A stretch of 42,552 nucleotides of DNA from a virus. The translations under genes and the position numbers were made by a program. Location of the stretch: positions 1-42,552 of IMG/VR virus record IMGVR_UViG_3300020438_000081. One strand, written 5' to 3'. The notes beneath the pieces were generated by a model. It did no database searches. It was not told the DNA's origin and saw only the letters and a program-made list of their open reading frames with translations. Below, piece after piece: positions 1 to 42,552 of this stretch (positions within the stretch are counted from its first letter, which is position 1; each line of letters opens with the position of its first letter).

Positions 1-3000
1 ATAAAAGGTAATGGCGTTTCCATCACCATCCTTTAAAGTGTCGGCCTCGGTGTAAGTTGAGCCTTCCTCGAGCTCTACCTGTTTCGAGAACTGGGTTTCG
101 CTTTTGGCTTCGCGGGCCTTCTTGACTTTGCCGATTCGTCGGGCAGACTTGGCAAGGAGCCGTTTTCTAATATCTTCAGCAAGCGAACCTGCTTCGCCAG
201 AAGCGAACCCGAGGTCGCCTGTTGCGCTTGCAACGTCTTTTCCGCCATCGAAAGAAGTGATTTTCTGTCCATATCCCGCGTCCCGTAAAAGTTTAGTATA
301 TCTGGGTTCGTTCTTGAATAGTTGCGCAAAGTCGGGAGCTTCGCCAACTTTTTCGTCGGTGATCTCCCCGGACTCGAGAACGTCCAACGGCGTCTTGCCC
401 TCGGTCGCCATCTCATAAAGTACCTTCGCCCAGGACCAAATGGTTTCCTGGACTTCCGCGGGCGTCCATGATTCGCCCGTCAATTTGGTAAGGTAGGTGG
501 CGGTGGCTCGCACTCGGGCCGTCATGGCCAGGTAACCGAAACCTTTGCCGGGATCGGCCTTCGGATCGGCGGGATCGCGTTTGCCCGCAACCGACAACGA
601 TCCGCCGAAAACTTTTTGGTCAATCGCCGCGAATATGGCCATCCATGTATCGTTCGTCACTTCATGGGCAAAGCCCATTAAATTAAGCATGAACGAATTC
701 ACCTTGGGCCCCGAAATCGTAGGCGGGCGGCCCCCGTGCTTCACGTAGTCGTGTTGCAGGGCCCGCACCGAATTGTTTTCCCAGGCTTCCAGAACGCTGA
801 CGCGAGCGATCCTTTCCTTGAACGCTTGCACCGACTTGCGGTGCGCATCGGTCATTCCCATCACGGGAGTCGTAGCCAGGCGAAAGGCCCGCAATAAGTT
901 TTCCTTGGTCTTGTCCGCCTGGTAGTCGGACCAGGCTTGCTTGTAGTTTCTTGTCGCTCCCGTCTTACGCTTGGCCATGCCCGACAATCGGGCGGACAGG
1001 TTCACCGTGCCGGCGAGCTTCTGCAAGTTGTCCAAGGGCCTGGACTCCATGGGAGTGGACTCCACGCTATCGGCCATGATCCGCAAGATGCTTTCCTTGT
1101 CGGTCGGCCGCCCCGCGGAAAGCCAATTTTTCCAAACGGCCAACGCATTCAACAAATTGGACTCAACGGACGTTTGCGGGCTCAACGCCGCAAGCAACGC
1201 GGCGAACCGAGGCGCGTCGTCCTCGAAGAATTCCTGGAGCACCGAAACCGAATTCTCGTACCATCCCCGCTTCGCCTGGCCCGCCTCGGCCACGGCCGCC
1301 ATCTCGCGAACGCTCGGCAATTTATCGAACAGGTCCACCAACTTAACAGAAGTTGTCTTATTCGGCTTGGCCGCTTCCGTGGGCGTCAAATGCTTGGCCA
1401 CCCTGGTCGGCAAGTTCGTTTTCTTCCTGGCTTCCTTGCGAGCTCGAGTCTGGGGCACCACCGGCGACGCCGAGGTCTTTGAGTAAAGAGTCATGTCGTC
1501 GGTGGCCCGGCGAACCTCTTCGGTCAAATCGAAATAGTGTATGCCTTCGTCTTGCAACCCGGTTGCAGTTTCCAAGATACCCGTCTCATGGCGGACCTTG
1601 ACGCCCGTGCTCTTCAAGAGTTTGTTCGCCTTGTTCACCAGGTCACGGTCGTAGAAATTTATAAAGGGCATCTCACCCACCTTCACGCCGCCGTCGGGTA
1701 GCTTGACTCGTTCGACGCCGTCTTTCATCTTGGCCAGTACCTCGGCCCCGAACCAAAAGGCGATTTCCTTGTCGTCGTAAACTTCCGCCTTGCGATACTG
1801 TTTGCCGTCGGGGTAAATCGTCCAAAATCCCTCGGCGTTCTTCTGGTCATACTCCAAGTAACCGCCCGTTTCCGCTAGACCATATTCCGTGACCTTGTCG
1901 TAACGCTCGTTATGGGCCATGCCGTCGAGCCAGGCAACGCGATCGAGGCCGTTCAGCTTGGCCAACTGGATCGCGTATTTCAGAGCCAACAAGCTCCAGT
2001 TCTTACGGAAAGGCGCGGTGGCGTCGTTCTGTTCAACACTCTCCTTGGACTGAGAAATATCCCAAGGTGGTCGCTCCAGTAACGGCACCCTCGCTCTATC
2101 AAGGAGCTCATCAACTGCCTTGGCTTGAGCCTCCGTAAGGCCCTTGAATTCCATCTTGGCCCCGTCCTCGCCCGACTCGATTCGACCGTAATCAATGAAA
2201 TTGGCGTCCACGTGGTCCAGGCCGTACATTCCTATGTTATCCAATATCGCATCGGCCGCCTTGTCCGACATTTTAAATACTGCTGAAAAACTGCCCTGGA
2301 CGGCGTCGCCACCTGGATAACCGGCCAACGGAGATATTTCCTTTTCCGCCTTTGCGGTTTCCTCGGCCAGGACTTCTTTCATCCTGGCGTCGTAAGCCCG
2401 ATCCCATTTTTTAAACTCGGGACTGTCAGCTACCATTTGACTCATTGTTTCACGAGGAAGCCGGACGCCCGTCCTCCACATCATTTTATCCGCAAAAATT
2501 CGCCGGGCCGTCAAGATTCCACCTTTCACGCCGCCGAACTCAAACTCTTTCATTCGCTCGCTCGTCGCCTCTTCGGCCAATTTCTTAACTTCTTTATCGC
2601 GCAGTCGCTTCGCTCCCTGGTGGAAGTCCGATTGAATCTCCTGGATCAGCATGGCGTTACCGATCCCTGGCAAGAAGCGTTGATCGAAACGAATGTGAAA
2701 AAGCTCTCCCTGGACTCCAAAATGCGGGCCCGTGTAATTGACTCTACCCGGATTCGTTACCGCGACCGCGGCCTCGGTGTAATTCTCACCGCCGCCCAAG
2801 GTCACGTTGTAACCCGAATTAACTCCGTATCTAGAAGGGTTTACGTCATGGTGCCATGGCCGATAAGGAATGCCGAGTTCGTGAATCGGACGACCGCCCT
2901 TGAAGGCGCGGGCCATACCGATCTGCGGCTCTTCTTCCAGATACCGTTCGACGTCATCCATCGGATGAGGTTCATCCATAAACCAACGCTCCCGAAGCTG

Positions 3001-6000
3001 CGGGGTAAGCTCCAGGGCTTTTGCCTCGAGGTCCAGGCGAGTGATCTTCTTTTGCCCGCGGGCCCAGGCCGCCAGGCCCGTTTCCTCGGCTTCCGCGGCC
3101 GCTCCCGCGGGCCCAGGCTTCTTGCCCAGACCAACGGCCGAAAGGAACTGTTCTCCTGTGAACGTGCCCGGTAGATTCGGGATCACCTGGTCGAACAAGG
3201 TGGACTTCATGCCCAAATGTTTTTCTTGCGCGGTCTCCGAGGCCGTTTCACCATGTTCCCCCGTTGGAACCGTGTCCGACTTACTAAACAAAGTCATGTC
3301 GTTCTTTATGAAATTCTTAACTTTTTCATCCCTCAAATCCACGGACATCGCAGGGAAAGTGGGCCCGTCGTCAGTTGGCCTGTGAGGCTCTCCTTCCTTG
3401 GCTTCCTCCATCCCCATTAGCACCCCGTCCATAAAGTACGTTATCTCGCTTATTTCTCCATAAGACGAATTAGGCGTTATTCGGTGATCCATATTCACCT
3501 TCGCCTTTACAGGTTTCAAACTGCGCTGAATTATATTCTTCACCTGGTTGTCGTACATGGCCCGCTTGCCGCCTTGGCGAAAGACCATGCGCTCGGCCTT
3601 GGTCAGCGGATCATATACCACGGCCCGCGGATCAAGTTCCTTCAACGCTTGTACCGACAAAACAAGCGAGCGCGTACCTTCGGGCCATGTAAAATTACCT
3701 TTTATCCATTCCGCCATTTCAGCGTCCGGGGCCAAGGCTCCCGCCTTGAGCCATCGTTTCACCTGGTCGAATGAATTCTTGTTGAGCCCGTTTCCTAGAC
3801 CTGGCCCCAATTGGGCCCAAGCTCGATCGGAATAACCGTCTTTATTCCAACGGCCCATTCCTTTCGTTTCCCCCGAATAATTTACCGCGGTGCCCAAAAG
3901 GTTACCGTGAGCATCTTCGCGAACAATCAATTTTTCCGCGCCATGATTCCCATTGTTTCGCCGCGCTTGAGCATATCCCGGTGTCCACGAAAAGAATGCC
4001 ATGCCATCTTCGACGGCCGCCCGAAGCTCCGCTCGGATCGCTACGCCTAGCCAATGCTTCGATGCCATTGGGTTGAGATTGGACGCAGTCTGACTTGCAA
4101 CTTCACGCTTTAGAGCCGAAGCGGGCGAGAGAGAGTCCTTAAAGTCCTTTAGGCTTACCGCAGACGATAGTTTTCGAGAGTTTACGACTACAAAACCTTT
4201 TTTCTGCAAGAACTCGGCGTCATTCCTGGGCGGCTTCATCCAAAGTTCCACCGGCGCCGACATTCTAGATTCGGCATCCGTCCAAGCTCGGCCCTGGGGA
4301 GCGTAAAGCAAGTACAAACTGGTTTCATTGCTACCGATAAAGTTGTCCGCGACCCAAACTAAATTCTTATAGCCGATTTCCGAGATCGGTTTATGCAGAA
4401 GATCGCCTAACTGAACGGGTTCCAATTCCTCCAGGACAGAAATGTCGCCGGGCACCAAAGTATGTAGCCCGCGCATGACGTTGTCCTTTCCCACGTCGCT
4501 TTGAAATTCCTCGATGAAACGGACGTCCCAACCATCAGCATCCACTTTGTCTTTCCCGCGGACCCAGAACGGCATGGCGGTATCACCGGAGTAGGCGTGA
4601 TTGTAAACTGACCCGGCCCATTGCGGTTGCTCGTACACCGCTTCGTAATAAGAGGAGTCGTCTTGGTCCCCCTCCATCGTGTACTCTTCCCATTTTGCAC
4701 CGCCTTCTTCTTCTTCGATTCTGGCCTCGGTGTTGCCGATCCAATCCGTTTCGTAAGCCTCGGTCTCATACCAATGATCGGTATCGAATTCCTCTTGAAT
4801 CAACCCCTGTTCCAGAAGTTGCTCGCGAGCCAATGAATCAAATTTTTCGTAATCGGGCTTCTTGTCGGGAGTTTCCTCAAACCAAGACTCCGACGCATAG
4901 GAATTCAGTACCGACTCGGGCATATTCTCGAACATACCTTCCTCTTCTCGCCATTCATCGACCAATTCTTCGGCACGTTCATCGACTTCGGCTTCCACCA
5001 TTTGAGCCCATTCTTGTTGGGCTTCTTCAAAGGCGGTGTCCCGCAACCTGTTTTCTATTTCGTCCAATCCTTCTTGAGCGGACTCCTGGTCATAGTAACT
5101 TTCCACGAAATCACCATCCTCGTCGTACAAATTCCATTCCCCACCGCTCTTTTCGGTTCTGACGTTACGGACAATTCGCAAGCCTGGCCCGGTCTGTATT
5201 TGATTCATCCAGGATTCAATCGCGATCGCGGGCACCGACTTTGATTGTTTCGGACCAGGAACACTCCAATTGTAGTGTGCGGCCGCGGCCCTGGCGGCGG
5301 CTCCCTTCGGGCCGAGCTCGCCTAATTCTTTCGCAAATTGCTCAATCGCCTTGTCGGCGGCCTCCCGCGAAAGGAACTCGCTCGTCCGCTCCGCCGGTAT
5401 CGGAAACGGTGTTGTCTTGCCCGCGAATTCGCCCCCTATATCAAAAACCACAAAATACTTCGCGCTTGACGGCATCTGACTGACGCGGCCGCGACTTTCA
5501 ACCACCAACCTTTTCTTTACTTGGTCCAGAGATAGCGGGTTTTTGATGGGATCGAATTGGTTTTCCCAGAACGCATCCGGGTTCATCCACTCGTACATGG
5601 CCTGGGCCCCTCGAGTGTTCTTGACCATGGACTCGAATTGACCTCTCGAGACCTTGCCTTTCAGCTTCGGCAAAATCACTTCGGTCATGGGGTTCACCAG
5701 TTCCGCCGCCTGGGCCTTCGAGAAAAGCGTTTCGGTCGCTTGAGCCTTGTGCGGGTACGCCAACGAATCTCTCGGGTTGCCCGTGGCATTCGCCAGGGAA
5801 ACATGAAACTCGCGATCCTGGTCCACGGGTTCACCGTGAAGTTCCTCCTGGTAGTTTCGCATTTGCTCTTGCTCGCGAATCCGAGAATACCAACTGGACT
5901 TCTTGCCATCAGTTCTTTTCTGAGGAGCCTCGAGAGTGATCGGGAAATTTGGCGGCGCCACCGCGTAATCCCTTTCGGGATCGGAAAACTTTTGATTCAC

Positions 6001-9000
6001 CAGGGTAACGTGAAGCGACTCCTCACCGATCGCCTTCACCGAGCCATCAGTCTCGAGAATCCTCGATTGCAACTTCTTGGCTTCGCCCAAAACTTCCGAC
6101 GGCAAACTTAATTTTACTATGCCCGAATCCGTTTTAGCGACCGCGCCCTTCGAGAATTGCGTCTCGGCCGTGGCGGCCGCTCGTTCGCGGTTGGCTATCT
6201 TGCGGGCCCTGGCCAGGACCGCCTTGTTCGCCTGGGTCGCTCGAGCTCCCAGGGAAAGGGCGCCAAGCACCTGTTGGTCGGTAAAGCTTTCCACGCCGTC
6301 CAGGAATACTTTTTTATCTACCTTGCCAAAGAGGTTCTTGCGGGCCCAGGCGGCCAGGCCCTTGGCTTTTTCGGTCCGCATTGAGTCCATGTTCTCGGAG
6401 AGCTTGGCGACGAACTCCTTGGCGAGCAGTATGCGTTTGCCCACCGGTATCTTTTCCCCCGCGGTAAAAGCCGCTTGTTCTTCCTCGCTCAAATAATTCT
6501 CAACCAGGCCGTCAACGATGTCGGCATAGTCGGGATCATTCAAAAACTTGGACGCCACGCGGGCGTAAAAACGATTCTTCATTTCCCCCAGGACTTCCTC
6601 GGTCCCGACGTGACCGACCACTTCGTGATCGAATACCTGGGCTACGCGATCCGCGTTACGGAAAGCACCGTCACGCAAGTAAACTTTTCCTCGCCTGGTG
6701 AATCCTTCAACGGCCGCACCTTCGTCTTGGAGTTCAATTGCCAAAGCTTGAGCGTCAAGCTCGGCGTCGGCCGCCTCCTCAACTCGCTTGGCGGCCTCGG
6801 GGCCCGCCTCTCGTCGAACAGTCTGCCAAGCCTTTTCTCGCCGTCTGAGCGCGCTTTCGATTTTCGGGTCAAGACTTCCCACTTCGACGCCCAAAGCCGC
6901 AGTCTGCTGAAAATCCTCCAACGCCCTGGCAAGTTCATTGCTCGCCTCATCGAACTCCTTTTGGGCTTCGGCCGTAGATTCCTGGAGCATGGCCTGTTTC
7001 GCCTCGGATTTAGCCACCCAGGCCGACCGAACGATTTCCGACGGGTCAGTATACACCATTACGCCGGGCGCGTTCGTTCCCAGGGCATCCACCTTTTTCT
7101 GGACGGCGGCAACAATTTCGCCGCGGGTCAAAGTCTGGTCTTCGGGTTTGGTGTGCGTGTCCGGCGGTAAATTATTCTGCGAGTCCTTCGAGAACTCTCC
7201 CAAATCCTGTTTCTGTAGCTCAACGAGCTCGTCCAGGATCGCTTGTTCGTCCGCCGTCGGTGTAGCGTCCAGGGCTTCCTTCAACGCTCCTTCCTCTCGG
7301 GCTTGTTCCATGATCGAGCTCGGGTCGTTCTCGGCCGCCGCGAGCTCGTCCATCAACTTCTTGGCCTCGGCTCCTTCGGGCTTCGCCAAAAATTCCTCGA
7401 GACTCATCCCTTTCTCGGCCGCATAGTCTTCTATCGCCAAACTCACTTCCTGGCGGTATGCCTTGACCTCTTTACCTAGAGATCGGTTTACCCTGGCATC
7501 ACTCACGCCGTAAACGGCCGTCGCCACTTCGGCCGGAGTCGTCCCGATCTCGGCAATGATCTCATGGAATATGGCCATGCCGTCCGTAACCTCTCCATCC
7601 AAGTAAAACTGCTTGGCCGCTTCACCCATTCCACCACCGGACATTTGCAGGGCCATCTCCAGGCCCGCCTTGGTTGCTACACGACTTTTCTTGAAGTTGT
7701 TTAAGGCCCGCATAGGCATCTTTGCAAACTGCCCCGCCAGGCCCGCGGTAATCGCGTCGAAGCTTCCGACGATTACGCCCGCGGCGTTAGCGTCGGACTT
7801 CACCTGGTCCCAGAGTTTCGGGTCTTTGATCATATCCCGAAAAAACTGGCGGACTTGAGACGGGTTTGATGCGTCGTACCCGTGATCTAGCATCTCATGC
7901 ACTATATGACTGCCGTATTCCATTTGATGCGAGGCCGCGAACTGGCCGCCCATTATGCCCGGCAATCCTCCCGCCGCCTTTCCGATCATGCCCGCCATTA
8001 CCGAAACGGCCATCGGCCCGGCCGACTCACCCATGATATTAGCCACGTTCTCGATCGGGTTCGACATGAAGGTGACGAAGCCCGGATCGTTCATAAAATC
8101 CTTGTACCCTTTCGAGTAATAGCCCGCTATATAATTCTTTAGTTCCTCGTTCTCGGCCAGAATGGAGGCCCAACGCTTGACCTGCCTATAGCGAGCAGTC
8201 CGAATCTTCTTCCTGTTCGACTCGGTCGCCAGGATACCCTCGGTCGGACCAAAGTTTTCCCTGGGCCCAATCCAATTTCTACCTGGCTTGTTCAGATCAT
8301 CTACCCCGCGTTGCCCAAGCGAGGCCGAGATCGCCTGGCCGTATTGCCCAGGCTCAACGCCTTCGGGCATCTCGATTTCCCTGCGCATGAACTGGCCTTT
8401 GAGATTACTTCTCCAGGCGTCCGCGGGAACGTATTCACCGGTCTTAACGTCTAAAACTCGATCTACCATGTACGGATTGGAAGCGGCCCCGGCGGTCACT
8501 CGATCCCTGGGAGGCATTCCCTGGACGCGACCCATGTTCGACGGGGTAAGTATGTCCGTTTCGTTGATGAAGCGGGCGGGCGAGTACATTACGGGATCGA
8601 GAGTCTTGTTGGTTCGATCCCATTCCTTCCGCTGATATTCGATCGCGTCGTAAATTTGGCTCAACTCATTGGCCGCGTCGCCCGATCGCAAACCATACAG
8701 ACTTCGCTTCATGGCCATCCATACGCTTTGAAATTCGTTTGGCTCGGCGGTGTTGGCCGCGGTCGGCGCCGGCTCCCCCGCAACTTCCTGGGTTGCGGGT
8801 TTCGATGGTTGTTGCCACCAGGGATCAATGTTGCCGCCGTCTCCATTACTACCTGCGCGACGGGCCCGCAAGGATTCCAGGTCTTTCGCCATCCTGGCTT
8901 CCTGGGGATCGTCGGAATTCAAAAACTGCTTGTGGTATGTGGGGTGATCCCGATCCTTTCCCGTCGAGCCCCAATGCCAGGAGTCGTCGAACACTCGGAC

Positions 9001-9276
9001 CCCATTCACCATCCTCCCGACCTTGTCGGGAACAATCTCGGGGCGATCGCCCGCCTTCCAGGCTTTTCGATAATCAAATTGTTCCTGGGGATCGTCCGGG
9101 CTTTTAGGAACGTCGCCGCCCATGAGATCGATCCGCCAATCCTGTACCGCCGCGTCCTCGGCCCAGAATTTTTGAAATTCCTCTTCTTCTTGCGGCTCCA
9201 AGGAAACTCTGGACGGTTGATACGCGGCATCCATATCGGCCGACAAGGACCGAAGTCTAGTTAGGTTGATCGCCAC
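1..9276 (-). CDS. Giant modular ejected (polyvalent) virion protein, N-terminal 3092 residues; continues at 42552
   Basis: The frame is open to base 1 and resumes in phase at 42552, so this is the first part of a protein of about 4254 residues. GTG 9276 lies just after the upstream stop; ATG 9234 is the alternative, and neither has a clear Shine-Dalgarno. Visible modules, by residue from GTG: Gly/Ala-rich hydrophobic stretches near 415-445 and 495-516; a zincin-like HEVVGH at 884-889; a 2H-phosphoesterase-like module between about 1044 and 1184 with HVT (6012-6004) and HVS (5805-5797); very acidic segments near 1405-1540; two related modules marked EEFQSD (residue 1589) and EIQSD (residue 2213), each followed by a W-x2-G-x5-R motif; and a module with AALSPQTSVESN near 2695. 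Five T-[QL]-[FY]-S-K motifs sit at module borders. Such multi-enzyme architecture is known from polyvalent proteins of short-tailed phages that are injected with the DNA. The role is inferred from architecture and position after two other internal-virion-type genes. Confidence 0.85.
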   Translation of the reverse strand, partial: MAINLTRLRSLSADMDAAYQPSRVSLEPQEEEEFQKFWAEDAAVQDWRIDLMGGDVPKSPDDPQEQFDYRKAWKAGDRPEIVPDKVGRMVNGVRVFDDSWHWGSTGKDRDHPTYHKQFLNSDDPQEARMAKDLESLRARRAGSNGDGGNIDPWWQQPSKPATQEVAGEPAPTAANTAEPNEFQSVWMAMKRSLYGLRSGDAANELSQIYDAIEYQRKEWDRTNKTLDPVMYSPARFINETDILTPSNMGRVQGMPPRDRVTAGAASNPYMVDRVLDVKTGEYVPADAWRSNLKGQFMRREIEMPEGVEPGQYGQAISASLGQRGVDDLNKPGRNWIGPRENFGPTEGILATESNRKKIRTARYRQVKRWASILAENEELKNYIAGYYSKGYKDFMNDPGFVTFMSNPIENVANIMGESAGPMAVSVMAGMIGKAAGGLPGIMGGQFAASHQMEYGSHIVHEMLDHGYDASNPSQVRQFFRDMIKDPKLWDQVKSDANAAGVIVGSFDAITAGLAGQFAKMPMRALNNFKKSRVATKAGLEMALQMSGGGMGEAAKQFYLDGEVTDGMAIFHEIIAEIGTTPAEVATAVYGVSDARVNRSLGKEVKAYRQEVSLAIEDYAAEKGMSLEEFLAKPEGAEAKKLMDELAAAENDPSSIMEQAREEGALKEALDATPTADEQAILDELVELQKQDLGEFSKDSQNNLPPDTHTKPEDQTLTRGEIVAAVQKKVDALGTNAPGVMVYTDPSEIVRSAWVAKSEAKQAMLQESTAEAQKEFDEASNELARALEDFQQTAALGVEVGSLDPKIESALRRREKAWQTVRREAGPEAAKRVEEAADAELDAQALAIELQDEGAAVEGFTRRGKVYLRDGAFRNADRVAQVFDHEVVGHVGTEEVLGEMKNRFYARVASKFLNDPDYADIVDGLVENYLSEEEQAAFTAGEKIPVGKRILLAKEFVAKLSENMDSMRTEKAKGLAAWARKNLFGKVDKKVFLDGVESFTDQQVLGALSLGARATQANKAVLARARKIANRERAAATAETQFSKGAVAKTDSGIVKLSLPSEVLGEAKKLQSRILETDGSVKAIGEESLHVTLVNQKFSDPERDYAVAPPNFPITLEAPQKRTDGKKSSWYSRIREQEQMRNYQEELHGEPVDQDREFHVSLANATGNPRDSLAYPHKAQATETLFSKAQAAELVNPMTEVILPKLKGKVSRGQFESMVKNTRGAQAMYEWMNPDAFWENQFDPIKNPLSLDQVKKRLVVESRGRVSQMPSSAKYFVVFDIGGEFAGKTTPFPIPAERTSEFLSREAADKAIEQFAKELGELGPKGAAARAAAAHYNWSVPGPKQSKSVPAIAIESWMNQIQTGPGLRIVRNVRTEKSGGEWNLYDEDGDFVESYYDQESAQEGLDEIENRLRDTAFEEAQQEWAQMVEAEVDERAEELVDEWREEEGMFENMPESVLNSYASESWFEETPDKKPDYEKFDSLAREQLLEQGLIQEEFDTDHWYETEAYETDWIGNTEARIEEEEGGAKWEEYTMEGDQDDSSYYEAVYEQPQWAGSVYNHAYSGDTAMPFWVRGKDKVDADGWDVRFIEEFQSDVGKDNVMRGLHTLVPGDISVLEELEPVQLGDLLHKPISEIGYKNLVWVADNFIGSNETSLYLLYAPQGRAWTDAESRMSAPVELWMKPPRNDAEFLQKKGFVVVNSRKLSSAVSLKDFKDSLSPASALKREVASQTASNLNPMASKHWLGVAIRAELRAAVEDGMAFFSWTPGYAQARRNNGNHGAEKLIVREDAHGNLLGTAVNYSGETKGMGRWNKDGYSDRAWAQLGPGLGNGLNKNSFDQVKRWLKAGALAPDAEMAEWIKGNFTWPEGTRSLVLSVQALKELDPRAVVYDPLTKAERMVFRQGGKRAMYDNQVKNIIQRSLKPVKAKVNMDHRITPNSSYGEISEITYFMDGVLMGMEEAKEGEPHRPTDDGPTFPAMSVDLRDEKVKNFIKNDMTLFSKSDTVPTGEHGETASETAQEKHLGMKSTLFDQVIPNLPGTFTGEQFLSAVGLGKKPGPAGAAAEAEETGLAAWARGQKKITRLDLEAKALELTPQLRERWFMDEPHPMDDVERYLEEEPQIGMARAFKGGRPIHELGIPYRPWHHDVNPSRYGVNSGYNVTLGGGENYTEAAVAVTNPGRVNYTGPHFGVQGELFHIRFDQRFLPGIGNAMLIQEIQSDFHQGAKRLRDKEVKKLAEEATSERMKEFEFGGVKGGILTARRIFADKMMWRTGVRLPRETMSQMVADSPEFKKWDRAYDARMKEVLAEETAKAEKEISPLAGYPGGDAVQGSFSAVFKMSDKAADAILDNIGMYGLDHVDANFIDYGRIESGEDGAKMEFKGLTEAQAKAVDELLDRARVPLLERPPWDISQSKESVEQNDATAPFRKNWSLLALKYAIQLAKLNGLDRVAWLDGMAHNERYDKVTEYGLAETGGYLEYDQKNAEGFWTIYPDGKQYRKAEVYDDKEIAFWFGAEVLAKMKDGVERVKLPDGGVKVGEMPFINFYDRDLVNKANKLLKSTGVKVRHETGILETATGLQDEGIHYFDLTEEVRRATDDMTLYSKTSASPVVPQTRARKEARKKTNLPTRVAKHLTPTEAAKPNKTTSVKLVDLFDKLPSVREMAAVAEAGQAKRGWYENSVSVLQEFFEDDAPRFAALLAALSPQTSVESNLLNALAVWKNWLSAGRPTDKESILRIMADSVESTPMESRPLDNLQKLAGTVNLSARLSGMAKRKTGATRNYKQAWSDYQADKTKENLLRAFRLATTPVMGMTDAHRKSVQAFKERIARVSVLEAWENNSVRALQHDYVKHGGRPPTISGPKVNSFMLNLMGFAHEVTNDTWMAIFAAIDQKVFGGSLSVAGKRDPADPKADPGKGFGYLAMTARVRATATYLTKLTGESWTPAEVQETIWSWAKVLYEMATEGKTPLDVLESGEITDEKVGEAPDFAQLFKNEPRYTKLLRDAGYGQKITSFDGGKDVASATGDLGFASGEAGSLAEDIRKRLLAKSARRIGKVKKAREAKSETQFSKQVELEEGSTYTEADTLKDGDGNAITFY

Positions 9277-9278
9277 GA

Positions 9279-10436
9279 CTAAAGATTGCTTAGTTGAGCA
9301 TCCGCTTCATCAAGCGAAGCTTGGGCTAAATCCCGCGCTTGTTGCGTGGAGCCGGGATCGGCCAAGACCGCTTCGGCCCTTTTCTTTGTCGCTCGAAGTT
9401 CTTTAACGTTTTCGGTCAGAGCCTTCCACTCGGCCACTTTGTCCAAATCCGGGTCGCCAAGATCATCCTGGAACATTTGGCCGGCCAAATATTCAACGCG
9501 ATCCACATCGCCGGCTAACATTTCTCTACGCAGATTTTCCCATTTGTTGTTGTCCGTACTCAGAGACTGACGCGGACCCGTCGGCGCACTACCGCCATAG
9601 GACTGCGCAGTTCTAAAGCTTCCGCCCAAGCTAATACTTCCATCGGGATTGGTGACGTAAGATTGGACGCCCAAACTTCCTTTGTCGTCGTCCGTTCCGA
9701 ATTTGCGGTCTGGCCCTGGGTCTTCCGCGATATTTCTGGTGCCCAGGGTAGCCTGGCCCGCGTTCAATCCTTTTTGGCCACCAAAAGCCTCGATCATTTC
9801 TTCAGTAACCGTAAAACCCTTGGTCGAACCCGTGTCTTTCTCAAAACGCTCGGCCAAAAGTTCCAAAGTGTTCAAAGGCGAATACCCCGGATCGCCAACG
9901 TCTTTTCCTTTATTCGCCTTGGTTTTTCTTTCCAAGCTTTCCAATACGGCCAAGCCCAAAGATTTATCGGTGTCGTCTTGGCGTTTTCGCTCCCGCTCCG
10001 ACTCTTGATACTTCAAGCGCAAACCCGCGTCCGCGGTGATCGCTCGAGACCTGGCGGACCTCTTGGCTTCGGCGCTTGCATCCAGTTGCGCTTTCGCCGT
10101 TTGCTCGGCTCGCAAATCCTGTTTTTCTCCGAGCTTCCTCGCGGAAACGTCGCGATCGTAGACCGCTTTCTTCATCGTGCCTTCAACGTAGCCCGCCAAC
10201 TGATCTTTGTCCCAGGCCAGAACTTGTCCCGGCGGGGCCCCGAATGCCTCGGCCATCTTCATTAACCGCTTCGTCTCTCCCGCTAGGGCCTTGTCTTTCT
10301 CCTTCTCGGCCTTGTCCTTTTCGTTCATCTCCTGGATGACGGCCATGGCCTGGTCCTTTCGGGCTTGCGGCGCCATCCTGGCGTCCATTGTCGATACGGG
10401 GTTGAACCCTGCTCCCTGGAAAGTTCGTATGCTCAT
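9279..10436 (-). CDS. Coiled-coil internal virion protein (putative)
   Basis: This 385-residue protein is rich in Lys, Glu, Arg and Ala. Long heptad-compatible helical stretches cover about residues 20-175 and 330-385, and a Gly/Ser/Asp-rich middle lies near 235-300. The middle contains GPDRKFGTDDD (about 241-251), which fits the Asp-rich G-x-D-x3-G-T-x-D-D pattern often taken as calcium-binding; the next upstream gene has a related motif. The start ATG 10436 overlaps the stop of the upstream gene (ATGA), implying translational coupling. The stop is followed two bases later by the candidate GTG of the giant gene. Position between two large virion-type genes suggests an ejected or internal head protein. 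No enzymatic motif is seen. Confidence 0.7.
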   Translation of the reverse strand: MSIRTFQGAGFNPVSTMDARMAPQARKDQAMAVIQEMNEKDKAEKEKDKALAGETKRLMKMAEAFGAPPGQVLAWDKDQLAGYVEGTMKKAVYDRDVSARKLGEKQDLRAEQTAKAQLDASAEAKRSARSRAITADAGLRLKYQESERERKRQDDTDKSLGLAVLESLERKTKANKGKDVGDPGYSPLNTLELLAERFEKDTGSTKGFTVTEEMIEAFGGQKGLNAGQATLGTRNIAEDPGPDRKFGTDDDKGSLGVQSYVTNPDGSISLGGSFRTAQSYGGSAPTGPRQSLSTDNNKWENLRREMLAGDVDRVEYLAGQMFQDDLGDPDLDKVAEWKALTENVKELRATKKRAEAVLADPGSTQQARDLAQASLDEADAQLSNL

Positions 10437-12187
10437 GTTGCTTGCGCGTAGATTTTTGCGGTATCAATAATTTTATCGGTCGTAGATTGTTGGTTGCTCC
10501 ACGCTTCGACCGCCGTTCGATATTCCTGGGCTCCTCCCGCGGCCGCATAAGCCGAGGTCGGATCGTACATGGCGGCACTCTGGCCCTGGCCCGAAGTTGA
10601 ATACGCCTGGCGTCCCGTTCCCGCGTCCACTCCGATCGCCTTCAATGGGTCCATAGTGTTCGCGTTTATAATGTTTGATAACGCCGGGGCGTAACTCTGT
10701 TGAATCTGGGCGAATTGGCCCGCGGCTTGTTGCCGTTGCGCCAGGCGAGCGTCGGATCGGCCGAGCACTTCGTCGATGGACCTGGCGGCACCACCTTGCG
10801 AAGCGTTCATTTGCCGTTGCATTCCCGGCGCCATCCGCTTCAAGGCGCCCTGGCCCACTCGATGGTATTCCGAGTCGGTCAAGGTGCGGCCCTTGTTGAG
10901 CTCGTCCAGGACGCTACCCTCGAGGGCATTCATCACGGGGCCCGTGGCCGCGTTCCTAGCATAGTCAACTGCTTCCTGTTGTTCGTAGGTTCTAAAGTCG
11001 TTGGGATCGTAGCCATAGCCACCCGCATCCTCTGGCAAATAAAACTTGGCGGCTTCGTCCAAAGAGTTGACCAGGCTTTTCCTCTCGAGTTCGCTGAACT
11101 CTTCGCCCGCCCGATCAATTTGACCGACTGCCGATAGTTCTCGGCCGAGCCAAGCGTTGGCCTCGTCGCCGGGCTCGCCCTTTCGATAATTATCCAGGAG
11201 CCAATCACCTCGATCCATGTCGTCCGCGGTGCCTGGTGTGCCGTCGGCGCCCCAGGTGGATTTGTCGGCCGTGTAGCGATCCAAAAAAGTAGATCCGAAT
11301 TCTTCATTCCCGAACGCGGCGTCGCCCAAGGGCCCGAACTGCTCTTCGTATTTCGTCCGTTGATTGATGTCGGAATAGCCGGGCGTGTCTTGCATCTCGG
11401 CTTCCATCACCGTTCGCCGCGTTTCCTTGTTCGTGATCGCCCGGGCCGCTTTTGATATTTGCTCGTCCATGTCGTAGGTCGGCGGCTCCTCATCGTCTCC
11501 CCACCATCCCCACAAGTCGCCAATGTAAGCGCCCGCGGCCAAGCCCGTCAGTACGTTCTTCGCCTTGTCCCAGGTCCACCACTCCGGGTCCATGAAATTC
11601 TTGTCCATCTGGGCTTTCAAGCCCTCAAGCTTCTTTTGCTCGTTGACCTTTTGGTCGGATTCTTGAGCCCATTGTAGCCATACTTGATTGGCTTCCGCGT
11701 AACCAGGATCGCCTGGAGCCAAGGAATTGCGGTATTCAAACGCTTCCACCGTTTTCTTTAGAGTTTCCTGGGTGTCGTAACCCTGCGACAACTGATAGTC
11801 CGCCAGTTCCTTCTTCGCCATTTCCGCCTGGCGAGTCTTCAAACTTTCCTCGGCCGAGGCAATTGCCTCTTCGCGAGTGAGGTTATAGTCGTCCCTCATG
11901 TAGCTTTTCACTACCTGGTCGAGAATGTGGTCGCCGGTGGTGGCAAAGGCTTTATCGCTATCGCTCGCCGCTTTCTCCTCTTCGGACAAAGCATCGTATT
12001 CCTCGGACGCTTGTTTTCTAGCGAGAAGAAAAGCGTCAACTTCCGGGTCCTCTCCTTTCGGCGGCAACAGAGTCGGTCGCGCCGTCGCCGCCGGTGGTGC
12101 CGGCGGTGGTGCCGGCGGTGGTGCCGTTCCGCTTCCTGATGGTGGTCCCGATCGTCTTTGTCTCTGTCCATTAACGTAAGTTGCCAT
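10433..12187 (-). CDS. Internal virion / ejection protein (putative)
   Basis: This is a 584-residue protein. Residues 14-44 form a Pro/Ala-rich low-complexity linker, followed by a long charged helical region (about 48-200). Near 206-230 there is a Trp-rich hydrophobic patch around WWTWDK and GDLWGWWGDD. A motif GADGTPGTADD (about 313-323) resembles that of the downstream gene and may bind calcium. The C-terminal 150 residues are Gln/Ala-rich. The start ATG 12187 has AGGAT about seven bases upstream. Size, composition and place (tail genes, then this gene, then the giant gene) match internal proteins of podoviruses that leave the capsid with the DNA. No family was firmly recognised. Confidence 0.7.
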   Translation of the reverse strand: MATYVNGQRQRRSGPPSGSGTAPPPAPPPAPPAATARPTLLPPKGEDPEVDAFLLARKQASEEYDALSEEEKAASDSDKAFATTGDHILDQVVKSYMRDDYNLTREEAIASAEESLKTRQAEMAKKELADYQLSQGYDTQETLKKTVEAFEYRNSLAPGDPGYAEANQVWLQWAQESDQKVNEQKKLEGLKAQMDKNFMDPEWWTWDKAKNVLTGLAAGAYIGDLWGWWGDDEEPPTYDMDEQISKAARAITNKETRRTVMEAEMQDTPGYSDINQRTKYEEQFGPLGDAAFGNEEFGSTFLDRYTADKSTWGADGTPGTADDMDRGDWLLDNYRKGEPGDEANAWLGRELSAVGQIDRAGEEFSELERKSLVNSLDEAAKFYLPEDAGGYGYDPNDFRTYEQQEAVDYARNAATGPVMNALEGSVLDELNKGRTLTDSEYHRVGQGALKRMAPGMQRQMNASQGGAARSIDEVLGRSDARLAQRQQAAGQFAQIQQSYAPALSNIINANTMDPLKAIGVDAGTGRQAYSTSGQGQSAAMYDPTSAYAAAGGAQEYRTAVEAWSNQQSTTDKIIDTAKIYAQAT

Positions 12188-12205
12188 AATTTTTATCCTT
12201 TAAAT

Positions 12206-14068
12206 TTAGTTTACCGGCTCAAGGGCTCCCCATGTCACTACGCCTTTCGGAAGCGACGGCGTCGGAAGTTCCAGTTCTCTCATCAAGATATCTTGACCAG
12301 AAAAACGAGGCATTGAGCTAGATATTTCAGCCGCCATTCCAAAATCGCGGCCTTTCTGCTCAATCATGTCCGCATCGACTTTGTTTGTCATTTCTTGGTA
12401 GAAAGCCGAAACCACTCGAGACCATTTATGCACGTTCAAAACGTGAGTGTATTGGATTTCACCAGAGTATCCATCGTAGTTTGGGCCTCGCAACTGAGCG
12501 CTAGGCTTATCGAAATTCATTCCCGCTCGCACGTGAGGATTCTGCAAAGGGTTCCCACCGTAAAGGTTGTGCATATAATTTTCAAAACCGGCCCTTCCTA
12601 ATTTGCTTCGCTTCGAGTCGAGCCAATTCCAAAATGCCGGCATTCTTTGGACCGGCGTCCATTTTCCATCAGCCTCTTGCAAATGCAATGTTTGAACTTT
12701 AGAATATTCCGCTGAATGGCTTTTCATTTTTACGGGACTCATCGAAAACCACTCTGGAGAATCGGGCTCGAAACCAAGAATTTCAATAGCGTTATGAATT
12801 CTATCCATGCCCGTTCGCGACATAACTTCTTTACCTTCCAAACCACTTTCAATTCCGCGGTCATAAATAACTTCTGAGGATATTCCCTCGTTCATCATTT
12901 CTTGAAACTCGTCGGGCGTTGCATCGCGGTCCCAGGCATTTTCCACCCATTCGACGTTGGATATTTCCCCATTACCATAAGCCTCGAATCGCCTCTCGGA
13001 AGTGTAAAGCGGATCAAAATTGTCTGCAATAGTTTCTGGCGAGACGCCATGCTTTTCAGCGAAATCGATTGCGTCGCTAACGTCGCCGCCCGCGTCGACG
13101 TAAAGCTTCGCCACGTCATCGGGATAATAGACATCGGACCCACCTGGCGAATCGTCTGACCAAACTTCGTCGGCTAATGGATTTGTCGAGCGGTTAGGCG
13201 GATTCCTGTTCGACCAAATAGTTTGCATCTCCCAAAGCTTATCCATTGATCCGCCGCCCGGCTCGCCATCAATTCCTTGGCGTAAGAAATCGCGGGACCA
13301 TTCCTTTTCGGCCATGCCGTGCTTTTCGATCTTGTACTCGGCGGGAGTTATACCGCCGGGTAAATACCCGCGCACCGCTCGATCGAGACCAACGTAACCT
13401 TTGTACGCGAGCCCTTCCTTGGCGTCATGCAAACCAGGCGCCAGACCCATAAGTAAATACTTGTCCACCGCCGTCAAAGCGTCGGTCGTTCCATCGTAAA
13501 TCGCGCGGCCCGTCTCGGTATCCATAACCTTCCCGATCGTCGCATCCCAGGCCGCCTTCGACTTTTCCCTCAAAGCCTGGCCGAAGTCAGTCTCGTCTAG
13601 TTTCGCCGCCACCCAATCCTTGCCCTTCTCCAGGTCTTTTAGAATCGGTATCTGGCCGTAAGGATTCTCTTCGTCTTCGGTCAGAGAGTTCAGCCAGGTC
13701 GATACCCCTAAAACGGGATTTGTCCAGGACAGAGCGTCGGCCGCGGTCTGGGTCATGTTCTCCAGGCTCGCGACCCTACTCGCGGCGGCACCACCCGTGT
13801 CTGGGTTGAGCAATTCACTTGCCTGTTCATACCGGCTGAAAGCATTTACGGCGGGCGAAATCTTGTTGTAGGCGTCGTAGGCATTTACGTACGACGATCT
13901 TAGGGACTGTTGCCGGGGATTGTTCGCCAGGATCGGATTGGCCACGTGCATGGCGGTGCTCCCCAAACCCAAAAGCGTTTCCCAATTTTTCGTCGCATCG
14001 GTCCGAGTCGTTCCTCGTGCGGCGGCATTCTGCACAAAAGCCTGGGGATCGAATTCAAAATTAGCCAT
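12206..14068 (-). CDS. Internal virion protein (putative), 620 residues
   Basis: The N-terminal half (about 1-260) is Ala-rich and helical with hydrophobic stretches such as LLGLGSTAMHVANPILANN. The C-terminal half is Trp/Asn/Asp-rich and looks globular. Near the C-terminus is SSSMPRFSG, faintly like the FSK linkers of the giant protein. The start ATG 14068 directly follows the TAA of the small membrane gene (14071-14069), with no convincing Shine-Dalgarno. It lies between the tail-fibre/membrane genes and the two other internal-protein candidates, so a virion role is likely. I do not recognise a family, and the function is inferred from order alone. Confidence 0.65.
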   Translation of the reverse strand: MANFEFDPQAFVQNAAARGTTRTDATKNWETLLGLGSTAMHVANPILANNPRQQSLRSSYVNAYDAYNKISPAVNAFSRYEQASELLNPDTGGAAASRVASLENMTQTAADALSWTNPVLGVSTWLNSLTEDEENPYGQIPILKDLEKGKDWVAAKLDETDFGQALREKSKAAWDATIGKVMDTETGRAIYDGTTDALTAVDKYLLMGLAPGLHDAKEGLAYKGYVGLDRAVRGYLPGGITPAEYKIEKHGMAEKEWSRDFLRQGIDGEPGGGSMDKLWEMQTIWSNRNPPNRSTNPLADEVWSDDSPGGSDVYYPDDVAKLYVDAGGDVSDAIDFAEKHGVSPETIADNFDPLYTSERRFEAYGNGEISNVEWVENAWDRDATPDEFQEMMNEGISSEVIYDRGIESGLEGKEVMSRTGMDRIHNAIEILGFEPDSPEWFSMSPVKMKSHSAEYSKVQTLHLQEADGKWTPVQRMPAFWNWLDSKRSKLGRAGFENYMHNLYGGNPLQNPHVRAGMNFDKPSAQLRGPNYDGYSGEIQYTHVLNVHKWSRVVSAFYQEMTNKVDADMIEQKGRDFGMAAEISSSMPRFSGQDILMRELELPTPSLPKGVVTWGALEPVN

Positions 14069-14284
14069 TTATTTTCGCTCGGCCAGATGTTCGACTTTGG
14101 TCTCGAGCTTATCATAATTCCGAAACAACGAAATAATTCTTTCATTCATGGCCGCCTGGTCGGCCAAGCCTTCAGTCAACAGTTTGCCGTTCGACTCGAG
14201 CCGAGAGAAAATCATTTTAAGGAAAAACCCACCCAGGCCAAAAAGGCCCAGGACGATCATCTCAAAGAATTCCCAATGCATCAT
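14069..14284 (-). CDS. Small membrane-anchored coiled-coil protein (holin- or spanin-like)
   Basis: This 71-residue protein begins MMHWEFFEMIVLGLFGLGGF. One hydrophobic segment (about residues 6-25) spans a membrane, and the rest is a charged, heptad-like helix ending EHLAERK. ATG 14284 or ATG 14281 could start it; both come just after the tail-fibre stop at 14292. An upstream in-frame extension exists but would run back into the fibre gene. One membrane segment plus a soluble coiled coil fits a small holin or an inner-membrane spanin. It could also be a virion membrane anchor. Function is not certain. Confidence 0.6.
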   Translation of the reverse strand: MMHWEFFEMIVLGLFGLGGFFLKMIFSRLESNGKLLTEGLADQAAMNERIISLFRNYDKLETKVEHLAERK

Positions 14285-14291
14285 CTGGATT

Positions 14292-15383
14292 TTAGGATGT
14301 TGCGATCGCCGTTCCGAGCGCGATCCGTTTCCAGGCCCCACTACTATCTCGGACCGCCAGGCAATCCGCTCCCGCGTTGCCATCGGTGCAATACGCAATC
14401 GAGCCCTCGGGCGGGGAACTCAATGCGTTCAGCGCGGCCGTACTTACAGGCAGTAATTTCACATGACCACCCTGGTAGAAAATCGACTTGCCGATTGTGA
14501 CCGCCGAGGTAGCCGCATCAGTCTGAATAATGCTGACCACTCCATTTCCGTTGACTCGAAAATCCGTGTCAAGCCCGGTGTCGTTCACCACGATCAGCGC
14601 GTTCGACGCCTTGAAAAAAGCCTGGGCCAGAGGGTTGTTGTCGTAGAGCTCGATCCCGTCCTGGGCGAATAGCTTGATTTTTTCATCCACCCCGACGCCA
14701 CCGCCACTTTTCTGAACGACAAATCCGCCGGTCTTCTCGGGCAACATCGACCAGATATGGTCATGGGCGTCGTTTTCAGAAGACCAGGACGCGCCATGGG
14801 CGTGAACAGTAAGGCCCGCAGATTCGTCTGCTTTCGACGGGGATGCCACGATTGGCCCCATGGAATTAAGGGTTATGTTGTTCGTGCCCGAAATCGGAAC
14901 CACCGAAACCGACGCCGAGGCTTGAGAATAAATCATCGCTCCGGGATTGTCGGACGAGTCGTAGTACCTTGTTCCGGTTCCATCCGTTTGGACGGTCCAC
15001 CCCGTAGATTCGACGTAATAATCGGCCCCGACCTTAAACATGCCGGAAGTCAATTTAAAATCCCCGGAGCCCGACCGCCCTAGCTCGAAATCATTTCCAT
15101 TCAATGTCGTGGTCCAGGGAGCCGGAACGCCACCGAGAGAACCCACGGTCGATTTATGGAGCGTGTTGGCCGAGGCGTCGTGCAGAAGCACAAGGTCGGT
15201 CAAGGCGGGAGCCCCCTTCGACGTGTTGCCCGTAATCACGCCGCTCGAAGCGTTCGCTGAAAGCGCGGCCGACCCAATTCCACCCGCCGTGAAAGTCGCG
15301 TTGTCAACGAGGTTGTTTAAATTAGTATGCGTTACCGTATCGCCGCTCGCGAAAGTAACTCCCTTAGTAAGATATGTGCCCAT
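14292..15383 (-). CDS. Tail fibre / appendage protein
   Basis: This is a 363-residue protein from ATG 15383, just after the tail-nozzle stop. An in-frame extension to 15452 overlaps the previous gene and is rejected. The sequence is Gly/Ser/Thr/Asn-rich and repetitive, as in beta-structured fibres. It begins MGTYLTKGVTFASGDTVTHT, a pattern common at the start of short tail-fibre genes. The C-terminus, from about residue 327, reads PPEGSIAYCTDGNAG and LAVRDSSGAWKRIAL, a module I know from the ends of many phage fibre-like proteins. It lies directly downstream of the nozzle gene, so attachment to the tail tip is likely. Its receptor is unknown. Confidence 0.75.
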   Translation of the reverse strand: MGTYLTKGVTFASGDTVTHTNLNNLVDNATFTAGGIGSAALSANASSGVITGNTSKGAPALTDLVLLHDASANTLHKSTVGSLGGVPAPWTTTLNGNDFELGRSGSGDFKLTSGMFKVGADYYVESTGWTVQTDGTGTRYYDSSDNPGAMIYSQASASVSVVPISGTNNITLNSMGPIVASPSKADESAGLTVHAHGASWSSENDAHDHIWSMLPEKTGGFVVQKSGGGVGVDEKIKLFAQDGIELYDNNPLAQAFFKASNALIVVNDTGLDTDFRVNGNGVVSIIQTDAATSAVTIGKSIFYQGGHVKLLPVSTAALNALSSPPEGSIAYCTDGNAGADCLAVRDSSGAWKRIALGTAIATS

Positions 15384-15385
15384 GG

Positions 15386-17461
15386 TTATTTGTAGTTTTG
15401 AAGGCCGCGGCCCGCGATCGATCCTTCCACTCGGACCTCGCGAAGCTCCCATCGGCCGCCGCTTTGGTTGTCAATTTTTAACTGAATGCTTTGGCCCCGC
15501 CCGCGTACCGGAATTCGTTTCAATTCCTCGGCCGCGGTCGTGCCTGTTAAAGTTTTAGTGGGGAGAGTCTTGGCAGGGCTTACGGTTGATGGTGTGACCA
15601 GAATCGATGAGGCCGCCGAATCGAGAGTGTTGTACAAAACTCCGGTGCGAAGCCATCGCTTCTGATTCAAGTCGTCGAAATCATATGCCCTGGTCGTTGC
15701 CGAGGCGGCCACGTTTGCGGTGGAAGGCGAGCCACCTGTTCCGTATTGATCGGCGCCCGCTACGGAATCAACCAGGTAACGAGTTCCCTCGTAATCTATA
15801 ATGAAAAGACGTTGTCGGCCGCCATAGGCCAGGAGCAAGAATTCCTTCACGCCGATCGGCAAGGAATCGACCGACTCCCACGCTTGCAAAATTGAATTGT
15901 AGAGCAAAATCTTTTTTGCCTGGCCGCCCGATCCCGTTTCGGGAATAGCCAACCAATAGCGATTGTCGTACCAGACGCCGCGGGCGGCGCCTACGTTTGC
16001 CCAATCGATCCCATCGATCTTGTCTTGTATGTCTTCAGAAAGAGGCTTGTCGGTAATTGACAAATGCGCCGCCGAAGTGCCGATCTTCGCACCGCCCTTG
16101 ACGCCCACGTCAATTGCGTAAACTCCCGAATCGGATAAGAAGAAAACCAGGCCGCCCGCGCCCGCGATCGTCTTTCTCTCCACGCAACCCATTTGCCTGG
16201 TAATCTCGGTAGGCTCGGTGGCGATCGCCGTGAGGTTGGGCGCCAGGTGAATCGAATTTCTCTTAAAGACGATCATGTCGTCATCTTGAAAAGGGAAGAG
16301 TCCGACGATATAATCGCTCGTTCCTTCATTAAAAGAAAGCATTTCGGCCGTCGTCTCGGATAAGTCTTCGCCTATGAATTCCGTGGACATCAATGCCGAA
16401 AAGATCACGTTGTTGTTGTCCGCTCGCAGGGCCATCCGGTTTCCCGCCATCACCGCGAAGTCGGCGGCGGTCAATGTTTCCGACTCGGACCAACAGAGCG
16501 GCCGAGGCGACGTGCTCTGGTTCTCGTTCGACGCGGGACTCGGAACTGTTTTCAATGTCACCGAGAAACCATCGACGCGATGCACCTCCCAGGTGCCGTC
16601 CGCGGAGGTGGTCCCCGTAATCTTTATCAATTCCCCTTCCTCGAAGCCGTGACCCGTCGGGCCCGAAGTGACCGCGCCTGTGGCAGAGTCGAAAGTGAAA
16701 GTCGCGGATCGCTCTTCGATAGGAGCGAGGTCCAAGGTGGCAAACAAAACGAATGGCAACTGCGTGGACGAATATTCGATCCGAAGCCAGTAAGTCGCAT
16801 TCGGCGGCGCTTCGCCCGTCGATCCCGCAATCGCCCGGTAGAAACGCCCGGAGTGTTCGACCAGGGCGTTGATAGAATACGTGGTCCCGCCCGACCAGGC
16901 GATCGGGGCCAAGCGAGGCCCATGCACCTGGAGAATGCAACACGCTTTCGGCATTTTTAAAAGGCCGCCATCAGTCGGACTAACGATTTCTTGCCCGTCG
17001 TAACGAAGCGGATACTTGCCGAGGGTAAACGGAATGGTAGCCGGAGTAGAAGCCCCGCGACCTCGAAACAGAAATAACGAACCGAACGCCTGGAGAAACT
17101 CGGCCGCTCCAGTAGTTTGCCCACTTTGGTAGGGCACCGTGGTTGTTGTCCCGGCGCCCGGATCGTAAAGGTACGCTTCCGACGCGATCGCAATGGCGAT
17201 CTCATCGGCGGGAGTAGCGTCGTAAGAGTTCGCGTATCGACCGGCGCCGAGGACGGCTTTGCCGCTCCCCCAATATGCTTTCCTTTCGAGACCTCGCCGC
17301 ACTCGGACCTTATTCTCATCCTGGCGAACGTTCGCCGCCTCCGCCAGATAACCTTCTTCGAGGGCCCCCGCATCCGGGTAGCTCTTCAGTCCGCGAAAAG
17401 ACCGATCGCCATCAAGCTTCGGTTGGTCGTCTAACTGAAAATACTGACGGCGGCTAATCAT
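15386..17461 (-). CDS. Tail nozzle / stabilization protein (P22 gp10 or T7 gp12-like role)
   Basis: This is a 691-residue, beta-rich protein. The N-terminal part reads GLKSYPDAGALEEGYLAEAANVR and RVRRGLERK, the usual entry of podovirus tail-nozzle proteins, in which a list of conserved Gly/Arg positions precedes a beta-propeller. Inserted near residues 188-225 is a small module IAWSGGTTYSINALVEHSGRFY ending ATYW, which resembles carbohydrate-binding CBM5/12 modules also seen twice in the connector protein at 19996-20835. The C-terminal 100 residues are Thr/Ser-rich. ATG 17461 starts two bases after the stop of the 44-residue membrane gene. The assignment rests on size, N-terminal pattern and gene order. 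A hub or stopper role is the alternative. Confidence 0.7.
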   Translation of the reverse strand: MISRRQYFQLDDQPKLDGDRSFRGLKSYPDAGALEEGYLAEAANVRQDENKVRVRRGLERKAYWGSGKAVLGAGRYANSYDATPADEIAIAIASEAYLYDPGAGTTTTVPYQSGQTTGAAEFLQAFGSLFLFRGRGASTPATIPFTLGKYPLRYDGQEIVSPTDGGLLKMPKACCILQVHGPRLAPIAWSGGTTYSINALVEHSGRFYRAIAGSTGEAPPNATYWLRIEYSSTQLPFVLFATLDLAPIEERSATFTFDSATGAVTSGPTGHGFEEGELIKITGTTSADGTWEVHRVDGFSVTLKTVPSPASNENQSTSPRPLCWSESETLTAADFAVMAGNRMALRADNNNVIFSALMSTEFIGEDLSETTAEMLSFNEGTSDYIVGLFPFQDDDMIVFKRNSIHLAPNLTAIATEPTEITRQMGCVERKTIAGAGGLVFFLSDSGVYAIDVGVKGGAKIGTSAAHLSITDKPLSEDIQDKIDGIDWANVGAARGVWYDNRYWLAIPETGSGGQAKKILLYNSILQAWESVDSLPIGVKEFLLLAYGGRQRLFIIDYEGTRYLVDSVAGADQYGTGGSPSTANVAASATTRAYDFDDLNQKRWLRTGVLYNTLDSAASSILVTPSTVSPAKTLPTKTLTGTTAAEELKRIPVRGRGQSIQLKIDNQSGGRWELREVRVEGSIAGRGLQNYK

Positions 17462-17462
17462 C

Positions 17463-17597
17463 TTAAAATCGCCAGGCGCATCCGCCTAAAAGCTCGAGAA
17501 TAAATAAAATAATCGCTATTCCCGCCAACATAGCAAGGGCCTTGCCGGTGCGACCAAGGGCTAAGTAAAATTCTTTCAGATGTTTAAGATTTTTCAT
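17463..17597 (-). CDS. Very small single-span membrane protein
   Basis: This 44-residue ORF overlaps the lipoprotein gene's stop by ATGA (ATG 17597-17595) and ends two bases before the nozzle start. Residues 1-18 are basic and amphipathic, 20-37 form a hydrophobic segment (LAMLAGIAIILFILELL), and the end is GGCAWRF. The LGGC sequence looks like a lipobox, but cleavage there would leave only five residues, so a plain membrane peptide is more likely. Tight packing on both sides argues that it is a real gene. Together with the upstream lipoprotein it may belong to a lysis or superinfection-exclusion module, which is inference. Confidence 0.6.
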   Translation of the reverse strand: MKNLKHLKEFYLALGRTGKALAMLAGIAIILFILELLGGCAWRF

Positions 17598-18049
17598 TTA
17601 TCTTTTCCCGTTGTCGGGCGTTTCGGGAATGGGGCCCTAGTCAGTTTTTGATCAGTTTCAACTCGATGGGCATCCATACATTTTTTAGTCCAAAGAAATG
17701 GCAATGCCAGGTAGCAAAGCAAAAGGGTGCCCGCCACGTAGAGAATCTTTTTTACCGAGCCTACAAAACTAGTAAATGAATCTTGTTGCTCGGCTAAACC
17801 ATGCTTGATCCGTTCTTTTACTATTGCATCGACGTCGCCGGAAGTAATCGCGGCCGCGAGCTCTTTATTTTCCTGGGACAACTGATAAAGCTTACCGGCC
17901 GTGTAACCCGCTCCCGCGGAAGCCCCTGCTACTATTGGGCCGCCTACCGATCCCGCCGCCCCACCTGCTACGGCACCACCTACTGGAGCCAATTTAGCCC
18001 AAGAACATCCCGTAAAAACAATAAGCATGAATATTGCGAGCAGTCTCAT
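17594..18049 (-). CDS. Lipoprotein with a second membrane segment
   Basis: This 151-residue protein starts with a signal peptide and lipobox-like end, MRLLAIFMLIVFTGC, so Cys15 would be lipidated. It is followed by a Gly/Ala-rich GxxxG segment (about 23-52), a charged helix (about 55-95) and a second hydrophobic span (about 102-121: ILYVAGTLLLCYLALPFLW). The tail is basic. The start ATG 18049 overlaps the upstream stop as ATGA. Spanins, superinfection-exclusion lipoproteins and virion membrane-interacting proteins could all look like this. Its place between surface-protein and tail genes does not decide the matter. Confidence 0.65.
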   Translation of the reverse strand: MRLLAIFMLIVFTGCSWAKLAPVGGAVAGGAAGSVGGPIVAGASAGAGYTAGKLYQLSQENKELAAAITSGDVDAIVKERIKHGLAEQQDSFTSFVGSVKKILYVAGTLLLCYLALPFLWTKKCMDAHRVETDQKLTRAPFPKRPTTGKDK

Positions 18050-18276
18050 TCAGGTGGAGGGTTGCTCCATGCGTTAGTTTCCAGAATCGCTAGGATTTCG
18101 GAATGAGTGTAGGTCGTCTTCCCGTAGAGAAATCGAGGTTTAGCTCCTTCGTACTTCACGAAAGTTTGAGTTTCCGCTAGGTTGTAGCGAAGCGTAGATT
18201 CTGAAGTTTCCTCAACTTCCGAGAATACTATATCTCCCACTTCGTCTGCGTCTAGAATCACGTAAGTTCTGCTCAT
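18046..18276 (-). CDS. Hypothetical small late protein
   Basis: This is a 76-residue protein beginning MSRTYVILDADEVGDIVFSEV. ATG 18276 is preferred over the in-frame extension to 18315 because the LamG gene stops at 18281-18283 and the extension would overlap it. The sequence is acidic and contains FLYGKTTYTHSEILAIL near residues 46-62. There are no membrane segments. Its stop overlaps the lipoprotein start. It may be a small tail accessory or a chaperone for the upstream surface protein, as small genes after receptor-binding genes often are. No family was recognised. Confidence 0.6.
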   Translation of the reverse strand: MSRTYVILDADEVGDIVFSEVEETSESTLRYNLAETQTFVKYEGAKPRFLYGKTTYTHSEILAILETNAWSNPPPE

Positions 18277-18280
18277 AATG

Positions 18281-19717
18281 TTAAGATGGTATTGAATTAG
18301 TGTATGTGGGGGCATTTACAACAGTCGCATTGCCTTGACCAGACCCTGTGTTCGCACTGCCTTGATTTACTATTGTCCCTACAGTATCAGCGTTTGCCGG
18401 TGTGCCTCCACCAGAGTCCGTATCGCCAGGGCCGTCCCCAAGTCGCCACCACGCTACTGGAAACAAAGAGTCTATGTCGGGCGGAACGCCATCATTGTAG
18501 ACAACGTGAATTTCTTCGGCGGTAAGGCACGTGTGGAACATCGCTATCTCGTCCATTTTTCCGTTCCACCACCGGGGTATAGTATTATCACCAATGGTTA
18601 ATCCGTATGCTCCGGCGTTAGAACTAGTGGCACTTGTGGTCGTGTTGTTTTCTTGTGTGCCGTTTACGAATAATTTTACGCCGTTAGTTACTCCGACATC
18701 CACGGTAAAAGCTACGTGATACCAAGTGCCAGTACTCAGAGTCGTGCTTCCGCTCACAGTAACTCCGCTCCCAAAATATAAAGTTAATTTACTGCCACTC
18801 ACGGCAAACTGCCAATCGTAGCCGCCCGTTCGTTTCGCCGCGATAGCTTCATACGAACTTAAATCGTCTGCATTGATCCACGCGGTAAAACTCCAATCCC
18901 CCGCCGTATTCAACGAAGCGTTAGCGGCGATAGCTAAATAGTCATCCGTGCCGTCAAAATCTACACCTAGAGAATTCGTTTGAGGGGGCAAAACGTAGGG
19001 TACTTTGGAGCTATAAGTGGGGCCATTCGTTAAAGTGCCATCGTTACTGCCTCCACTTCCTTGGTTGGCAATGGTATCACCAGAGCTTCCATTAATGTCT
19101 CCCATTCTATACCAGTAATCCGGCGACAATCCCTTTAGGTCTGCCCCGAGTCCAGAGTTATAAATAGCCGCAAGGTTAGAGGTTTGGTCGGATCCCCAAA
19201 AAGCAATTTCGTCTAAATACCCATTCAATGCCGTATTTCCTGCGGACGAGTACGCCGCAAACTGTGAAAATTCAGCCGTGCCTGTAAAAGAACTGTTGCT
19301 CCCTTGTTGCGAATTATCTACCCACATTTTCACCACATTTGAACTGTCGCGAATTATCGCAATATGATACCATACACCGGCTTTTGCGGCTCCGGCAGTC
19401 CCGTTTATAGTTCCCATATTTCGTAGCACCCAACTGTTTCCATACGCCGCTCCGTACCAATCTAGCCAAGGGCCGGAAGCCCCACTAGTCCCAGCGGAAA
19501 TCCATCCTTCATTGCCGGATACTGGATGGACCCAAATGCTGAAAGTAAATGCCCCTGTGTACTCAATCTGAGAAGCAAGCTGCATATTGTCATTCGTTCC
19601 GTCAAAGCGAACGCTTGCGGAGTTGGTGTATGAAACGCCGCCAATGGGTGCGCCGGAGCTAGTACCTGCCGACCCGGCCGCGAGTCCAAGACTCACACTA
19701 TTTACTCCAAGTGACAT
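18281..19717 (-). CDS. Surface adhesin-type virion protein with two LamG/concanavalin-like domains
   Basis: This is a 478-residue protein from ATG 19717, which overlaps the preceding stop as TAATG; the in-frame extension to a TTG at 19738 is less likely. Two similar jelly-roll domains are visible. The first (about 36-200) has SVRFDGTNDNMQLAS, FTFSIWVHP and GYLDEIAFW. The second (about 258-420) has GVDFDGTDDYLAIAA, WSFTAWINA and GKMDEIAMFH. The FDGTDDYL / FSIW / W-Y-H-x-A / DEIA series is the LamG-like (Laminin_G_3) signature, a fold that binds sugars or other ligands. The gene is visibly AT-richer than its neighbours and uses more A/T-ending codons, suggesting later acquisition or exchange. 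A role in host attachment or virion decoration is inferred. Confidence 0.8.
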   Translation of the reverse strand: MSLGVNSVSLGLAAGSAGTSSGAPIGGVSYTNSASVRFDGTNDNMQLASQIEYTGAFTFSIWVHPVSGNEGWISAGTSGASGPWLDWYGAAYGNSWVLRNMGTINGTAGAAKAGVWYHIAIIRDSSNVVKMWVDNSQQGSNSSFTGTAEFSQFAAYSSAGNTALNGYLDEIAFWGSDQTSNLAAIYNSGLGADLKGLSPDYWYRMGDINGSSGDTIANQGSGGSNDGTLTNGPTYSSKVPYVLPPQTNSLGVDFDGTDDYLAIAANASLNTAGDWSFTAWINADDLSSYEAIAAKRTGGYDWQFAVSGSKLTLYFGSGVTVSGSTTLSTGTWYHVAFTVDVGVTNGVKLFVNGTQENNTTTSATSSNAGAYGLTIGDNTIPRWWNGKMDEIAMFHTCLTAEEIHVVYNDGVPPDIDSLFPVAWWRLGDGPGDTDSGGGTPANADTVGTIVNQGSANTGSGQGNATVVNAPTYTNSIPS

Positions 19718-19983
19718 TAGCTTCGATAAATCAAGCAAGCACCGGAGTTGTCGATTTGAACACTCTGAAAACGGCCGTAGATAACTTCGCCGCTACTAAA
19801 TTCGTGATTAGCAGAAATTAACGCCGCGGAATTTTCCATATTGCCCGTCAATGCGTCGATCTGAGTGGTCTTTAAGAATTGAATAGCGTAAAAATCTCCG
19901 GCCACCGCGGTGTCGGAATTTACGAAAACAGAACCGTTGCCACCGGTTAGATTGCGAACGTTTACGTTTGGTGATGTTGCCAT
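19717..19983 (-). CDS. Small virion-associated protein (putative)
   Basis: This is an 88-residue protein. The sequence SDTAVAGDFYAIQFLKTTQIDALTGNMEN and SSGEVIYGRFQSVQIDNSGACLIYR resembles small beta-rich phage proteins in which an x-AG-x2-I-YG-x-F-x3-L-x-SG-x3-AY pattern closes the chain. These are often encoded among head or tail genes and may trimerise on the virion surface. The start ATG 19983 follows the connector stop by twelve bases, and the stop overlaps the LamG protein start. The resemblance is from memory, so the call is tentative. Confidence 0.6.
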   Translation of the reverse strand: MATSPNVNVRNLTGGNGSVFVNSDTAVAGDFYAIQFLKTTQIDALTGNMENSAALISANHEFSSGEVIYGRFQSVQIDNSGACLIYRS

Positions 19984-19995
19984 GATGTTTAATGA

Positions 19996-20835
19996 TTATG
20001 AAACCCTGGCCACTTGTATCCGAGGCCATTGAGTCTGTGGTGATTCTTTAGTTGATAGGTCGCCCAAAAGGTCATCCGCCTTCTGAAGTTCTGAAATTGA
20101 TTTTGCCGTCTGGCCGTCGCTCGCGAGTAGGTCGGCGTAGCAAGCCTGGACCGTCCATCGCTCAAAAATGTAAGGGAAGTCTAGCTTCGTCCAGTAGGCC
20201 CCGGCGGGCGGCGTCTGGTTCGATCCCGCCTGGATCGAGATATAACATTCGGCGGTGGCGTCGTGATAAATTAAATCACCGACGGCATAGGTAGTGCTCG
20301 AGCTCCATTCATCGGTCCCGAATCGAGTCGGCGCCGTCCGATATTCTAGCCATACCGAATTCCCCGCAAGCGAACTGACCTGGACCCCATTGTCCGACAG
20401 TTCAAAATTCATTCGCCCAGGCGAATCGCTAGTCCGCGGATTCTTCGAGTAAATAGCCAAAGGCGATCCAATGGTTGTCTTGCCCGCTTGCACCAATGCC
20501 ACGTAACGATCAAACCCGGTAAACTCGGGCGTCCAGTAGGTGGTGTTCGACAATGCCTGGCCCGTCGAGCCCGCAACCGCCTTGTAATATTTGTCGCCCG
20601 TCGGGTCGTAAACGAAGTCGCCCGTCGCATAAGCCGTCCCTCCGGCATAATCCGCGCGATACCACCGTTGGTCGATCCTAGTTAGCTCGGGCCAATAGTC
20701 ATGCTCCCAGGCTTCTCGAACGCGATCCGAAATCAATGGGCCTAGTCCGGCGCCATAGGTATCGATGTATTCAGCCGGCACCCCGTCCTTGGCGAGAATC
20801 CCGCGAAGTACGTGGCGGAATGAGAGCGTTCTCAT
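19996..20835 (-). CDS. Head-tail connector/adaptor-type protein with two CBM5/12-like modules
   Basis: This is a 279-residue protein. The N-terminus (about 1-55) reads LSFRHVLRGILAK and ISDRVREAWEHDYWPEL; the I-x-x-R-x-R-x-AWE-x4-WPEL pattern is one I associate with podovirus head-tail adaptor or tail-tubular proteins. Two repeats follow, YAGGTAYATGDFVYDPTGDKYY ending TTYW (about 60-103) and SSSTTYAVGDLIYHDATAECY ending GAYW (about 178-220), which match the W/Y-x-GD-V-Y-x-G-x-Y-x-P-x-W form of chitin-binding CBM5/12 modules. ATG 20835 overlaps the upstream stop (ATGA), with AAGG close by. The fusion of connector-like and sugar-binding-like parts is unusual. The modules could be surface decorations of the tail machine. 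Confidence 0.65.
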   Translation of the reverse strand: MRTLSFRHVLRGILAKDGVPAEYIDTYGAGLGPLISDRVREAWEHDYWPELTRIDQRWYRADYAGGTAYATGDFVYDPTGDKYYKAVAGSTGQALSNTTYWTPEFTGFDRYVALVQAGKTTIGSPLAIYSKNPRTSDSPGRMNFELSDNGVQVSSLAGNSVWLEYRTAPTRFGTDEWSSSTTYAVGDLIYHDATAECYISIQAGSNQTPPAGAYWTKLDFPYIFERWTVQACYADLLASDGQTAKSISELQKADDLLGDLSTKESPQTQWPRIQVARVS

Positions 20836-21200
20836 GCCGCCTTCCCGTAAACTTTTCTAAACTTCGTACCGACGATCGGTCGCCGGTAATGCTGACCGTT
20901 CCTCTTGTCCAGGCTTCCCCGGCCAACTTGGATTTTATCGGTATGGGATACTACCCGACATTCCGGGTTATCCCGAAGGAATTCACGCACGAAACCGTCA
21001 TGGTCGTCCCAACATTCGTACCCAAGCCGCTTGCCCCAATAGTGAAAGAACTCGGGCCTTACCTGGTAACGCACTTCGCCGGTCTTTATGGCTCGCCTGG
21101 CGCCAGTTGCAGAAGCCGCCCGCCTTTGCAAGCGCTCGGCATCGAAGAGCTTCTTTTGCTCTCCGCTTCTGAACTCATCGACTATTGCGTTGAAATCCAT
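20832..21200 (-). CDS. Small head-completion or connector protein (putative)
   Basis: This is a 122-residue basic protein. After a charged helix (about 1-40) comes GEVRYQVRPEFFHYWGKRLGYECW and DGFVREFLRDNPECRV, then a basic C-terminus ending VGTKFRKVYGKAA. Aromatic and Arg-rich stretches such as these occur in small proteins between capsid and connector genes of many uncultured phages. ATG 21200 lies downstream of an inverted repeat that separates it from the previous gene, and no Shine-Dalgarno is seen. Its function is not known. A DNA-contacting head protein is possible. Confidence 0.6.
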   Translation of the reverse strand: MDFNAIVDEFRSGEQKKLFDAERLQRRAASATGARRAIKTGEVRYQVRPEFFHYWGKRLGYECWDDHDGFVREFLRDNPECRVVSHTDKIQVGRGSLDKRNGQHYRRPIVGTKFRKVYGKAA

Positions 21201-21214
21201 AAAAATATAAGCAA

Positions 21215-21253
21215 GGCGGGCCCCTCCACGCTTTCCCCAAAGCAGGGCCCGCC
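21215..21253 (-). terminator. GC-rich hairpin between head genes
   Basis: GGCGGGCCC (21215-21223) pairs perfectly with GGGCCCGCC (21245-21253) around a 21-base loop, in the gap between the 167-residue and 122-residue genes. No tight U-run follows on the minus strand, although an A/T-rich stretch begins about six bases later. It may be a partial terminator that reduces expression past the abundant capsid genes, or an mRNA-stabilising hairpin. Confidence 0.45.
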
Positions 21254-21271
21254 ATTACCCATGAGTAAAAC

Positions 21272-21775
21272 TTATTGCCCCGTAGTGACGATCTTCAGAT
21301 AAATCGTAAGAAGCCCGGTATCGAGTAGGCTCAACTTCTTCCCCCCCTGTGCCGCTACCGTAAAGAGAATCTTTGCGTTCGTGGCGCCCGTGAAGGTCAA
21401 GACATTGCCGGCGATTGCCGCCTTTCGAGAAACTGGCGTGTCGCCTTCCACCACTTTCGTAGCGGCGAAGTATTGATCGGCGTCATCCGGATTCCCAACC
21501 GTTACGGTGGTCACCGTGACAACGTCGGCATCGGTCGGCCCCCGCCGAGTGAACGGAGTTTCCAGGTGCCACTCCAACCCCTCAATCGAGGTCGGTGCCG
21601 CCGCGGACGGATCAACGGGCAAGGAAACCGTGAAGGTGGCCGAATCACCGGCCGCCGTTACTGTCGCCAGATCGCTCGCTTTTAAACTTACCGAGTGAGT
21701 TGCGCCTTTCAGCGAGCCTTCTTGAATTAAAAGCGGCTCGATTCTGTCGCTATTAGTTACTGCTATAACTGCCAT
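21272..21775 (-). CDS. Capsid-associated beta-rich protein (putative head decoration)
   Basis: This 167-residue protein follows the major capsid protein directly. It is Thr/Val/Ala-rich with many predicted beta strands and contains SVSLKASDLATVTAAGDS and TVTVGNPDDADQYFAATKVVEG. A strong Shine-Dalgarno, GGAGGA, lies nine bases before ATG 21775, the best ribosome site in the head cluster, implying high expression. Position after the capsid gene, small size and composition fit a decoration or cement protein. No specific family is claimed. Confidence 0.65.
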   Translation of the reverse strand: MAVIAVTNSDRIEPLLIQEGSLKGATHSVSLKASDLATVTAAGDSATFTVSLPVDPSAAAPTSIEGLEWHLETPFTRRGPTDADVVTVTTVTVGNPDDADQYFAATKVVEGDTPVSRKAAIAGNVLTFTGATNAKILFTVAAQGGKKLSLLDTGLLTIYLKIVTTGQ

Positions 21776-21793
21776 TGTATATTTCCTCCTGGA

Positions 21794-22795
21794 TTAAGTT
21801 GCGTTGACGGCGATCAAGGACAATGGATTGTCAACCATGAGCATAAACAAGGCGTCGATGATCCTTTTATGGCCACCCCCTTGGTACTCTTGATTAACTA
21901 CCCGCGGAAGCCTGGTGTAGGCTAGGCCGCACATACTCATGTCCATGAATATGCCGCTCTTGTGAGTCGTTGCTGAATCGGCTCCCGTGTCCTTGTCGGT
22001 TTTCAGAAAGCTCGAGACGTGCAGACGGTATCGGCCAGAGTCGAGAACCAAGGCATCAATGGTCGAAACCAGTTCGCGATCCTTTTGATTTCCACTCAAA
22101 GTCCGAACAGGCGTGTAATTAGTCACGTCTGCTTGGTAAGTCGTAAACTCGGTGAAGCGTCGCTTGAGCTCGATGCCGCAAAAGCCGTCTAAGGAAACCT
22201 GGCCTTTTCTTTGCTTGTACGCGGATTCGCCCAAATCACCCATGTCGTCCTCGTCGAAAGTCGCCAACGTCCCGGCGTACTTGGAAGCCGCGGGAGTCTG
22301 GAAGTTCGATGGAACCGCTTGAATCGTGAAGCTACTGTCGGACCATTTGAAGGCCCCGCGAGTTTCGTTACCTTGGGCAACTCCATCGTCGCGGACCGCT
22401 TCAGCGTTCGACAAGCAACGTTTCTCGATCATGCGCTTAAGCGTGATTAACCCCTCGGCCGTTTGCGCTCGAATTGCCGACCCGGAAACCCCTGCCTGGT
22501 GGGCGGCGTCTTCCATGAAATCGGAAACCCCGACGTTGTACCAAAGTTTTTGAGACGTCCCGATAAGTTCCTCGGCCTGGTTGGAATTGAACTCGGTGGC
22601 GTCGAGGCCATCGAGAACTCCGGTGTGGCCGACGGTCGGATACTGCTTGGCTTGCCAGTAATGTGTGACCTGGGCGGGCTTGGTTCGCTTGGCGACCATA
22701 GATGTGAATGGTGTGGAATCGCTCTCGATAACGGATATGAGATCGGCCCAATCGGTAGGTTTCGCAACCGCGGTGCGTTCGTAAAGAATAGCCAT
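21794..22795 (-). CDS. Major capsid protein (SU10/phiEco32-like family)
   Basis: This is a 333-residue protein. Near the N-terminus it has DLISVIESDSTPFTSMVAKR, followed by HYWQAKQYPTV and, around residues 75-140, the stretch ELIGTSQKLWYNVGVSDFME. A run of alternating charged residues (LKRMIEKRCLSN) precedes the central domain. The series L-x-x-I-x-x-x-x-TPF, W-x-x-x-x-Y, N-x-x-Q-E and V-S-x-x is what I know from the SU10/phiEco32 type of HK97-fold capsid protein (the DUF5309 group). Length is typical. It follows the scaffold gene and precedes the probable decoration gene. AGGAG lies about 13 bases before ATG 22795, a slightly long spacing. Confidence 0.85.
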   Translation of the reverse strand: MAILYERTAVAKPTDWADLISVIESDSTPFTSMVAKRTKPAQVTHYWQAKQYPTVGHTGVLDGLDATEFNSNQAEELIGTSQKLWYNVGVSDFMEDAAHQAGVSGSAIRAQTAEGLITLKRMIEKRCLSNAEAVRDDGVAQGNETRGAFKWSDSSFTIQAVPSNFQTPAASKYAGTLATFDEDDMGDLGESAYKQRKGQVSLDGFCGIELKRRFTEFTTYQADVTNYTPVRTLSGNQKDRELVSTIDALVLDSGRYRLHVSSFLKTDKDTGADSATTHKSGIFMDMSMCGLAYTRLPRVVNQEYQGGGHKRIIDALFMLMVDNPLSLIAVNAT

Positions 22796-22829
22796 GGCTA
22801 AATTTTTTCTCCTAAATTATATTAAGTTT

Positions 22830-23819
22830 TCATTCACCCATCAGAGCGCCTATTACGGATTCCAGGTCGCCGTCGGCGGCCATGGATTTTAATTCCGAAC
22901 TAAGGCCCGTTGATCCTTTCTTCCTGGGACCCAGGGAGCTTGCTCCGCGGGAACCGGGATCAGTCGGTAAGGATGGCGCGGCCGCATTCCTCGAGCCGTT
23001 GCCGGCTTGAGCGCGACGAACCTTGGATTGATCGGCCTTTACGCCGAGCACGGCGTGAGCCGCCAAGTATGCCGCTTGAGGCCGTGCCTTCAGCAGGGCC
23101 GCAAAATATGGTTCCGCCAGTATCGCTTCGTAAGAGGCTTTTGCCTTTCCGCCATTTACGCTAACGAGCTCGGGCCACTTTTTTGCGATCTCACTATTGA
23201 CCGCGATTGCAGTTTCCGCTTTCGCTCGCGCATTTGGAATCGATTGCTCCAGGGCCTCTTTGGCCGAAGAGTAATGTTTCCGAATGGTTTCGGGCTCATG
23301 TCGAACGAACTCACCGTTGGCGTCCTCGAATTCATGCCCATCGTAAAGAGCTCCTTCTTCCGCCCAACGGCAAAAGTTGCGAAGCCTTTGTTCTTCATCG
23401 ACCAGGTCTTGAATCGGTTTCCCGTCGTAAGAGTTTTCGCTTAGACTGATTTGCGGTTGCCGCGATTCCGCCAACTTCCTCTCCAGGTCTTTGGCTCGAT
23501 CCTTGGCGTCCTCAAGTTGGTCTTCGACTGCCTTGCGTTTTGATACTTCCTTTCCGATCCGTCGATCGATCGAGTCCTGCACTTCGGCCGGTACGCGATC
23601 TGATGGTTGATCAGTATTTTCCACCGGGTCTGACTCCGGCAATTCTTCGCGGTCTTCGCTCTCGGCCGCTTCCGGTTCGCCCAGGTCAAAGGGCGACGAT
23701 TCGAGTAAGTCTTCTTGGACCGCATCGAATAGAGCTCTGCTATCATCAACCGTTTCGGCGGGCGCCTCGGCGGCGTCCTCGGGTACGGAAGGAACCTCTT
23801 GTGAATTTTCGTCAGTCAT
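22830..23819 (-). CDS. Scaffolding protein
   Basis: This is a 329-residue protein. The first 80 residues are strongly acidic and Pro/Ser/Glu-rich, then comes a coiled coil (about 85-120: RRIGKEVSKRKAVEDQLEDAK), a helical middle, a low-complexity Gly/Ser/Pro linker (about 275-310) and a helical C-terminus LESVIGALMGE. This acidic coiled-coil form with a short C-terminal helix, immediately upstream of the capsid gene, is usual for phage scaffolds. No Shine-Dalgarno is seen before ATG 23819. It is the first gene of the late operon after the non-coding region at 23820-24396. Confidence 0.8.
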   Translation of the reverse strand: MTDENSQEVPSVPEDAAEAPAETVDDSRALFDAVQEDLLESSPFDLGEPEAAESEDREELPESDPVENTDQPSDRVPAEVQDSIDRRIGKEVSKRKAVEDQLEDAKDRAKDLERKLAESRQPQISLSENSYDGKPIQDLVDEEQRLRNFCRWAEEGALYDGHEFEDANGEFVRHEPETIRKHYSSAKEALEQSIPNARAKAETAIAVNSEIAKKWPELVSVNGGKAKASYEAILAEPYFAALLKARPQAAYLAAHAVLGVKADQSKVRRAQAGNGSRNAAAPSLPTDPGSRGASSLGPRKKGSTGLSSELKSMAADGDLESVIGALMGE

Positions 23820-23900
23820 GGTTTTTTAACAGGCCAACCAAGTGGCCATGATTCCCCCATCGACCATGACTTGAAATTTGTCGAGAGGGTGGTGGTCCCA

Positions 23901-23940
23901 TTCGGCTCGATTCGGTCCGATTCGGTTCGATTCGGTCCGC
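23901..23940. repeat. Four tandem 10-bp repeats
   Basis: Units TTCGGCTCGA, TTCGGTCCGA, TTCGGTTCGA and TTCGGTCCGC follow each other without gaps, consensus TTCGGNYCGA. The 10-bp period puts each unit on nearly the same face of the helix. They lie 80-120 bp upstream of the scaffold start, so a binding array controlling the late operon, or an accessory att site, is possible. Confidence 0.75.
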
Positions 23941-23953
23941 TTTTGTTAAGATC

Positions 23954-23979
23954 AAAACGGCAAAACGATCGGCCGTTTT
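23954..23979. terminator. Hairpin with A/T-rich flanks
   Basis: AAAACGGC (23954-23961) pairs with GCCGTTTT (23972-23979) across a 10-base loop. The stem ends in T-runs on both strands, so it could stop transcription in either direction at the edge of the repeat region. Its stem is short and its role is not certain. Confidence 0.4.
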
Positions 23980-24001
23980 GGGTACAAAATGGGTACAAAA
24001 G
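23976..24001. repeat. 26-bp direct repeat, left copy (candidate integrase arm site)
   Basis: This copy is identical over 26 bp to 24265-24290. It contains two adjacent units based on GGGTACAAAA, 11 bp apart. A degenerate third pair is found at 36731-36755. Arm-type sites of tyrosine integrases often look like this, but binding is inference. Confidence 0.7.
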
Positions 24002-24264
24002 CTTTTTGGGCTTTCACGAAATTGACAAAAATTCCAAAAGTAAAAACCCCTGTATCCCGCACCAGTAAAGGGCTAGAGGGGAATTGAAAAGTCGAGATGA
24101 GATTTTAGAGCAAGCCCACTAAAAAAAATATTAGCGGACTCTTAATCAAGCCCAGGCCCTTTTCGCAAACCTGTTGGAATCTAGCTCCGTACCGCATAGG
24201 CACTAAGCGGCAGAGGGATTTATCCTTTCTCATCCTTCCTCATCCTACCTCAGTTTTCCACCTT

Positions 24265-24290
24265 TTTTGGGTACAAAATGGGTACAAAAG
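24265..24290. repeat. 26-bp direct repeat, right copy (candidate integrase arm site)
   Basis: This second copy of the repeat at 23976-24001 is 289 bp away. It abuts TTGACT at 24292, the best -35-like element before the integrase, so a protein bound here would probably affect integrase transcription. Confidence 0.7.
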
Positions 24291-24291
24291 T

Positions 24292-24340
24292 TTGACTTCG
24301 ATTATGTAACAGTTCATAACATGGTGAATCACGCAGTTAC
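24292..24340 (+). promoter_or_regulatory. Probable integrase promoter with GTAAC/GTTAC half sites
   Basis: TTGACT (24292-24297) is followed at 17-18 bp by CATAAC/ATAACA. GTAACAGT begins at 24306 in the spacer, and GTTAC lies at 24336-24340. Both TTGACTTC and GTAACAGT recur in the divergent control region at 37888-37923, suggesting one regulator acts at both places. The integrase ATG at 24397 has no Shine-Dalgarno. Confidence 0.45.
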
Positions 24341-24396
24341 ACCAACCCAAACCCAATTATCATAACCATCCTCGAATCCTCAAAACCGTCAGAACT

Positions 24397-25767
24397 ATGA
24401 GCAAAAAAAATAATAAGAAATTCCTAAAGAAGCGCGGCGGCAAATACTACCTCAACGCGAAAGGCCATGGGCCCAACGGCACCGACTTGGTTAAGTCCTT
24501 GAAAACGAGCTCGCTTGAGATCGCAATGGCTCGCCGCGACGAAATGCTCTCCCAGGCAAAAACCGATCAATGGTCGGAGGTTGAGAAATTGTCCGCGGCG
24601 AAATCCCGCGGATGGGCAAGCATTGGCGATCTGGTTCGCGGTTACTATGCCTGGGCCGACGAAGCCAGGAAGATCGGAAAGGCCCCGCAACCCAAAACGA
24701 TTCGCCAGAATGCGCAAGCTCTCTTACGGATCGCTCGAGTTGTCGAACCGACCTTACCGACGATCAATTTGGAAACGCCGATTGGCGGCTTCCGCCAACA
24801 AGGAGATCGGGCCATCGACGTGATCCCCGCCGAACTGGATAATTTCAGCACCCTGCTTTTCACTAAAGATTTGGCTACCGAGTTCGCGAAGCATAAATTC
24901 AAGGAAGGCCAGGAGTCGGGAAAAGTTAAAAGCAACGTTCAAGTCACGATCGGGGCCAACCTTCGACAAGCTAGGTCGGTCATTGCCCAGAACGCCAAGG
25001 GCCCAATAAGCCCCCGCGAATTTTACGAAGAACGCGGAATACAACTACCTGCTTGCGTGTTTGAATTTCATAAGGCCCATAAAGCTTTTCATGTTTCAGC
25101 GCCGGCGTACCAACGCCCCCCCGAAGAATTAATCGACGGCACGTTGCGAGCGGGCCGAGCCTTAAAAGAAACCAACCCAAATCTGTTCCTGGCTTTTACC
25201 CTTGGCTACGAGCTCGGCCTTCGACCAGGCGAAGCTTCATTCGCCAAATGGTCCTGGTTCAAGCAACGCAAGAACGGTGACGTCGAAGTGACCATCCAGG
25301 GCGATCGTCTGAAGGTAGGCGAGGAAGGTTGGGAAGGTCCAAAGCATTCCACGGCCGAACGGCCCGGCCGCACAATCGCGATCAAAAGAGCGGTCTTTAA
25401 TGACATACTACCCTTTTTCAACCAGGACGATCCAGGCGGTTTCGTTATCCCTTTGAAAACTAAGACCGAGCGTTACAATCTTATCGAGATCGAACTCAAC
25501 GGATTCATGCGTGGCCTCGGTTGGACCAAAGAAGAGGGCTACCAGAAAGCGAGCTATGAGCTTCGCAAGCTTCGCGGATCGGACTACTACGCCAAGCTAG
25601 GAGCCGAGCAAGCCAAGAACTTCCTGGGCCACGCATCGGTCGTAACCACCGAACAATTCTACGCCGCCCTCGGCAAGGATCGCGTAAAGGCCCTCGAGCC
25701 CGAACGCTTGCCCGACGCCCTCGAGGAAGCTTCACTAGACTCCAACCTATTCAGCCAAGTAGCATAA
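24397..25767 (+). CDS. int: Tyrosine site-specific integrase
   Basis: This is a 456-residue protein. A basic N-terminus with KKRGGKYYLN suggests an arm-binding region. A SAM-like core-binding domain covers about 75-200 and the catalytic domain about 240-430. Catalytic residues visible are Arg276 in LGLRPGEA, Arg390 in SYELRKLRG, His412 in FLGHAS and the nucleophile Tyr422 in TTEQFYAAL. The usual His of the H-x-x-R box is replaced by Tyr387, a known variation. It should insert and excise the phage genome by strand exchange at att sites. The TAA overlaps the next ATG (TAATG), so it heads a short operon. It is divergent from the scaffold gene, with the candidate attP between them. Confidence 0.95.
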   Translation: MSKKNNKKFLKKRGGKYYLNAKGHGPNGTDLVKSLKTSSLEIAMARRDEMLSQAKTDQWSEVEKLSAAKSRGWASIGDLVRGYYAWADEARKIGKAPQPKTIRQNAQALLRIARVVEPTLPTINLETPIGGFRQQGDRAIDVIPAELDNFSTLLFTKDLATEFAKHKFKEGQESGKVKSNVQVTIGANLRQARSVIAQNAKGPISPREFYEERGIQLPACVFEFHKAHKAFHVSAPAYQRPPEELIDGTLRAGRALKETNPNLFLAFTLGYELGLRPGEASFAKWSWFKQRKNGDVEVTIQGDRLKVGEEGWEGPKHSTAERPGRTIAIKRAVFNDILPFFNQDDPGGFVIPLKTKTERYNLIEIELNGFMRGLGWTKEEGYQKASYELRKLRGSDYYAKLGAEQAKNFLGHASVVTTEQFYAALGKDRVKALEPERLPDALEEASLDSNLFSQVA

Positions 25768-26120
25768 TGAAACTATATTTAATAAACTTACCAGGCCACA
25801 ACGTACAATCCGACCGAGCCTTCAGTTCCAAACAGGAGGCGGTAAAGGCCGCCAAAGCCGCCCTAAAGGCGGAGTGCGAGGAGGAGCGGGAGCAAGCCTT
25901 GAACGAGGCCGAATACACGTCTGACAACTGGCTAAAAGATGGGGACGACTACCTAGCGTCTGCCGTTGCTGACAAAAAACGCCAAGCCAAAGCCCTGCGT
26001 CCCGAACCATTCGGCCCGGCGAACCTGCATTGCCTTGACCTACCTGCCACTAAGGCCGGGCTGATCCAAGCCTACGAAGCGGGCTTCGGCGATGGTCAAC
26101 AACATGGGGAGAGTATTTGA
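25767..26120 (+). CDS. Hypothetical protein downstream of int
   Basis: This 117-residue acidic protein starts at an ATG overlapping the integrase stop, so it is translationally coupled to it. The sequence has a Lys/Ala/Glu-rich helix (about 20-60) and ends with AGLIQAYEAGFGDGQQHGESI, a Gly/aromatic pattern without a known motif. No membrane segment or Cys cluster is present. A recombination directionality or lysogeny accessory role could be guessed only from position. Confidence 0.65.
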   Translation: MKLYLINLPGHNVQSDRAFSSKQEAVKAAKAALKAECEEEREQALNEAEYTSDNWLKDGDDYLASAVADKKRQAKALRPEPFGPANLHCLDLPATKAGLIQAYEAGFGDGQQHGESI

Positions 26121-26121
26121 T

Positions 26122-26388
26122 ATGTACATCGTAAACGCAAAATTCCTTTGCAATGATCTCCTGGCCTTCGACTATGCCACTCGGCCGATCTGGAGAGGCG
26201 ACGAGCGAGCGATAAGAAGAAAAATCGATTCGCTGAACAAAACGTACGAGGTTCAAGGACTTGACGGCATAGAAGTAAACGGAGCCGCCCTGGGTTTAAT
26301 GCACATCTATTGCGAGGTTCCAGAGGCCCGCGGAGAAATTAAACGAATCGTTTCCGGCTCCTTCAAATTGCCGCCGATTAAAGAATAA
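26122..26388 (+). CDS. Hypothetical protein, last gene of the int operon
   Basis: This is an 88-residue protein beginning MYIVNAKFLCNDLLAFDYATR. ATG 26122 is chosen over the in-frame start at 26092 because GGGGAGAG lies eight bases upstream and it sits one base after the previous stop. A central basic stretch RGDERAIRRKIDSLNKTY could contact DNA. The stop comes six bases before the 3' end of the convergent tRNA-Lys. The function is not known. Confidence 0.65.
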   Translation: MYIVNAKFLCNDLLAFDYATRPIWRGDERAIRRKIDSLNKTYEVQGLDGIEVNGAALGLMHIYCEVPEARGEIKRIVSGSFKLPPIKE

Positions 26389-26394
26389 GGATTC

Positions 26395-26470
26395 TGGTAG
26401 GGGCGCGGGGACTCGAACCCCGGACCAATTGGTTAAGAGCCAACTGCTCTACCAACTGAGCTACACCCCC
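26395..26470 (-). tRNA. tRNA-Lys(CTT)
   Basis: This complete 76-base cloverleaf lies on the minus strand. The acceptor 5' strand GGGGGTG pairs with CGCCCCT (ending in a G-U at the first pair). The D arm is GCTCAGTTGGTAGAGC. The anticodon stem GTTGG/CCAAT closes a loop CTCTTAA with anticodon CTT. The T stem is CGGGG/CCCCG with loop TTCGAGT. The 3' ACCA is encoded. It decodes AAG. A hairpin terminator lies 48 bases upstream, so it probably has its own promoter or depends on read-through. It may serve late translation, replace a host tRNA damaged by integration, or itself be part of the attachment site. Confidence 0.93.
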
Positions 26471-26583
26471 ACTCAGAAAAATGCGTTTTGCCATAAAAGA
26501 AGCAACGAATCAATACGAAAGGGCGACCAGTTACGGTCGCCCTTTCTTGTCTTAGCTTGCGGGCTAGACTATTTTTCTGAGTG
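26470..26583. repeat. 13-bp inverted repeat around the terminator
   Basis: CACTCAGAAAAAT (26470-26482) and ATTTTTCTGAGTG (26571-26583) are perfect inverted copies, 88 bp apart, with the GC-rich terminator between them. The left arm begins at the first base of the tRNA gene. It could be a pair of protein sites or a base for a long stem. Confidence 0.7.
26518..26545. terminator. Bidirectional intrinsic terminator
   Basis: AAAGGGCGACC (26518-26528) pairs perfectly with GGTCGCCCTTT (26535-26545) over a 6-base loop. T-runs end both stems, and on the plus strand TTTCTTGTCTT extends the U-rich part. It should end the early/packaging operon (minus) and the int operon (plus), which converge here. Confidence 0.85.
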
Positions 26584-26598
26584 TGGTGAACAGAGAAA

Positions 26599-26709
26599 TT
26601 ACTTGGTCTTCAATTTCTTTTTCATTCTTACCGGGGCCTTTTTCGGTAATGCTTTTTTCTTCGGCGGCCTTCCCCGTTTGCTTCCGTAAGTCCCTTTTCC
26701 GTATGGCAT
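26599..26709 (-). CDS. Very small basic protein, last gene of the packaging operon
   Basis: This is a 36-residue protein, MPYGKGTYGSKRGRPPKKK followed by more Lys-rich sequence. AAGGGAGA lies eight bases before ATG 26709. The YGKGTYGSKRGRPPKK pattern recurs as tiny basic proteins among structural genes of marine and other short-tailed phages, as I remember. GRPPKK is AT-hook-like, so DNA binding, perhaps in the capsid, is plausible. The terminator at 26518-26545 follows directly. Confidence 0.7.
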   Translation of the reverse strand: MPYGKGTYGSKRGRPPKKKALPKKAPVRMKKKLKTK

Positions 26710-26752
26710 AGCTATATCTCCCTTGTTATTATTTATACTTTCGACTGAAATA

Positions 26753-27043
26753 TTAAAATAATTCCATGGTCATCTGACCCGCCGTTTCGGGCTCGGAAAC
26801 AATTACCAACTTGTCGCCGTTAGGCATATCGATCTCGTTACCTCGGCGTTCGCCTAAATCATTGAACCAGGCAGTCGCTCGCTTATCGTTTAAATCCGCG
26901 CCCTGGACATACCACCCTTTTCCCTTGTGGTATCGGCGGGCTTGTTGAACTCTGTAAGTACAGTTCGAGTAACTGCCACGAACCACCGAATCCGCCTGGA
27001 TCGGCAAGCCGGGCTCAACAAAAGTTTTATCCTGGAATGGCAT
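26753..27043 (-). CDS. Hypothetical protein
   Basis: This is a 96-residue protein. Its start overlaps the previous stop as TAATG at 27043. The sequence SYSNCTYRVQQARRYHKGKGWYV and RGNEIDMPNGDKLVIVSEPE suggests a compact beta-rich fold, and there is no known catalytic motif. It lies between portal-side small genes and the tiny basic gene. Confidence 0.6.
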   Translation of the reverse strand: MPFQDKTFVEPGLPIQADSVVRGSYSNCTYRVQQARRYHKGKGWYVQGADLNDKRATAWFNDLGERRGNEIDMPNGDKLVIVSEPETAGQMTMELF

Positions 27044-27303
27044 TATTTAGATTTTGTCAGATCAGAGAGCATGGCCCGAACTTCCATAAGCCCCGCCGTC
27101 TTCCCCAGGAGCCAACGCACTTCGTCGCCCTGGAGCTCGGGGTTATGGACCGGGGCCATGGCACAGTCCAAAATCATATCGTCCAGGATTGCATTCACGG
27201 CCAGAACGATCTTATCGTTGTTCGTGCCTTTCAGCGTATCCTCGATCTCGTTGAACGGAATCGAATTACTCTTAACTTCAATTTTCTTTTTGAGGTAAAA
27301 CAT
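27043..27303 (-). CDS. Hypothetical protein
   Basis: This is an 86-residue protein from ATG 27303 (MFYLKKKIEVKSNSIPF). A TTG at 27348 would extend it into the neighbouring gene and is less likely. After a beta-like N-terminus, residues 20-80 are helical with FNEIEDTLKGTNNDKIVLAVNAILDD and RWLLGKTAGLMEVRAML. It overlaps the upstream gene by 26 bases and the downstream start by one. The function is not known. The two-helix form resembles small packaging accessory proteins only in outline. Confidence 0.6.
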   Translation of the reverse strand: MFYLKKKIEVKSNSIPFNEIEDTLKGTNNDKIVLAVNAILDDMILDCAMAPVHNPELQGDEVRWLLGKTAGLMEVRAMLSDLTKSK

Positions 27304-27481
27304 CTTTAATGATTTTTTCTTTTTGTCGTTGGCGGGCCGCCCGATCAATACAGGAACCCATATCCCACCGCGGTGGAGTCATTCCCCTTCGCTCATAAAA
27401 GCGAGCATAACCAATTTCGACCTGGCGCTTAAATTCAGCCCATTTATCTGAACCATGATTTCGTTTCTTTTTAGTACCCAC
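27278..27481 (-). CDS. Small basic protein after the portal gene (start uncertain)
   Basis: This is about 67 residues if it begins at GTG 27481, which overlaps the portal stop by 11 bases. The frame stays open upstream inside the portal gene, but that part is a shadow. It reads GTKKKRNHGSDKWAEFKRQVEIGYARFYERRGMTPPRW and ends in a Lys/Gln-rich tail. It is very basic, suggesting nucleic-acid contact. No Shine-Dalgarno is present, so translation may depend on portal termination. Whether it is expressed is uncertain. Confidence 0.45.
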   Translation of the reverse strand: MGTKKKRNHGSDKWAEFKRQVEIGYARFYERRGMTPPRWDMGSCIDRAARQRQKEKIIKDVLPQKEN

Positions 27482-29705
27482 CCTGTTGCCCGGTTGATTG
27501 ATTATCCAATCCAGGCCGAGCCCCAACTCTCCCAATTTGGGCGTTCTCTCTTTGTTGAACCATGTGGCCCAAATGCTTGAGCCTTGCTTGTAGGATCGCG
27601 ACCGAGTCTTCGGACAATCTTTCAACGGCCGCGGGATTTTGCTCCGCGATGCCGTTGAGCACCTTTGCTCGCAAATCGTAATTTTGTCCTTCGGGTTGCA
27701 TGGGCGGCTCAACGCCGGCGGCAATGAGAGCGAAATTCTTCATTTCGTCATCCACTTCCTTAGCCGAAGCGGCCTCCACGGGTTGCAGTACGTCGTCGGC
27801 CATATTCGGATCGATGCCCGCGAAGAGCCTGGAAACGATCTGGTCTCGTTGGGCCGTGCCCAGGGTATCCATGGGCAAGATATATTTCCCGATCACTTCA
27901 GCTTTTTTAATGACTTGCTCGGCGTCCAAATCCTTGGCGTCAAAGACAACCTGGAGATCAAATTTGCCCTGGATTTCAGCAGTCGAGTTGGCCATTGGAA
28001 TTCCTTCCTTTGATCCCGTAATCCTGGTGATCGTCTCTTGATCCATGTACTGCTGAATAAGTTGCAGGGCCATAAGGAAGGTATCCTTGAGACTCGCCAG
28101 GAAGCGATCAGCCATATCCTGGACGTGAAGTTGCGTGATCGCGGGCGGCACCGAATCCGAGAAGCGGCCGAAGTACGTGTCGATCATTCTTTCGACGTCC
28201 ACCCTCGCTTTATCATTGGCATTCGGGTACGCCGGCGGATTCATAAATTCTATTTCCCCAGGGCGGCCTTCTTTGATTTGCTTGAGCGGACCGAGAGCCA
28301 TGCCTTCGTTGGGCCTAGACTTAGGCACTTTTACAGGCGGCACCGTCGTCAATTGAACATGGGCCCCATATGAATCCCAGAATATTTTTTGCAGCTTCTG
28401 CATGGACATCGAAAGCTCGGGAACGCTCCTGGAATCCCATAACCTTGAGGTAAGAGTTTCACGCCCGAACCAGACAAACGGATAATCGCCATGAGCGTAA
28501 GGCAGTAGTTGCCGAGGCTTGGCCGCTTCGTCTACGTTCACGTGAAAGCAAGTATAGTATACGCCTGGAATGCCATCGTCGTTGCTTGCTCGATGGTAAG
28601 CGGTAACCTGCTCGAAGAGTCCGCGACGCGCCCGATCGTCAGGCGTTTTTATGACCAATTGGTTATCCACGAAATCGGAATATTCGTAATTCGGAAACCC
28701 CGTTTCGCCCTCATGCTTTAGCACTTCCTCAACATACTTCTCGGAGTAATCGTGCGTAAATGTCCGCTCCCGCAATTCCACTTCGGTCAACCACTCTCGA
28801 ACGTATATCACTCGAGCTCGCTGAATATCGTGAACGTTTGAACTAAAAAAGACATCCTCGAACATTCGATGCGTAGTCAACTTGAGACCGTTCTTGCGAA
28901 CATAGGGCCGAGGATATTCGGCTTCGGTCGAAGGTACGCCATCGACCACCACCATGTTTTCCCGTAATTCCTTCGCCATCCTTTTTGCAGTCCTGCGCTT
29001 CAAATGCGGTAGGCCGCCCATAATAATGTCGGCCACCCTGTTGTCACCTTCCTTGTCCTGGAAGAGCCCAATGAATTCCTCGGCATACCCTTCCACCTCG
29101 GCACCTTCCTCAACCCTGGCCGAAGCCATGTAAAATTCTAGAACCTCCTCGAGACCGAGCGTTGCCCGCTCCAGGGCAACTTCGCGATTCCAATATATTC
29201 CCATGAGGGCCCCCGCGGGAACATCACCCTCTTGGTATTGGGCCATACGCTCCAGGGTTCGACGCCAGGATGAACCGAGTTGGTTCTCGAGCACCCATCG
29301 AAGGACGATCGTCAAATAAGCCCCAAGCCGCATATCGCGGGATTCGGTCCCCTTCACCGTGACCTGGGCCCTGGTAGCGGCCGCAACTAAAATCTTGGCT
29401 CGCTCGTTGACCAACATATCGGCGGTCCTAATTCTCGAGTCGGGAGCACCTTCAAAAGGAAACGCCTCTTTGCCGTCCAAGTCCGCCGAGTGGACCAGGC
29501 CGTCGGAACTCTGACCAGGCCAACGACAATATCGCGCGTCATTCGCGTCGGATCGACGAGCATTCACGTCGTAAGCGGCGTCTTGCATTATTTGATCCAT
29601 CTCGTTTTTCAAGTTGGTCAATTCAGCCTTAGTGGGATCGGCCGCCGAGCCGTCTCCCGCAAGTCGATCCACACCAATTTTAACTTTCTCTTGTTCCGTT
29701 TCCAT
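27471..29705 (-). CDS. Portal protein
   Basis: This is a 744-residue protein. The N-terminal 120 residues are acidic and helical, a mixed alpha/beta core follows (with TVPPVKVPKSRPNEGMALGP near 440), and a long helical C-terminal region has QDMADRFLASLKDTFLMALQLIQQY near 525-550, matching the crown and stem of podovirus portals. Length is typical of P22-like portals (about 700-750). The strong sequence GGGGGGAGAAA precedes ATG 29705. It follows terminase and a small HTH gene, the usual order. The dodecamer would form the DNA entry channel and hold the head-tail connector. Confidence 0.8.
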   Translation of the reverse strand: METEQEKVKIGVDRLAGDGSAADPTKAELTNLKNEMDQIMQDAAYDVNARRSDANDARYCRWPGQSSDGLVHSADLDGKEAFPFEGAPDSRIRTADMLVNERAKILVAAATRAQVTVKGTESRDMRLGAYLTIVLRWVLENQLGSSWRRTLERMAQYQEGDVPAGALMGIYWNREVALERATLGLEEVLEFYMASARVEEGAEVEGYAEEFIGLFQDKEGDNRVADIIMGGLPHLKRRTAKRMAKELRENMVVVDGVPSTEAEYPRPYVRKNGLKLTTHRMFEDVFFSSNVHDIQRARVIYVREWLTEVELRERTFTHDYSEKYVEEVLKHEGETGFPNYEYSDFVDNQLVIKTPDDRARRGLFEQVTAYHRASNDDGIPGVYYTCFHVNVDEAAKPRQLLPYAHGDYPFVWFGRETLTSRLWDSRSVPELSMSMQKLQKIFWDSYGAHVQLTTVPPVKVPKSRPNEGMALGPLKQIKEGRPGEIEFMNPPAYPNANDKARVDVERMIDTYFGRFSDSVPPAITQLHVQDMADRFLASLKDTFLMALQLIQQYMDQETITRITGSKEGIPMANSTAEIQGKFDLQVVFDAKDLDAEQVIKKAEVIGKYILPMDTLGTAQRDQIVSRLFAGIDPNMADDVLQPVEAASAKEVDDEMKNFALIAAGVEPPMQPEGQNYDLRAKVLNGIAEQNPAAVERLSEDSVAILQARLKHLGHMVQQRENAQIGRVGARPGLDNQSTGQQGGY

Positions 29706-29877
29706 TTTCTCCCCCCAGTATTTCTTGCACCTCGTTGATGCGATAATAGTAATGGTGCATATCCGGCAATTTCACCGGTTTCAGCACTCCCGCCTTTAAA
29801 AATTTCTTGAGCTGATACCTCGTAATCCCCGTGACCTCCAAAAGTTCTTTCCGCCGCACTAATATTTTATTCGTCAT
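29680..29877 (-). CDS. Small helix-turn-helix protein between terminase and portal (candidate small terminase or regulator)
   Basis: This is a 65-residue protein. LEVTGITRYQLKKFLKAGVLKPVKLPDMHHYYYRINEVQEIL is the winged-helix/MerR-like pattern of excisionase and Nu1-type domains. Its ATG overlaps the large-terminase stop (TAATG) and its end overlaps the portal start by 26 bases. Between TerL and portal it could be a minimal DNA-recognition subunit for packaging, or a control protein. It lacks an oligomerisation part, so a complete small terminase is doubtful. Confidence 0.6.
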   Translation of the reverse strand: MTNKILVRRKELLEVTGITRYQLKKFLKAGVLKPVKLPDMHHYYYRINEVQEILGGENGNGTRES

Positions 29878-31718
29878 TAAAAATGACCACCCCCTTCACT
29901 TGTCCAGGAACCGACATCCAATTCCTCGATCCCCGCCATCACTCCGTAGCGTAAAGCGTCGATCGGGTCTTTGCTCGCTCCCTTGTTACCATCCTTCCCC
30001 GTCCAATTCTGTAAGGAATAAATCAAGTTCAAACATTCATCGCTCACAATTAACCGCGGTTTATTGTGATAACTGATCTCACCCTCTTCATCGTAATCGA
30101 GTAAGTCGTTGATCTTCGCTACGCCTTCAGCGATGTCGCCGCCAGGCGCGCAGTAGAACGAAAGGCCCTGGTCGGCAAACTCGGTTAAAAGCGTGACGGG
30201 TCTATCTCCCTCGATCCGCGGATGACTCGCCGCCCTGGCGTCCATATATCTAACCTCTACGTCTTCTTTACCACCCGACCACTCGGACCATGCTTTAACG
30301 GCATCCGATTCACGCTCATCCCGCGGACCTTCGCACCAATCTTCATAATCGGTCCACTTCTCCAAGCGAGCGACTTCCCGCTTCAGCTTCCAAAGGCCAA
30401 AGCCAAAACTATCCTGGGCGGGCCCTGGGCGGCCGTCGGCCTTTTTGCCGTCGGGCAAAGTCCAGGGCCCAGGCACTCCGACTTCGGGGATGTCGTAATT
30501 GCCAGGCCATTCGCGGTAAGCGTAAACCACTTCGCCCACCACTTTCAACCAGAGCATATAAAAATTTCGACCGGAGCTCGGATCGCATACCATCATGCCG
30601 GCACCGTCCTTCGGGATCGCCTCGGCCGGGACTATGTGGTTTTTCCCAAACTTCGGGAAACGGGTAGCCATTGCCTTGTTGGCGATTCCATAAAAGCGTT
30701 CCTTAACGAACCACCGCGGCTTACCGTCCACGATATTGATAACGGCCGAGGGATTGCCGTAGGGATTGTCCGAGGAGTGAAACCATACCACGGCCCTCCT
30801 TCCTTCACCGCCCAGGCATTTGGCCACCCTGGGCACTTTCTCAAATCGGCGGCCTTCGGGAATATCCGGTTGGCTTGGCTCATCCGTATCCCATGCCAGG
30901 CAATTTTCGAGCTCCAAAGCCAAGTCGGGCAACGGATCGCCGCCATCCGTCGGGCAAAGAAACGCAGTACCTTCTCGAGTCACTTCCGCCCCGTCGAGAA
31001 ACATCTTTACCGTATCCGAATAGCCTCGAACAGGGGTGAAGGTCACAATCATTTTCGAGTTGGGCGAACGTGTGGCCAGGCGTATTTCCAACGTCTCCAC
31101 CCAATCTGCCGGAATTAGCTCGTCCGGCCAAGCGACGTTGAGCTCGCCACCCTCGATCTTATCCCTGTCTTGCTCGTAGTTTCGGAAGCTCGCTTCGCTT
31201 CCGTTGCCCAGGACAAACTTGGAATCGCTGAATCCATATTTTTGGTTATAGGAAATATAGGCCCGCTCGGTCCGAATCTTTCGCCGCTGATCGGGCGGAA
31301 GGAACTTCCACATGAGCGGATGCTGATACTCCACCGAGTTCTGGTTCGACTCATGGAAGCACCAGGCCCTGGCATTGTCGATGAACTGCAAGAACTGCAT
31401 GGTTCGCTTGGCCGCGTACTCACTCTTTCCCCCACGGTTGCCACCATTTATCAGCAGAACGTCCACGGCCTTATCGAACCCCAGGGCCCGCTGATAACGG
31501 GCGCAAACTTCCTGGTCTAGCCAGGGCAAACCCAACAGGTAGTCGCAGATCGTCCAGATCGGCGGTTCCCACCCGAAAGAAAATGGATCTTCTTTTTCGC
31601 GGACAATCAACTCTTCCCGAACCTTCATCCGCTCGGTCCAGGATTCCAAGCCCATGGCGGTAGTCTCTCCCGCCGTCGGAAGTCGCAAGATCGGATGCGG
31701 CGTCGGGGTGAAGCTCAT
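29877..31718 (-). CDS. terL: Terminase large subunit
   Basis: This is a 613-residue protein from ATG 31718, which overlaps the preceding stop as ATGA; an in-frame extension to 31853 would run through that gene. The ATPase domain carries Walker A GGNRGGKS (residues 92-99) and Walker B VAWPDE (195-200), then IVTFTP (224-229) as the coupling motif. The nuclease domain begins near 371 with GAGMMVCDPSSGRNF (Asp379 a likely metal ligand), with further acidic residues at YMDARAASHP and DPIDALRYG near the end. It drives DNA translocation and cuts the concatemer. DNA ends cannot be deduced with certainty, but open ends inside a gene fit circular permutation and headful packaging or a circularised assembly. 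Confidence 0.92.
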   Translation of the reverse strand: MSFTPTPHPILRLPTAGETTAMGLESWTERMKVREELIVREKEDPFSFGWEPPIWTICDYLLGLPWLDQEVCARYQRALGFDKAVDVLLINGGNRGGKSEYAAKRTMQFLQFIDNARAWCFHESNQNSVEYQHPLMWKFLPPDQRRKIRTERAYISYNQKYGFSDSKFVLGNGSEASFRNYEQDRDKIEGGELNVAWPDELIPADWVETLEIRLATRSPNSKMIVTFTPVRGYSDTVKMFLDGAEVTREGTAFLCPTDGGDPLPDLALELENCLAWDTDEPSQPDIPEGRRFEKVPRVAKCLGGEGRRAVVWFHSSDNPYGNPSAVINIVDGKPRWFVKERFYGIANKAMATRFPKFGKNHIVPAEAIPKDGAGMMVCDPSSGRNFYMLWLKVVGEVVYAYREWPGNYDIPEVGVPGPWTLPDGKKADGRPGPAQDSFGFGLWKLKREVARLEKWTDYEDWCEGPRDERESDAVKAWSEWSGGKEDVEVRYMDARAASHPRIEGDRPVTLLTEFADQGLSFYCAPGGDIAEGVAKINDLLDYDEEGEISYHNKPRLIVSDECLNLIYSLQNWTGKDGNKGASKDPIDALRYGVMAGIEELDVGSWTSEGGGHF

Positions 31719-31912
31719 TTGATTTCGGTCAACATTCGGCCCACCGTTTTCTTTCCATCCTTTAGAATCATGCTCACGATCGACGCGTCGCCTTCCATTC
31801 GGACCACGCGGAAAGCCGCTTGCTCGAGGAACCTGGCCGCCTGGCCCCGCCATTCGTCCGCGGTCTTGCCCTTGAGCTCGAGGGTTAACGTTAATTTGAT
31901 TTTCTTAACCAT
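31715..31912 (-). CDS. Hypothetical small protein before terL
   Basis: This is a 65-residue protein. Two beta-like segments, KIKLTLTLELKGKTADEW and SIVSMILKDGKKTVGRML, flank a helix (WRGQAARFLEQAAFRVV). Its stop overlaps the terL start, so the two are probably coupled. The ferredoxin-like outline would suit a small binding protein. No known family. Confidence 0.55.
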   Translation of the reverse strand: MVKKIKLTLTLELKGKTADEWRGQAARFLEQAAFRVVRMEGDASIVSMILKDGKKTVGRMLTEIK

Positions 31913-31976
31913 GATCGAACGACGCGGCCGAGCCGCTCCAGGTAAAACTTCAAACGATATAGACGATACCAGAACA

Positions 31977-32108
31977 TTATCGTTTTGCTTTCTTGCGTTT
32001 CTTAACCGGGCCCACCTTAGCCCGCCACTTAGTAAGATCGAAAGTGTTCTTCGCTCGGCACTTCCCGAAAGCGCCCCCCGTTGGCTTTGGCCGCGGATTT
32101 TTTCTCAT
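31977..32108 (-). CDS. Very small basic protein
   Basis: This is a 43-residue ORF from ATG 32108, overlapping the upstream stop by ATGA. It reads MRKNPRPKPTGGAFGKCRA, then a central NTFDLTKWRAKV, and ends in a Lys/Arg run. It is very basic and small, similar in style to the 36-residue gene at 26599. Nucleic-acid binding is likely but unproven. Its tight place in the operon supports it as real. Confidence 0.55.
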   Translation of the reverse strand: MRKNPRPKPTGGAFGKCRAKNTFDLTKWRAKVGPVKKRKKAKR

Positions 32109-32380
32109 GTCACGATTTCGGGGCCCTTCTTAACTGAATCCTCAACCGCCTGGAGTTTCATCTGCATTTCGTGAGCCTGGGCCCGCAAGGAAGCAACCGC
32201 CCGATCCGCCGGCGTAACCACGGTCAATCCGTTGTCCACGGCGAATTCCAATGTGTTTGCAATCCTACCCACGTGCTCGGTCAGCAATGTGATTTGCTCG
32301 AGCCAATTAGGCCCCTCGGTCTTTGGCTCGGCCGCTTCCACGTTACCAATTGATACTATTTTTTCCTCATTCTCTTCCAT
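32105..32380 (-). CDS. Small coiled-coil protein
   Basis: This is a 91-residue protein from ATG 32380, which overlaps the upstream TGA as TGATG, with AAAGGAAAAG just before it. A longer in-frame ORF to 32620 overlaps the upstream gene for 240 bases and is rejected. The sequence MEENEEKIVSIGNVEAAEPK leads to NWLEQITLLTEHVGRIANTLEFAVDNG and a second helix RAVASLRAQAHEMQMKLQAV. It looks like a helical-bundle oligomer, possibly a small-terminase-like or replication accessory protein. Confidence 0.65.
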   Translation of the reverse strand: MEENEEKIVSIGNVEAAEPKTEGPNWLEQITLLTEHVGRIANTLEFAVDNGLTVVTPADRAVASLRAQAHEMQMKLQAVEDSVKKGPEIVT

Positions 32381-33393
32381 CAGTCTTTTCCTTTCCCGAC
32401 CTTCTCGGTCGTGTTGTTTCCAGTTGAGTTCGTAGGACTCGAAGCCCACGTCATAAATTTTCGCCAAAGCGAGACACGCGATGGTTTCGGTTTCAATGTC
32501 CTGGCCTTGATCGCTTTTCGGATATGCTTCCATGTCTTTTCCTGGACTTCGGCAAAACTGACGTAAGTTCGATTCAGCTTCTCGTCTAGTTCTTCGTGGA
32601 ATCCCTTCGTAGAATCCCACATTTTTTTCAGGTTGTGATTGATCGCCTCGAAATTCGTCATGGTCTTTTCACCCAATCCCGTGATTTCGTTCCGTAAATG
32701 TTTCTGATCCTTGCAAATATCGTAGACGATTTCCTTTCGGTTACTGTTTAAGTCCCTTTGAAAAACCCCCTTGAGGCTTCGCTTTACCTCGTTCGCCAGT
32801 TTGAATACTAGATCGGTCTCCAATTGCATGAGCCGCATATTGATCATGTCTTCGATCCGCTGATACTCCTCTTCTTGAAGCCTAATAAGAACCGGCTCAT
32901 TTTGTTCTTCCTTCTGGAGCAAAGGAACTAACGGCGCTACCCCTTTAACGGGAACCCCGACTCCAGGATATTTCTTTTTTGGCCCTTTGGGAAGTTGGTA
33001 TTTTTTGTCGCCGTTCTTTAACGATTTTACCTCATCTATAGGAATGCCAGTAAGTTTAGAAAGTCGTTTGTCTTCTTCTTCTCCAGAGGTTCCTTGGTAG
33101 ATCAGTTGCTTCCTCCGAACTTCATTGAAGTAGTCTATGACATCCAACTGCTTGATACCCACTCGAACCCCGTAGTGGGCTCCACCATACTGGACTCGCC
33201 GCCAAAATTTATCGTCGTGCGGGCGAGATATTCCATATTCCTTTTTACATTCATCAGCATTAACAGAGTAAAGCACACCGGACGATCGAAGACTATCCAC
33301 TAAAGTTAATGAGCAGTTCAATTGCCTCGCGGCTTCTTGTCGGGTCATTAAAGTAAATTTTGCTCTGCAATTATTTATCACTATTTTAGTCAT
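32380..33393 (-). CDS. HTH and coiled-coil DNA-binding protein
   Basis: This is a 337-residue protein. Residues 16-45 (MTRQEAARQLNCSLTLVDSLRSSGVL) form a helix-turn-helix of the excisionase/MerR type. A Pro/Lys/Gly linker (about 128-155) leads into long helices (165-330) with QRIEDMINMRLMQLETDLV and a basic C-terminus. ATG 33393 overlaps the primase-helicase stop (ATGA), with no Shine-Dalgarno, and small ATTGG repeats lie around it. It may assist replication, partition or packaging initiation. The coiled coil suggests an oligomer. Confidence 0.65.
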   Translation of the reverse strand: MTKIVINNCRAKFTLMTRQEAARQLNCSLTLVDSLRSSGVLYSVNADECKKEYGISRPHDDKFWRRVQYGGAHYGVRVGIKQLDVIDYFNEVRRKQLIYQGTSGEEEDKRLSKLTGIPIDEVKSLKNGDKKYQLPKGPKKKYPGVGVPVKGVAPLVPLLQKEEQNEPVLIRLQEEEYQRIEDMINMRLMQLETDLVFKLANEVKRSLKGVFQRDLNSNRKEIVYDICKDQKHLRNEITGLGEKTMTNFEAINHNLKKMWDSTKGFHEELDEKLNRTYVSFAEVQEKTWKHIRKAIKARTLKPKPSRVSLWRKFMTWASSPTNSTGNNTTEKVGKGKD

Positions 33394-35315
33394 TGGTTGG
33401 ATTGGTTTGGATTGTTAAAGGGAATGTAATATTTCGGGGTTTGGCTTTGATGCTCGAGGTACTGCCAACAGTTCTTGTCGAACCATAGCCGCTTCAAAGG
33501 CTCGTCTCCCGTCTCGCGATTTGCCTGGACGATGAACATAGCATCTTCCGTCGATTCCATTTTTGCCCGGTCCTCGGCCGACAATTTATTAAGTTGCAGA
33601 GCTTCCTCCTTACCCTTGTTCCGATAAACACAAACGACGTTGTGGGCCATGTTGGTCACGTAGACCGACCCGCGGACTTGGTGCTTATTGGGCCAGAATT
33701 TAGTTTCGGGTCTTTTCTGGTCGGGCTTCTTTGAGTGAGCGACCAGGTGAACGTGAACGTCGTAGTTAAGGCTAAAATCACAAAGGGCGTTCATTACCTG
33801 TTTGAGCGTGTTGTCGTCGCCTTCGTCCAGGTTGAGCCGCATCAGCGAGTCGATTACGAAATGGGTAACGCCATATCGCTTGGCCGCGTACTTAAATGCT
33901 TCCAACACGTCGGCCACGTCGGCCGTTCCGACGCGGTCGTAAACCCACATATGGGCACCCACCCAATCCAGAGCCCGATCGAGTTCGGGTTCGTCATCGG
34001 GCTTCATCTTGGCCGAAGCCTGGCGGATTATGTTTTGGAGTATTTTTCGAGGCTTCATTTCCAGGGAGCAAATGCAAGATTTCCTCCCCAATGACGCCAT
34101 ATGCACTAGCATATAATTCAGCAGAATCGTTTTGCCGTGCTTGGAATATCCCGTCCAAACCGTTACCTCACCGCGGCGAAAGCGAAACTCTCCCATCGGC
34201 CAGGGCGGCGGATCGCCCAGGAGCGAACTGTCCTGGTTGAAAAATTCATCCCAAACCTCTTGGCGGTATTCAGCCGCATTCCGCAGGTTTTGGGGCTTGA
34301 AGTCCTTGGCCTCGCCCATAGGGCCCTCAATGAAACTCAAAGCGTCACCGCCTTGTAAGACATATTCATTAGCATCATTGACGCCGCCTTCAGTCCAATC
34401 AATGAGACTACATCGAGCCCGATCCAGGCGGGGCGCTATGCTTTCGGTCGCTTTTCGACCTGGCTCATCCGCGTCCAACGCCAACCAAATTCCCAGAAAT
34501 CTCTCGAGGAATTCCCAATCGTGATCGATCCACTCCGTATTCGGATCGGTGCCGTACTCATTCTCCCACTTGGCCCCAAATGGCACCGAAACGGCGGCAT
34601 GGCCCAGGTCGAACATAGATAAGGCGTCAAGCTCGCCTTCCACAATAAACAACTCGGAAACCTCGGGCCCGACGGCCTGGATTCCGAACAAGCATTTCGG
34701 GGCCCCACCAGGTAAAACAAACATCTTCTTTTTGTCTGGTGATCGAAATTTCACCATCACCAATTCACCGGCGGTATTCCGAAAAGGGAAAGCGGCCAGG
34801 GCCCCGTCCAGGGACTGCCCGACCCCGTAAGCGGCCAGGGCCCCGACCGAAATTTTTCTATCCTCCGTCAACCACTTATGAACCGAACCACCTTCCACCA
34901 GGGGAACGAACAATTTACCGGGATCGGCGGGGGGCGTTTCTTTCCGCGTCTTGGGCCGAGAGATCGGCTTGACCTTTGGTAGATCGGACACGCCGAGCCA
35001 CTTCTTTGCCTCATTCAATGCATCCAGAAAAACCAAACCGCGGACCTTCATCCACAGATCGAGCAAATTGTTTCCACCTTTCTCGCCGCTCGCGAAGTCC
35101 TTCCAGACGCCCGCCTTGTCACCGCGGAGCCCGATCACCAGGGAATTTCCTTTTTCGCCTGAGAGCGATCCGATCTTGTACTGGCCGTTCTTCACTTGGC
35201 CGCCAGGTAACAAATATTCGCATACCTCTTCGGCCCTGTTCTCCAGGGCGGCTTTTACTTCGTGTCCCTCCATATCCTTCACCCAGACAAATTCCGCGCT
35301 AAAGTTTCTTGCCAC
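33390..35315 (-). CDS. Primase-helicase (Toprim plus DnaB-like helicase)
   Basis: This is a 641-residue protein. Residues 40-110 show WKDFASGEKGGNNLLDLWMKVRG, the end of a degenerate zinc-binding primase module. The Toprim fold follows, with Glu226 in FIVEGELDAL and Asp281/Asp283 in WLALDADEPG. After a linker, a RecA-type helicase has Walker A GYSKHGKT (389-396), Walker B THFVIDS (Asp489) and HVHLVAHSKK (521-530). This is the T7 gp4-like arrangement, both unwinding DNA and making or helping primers. Its start overlaps the replisome organizer, placing both in one replication module. No phage DNA polymerase follows, so host polymerase is probably used. Confidence 0.9.
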   Translation of the reverse strand: MARNFSAEFVWVKDMEGHEVKAALENRAEEVCEYLLPGGQVKNGQYKIGSLSGEKGNSLVIGLRGDKAGVWKDFASGEKGGNNLLDLWMKVRGLVFLDALNEAKKWLGVSDLPKVKPISRPKTRKETPPADPGKLFVPLVEGGSVHKWLTEDRKISVGALAAYGVGQSLDGALAAFPFRNTAGELVMVKFRSPDKKKMFVLPGGAPKCLFGIQAVGPEVSELFIVEGELDALSMFDLGHAAVSVPFGAKWENEYGTDPNTEWIDHDWEFLERFLGIWLALDADEPGRKATESIAPRLDRARCSLIDWTEGGVNDANEYVLQGGDALSFIEGPMGEAKDFKPQNLRNAAEYRQEVWDEFFNQDSSLLGDPPPWPMGEFRFRRGEVTVWTGYSKHGKTILLNYMLVHMASLGRKSCICSLEMKPRKILQNIIRQASAKMKPDDEPELDRALDWVGAHMWVYDRVGTADVADVLEAFKYAAKRYGVTHFVIDSLMRLNLDEGDDNTLKQVMNALCDFSLNYDVHVHLVAHSKKPDQKRPETKFWPNKHQVRGSVYVTNMAHNVVCVYRNKGKEEALQLNKLSAEDRAKMESTEDAMFIVQANRETGDEPLKRLWFDKNCWQYLEHQSQTPKYYIPFNNPNQSNQ

Positions 35316-35977
35316 AAGTCATCCGCACTTTCCGCGGCCGAGGGTTCTTCCTTCGGCTCAAAGACCGTCATCCAACGCATCTCGGTCGCCACTCGAAGCA
35401 ACTCGGCGGCACGGGCGGCCGGGTCTTTCATTTTCGAGGAAAGCTTGTGCAGCTTTCTAAGGACGCCCAGAGCGGCCGTCTCGGTCCCAAACTTCCTTCT
35501 GGTCTCGAGACCTTGGCGGTGAGTCACAAATTCCGACCAAGCCTTTCCTACGGCGGTGGTCTCGTATTCGGGGTGCTCCTGGCAAAAGGTGACCAGGACG
35601 CCCAGGAAAAACTTATGGGTCAAGCGGGGGGGCGTTTCTTTTTCCGCTTTTGGATTCCCGACATCTTTGTCAGAAATTTTCCCTGGTTTAAGGGTAGGGT
35701 TCTTTGATAATGAATTAGTATTATTATTATTCTTATTCTTTCCCGAAGGGGAAGACGCGCGCCTACGTGAGGGAATCGGGGCTTTTTGGCACCCATTTGG
35801 CGCCCGTTTGGCACCCAGTTGGCGCCCGTTTGGCACCCAGTTGGCACCCAGTTGGCGAGCGTGTTCTTGGTTTATTAGCCAGATTACCGTGTCGGTTTGA
35901 CTGTCCGACCGGAATGATTGAATCTCTTGAAGACGATCTGACACGCCATTTGGTAGCCGGACACTCAAGCGGGGCAT
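35279..35977 (-). CDS. Replisome organizer / initiator carrying the probable origin
   Basis: This is a 232-residue protein. An RHH-like N-terminus (LSVRLPNGVSDRLQEIQSF) is followed by a repeat-coded linker QLGANWVPNGRQLGAKRAPNG, a low-complexity Ser/Lys/Asn stretch (about 75-105) and a helical domain (115-210) with AWSEFVTHRQGLETRRKFGTE and ELLRVATEMRWMTVFEP. The W-x2-F-V-x2-R and A-x2-MRW-x-x-x-F-x-P patterns are like the C-terminal part of phage O/DnaD-type helicase-loading proteins. The 11-bp tandem repeats encoding the linker and the adjacent A/T-rich DNA suggest an internal origin, as in lambda O. It should recruit the primase-helicase encoded next. Confidence 0.65.
   Translation of the reverse strand: MPRLSVRLPNGVSDRLQEIQSFRSDSQTDTVIWLINQEHARQLGANWVPNGRQLGAKRAPNGCQKAPIPSRRRASSPSGKNKNNNNTNSLSKNPTLKPGKISDKDVGNPKAEKETPPRLTHKFFLGVLVTFCQEHPEYETTAVGKAWSEFVTHRQGLETRRKFGTETAALGVLRKLHKLSSKMKDPAARAAELLRVATEMRWMTVFEPKEEPSAAESADDLWQETLARNLSG
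35703..35862. other. Probable replication origin: 11-bp iterons with A/T-rich unwinding region
   Basis: Seven 11-bp units run without gaps from 35786 to 35862: six follow TTGGCRCCCRK closely and the last is degenerate. About 45 bases away, at 35703-35743, lies a very A/T-rich tract with repeated ATT (GATAATGAATTAGTATTATT and onward). Iterons plus an A/T-rich region inside the initiator gene is the lambda ori layout. The 11-bp period is about one helical turn, so a bound initiator would line up on one face. Confidence 0.6.
35786..35862. repeat. Seven tandem 11-bp repeats (iterons)
   Basis: Units in order: TTGGCACCCAT, TTGGCGCCCGT, TTGGCACCCAG, TTGGCGCCCGT, TTGGCACCCAG, TTGGCACCCAG and TTGGCGAGCGT. 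Because 11 is not a multiple of three, three units encode one 11-residue protein repeat on the minus strand (QLGANWVPNGR-like). Confidence 0.9.
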
Positions 35978-36192
35978 GACGTCGATCGGTTGACCAGGAA
36001 TTGATTTACGACCTCAAGCGGAATGCGTAAAGATCGCGAATCGTCGGTAAGGTAAACGACAGGGTAAATGCCTTCTCGGCCCCGCGTCTTCTGGCCCTGT
36101 TGACGAAGGCGGCGAAGTGTTTGGTCGGAGCACGATAGCATATCGCAGACGGCGGCGGCCGTGAGGAGGCGGGGGGGCTTTTTTTTACTCAT
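35965..36192 (-). CDS. Excisionase/MerR-type HTH protein
   Basis: This is a 75-residue protein. LTAAAVCDMLSCSDQTLRRLRQQGQKTRGREGIYPVVYL is a winged HTH of the excisionase/MerR kind, and the end (RIPLEVVNQFLVNR) is the usual closing helix. It overlaps the organizer start by 13 bases. It may be the recombination directionality factor for the integrase, or an early regulator. Being in the early operon rather than beside int fits a factor made only during lytic growth. Confidence 0.65.
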   Translation of the reverse strand: MSKKKPPRLLTAAAVCDMLSCSDQTLRRLRQQGQKTRGREGIYPVVYLTDDSRSLRIPLEVVNQFLVNRSTSCPA

Positions 36193-36731
36193 TTAGAATC
36201 TTCCTCGGTAGCGGGGATGTGGACCATCCAGGAGCCATAAGCGTTGCCCTGGTTGGCGTTTGACGGGTACTTCCATACCCTTGATAAAGTTTTTGGTATC
36301 GCGGACTCTCACGGTCTCGAGGCCACTCTCATGGGGGCCTTCCTGGCGGCGGCAACCGAGCAAGGTAGGGTTGGTCCAGAATCGTTCGACAACGAGCGTT
36401 TCCCGCTCTTCCTGGGGAGCCTTCACCTGGTCAAGCTCGAGCTTGGCCGTAAGCTTATCCTGGCCCGCTTTCGTAAAGGTGCACGTAACGCCATCCATAA
36501 CCCAATCGGGGCCCTCTTCCAGGAACTTTGATCGAAGGGCTTTTAGGCGGCTTCTAGGTATGCCACTCGAGTCGCTGAACTCTTCCTCGGTCAACCCCTT
36601 TGTAATAATTTTTCCGCGGCCGGATATATCGGGGTGGGATGGAGGCTCGGGGTAGGGTGATCCCCCCCCCCCCCCCCCGCCTCTGGATCGGCGGTGGTGG
36701 CCTGGCCCTTTTGTTGTGGTTTTCGACTCAT
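36193..36731 (-). CDS. DNA-binding HTH protein, frame broken at a 17-G tract
   Basis: ATG 36731, with AAGGA ten bases upstream, opens a frame that enters a run of 17 G (minus strand, 36678-36662). As written, this frame meets a TGA soon after. With 18 (or 15) G it would join, without stops, the frame that runs from just after the tract to the stop at 36193, giving a 179-residue protein with a poly-Gly/Pro linker. The intact downstream part (from TTG 36594, 133 residues) starts LTEEEFSDSSGIPRSRLKALRSKFLEEG, an HTH-like unit. Either an assembly or sequencing miscount, or a real phase-variable or slippage-dependent gene, would explain it. Downstream is the excisionase-like gene with no gap. Confidence 0.65.
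36662..36678. repeat. 17-base homopolymer C (G on the coding strand)
   Basis: This is an uninterrupted run of 17 C on the plus strand, inside the N-terminal part of the broken HTH gene. It is by far the longest homopolymer in the window. Runs of this length change length readily in replication and are also hard to sequence. Confidence 0.95.
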
Positions 36732-36755
36732 TTTGGGTACATCCTTGGGTACAAT
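36731..36755. repeat. Third, degenerate pair of GGGTACA units
   Basis: Two GGGTACA units lie 12 bp apart in TTTTGGGTACATCCTTGGGT and the next few bases. The sequence resembles the 26-bp repeats at 23976 and 24265. Here it covers the ribosome-binding region and start of the broken HTH gene, about 12.4 kb from the other copies. Confidence 0.65.
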
Positions 36756-36812
36756 TGCGGGGTGGTCCTAGTGTTCATGCGGGGAGCGGGGCTTAGACTA
36801 AATGATTCGCAG

Positions 36813-37424
36813 TCAAGCGGGACCATCGGCCGCGAACTTAATGCCGCCTTGATCGTCCAAATCTCGAGGCTTTGGAACGGCCTCGAGGGCCACTTTCAAG
36901 CCCTTTTGTTTTTCTGTTTCGCCAGGCTTTCCGGTTGAAATCGAGGCGTCGGGTAAACTATCTAGATAGGCATTGAAATCGGCGTTGCTCGGCTCCACCT
37001 TTGAGTGAGCCACTCGGCTTGTCGCTCCACCTGCCAGAAGCTCGCTCTTCTCTGTTAGAATACCAACGATCACGGCTTTCTGGTTCGCGGGAATCTTCGC
37101 CGCCTTTTCATCATCGACCAGGTCTTCGACTATCCGCTCGCCGGCAAGTTGAGCACCCTTTCGATACAGGTTCGACAACCTCTTCTTTTCTATATCTACG
37201 GCCTCACCTTCTCGATCTCGAACGGCCATCACCGTGTTAGGCGAAACCTTGAGCAGTCTCCCGATCCGAATCATGCCCAAGCCCTCGGCCAGGCAATGAA
37301 CTATGTTATGGTATTTCTCTGGATTTTGCGTCAAAAGTCGCTCCCCCGTAAACTCGCCCTTTCGCTCGGCCGAAGCGAAGAATTCGGTCGATATTGGTAG
37401 GTCTAACTGAGCGTTATCGCTCAT
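36813..37424 (-). CDS. HTH DNA-binding protein (early regulator or small-terminase-like)
   Basis: This is a 203-residue protein from ATG 37424, with GAGGAAG three bases upstream; a GTG at 37442 is less well placed. Residues about 35-75 form a helix-turn-helix (VHCLAEGLGMIRIGRLLKVSPNTVMAVRDREG). A helical domain follows with IPANQKAVIVGILTEKSELLAGG near 112-134, a pattern I recall from phage regulators. The C-terminal 60 residues are Pro/Lys/Asp-rich and probably disordered. The start lies inside the upstream gene. It may recognise packaging or operator DNA. Confidence 0.65.
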   Translation of the reverse strand: MSDNAQLDLPISTEFFASAERKGEFTGERLLTQNPEKYHNIVHCLAEGLGMIRIGRLLKVSPNTVMAVRDREGEAVDIEKKRLSNLYRKGAQLAGERIVEDLVDDEKAAKIPANQKAVIVGILTEKSELLAGGATSRVAHSKVEPSNADFNAYLDSLPDASISTGKPGETEKQKGLKVALEAVPKPRDLDDQGGIKFAADGPA

Positions 37425-37644
37425 CCGCTTCCTCGAACTCACCCTTCGCCAAACCGCTCCGAACGCGGCTTGCCAAAATACCTAGTTGCTTGCCTGGCAT
37501 AGTCCATAAAGGGCTTCCGTTAATTCTCGAAAAAACAGCACCCTTCCTGGCGTCGAGCTCTGGGAAATCGGTCTTCAAAACAATCGCCCGCGGCAGTCCT
37601 CTCGGCAAGATCAAGCCATCCACTATTTGGCCCAGGCGATTCAT
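37414..37644 (-). CDS. Hypothetical early protein
   Basis: This is a 76-residue protein, MNRLGQIVDGLILPRGLPRAI onward, with PELDARKGAVFSRINGSPLW in the middle and a charged end. ATG 37644 overlaps the RHH repressor stop (ATGA), so both are made from one message. It is a small globular protein with a beta-like N-terminal half. The function is not known. An anti-repressor or host-takeover role is only a guess from its place as second early gene. Confidence 0.6.
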   Translation of the reverse strand: MNRLGQIVDGLILPRGLPRAIVLKTDFPELDARKGAVFSRINGSPLWTMPGKQLGILASRVRSGLAKGEFEEADER

Positions 37645-37835
37645 GTTCGCGGCTTTGGTAGAATTTTAGCTTCTTGAAGAGCCCGCAAAACAAAAGCCGA
37701 CTTGCTTCTTTGCTCGCCAAAAGCCAAGCGGCCAATGATCTCAAACTCTTCTGTGGTAAGACGCAATGCCACCATATTTATTCTTTTGGTGATAGGTGCC
37801 TTTTTTGACTTCGGGGATAGTTGGGAGTTGCTCAT
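37641..37835 (-). CDS. Ribbon-helix-helix repressor (Arc/CopG-like)
   Basis: This is a 64-residue protein. After a basic Ser/Lys-rich arm, NMVALRLTTEEFEIIGRLAFGEQRSKSAFVLRALQEA gives the short beta strand (VALRLT) and two helices of an RHH fold. Proteins of this kind bind DNA as dimers through the strand pair. It is the first gene of the early operon and faces, across 150 bp with repeated GTTAC/GTAAC sites, a plus-strand gene that also looks RHH-like. Met21 (37775) is an alternative start. It may repress its own operon and the integrase. Confidence 0.75.
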   Translation of the reverse strand: MSNSQLSPKSKKAPITKRINMVALRLTTEEFEIIGRLAFGEQRSKSAFVLRALQEAKILPKPRT

Positions 37836-37837
37836 AG

Positions 37838-37913
37838 GTTACGAGATGAATCAGTTTGTAACAATTCGTCAAATAAAAGTTAATAACGTTACGAAGTAGT
37901 AACAGTCTGTTAC
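37838..37913. promoter_or_regulatory. Operator cluster in the divergent control region
   Basis: Half sites: GTTAC at 37838-37842, GTAAC at 37858-37862, GTTAC at 37888-37892, GTAAC at 37899-37903 and GTTAC at 37909-37913. The last three make two overlapping palindromes, GTTACGAAGTAGTAAC (37888-37903) and GTAACAGTCTGTTAC (37899-37913). TTGACT at 37916-37921, next to the cluster, is -35-like for the plus-strand gene. The layout is that of a bidirectional switch. The binding protein is most simply one of the two flanking RHH proteins. Confidence 0.65.
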
Positions 37914-37985
37914 GCTTGACTTCCATTCCGATTACAAAAACACTTAGAACTTGTAATAGCCATCGACAGAAAACTTCCGTACAAT

Positions 37986-38228
37986 ATGACAACTAAACCC
38001 GATAATACGGCATCTAGCCCAGTCCGTATCCAAAAAAGCTTAATGGAAAAACTACGCAAAACCCTTGAACCTCTTGGTGCTGACTCTGACGCTCAAGCAG
38101 TAAGGTGGGCTTGCGAAAGTTTCCTTATTTTAATCGAAGACGAATCAAACCCACCATCCATTCCACCAGTAGCGGCCATTGCGCGAGGATATCATAGGAA
38201 TGGATTACCTAAAGCGAAAGAAGGCTAA
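37986..38228 (+). CDS. Small RHH-like regulator (putative), divergent from the repressor
   Basis: This is an 80-residue protein. SSPVRIQKSLMEKLRKTLEPLGADSDAQAVRWACESFLILIEDE has a short beta-like strand (VRIQ) followed by two helices, as in ribbon-helix-helix proteins, though the loop is longer than usual. A Pro-rich tail follows. There is no Shine-Dalgarno before ATG 37986. It shares the operator region with the RHH repressor and leads a two-gene operon. It could be the lysogeny-side regulator. Composition is AT-richer than that of the early genes. Confidence 0.6.
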   Translation: MTTKPDNTASSPVRIQKSLMEKLRKTLEPLGADSDAQAVRWACESFLILIEDESNPPSIPPVAAIARGYHRNGLPKAKEG

Positions 38229-38233
38229 AACGA

Positions 38234-38692
38234 ATGAAAGAAAAATTAGAATCAGATGTCCTGGAGACAGTTGGCGAAAGATTGGCAGTATTAGAGCGGG
38301 AAGCCGCCAGGCTACGACGAGGACCGATTTGCGACGCCCTTGAATTCGCTTTTTTCCTAATAGAAATACTTCCGGACGAGTCTTTGGTTGCTAAATATAG
38401 GTGCCCGAAGTGCCATGAGTGGCTAGGAGATATTCCTAAGACCATGGCCGACGCGGTCGGATATTGCCATCCAGAAGACGCTTGGATGCTTAACGAATGC
38501 GGGTCCGAATCTTTAATGCGTATACGTTTAAGAACCAGGGAAAAAAAGTTTGAATGGTTTATAACAAAGCAAATATTTACGCCGACACAATGGACCGGCA
38601 TGATGTTCAAACCCCCGGCAAACGTCTTGGGCTTTTCATTTACGGAAGACCCGAATGATCCGAAAGTGAATTCGGGCCCTTTCGCTAGTTAA
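38234..38692 (+). CDS. Hypothetical protein with Cys/His cluster
   Basis: This is a 152-residue protein. An N-terminal helix (about 1-45) precedes YRCPKCHEW (C-x2-C) near 55-63 and GYCHPEDAWMLNEC near 76-89, which together could bind zinc. The C-terminal part is beta-like with WFITKQIFTPTQWTG. AAGAAGG lies nine bases before ATG 38234. It follows the RHH-like gene by five bases and converges with the minus-strand zinc-binding gene, their ends overlapping by eight bases. It may be lysogenic conversion or immunity cargo, which is inference from place only. Confidence 0.65.
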   Translation: MKEKLESDVLETVGERLAVLEREAARLRRGPICDALEFAFFLIEILPDESLVAKYRCPKCHEWLGDIPKTMADAVGYCHPEDAWMLNECGSESLMRIRLRTREKKFEWFITKQIFTPTQWTGMMFKPPANVLGFSFTEDPNDPKVNSGPFAS

Positions 38693-39011
38693 GTTTTCTG
38701 GCAAATAAGTGATACTCCATGCCGTCTTGGGTTGGACCTGGGCACGGGCATTCAGAGTAATCCTCTTTGCACCGCGGGCAATCCCCGTCCTCATCGCAAT
38801 CGGCGGAATGCACCACGGGCATCCATCCGTAAGTTGCGGGCTCTTCTAGCGTCAGAATCGCAAAATGCCTCACCCCATCCAAACAGGTGGAGCAAAAGGA
38901 AATTGGCAACATCCCGATCTCGGCCACGGCGTTGGGCCCATCGGATTCCTTGAATTCACTTTCGCAGATCGTGCAAATCATTTTAACAGGAAATAGGAAC
39001 TGGCAGAGCAC
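38685..39011 (-). CDS. Small zinc-binding protein, last gene of the late operon
   Basis: This is 108 residues from GTG 39011 (GAAAGG nine bases upstream) or 98 from ATG 38981. It contains ICTICESEF, FCSTCLDG, CDEDGDCPRCKEDYSECPCPGP and ends PTQDGMEYHLFARKLN. Multiple C-x2-C pairs suggest two zinc sites. The CPCPGPTQDG stretch is one I remember from small conserved phage proteins. It lies 52 bases after the giant gene's stop. Its function is not known. It might aid assembly or a host interaction. Confidence 0.65.
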   Translation of the reverse strand: MLCQFLFPVKMICTICESEFKESDGPNAVAEIGMLPISFCSTCLDGVRHFAILTLEEPATYGWMPVVHSADCDEDGDCPRCKEDYSECPCPGPTQDGMEYHLFARKLN

Positions 39012-39063
39012 GGCTTCACGCCTTTCGGTTTAAGATTTCTCGTGATACCAGTTCCAAAGTTCA

Positions 39064-42000
39064 TTACCGGCTCAACATCTCCTGGCGAAACGCTTCGCCA
39101 CCCTGGGTTCTTGATTGGGCCCGCAATCCCTTAGTCTTATGGTGCGCCGCTCGGATAGCATCCACTTCGCGGCGAATCGCGCCGGGTTGCTTCTCCAACC
39201 TCCGAACCCGTTTCTTGGCCGCGTCTCGAGCTCGGCCGAGTTGCTTATCCACCTTATCTTTAAACCCGTCTATAGCGGCCACCTCGGCCACCTCCAGGTC
39301 TTTTCCGATTAACTTGCGGTCGATGCCGTCCATGCCCGCGTCAAAAAGCTTGCCGTCGGCCGAATAGTTCTCAAGGCGGCGGCGGAATTCACGGCCCACG
39401 TAATAGGAAAAGAGATAATGAGCTTCCTCGAGCTCCAAAGTGGATTTACCCTCTTCCTTATTCAATACCCTAGTCTGCTTGCTCGGAGACCGCGGAATGT
39501 AATGGTTTTTTACCAGTTGGTCCATAATTGGATCGGCTTCACCCGTCGCTTTCTCCAGGCGATCCAGGAAGCGTTCCCCAAGAGTGCCCTCGAACCTAGT
39601 CGAAGGTTGGCCCCATATGTTGAGATCGGGATAACCCTTGCGCCTGGCAAACCATACGGAGCGAGCCCAGGCGCCGTTTAATTCGTTCTCCGAATACTTC
39701 GTAGGATCGAAGAGCTTGTCCACCTGGTTGATCATATTTGGAATTACGAACGACGCCGAAGTATCTTTCGCCATGCGAAAAAGTTTGTCGCCCGCTCGAG
39801 CGTCGCCGCGGAGAATGTCGAACATATCCTGGCCGCCGCGAAGGAAGGTTTGATCAAATAGAGATTGGCCGGCAACCAGGGCGGCGGCGCCAAGCCGCGA
39901 ACCTAGATCGCGTTGCGTAAAGTCACCAAACTTTCTAGCGTCGTGATACCCACCGAGAAACGCCAATGGAATCGCCAAAGGTGATTCACCATAATTGAAT
40001 TGTCGGCCGAATAGCGTAACGGTCCATGGACGCCAGGCCGTCGTATCCATCAAAATCTTTCGGTCTTGGTAATCCTTGGGCCCGCTTCCCGTAATGGCGA
40101 ACTCGGGATCATCGTCGTCCTCATATTCCAAGAACAGGGCCTCGAGGGCCGCCATTAGAATCGTTCCCTGGAGATTCCGCATCATCATGTTGTTGAGTTG
40201 CTCCCTTGTCTTGGAATTCTTATAAGCGCTCAACGCAATCCGCGTGGTCCCAATGCCAGGAGTGTATTCAATTGCGGTGTTCGCCACGTTCGCAATCGTG
40301 TTCACGAACGGCACGAAAACCTGGCCAATCTTTTGAGCAATCCACCGTTCCGGCCCTATACTTTCGCCAGGCGTCAATCTCGGATGAATGACCCAGTTCA
40401 ACATACCGGCCACCACCCCGATCACGCCGTCGGGCTCCTGTTGGAAAACCGACTCCAAAGCAAACTGCTGAGTTTCCGCCTGTAAATCGGCGTCTCGCTT
40501 CTGAAGCATGATCTCATCTTGCCGCCGCTTCACGTCGCGGCCTTCGAGACCTTCCGTTTCGGCCTGGGTTGCCGCTTCGGCTCGATCCGACTCGCTGATC
40601 TTCAAAATCTCTTCCACCTTCGTGGTAAGCTCTTCACCCGAAAGGCCCTGCTTCTTCGCTAATTGCCACGCGAGGAATTCGGAATACATCTCCAAATTTG
40701 CGAATCGGAAAAAAGCATCCATGGAAGCCAGGGCCCGCGTTACCCCTTTCATCCAGTTCATAGGATTCACCTTGCCGCCCGTGAACCGAACCCGCTCCAA
40801 AACGGGATCGACCTGGAACTTGCTTGCCTCGATTCCTTTTCGGCCTCGGCCCGTGGCCAGAACGTTGACCCCTTCCCGAAAGCCCGTTGCCAAACCTCGA
40901 GACATTCCCGCGAAAATTCTGAACAGGGCCGCGGGCCGCAACCCGGATCGCAAGGCCAGAGTGGAACCCGATAACGCCAGTTGAACGAAATTCGATGCTA
41001 TGTTGATTTCCTGGGTAGAGAAGCCCGACAACATATTCGCATAGCGAAAGGCGAACATTATATCCACTACGTTGTCGCCCACCTTGTTCGCCACCATGTT
41101 CAGTAGCTTTATGTTTAGGTCTTCCCGCTGAAACCCTTCCGGGGCCCGTTGTATTTGGTCCGCTAAATCTCCCAGGCGTTTCAACCAATTCGGATCATAT
41201 GCCTCGGGAAGTCCAAGACCTTGAGCCACCGCGTTGTAGACGTCTTCCCTGGAGAAGGCACCGAGGTTGGCCAAGGCTATTATCTTTTGTTCCTGGGTCT
41301 TGAGGGCCCGTCGAACCTTCGGGCTCGATGCCTTCAGCACCATGGCGTCCAGTTGCCGCTTCGCTTCCTTCTTTAATAATGCCTTATAGCTTTGACTGAA
41401 AGTCCTGGCGAGCTCGGCCGCGCCGCTATCGGTTAATCCGAGCTCGGCCATGATCCTGGCCTTGAGTTTGGCCTCGGTGGCGTCCTGTTTGGTAAAGTGA
41501 CTCCTGGCAAGTTCATCGAGGCGAAGCTGCATTTCCGCCAGTTCTTCCTTCACTATGCCCACCATCACCTTGTCGGACGCCTTATCAAAAGTTATCTTGC
41601 CCAGGACGGCGGTCACCGCGGCCAAGGTTTCGGGATCGCCTTCGTAGGTCTTGATCAATTCACGGCCGACCACTTCCCAGGTCTCGTCATACTTTTCGGG
41701 GTTCTCGAGCAGGTCCTTGAGCATGGCCTTGTTGTTTTCCTTGGTCGCTCCCGTCCGCTCGTCCGATACGCCTTCTTGCCGTAGCTTCTCGCGAGCGTGT
41801 CGCATCAAACGGAAAGTGAATTCAGCCAGGGCCGGCTTTCCCTTGCCATGCGGATTTTGCACTCCTGCGAAACTTCTATTGAATATGGAAAGAATCTTGG
41901 ACTTGGTCTCGTCCCGGTAGCGGCCCCAAACGGATTTGTCCGAACGCTTGTCGCGACGAACCACCGACGCGATCCGCTTGCGGGACGCCGTGGTGTTCGT

Positions 42001-42552
42001 TGCCCGCTTGGCGGCGCCGTCCTGGGCGTCTTCCAAGATGTCCGCCGCCTGGTCGGCCGCGTTCTCGGCTCCCTTTCGCCCGGTGATCGCCGCCCTGGTG
42101 CCCGCCATCTTCCGGCGTTGGGCCTTCGCGATCTCCTTCTTTGCCAGGCGGCGAAGGGAAAATGGATCTAAAAGAGAGAACGCCGAAAGTATCTGGACCC
42201 CTTGGCCCCACTCTCGGCCCATCTGTGAAAGTGAATTCGCCAGGTCCGCCGCCGCATCTGCCCGCTTGTCCGCCAAGTCTTGTCGGCCCAGGGATTCCGC
42301 CAGGCGAACGTTGGCCGAGGCCCGCAAGACCAATACCTGGCCGAGCATACCGCGGACCGCCGGCGTAAGGTCGTTGCTCATATCCTCAAATTGACTGCGG
42401 GCCACCACGTGACCTTCGTTGAAAATCTCCATTGCCTGGTCGAGCACCACCTGGTTGCCCAGGACTTCGTATTCGACCTTTACCTTGCCCTTTACCGAAT
42501 CGGGAATGCGGTCGTCTTCCAGGACGCGAACCGAAAGCTTGCCTCGGCCCGT
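39064..42552 (-). CDS. Giant modular ejected virion protein, C-terminal 1162 residues (continuation of the gene at 1-9276)
   Basis: The frame is open from the last base of the window; the first codon occupies 42552-42550, exactly in phase with the frame that ends at base 1. The stop is TAA at 39066-39064. The segment is mostly helical and basic or charged at both ends. In the middle, a region with LSGFSTQEINIASNF is followed by VPFVNTIANVANTAIEYTPG and then by WRPWTVTLFGRQFNYGESP. This series (T-x2-E/N-IASN; PFVNT; W-P-x4-G-x3-Y-x2-SP) resembles the C-terminal part of very large ejected proteins of short-tailed phages as I remember them. The last 60 residues are Arg/Lys/Gln-rich. A GTG at 42450 could be mistaken for a start, but codons upstream of it remain open to the window edge. 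The function is probably structural: anchoring inside the capsid or passing through the cell envelope with the DNA. That is inference. Confidence 0.85.
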   Translation of the reverse strand, partial: TGRGKLSVRVLEDDRIPDSVKGKVKVEYEVLGNQVVLDQAMEIFNEGHVVARSQFEDMSNDLTPAVRGMLGQVLVLRASANVRLAESLGRQDLADKRADAAADLANSLSQMGREWGQGVQILSAFSLLDPFSLRRLAKKEIAKAQRRKMAGTRAAITGRKGAENAADQAADILEDAQDGAAKRATNTTASRKRIASVVRRDKRSDKSVWGRYRDETKSKILSIFNRSFAGVQNPHGKGKPALAEFTFRLMRHAREKLRQEGVSDERTGATKENNKAMLKDLLENPEKYDETWEVVGRELIKTYEGDPETLAAVTAVLGKITFDKASDKVMVGIVKEELAEMQLRLDELARSHFTKQDATEAKLKARIMAELGLTDSGAAELARTFSQSYKALLKKEAKRQLDAMVLKASSPKVRRALKTQEQKIIALANLGAFSREDVYNAVAQGLGLPEAYDPNWLKRLGDLADQIQRAPEGFQREDLNIKLLNMVANKVGDNVVDIMFAFRYANMLSGFSTQEINIASNFVQLALSGSTLALRSGLRPAALFRIFAGMSRGLATGFREGVNVLATGRGRKGIEASKFQVDPVLERVRFTGGKVNPMNWMKGVTRALASMDAFFRFANLEMYSEFLAWQLAKKQGLSGEELTTKVEEILKISESDRAEAATQAETEGLEGRDVKRRQDEIMLQKRDADLQAETQQFALESVFQQEPDGVIGVVAGMLNWVIHPRLTPGESIGPERWIAQKIGQVFVPFVNTIANVANTAIEYTPGIGTTRIALSAYKNSKTREQLNNMMMRNLQGTILMAALEALFLEYEDDDDPEFAITGSGPKDYQDRKILMDTTAWRPWTVTLFGRQFNYGESPLAIPLAFLGGYHDARKFGDFTQRDLGSRLGAAALVAGQSLFDQTFLRGGQDMFDILRGDARAGDKLFRMAKDTSASFVIPNMINQVDKLFDPTKYSENELNGAWARSVWFARRKGYPDLNIWGQPSTRFEGTLGERFLDRLEKATGEADPIMDQLVKNHYIPRSPSKQTRVLNKEEGKSTLELEEAHYLFSYYVGREFRRRLENYSADGKLFDAGMDGIDRKLIGKDLEVAEVAAIDGFKDKVDKQLGRARDAAKKRVRRLEKQPGAIRREVDAIRAAHHKTKGLRAQSRTQGGEAFRQEMLSR

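Follow-up and report, generated by a model that had tools for sequence, protein, structure and literature searches.

FSK tags at the module borders of a giant phage protein as candidate cleavage sites of its embedded HExxxH zincin

The window, that is the whole 42,552-nucleotide stretch of viral DNA that was analysed, carries on its minus strand a giant ORF of the polyvalent type (9276-1), which begins with GTG, encodes 3092 aa within the window and is open at the window end. The ORF is homologous to giant phage proteins. Its frame continues across the record ends into a second open frame, the product of which aligns with the C-terminal ends of three giant proteins (L142, 1e-49; L144; L156), suggesting that this frame is probably the C-terminal continuation of the giant ORF. 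The giant ORF is encoded together with virion structural genes on the same strand, namely a major capsid protein of the SU10 type (21794-22795) and, by a weak match only, a SU10-like portal (in 27471-29705), and it joins several disparate domains in one polypeptide (a zincin, two EIQSD domains, a 2H-like and a DUF7178-like domain, the last two on weak evidence), as is characteristic of polyvalent proteins; by type, it would be an injected phage protein. A single-sequence search with module 4 found no close relatives, tblastn searches of modules 3, 4 and 5 against phages found none, and the phages CP2, Dfl-JY45 and HTVC028P were reached through weak matches only. The ORFs, the modules and the zincin active site are as follows.

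1..9276, minus strand: giant polyvalent-type ORF (ORF reading and homology to giant phage proteins)
39064..42552, minus strand: probable C-terminal continuation of the giant ORF, 1162 aa, 5' open (frame continues across record ends)
6148..7185, minus strand: zincin metallopeptidase module with C-terminal tag, aa 698-1043, predicted self-processing protease (homologues, AlphaFold)
6610..6627, minus strand: HEVVGH, aa 884-889, HExxxH zincin active site (41 homologues; sub-threshold Pfam MATCAP match)
5716..6147, minus strand: 2H-phosphoesterase-like module with tag (sequence reading, LHVTLV at aa 1088 and FHVSLA at aa 1157; no Pfam match)
3280..5715, minus strand: module 3 with tag, divergent EIQSD-type domain, EEFQSD at aa 1589 (family HMM match 1572-1931)
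1477..3279, minus strand: module 4 with tag, EIQSD-type domain, QEIQSD at aa 2212 (family HMM, AlphaFold)
82..1476, minus strand: module 5 with tag, DUF7178/phrog_3842-like stretch at aa 2662-2722 (Pfam score below curated cut-off)

The 2H-phosphoesterase-like assignment of module 2 is based on two H-x-[TS] motifs, in LHVTLV and FHVSLA. In the zincin module, the residues H884, E885 and H889 and the third ligand, Glu954 (near 6417-6415), were invariant across 41 homologues, and an HExxxH followed by a Glu in the next helix is the arrangement of the HEXXXH subgroup of MPTases. The core helices of the module were modelled confidently by AlphaFold, and structure searches with this model and with that of the EIQSD domain, as well as a search of the zincin profile against PDB sequences, returned no significant match.

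The earlier note on this DNA had pointed to five T-[QL]-[FY]-S-K motifs at module borders of the giant protein, spaced by about 145, 810, 600 and 465 residues. All five were found in frame, starting at aa 1039, 1183, 1995, 2596 and 3061 (gaps of 144, 812, 601 and 465 aa), and the repeated flanks that it had described were recovered as well (ET before or overlapping three motifs, DM before two). Its coordinates were right for four of the five, while the first TQFSK starts at 6162 and not at 6160, and its statement that there are no copies elsewhere holds for T[QL][FY]SK but overlooks a sixth border core, FSK, at 7194-7186.

7186..7194, minus strand: sixth border tag FSK (GEFSK), aa 695-697, N-terminal of the zincin module (motif; TOP-IDP 97th percentile)
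6148..6162, minus strand: TQFSK tag, end of zincin module, aa 1039-1043 (in-frame motif; pLDDT < 50)
5716..5730, minus strand: TLFSK tag, end of 2H-like module, aa 1183-1187 (in-frame motif)
3280..3294, minus strand: TLFSK tag, end of module 3, aa 1995-1999 (in-frame motif; family HMM)
1477..1491, minus strand: TLYSK tag, end of module 4, aa 2596-2600 (position homologous to G-x-P-L-F-x-x of other EIQSD domains)
82..96, minus strand: TQFSK tag, end of module 5, aa 3061-3065 (in-frame motif)

Chance was set aside as the origin of the tags, since only 0.004 occurrences of T[QL][FY]SK were expected from the composition of the protein against the 5 found; [FY]SK was seen 7 times (0.79 expected) and [FY]S[KR] 8 times (1.47 expected, Poisson P 1.5e-4). 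The two remaining [FY]S[KR] sites, YYSK at aa 387 and WYSR at aa 1130, both lie within modules and are compatible with a chance background. The six border tags are in sequence prone to disorder (mean TOP-IDP percentile 0.84, a value as high in 5 of 5000 random sets), and the AlphaFold models agreed with a position between modules: aa 1039-1043 belong to a stretch of pLDDT below 50 that follows the final helix of the zincin module, and aa 2596-2600 lie where the chain leaves the final helix of the EIQSD domain, ahead of a segment that is likewise below 50. The giant protein thus has a repeated site at its domain borders, as a self-processing polyprotein does. Two features went unmentioned in the earlier note, namely that two of the copies end homologous domains and that the zincin sits between two copies.

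A comparison of related giant phage proteins (some 230 loci) showed that border tags recur there in a spelling specific to each phage: within one polyvalent giant protein, unrelated domains are directly followed by tags of one dialect, and the dialects include FS[RK], FA[RK], FS[LVI], [FY]Q, [RK]SxxR and xxGG. The counts of [FY]S[RK] (expected counts in brackets) were 11 (2.5) in L073, 10 (1.9) in L152, 9 (1.3) in L157 and 8 (2.1) in L053. FSR tags are also present in the cultivable relatives F116 and Dfl-JY45, and the zincins of L089 and L101 represent the FSR and Q dialects. In 19 loci the tag of the ART-PolyVal domain matched that of the EIQSD domain of the same locus (mean score 2.83 vs -0.12 permuted, 0/10,000), as in the pairs DIRFSLN/PLFSLN (L192), DIRFAPR/QFAPR (L182) and FAR/FAK (L136). 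Some zincin modules also close in the dialect of their own locus (FSI/FSI in L209, FAR/FAR in L178), and the stretch behind an HExxxH zincin contained a same-dialect triplet in only 14 of 44 cases.

Among 176 non-redundant loci, the embedded zincin predicted the dialect of the ART tag better than did the ART domain that carries that tag (partial r of tag and zincin given ART 0.255, 0/2000 permutations). The association was present in the discovery set (0.303) and in the genome set (0.226) and second viral set (0.311), both fetched later (each 0/1000). When all other homology was also controlled, the correlation between tag and zincin was 0.220 (0/1000), compared with 0.051 for other homology given the zincin. 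Tag similarity was 11.97 in pairs sharing only a zincin (n=29), 2.02 in pairs without a common zincin but with >200 bits elsewhere, and -0.35 in pairs with neither. Single-linkage clustering of all protein tiles, intended to rank the domain families, merged neighbouring domains and isolated no zincin family. Segments were compared at matched bit score instead, and at equal BLAST score the zincin outperformed the others as a predictor of the tag. The association persisted for tags at least 600 aa from any HExxH (0.233) and for tags C-terminal of all zincins (0.230), indicating that the tag is not a linker travelling with the zincin, and the transfer of an ART-tag-zincin cassette was set aside for the same reason. 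ART tags of the form [FY][SANR][RK] were found in 24 of 42 loci with HExxxHx[GN] zincins vs 9 of 145 with other zincins (P 4e-12; strict FS[RK] in 18 of the 42), a comparison from which the window, having no ART domain, was left out. Most of the nearest homologues of the window zincin belong to loci with [FY][SAR][RK] tags, and the FSK tags of the window appear to fit this zincin, which is nearest to those of the FS[RK]/FA[RK] dialects. Across loci, site specificity tracks the embedded protease, again as in a self-processing polyprotein. The co-variation is strong in significance and moderate in size; locus pairs are not independent, which was handled by permutation only, and where a locus contains two or three HExxH domains, as many do, the association does not single out the responsible one. 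Two counterexamples were met, L152, which has 10 FSR tags although its 113-kb record contains no member of this zincin family, and the GG-dialect phages without a clear zincin.

From these sequence comparisons, we propose with a probability of about 0.68 that the embedded HExxxH zincin recognises the FSK tags and cleaves there, which would make the giant protein a self-processing polyprotein. Every domain would carry a short flexible tag behind it; the zincin, with tags on either side (aa 695 and 1039), would act on the tags in cis or in trans, either while the head matures or once the protein has been injected, and the predicted products would be about 77, 38, 16, 92, 67 and 51 kDa plus a C-terminal piece. 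In each phage lineage, the tag dialect would be matched to the zincin of that lineage. We infer that the interaction between tag and zincin is cleavage, as we do the exact bond cut and the timing. Any cutting may follow injection, because the N4 vRNAP, packaged unprocessed (PMC5512222), and P1 DarB, a 250-kDa virion protein with an N-terminal capsid-targeting signal (PMC9024508), can be full length in virions.

Binding alone would predict identical co-variation statistics, so that the tags might instead be docking or inhibitory sequences, which the zincin binds without cutting, for example to keep the zincin or the packed modules ordered and inactive until ejection. The N4 vRNAP, which has an MPTase domain, is packaged uncut, and a region including this domain is needed for encapsidation (PMC5512222). 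However, cleavage would more naturally account for the single tag where each module passes into a flexible linker, for the zincin being flanked by tags and for its complete catalytic set (H/E/H/E), and we consider docking an unlikely explanation.

Of the meanings that the earlier note had offered (protease processing sites, a packaging or sorting signal, recombination joints), the co-variation of tag and zincin and the agreement of tags between unrelated domains of one locus strongly favour the first, while joints are disfavoured. If the tags were linkers homogenised within a genome by module recombination or duplication, with no direct proteolytic role, the rampant shuffling of modules would provide the means, and the longer border element of L152, FSR-x-[FI]GPVEF, is what copied linkers would show. 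In the window, however, the nucleotide flanks of the copies are only 26-30% alike, no better than random, and the tag codons vary (TTC TCG AAG three times, TTC TCG AAA, TTT AGT AAG and TAC TCA AAG), including a TCN/AGY switch of the serine; a DNA-level repeat was set aside on the same grounds. Joints also predict no link to one particular domain, whereas the dialect tracks the zincin and not other shared domains, even more than 600 aa away, which makes homogenised linkers improbable. Little likelihood likewise attaches to the tag as the inherent C-terminal end of certain folds (EIQSD: T..MR..G.PLF; ART: FDPxNPDI), repeated through domain homology. This is true in part, since TLFSK (3294) and TLYSK (1491) each terminate one of a homologous pair of E[IF]QSD domains and the EIQSD family conserves PLF without S-K, but common descent accounts for the tags only in part because the other three end unrelated modules (zincin, 2H-like and DUF7178-like); moreover, the residues past the conserved end differ between phages and agree between unrelated folds of one locus. 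Recognition by another factor that co-varies with the zincin (a separate phage protease, a host protease or the packaging machinery) would suit the tagged L152 and GG-dialect phages but is very improbable, as no separate head protease was found among the window genes scanned (Pfam/PHROGs, part of the ORFs) and the zincin stays the better predictor once other homology is removed.

The proposed self-cutting follows the working principle of picornavirus 3C-type polyproteins, in which one polypeptide with one embedded protease has a short site at its domain borders and site and protease co-evolve. Those proteases are chymotrypsin-like and not zincins, and they process a whole proteome rather than a virion or ejected effector protein, for which cleavage is at present predicted only. 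The prohead-protease sites of T4 and phiKZ are likewise short repeated motifs that mark processing in virion proteins, but they have an acidic P1 and a separate protease, whereas the window tags are FSK and the scan of window proteins (part of the ORFs) revealed no prohead protease. Closest are the polyvalent proteins with zincin-like MPTase domains, including the HEXXXH subgroup, of Iyer et al. 2017 (PMC5512222), which are also giant multidomain phage proteins encoded near virion genes with an embedded HExxxH zincin and a downstream Glu. Self-processing by the zincin was already predicted there; we found neither recognition sites and border tags nor dialects and their co-variation with the zincin described in that paper, and no other literature on the motif or on cleavage sites in polyvalent proteins. 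The P1 proteins DdrB, DarA and DarB are also large injected antirestriction proteins, and DdrB, with a C-terminal MPTase, is cited in PMC5512222 as processed before packaging; unlike in the window, no repeated border tags are described for them, and DarB is listed as a 250 kDa virion protein.

What the zincins of polyvalent proteins do, and whether these proteins are cut into working parts, are questions dating from 2017, and the tags make the matter testable through a residue-level, genome-wide prediction of each cut position and of the responsible domain. With somewhat better than even odds, self-cutting may be common to the polyvalent giant proteins of a great many phages and prophages, with a family of zincins of diverged specificity reading FS[RK], FA[RK], FS[LVI], [FY]Q, [RK]SxxR and other tags; tag and protease would then co-evolve as a natural cipher, and a phage would cut only its own cargo. 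If so, tags would show where one module gives way to the next in thousands of giant proteins that lack annotation, and zincin-tag pairs would provide a ready-made set of sequence-specific proteases that differ in specificity. When tripeptide enrichment was computed across all giant proteins together, FSR reached only rank 124, because most phages use another dialect.

In this complete virus record (42,552 nt), a giant ORF of 3092 aa occupies 9276-1 on the minus strand and is open at the window end. A 1162-aa ORF at the opposite record end aligns to the C-terminal ends of other phages' giant proteins, and its frame is continuous with the giant ORF across the record ends, suggesting from sequence a probable full length of about 4250 aa. 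Possibly the genome is circularly permuted and the record opens within the giant gene. The features are as follows.

39064-42552, minus strand, 1162 aa, 5'-open: probable C-terminal portion of the giant ORF, which is truncated at the other end
aa 698-1038 of the giant protein: predicted zincin (metallopeptidase) module, with HEVVGH at aa 884 and downstream Glu954
aa 1044-1182: 2H phosphoesterase-like module with two H-x-[TS] motifs, by sequence reading only
modules 3 and 4: both from a single family (EIQSD), with an E[IFL]QSD motif
module 5: DUF7178/phrog_3842 stretch, Pfam score under the cut-off

An earlier note placed five T[QL][FY]SK motifs at module borders; their positions were confirmed to within 2 nt, and composition predicts only 0.004 such motifs. 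Its statement that no copies occur elsewhere holds for the five-residue motif; for the core it overlooked a sixth copy, GEFSK, with FSK at 7194-7186. The border placement extends to this copy, and also to the giant proteins of relatives. Two further [FY]S[KR] occurrences, at aa 387 and aa 1130, lie within modules and agree with a background of about 1.5. The sequence around all six border tags is disorder-prone, and AlphaFold predictions using alignments of related loci placed the zincin tag directly past the last helix, in a pLDDT <50 segment, and the module 4 tag where the chain leaves the last helix, with a pLDDT <50 segment next. The DNA flanks of the copies are unrelated and the copies use different codons, with a TCN/AGY switch for serine among the differences, indicating that what repeats is the protein sequence.

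The EIQSD family scan yielded 71 viral loci, and scans with the ART-PolyVal (ADP-ribosyltransferase) domain raised the total to 364; the giant proteins of Pseudomonas phage F116 and Dolichospermum phage Dfl-JY45 carry FSR at borders. The EIQSD domain closes with T..MR..G.PLF and then runs into variable residues, so that TLFSK and TLYSK are partly inherited domain sequence. The ART domain ends in FDPxNPDI, immediately followed by a variable tag (FS[RK], FA[RK], FS[LVI], [FY]Q or NILxQ, [RK]SxxR, KxxGG) whose spelling is mostly uniform inside one phage and differs from phage to phage. One Cupriavidus pampae prophage locus (L179) has 14 ART-PolyVal copies, and [FY]-[ASR]-R tags follow nearly all of them. 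In the 19 non-redundant loci where ART and EIQSD occur together, their tags agreed in the two residues that follow the aromatic (mean BLOSUM 2.83 within loci versus -0.12 between loci; 0/10,000 permutations), and the same dialect, or tag spelling, also ends some zincin modules.

The relation between dialect and zincin was noticed by eye first and tested afterwards. In pairwise tests, which are no substitute for phylogeny and in which zincins were detected by pattern and homology, tag similarity followed zincin similarity with ART similarity controlled for (partial r 0.255, 0/2000 permutations, 176 non-redundant loci); two sets of loci collected once the hypothesis was in place gave 0.226 and 0.311 (each 0/1000). 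Pairs sharing a zincin and no other detectable homology had a tag similarity of 11.97 (29 pairs), versus 2.02 for pairs without a common zincin that shared other domains at >200 bits (580 pairs). At equal BLAST score, a shared zincin segment went with tag similarity about 2-5-fold above that of any other shared segment. The link persists where the tag is 600 aa or more away from every HExxH, and also where it lies C-terminal to every zincin; several loci carry more than one HExxH domain.

[FY][SANR][RK] ART tags occurred in 24 of 42 loci with an HExxxHx[GN] zincin versus 9 of 145 with other zincins (Fisher P 4e-12). The window zincin, whose HEVVGH and Glu954 match positions invariant in 41 relatives, is nearest to the HExxxHx[GN] group, and most of its best matches have [FY][SAR][RK] tags. 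The window has no ART domain and stood outside the ART test, so its FSK tags fit that group independently. Loci L040, L048, L052 and L115 have a different zincin (HELAHIFRR-like); NILFQ/RILYQ follows their ART domains, and PLFQ also follows EIQSD in L048. These tags are similar to the L-F-Q sites for which picornaviral 3C proteases are specific.

Some loci depart from this pairing. The 113-kb record L152 has no zincin of the window's family despite ten FSR tags, which may be read by another protease; most lie inside a longer element, FSR-x(0-5)-[FI]GPVEF, of its giant protein (7202-16681, plus strand). K-x-x-G-G-type tags (DITKADGG after ART, AFKDGG after EIQSD) occur in L054, L061, L063, L067, L071, L075 and related viral contigs; no clear zincin was found in these phages, which possibly use a different protease class.

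Recognition of the tags by the zincin is supported statistically, and the protease-site reading, one of the options offered in the earlier note, is favoured, now linked to a specific domain, since the dialect co-varies with the zincin of the same protein. In the simplest reading, the embedded zincin would recognise the tags and cut there, turning one giant polypeptide into parts; we infer the cutting, its exact bond and its timing. Docking, in which the zincin binds the tags without cutting them, is also consistent with the tag-zincin data. Self-processing by zincins of polyvalent proteins has already been proposed by Iyer et al. 2017 (PMC5512222), who noted the HEXXXH subgroup and cited P1 DdrB as processed; the searchable open-access literature appears to contain no description of the tags, the dialects or the way these co-vary with the zincin. 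N4 vRNAP is packaged without being cut (Iyer et al. 2017, PMC5512222) and the virion protein P1 DarB has a size of 250 kDa (PMC9024508), so that cutting by the zincin may take place in the head or after injection. A giant DarB-like protein is also present in the virion of podovirus JC1 (PMC9144972). The window's own capsid protein is SU10-like, and its structural gene region encodes a protein with two Laminin_G_3 (concanavalin-like) matches (18281-19738, minus strand).
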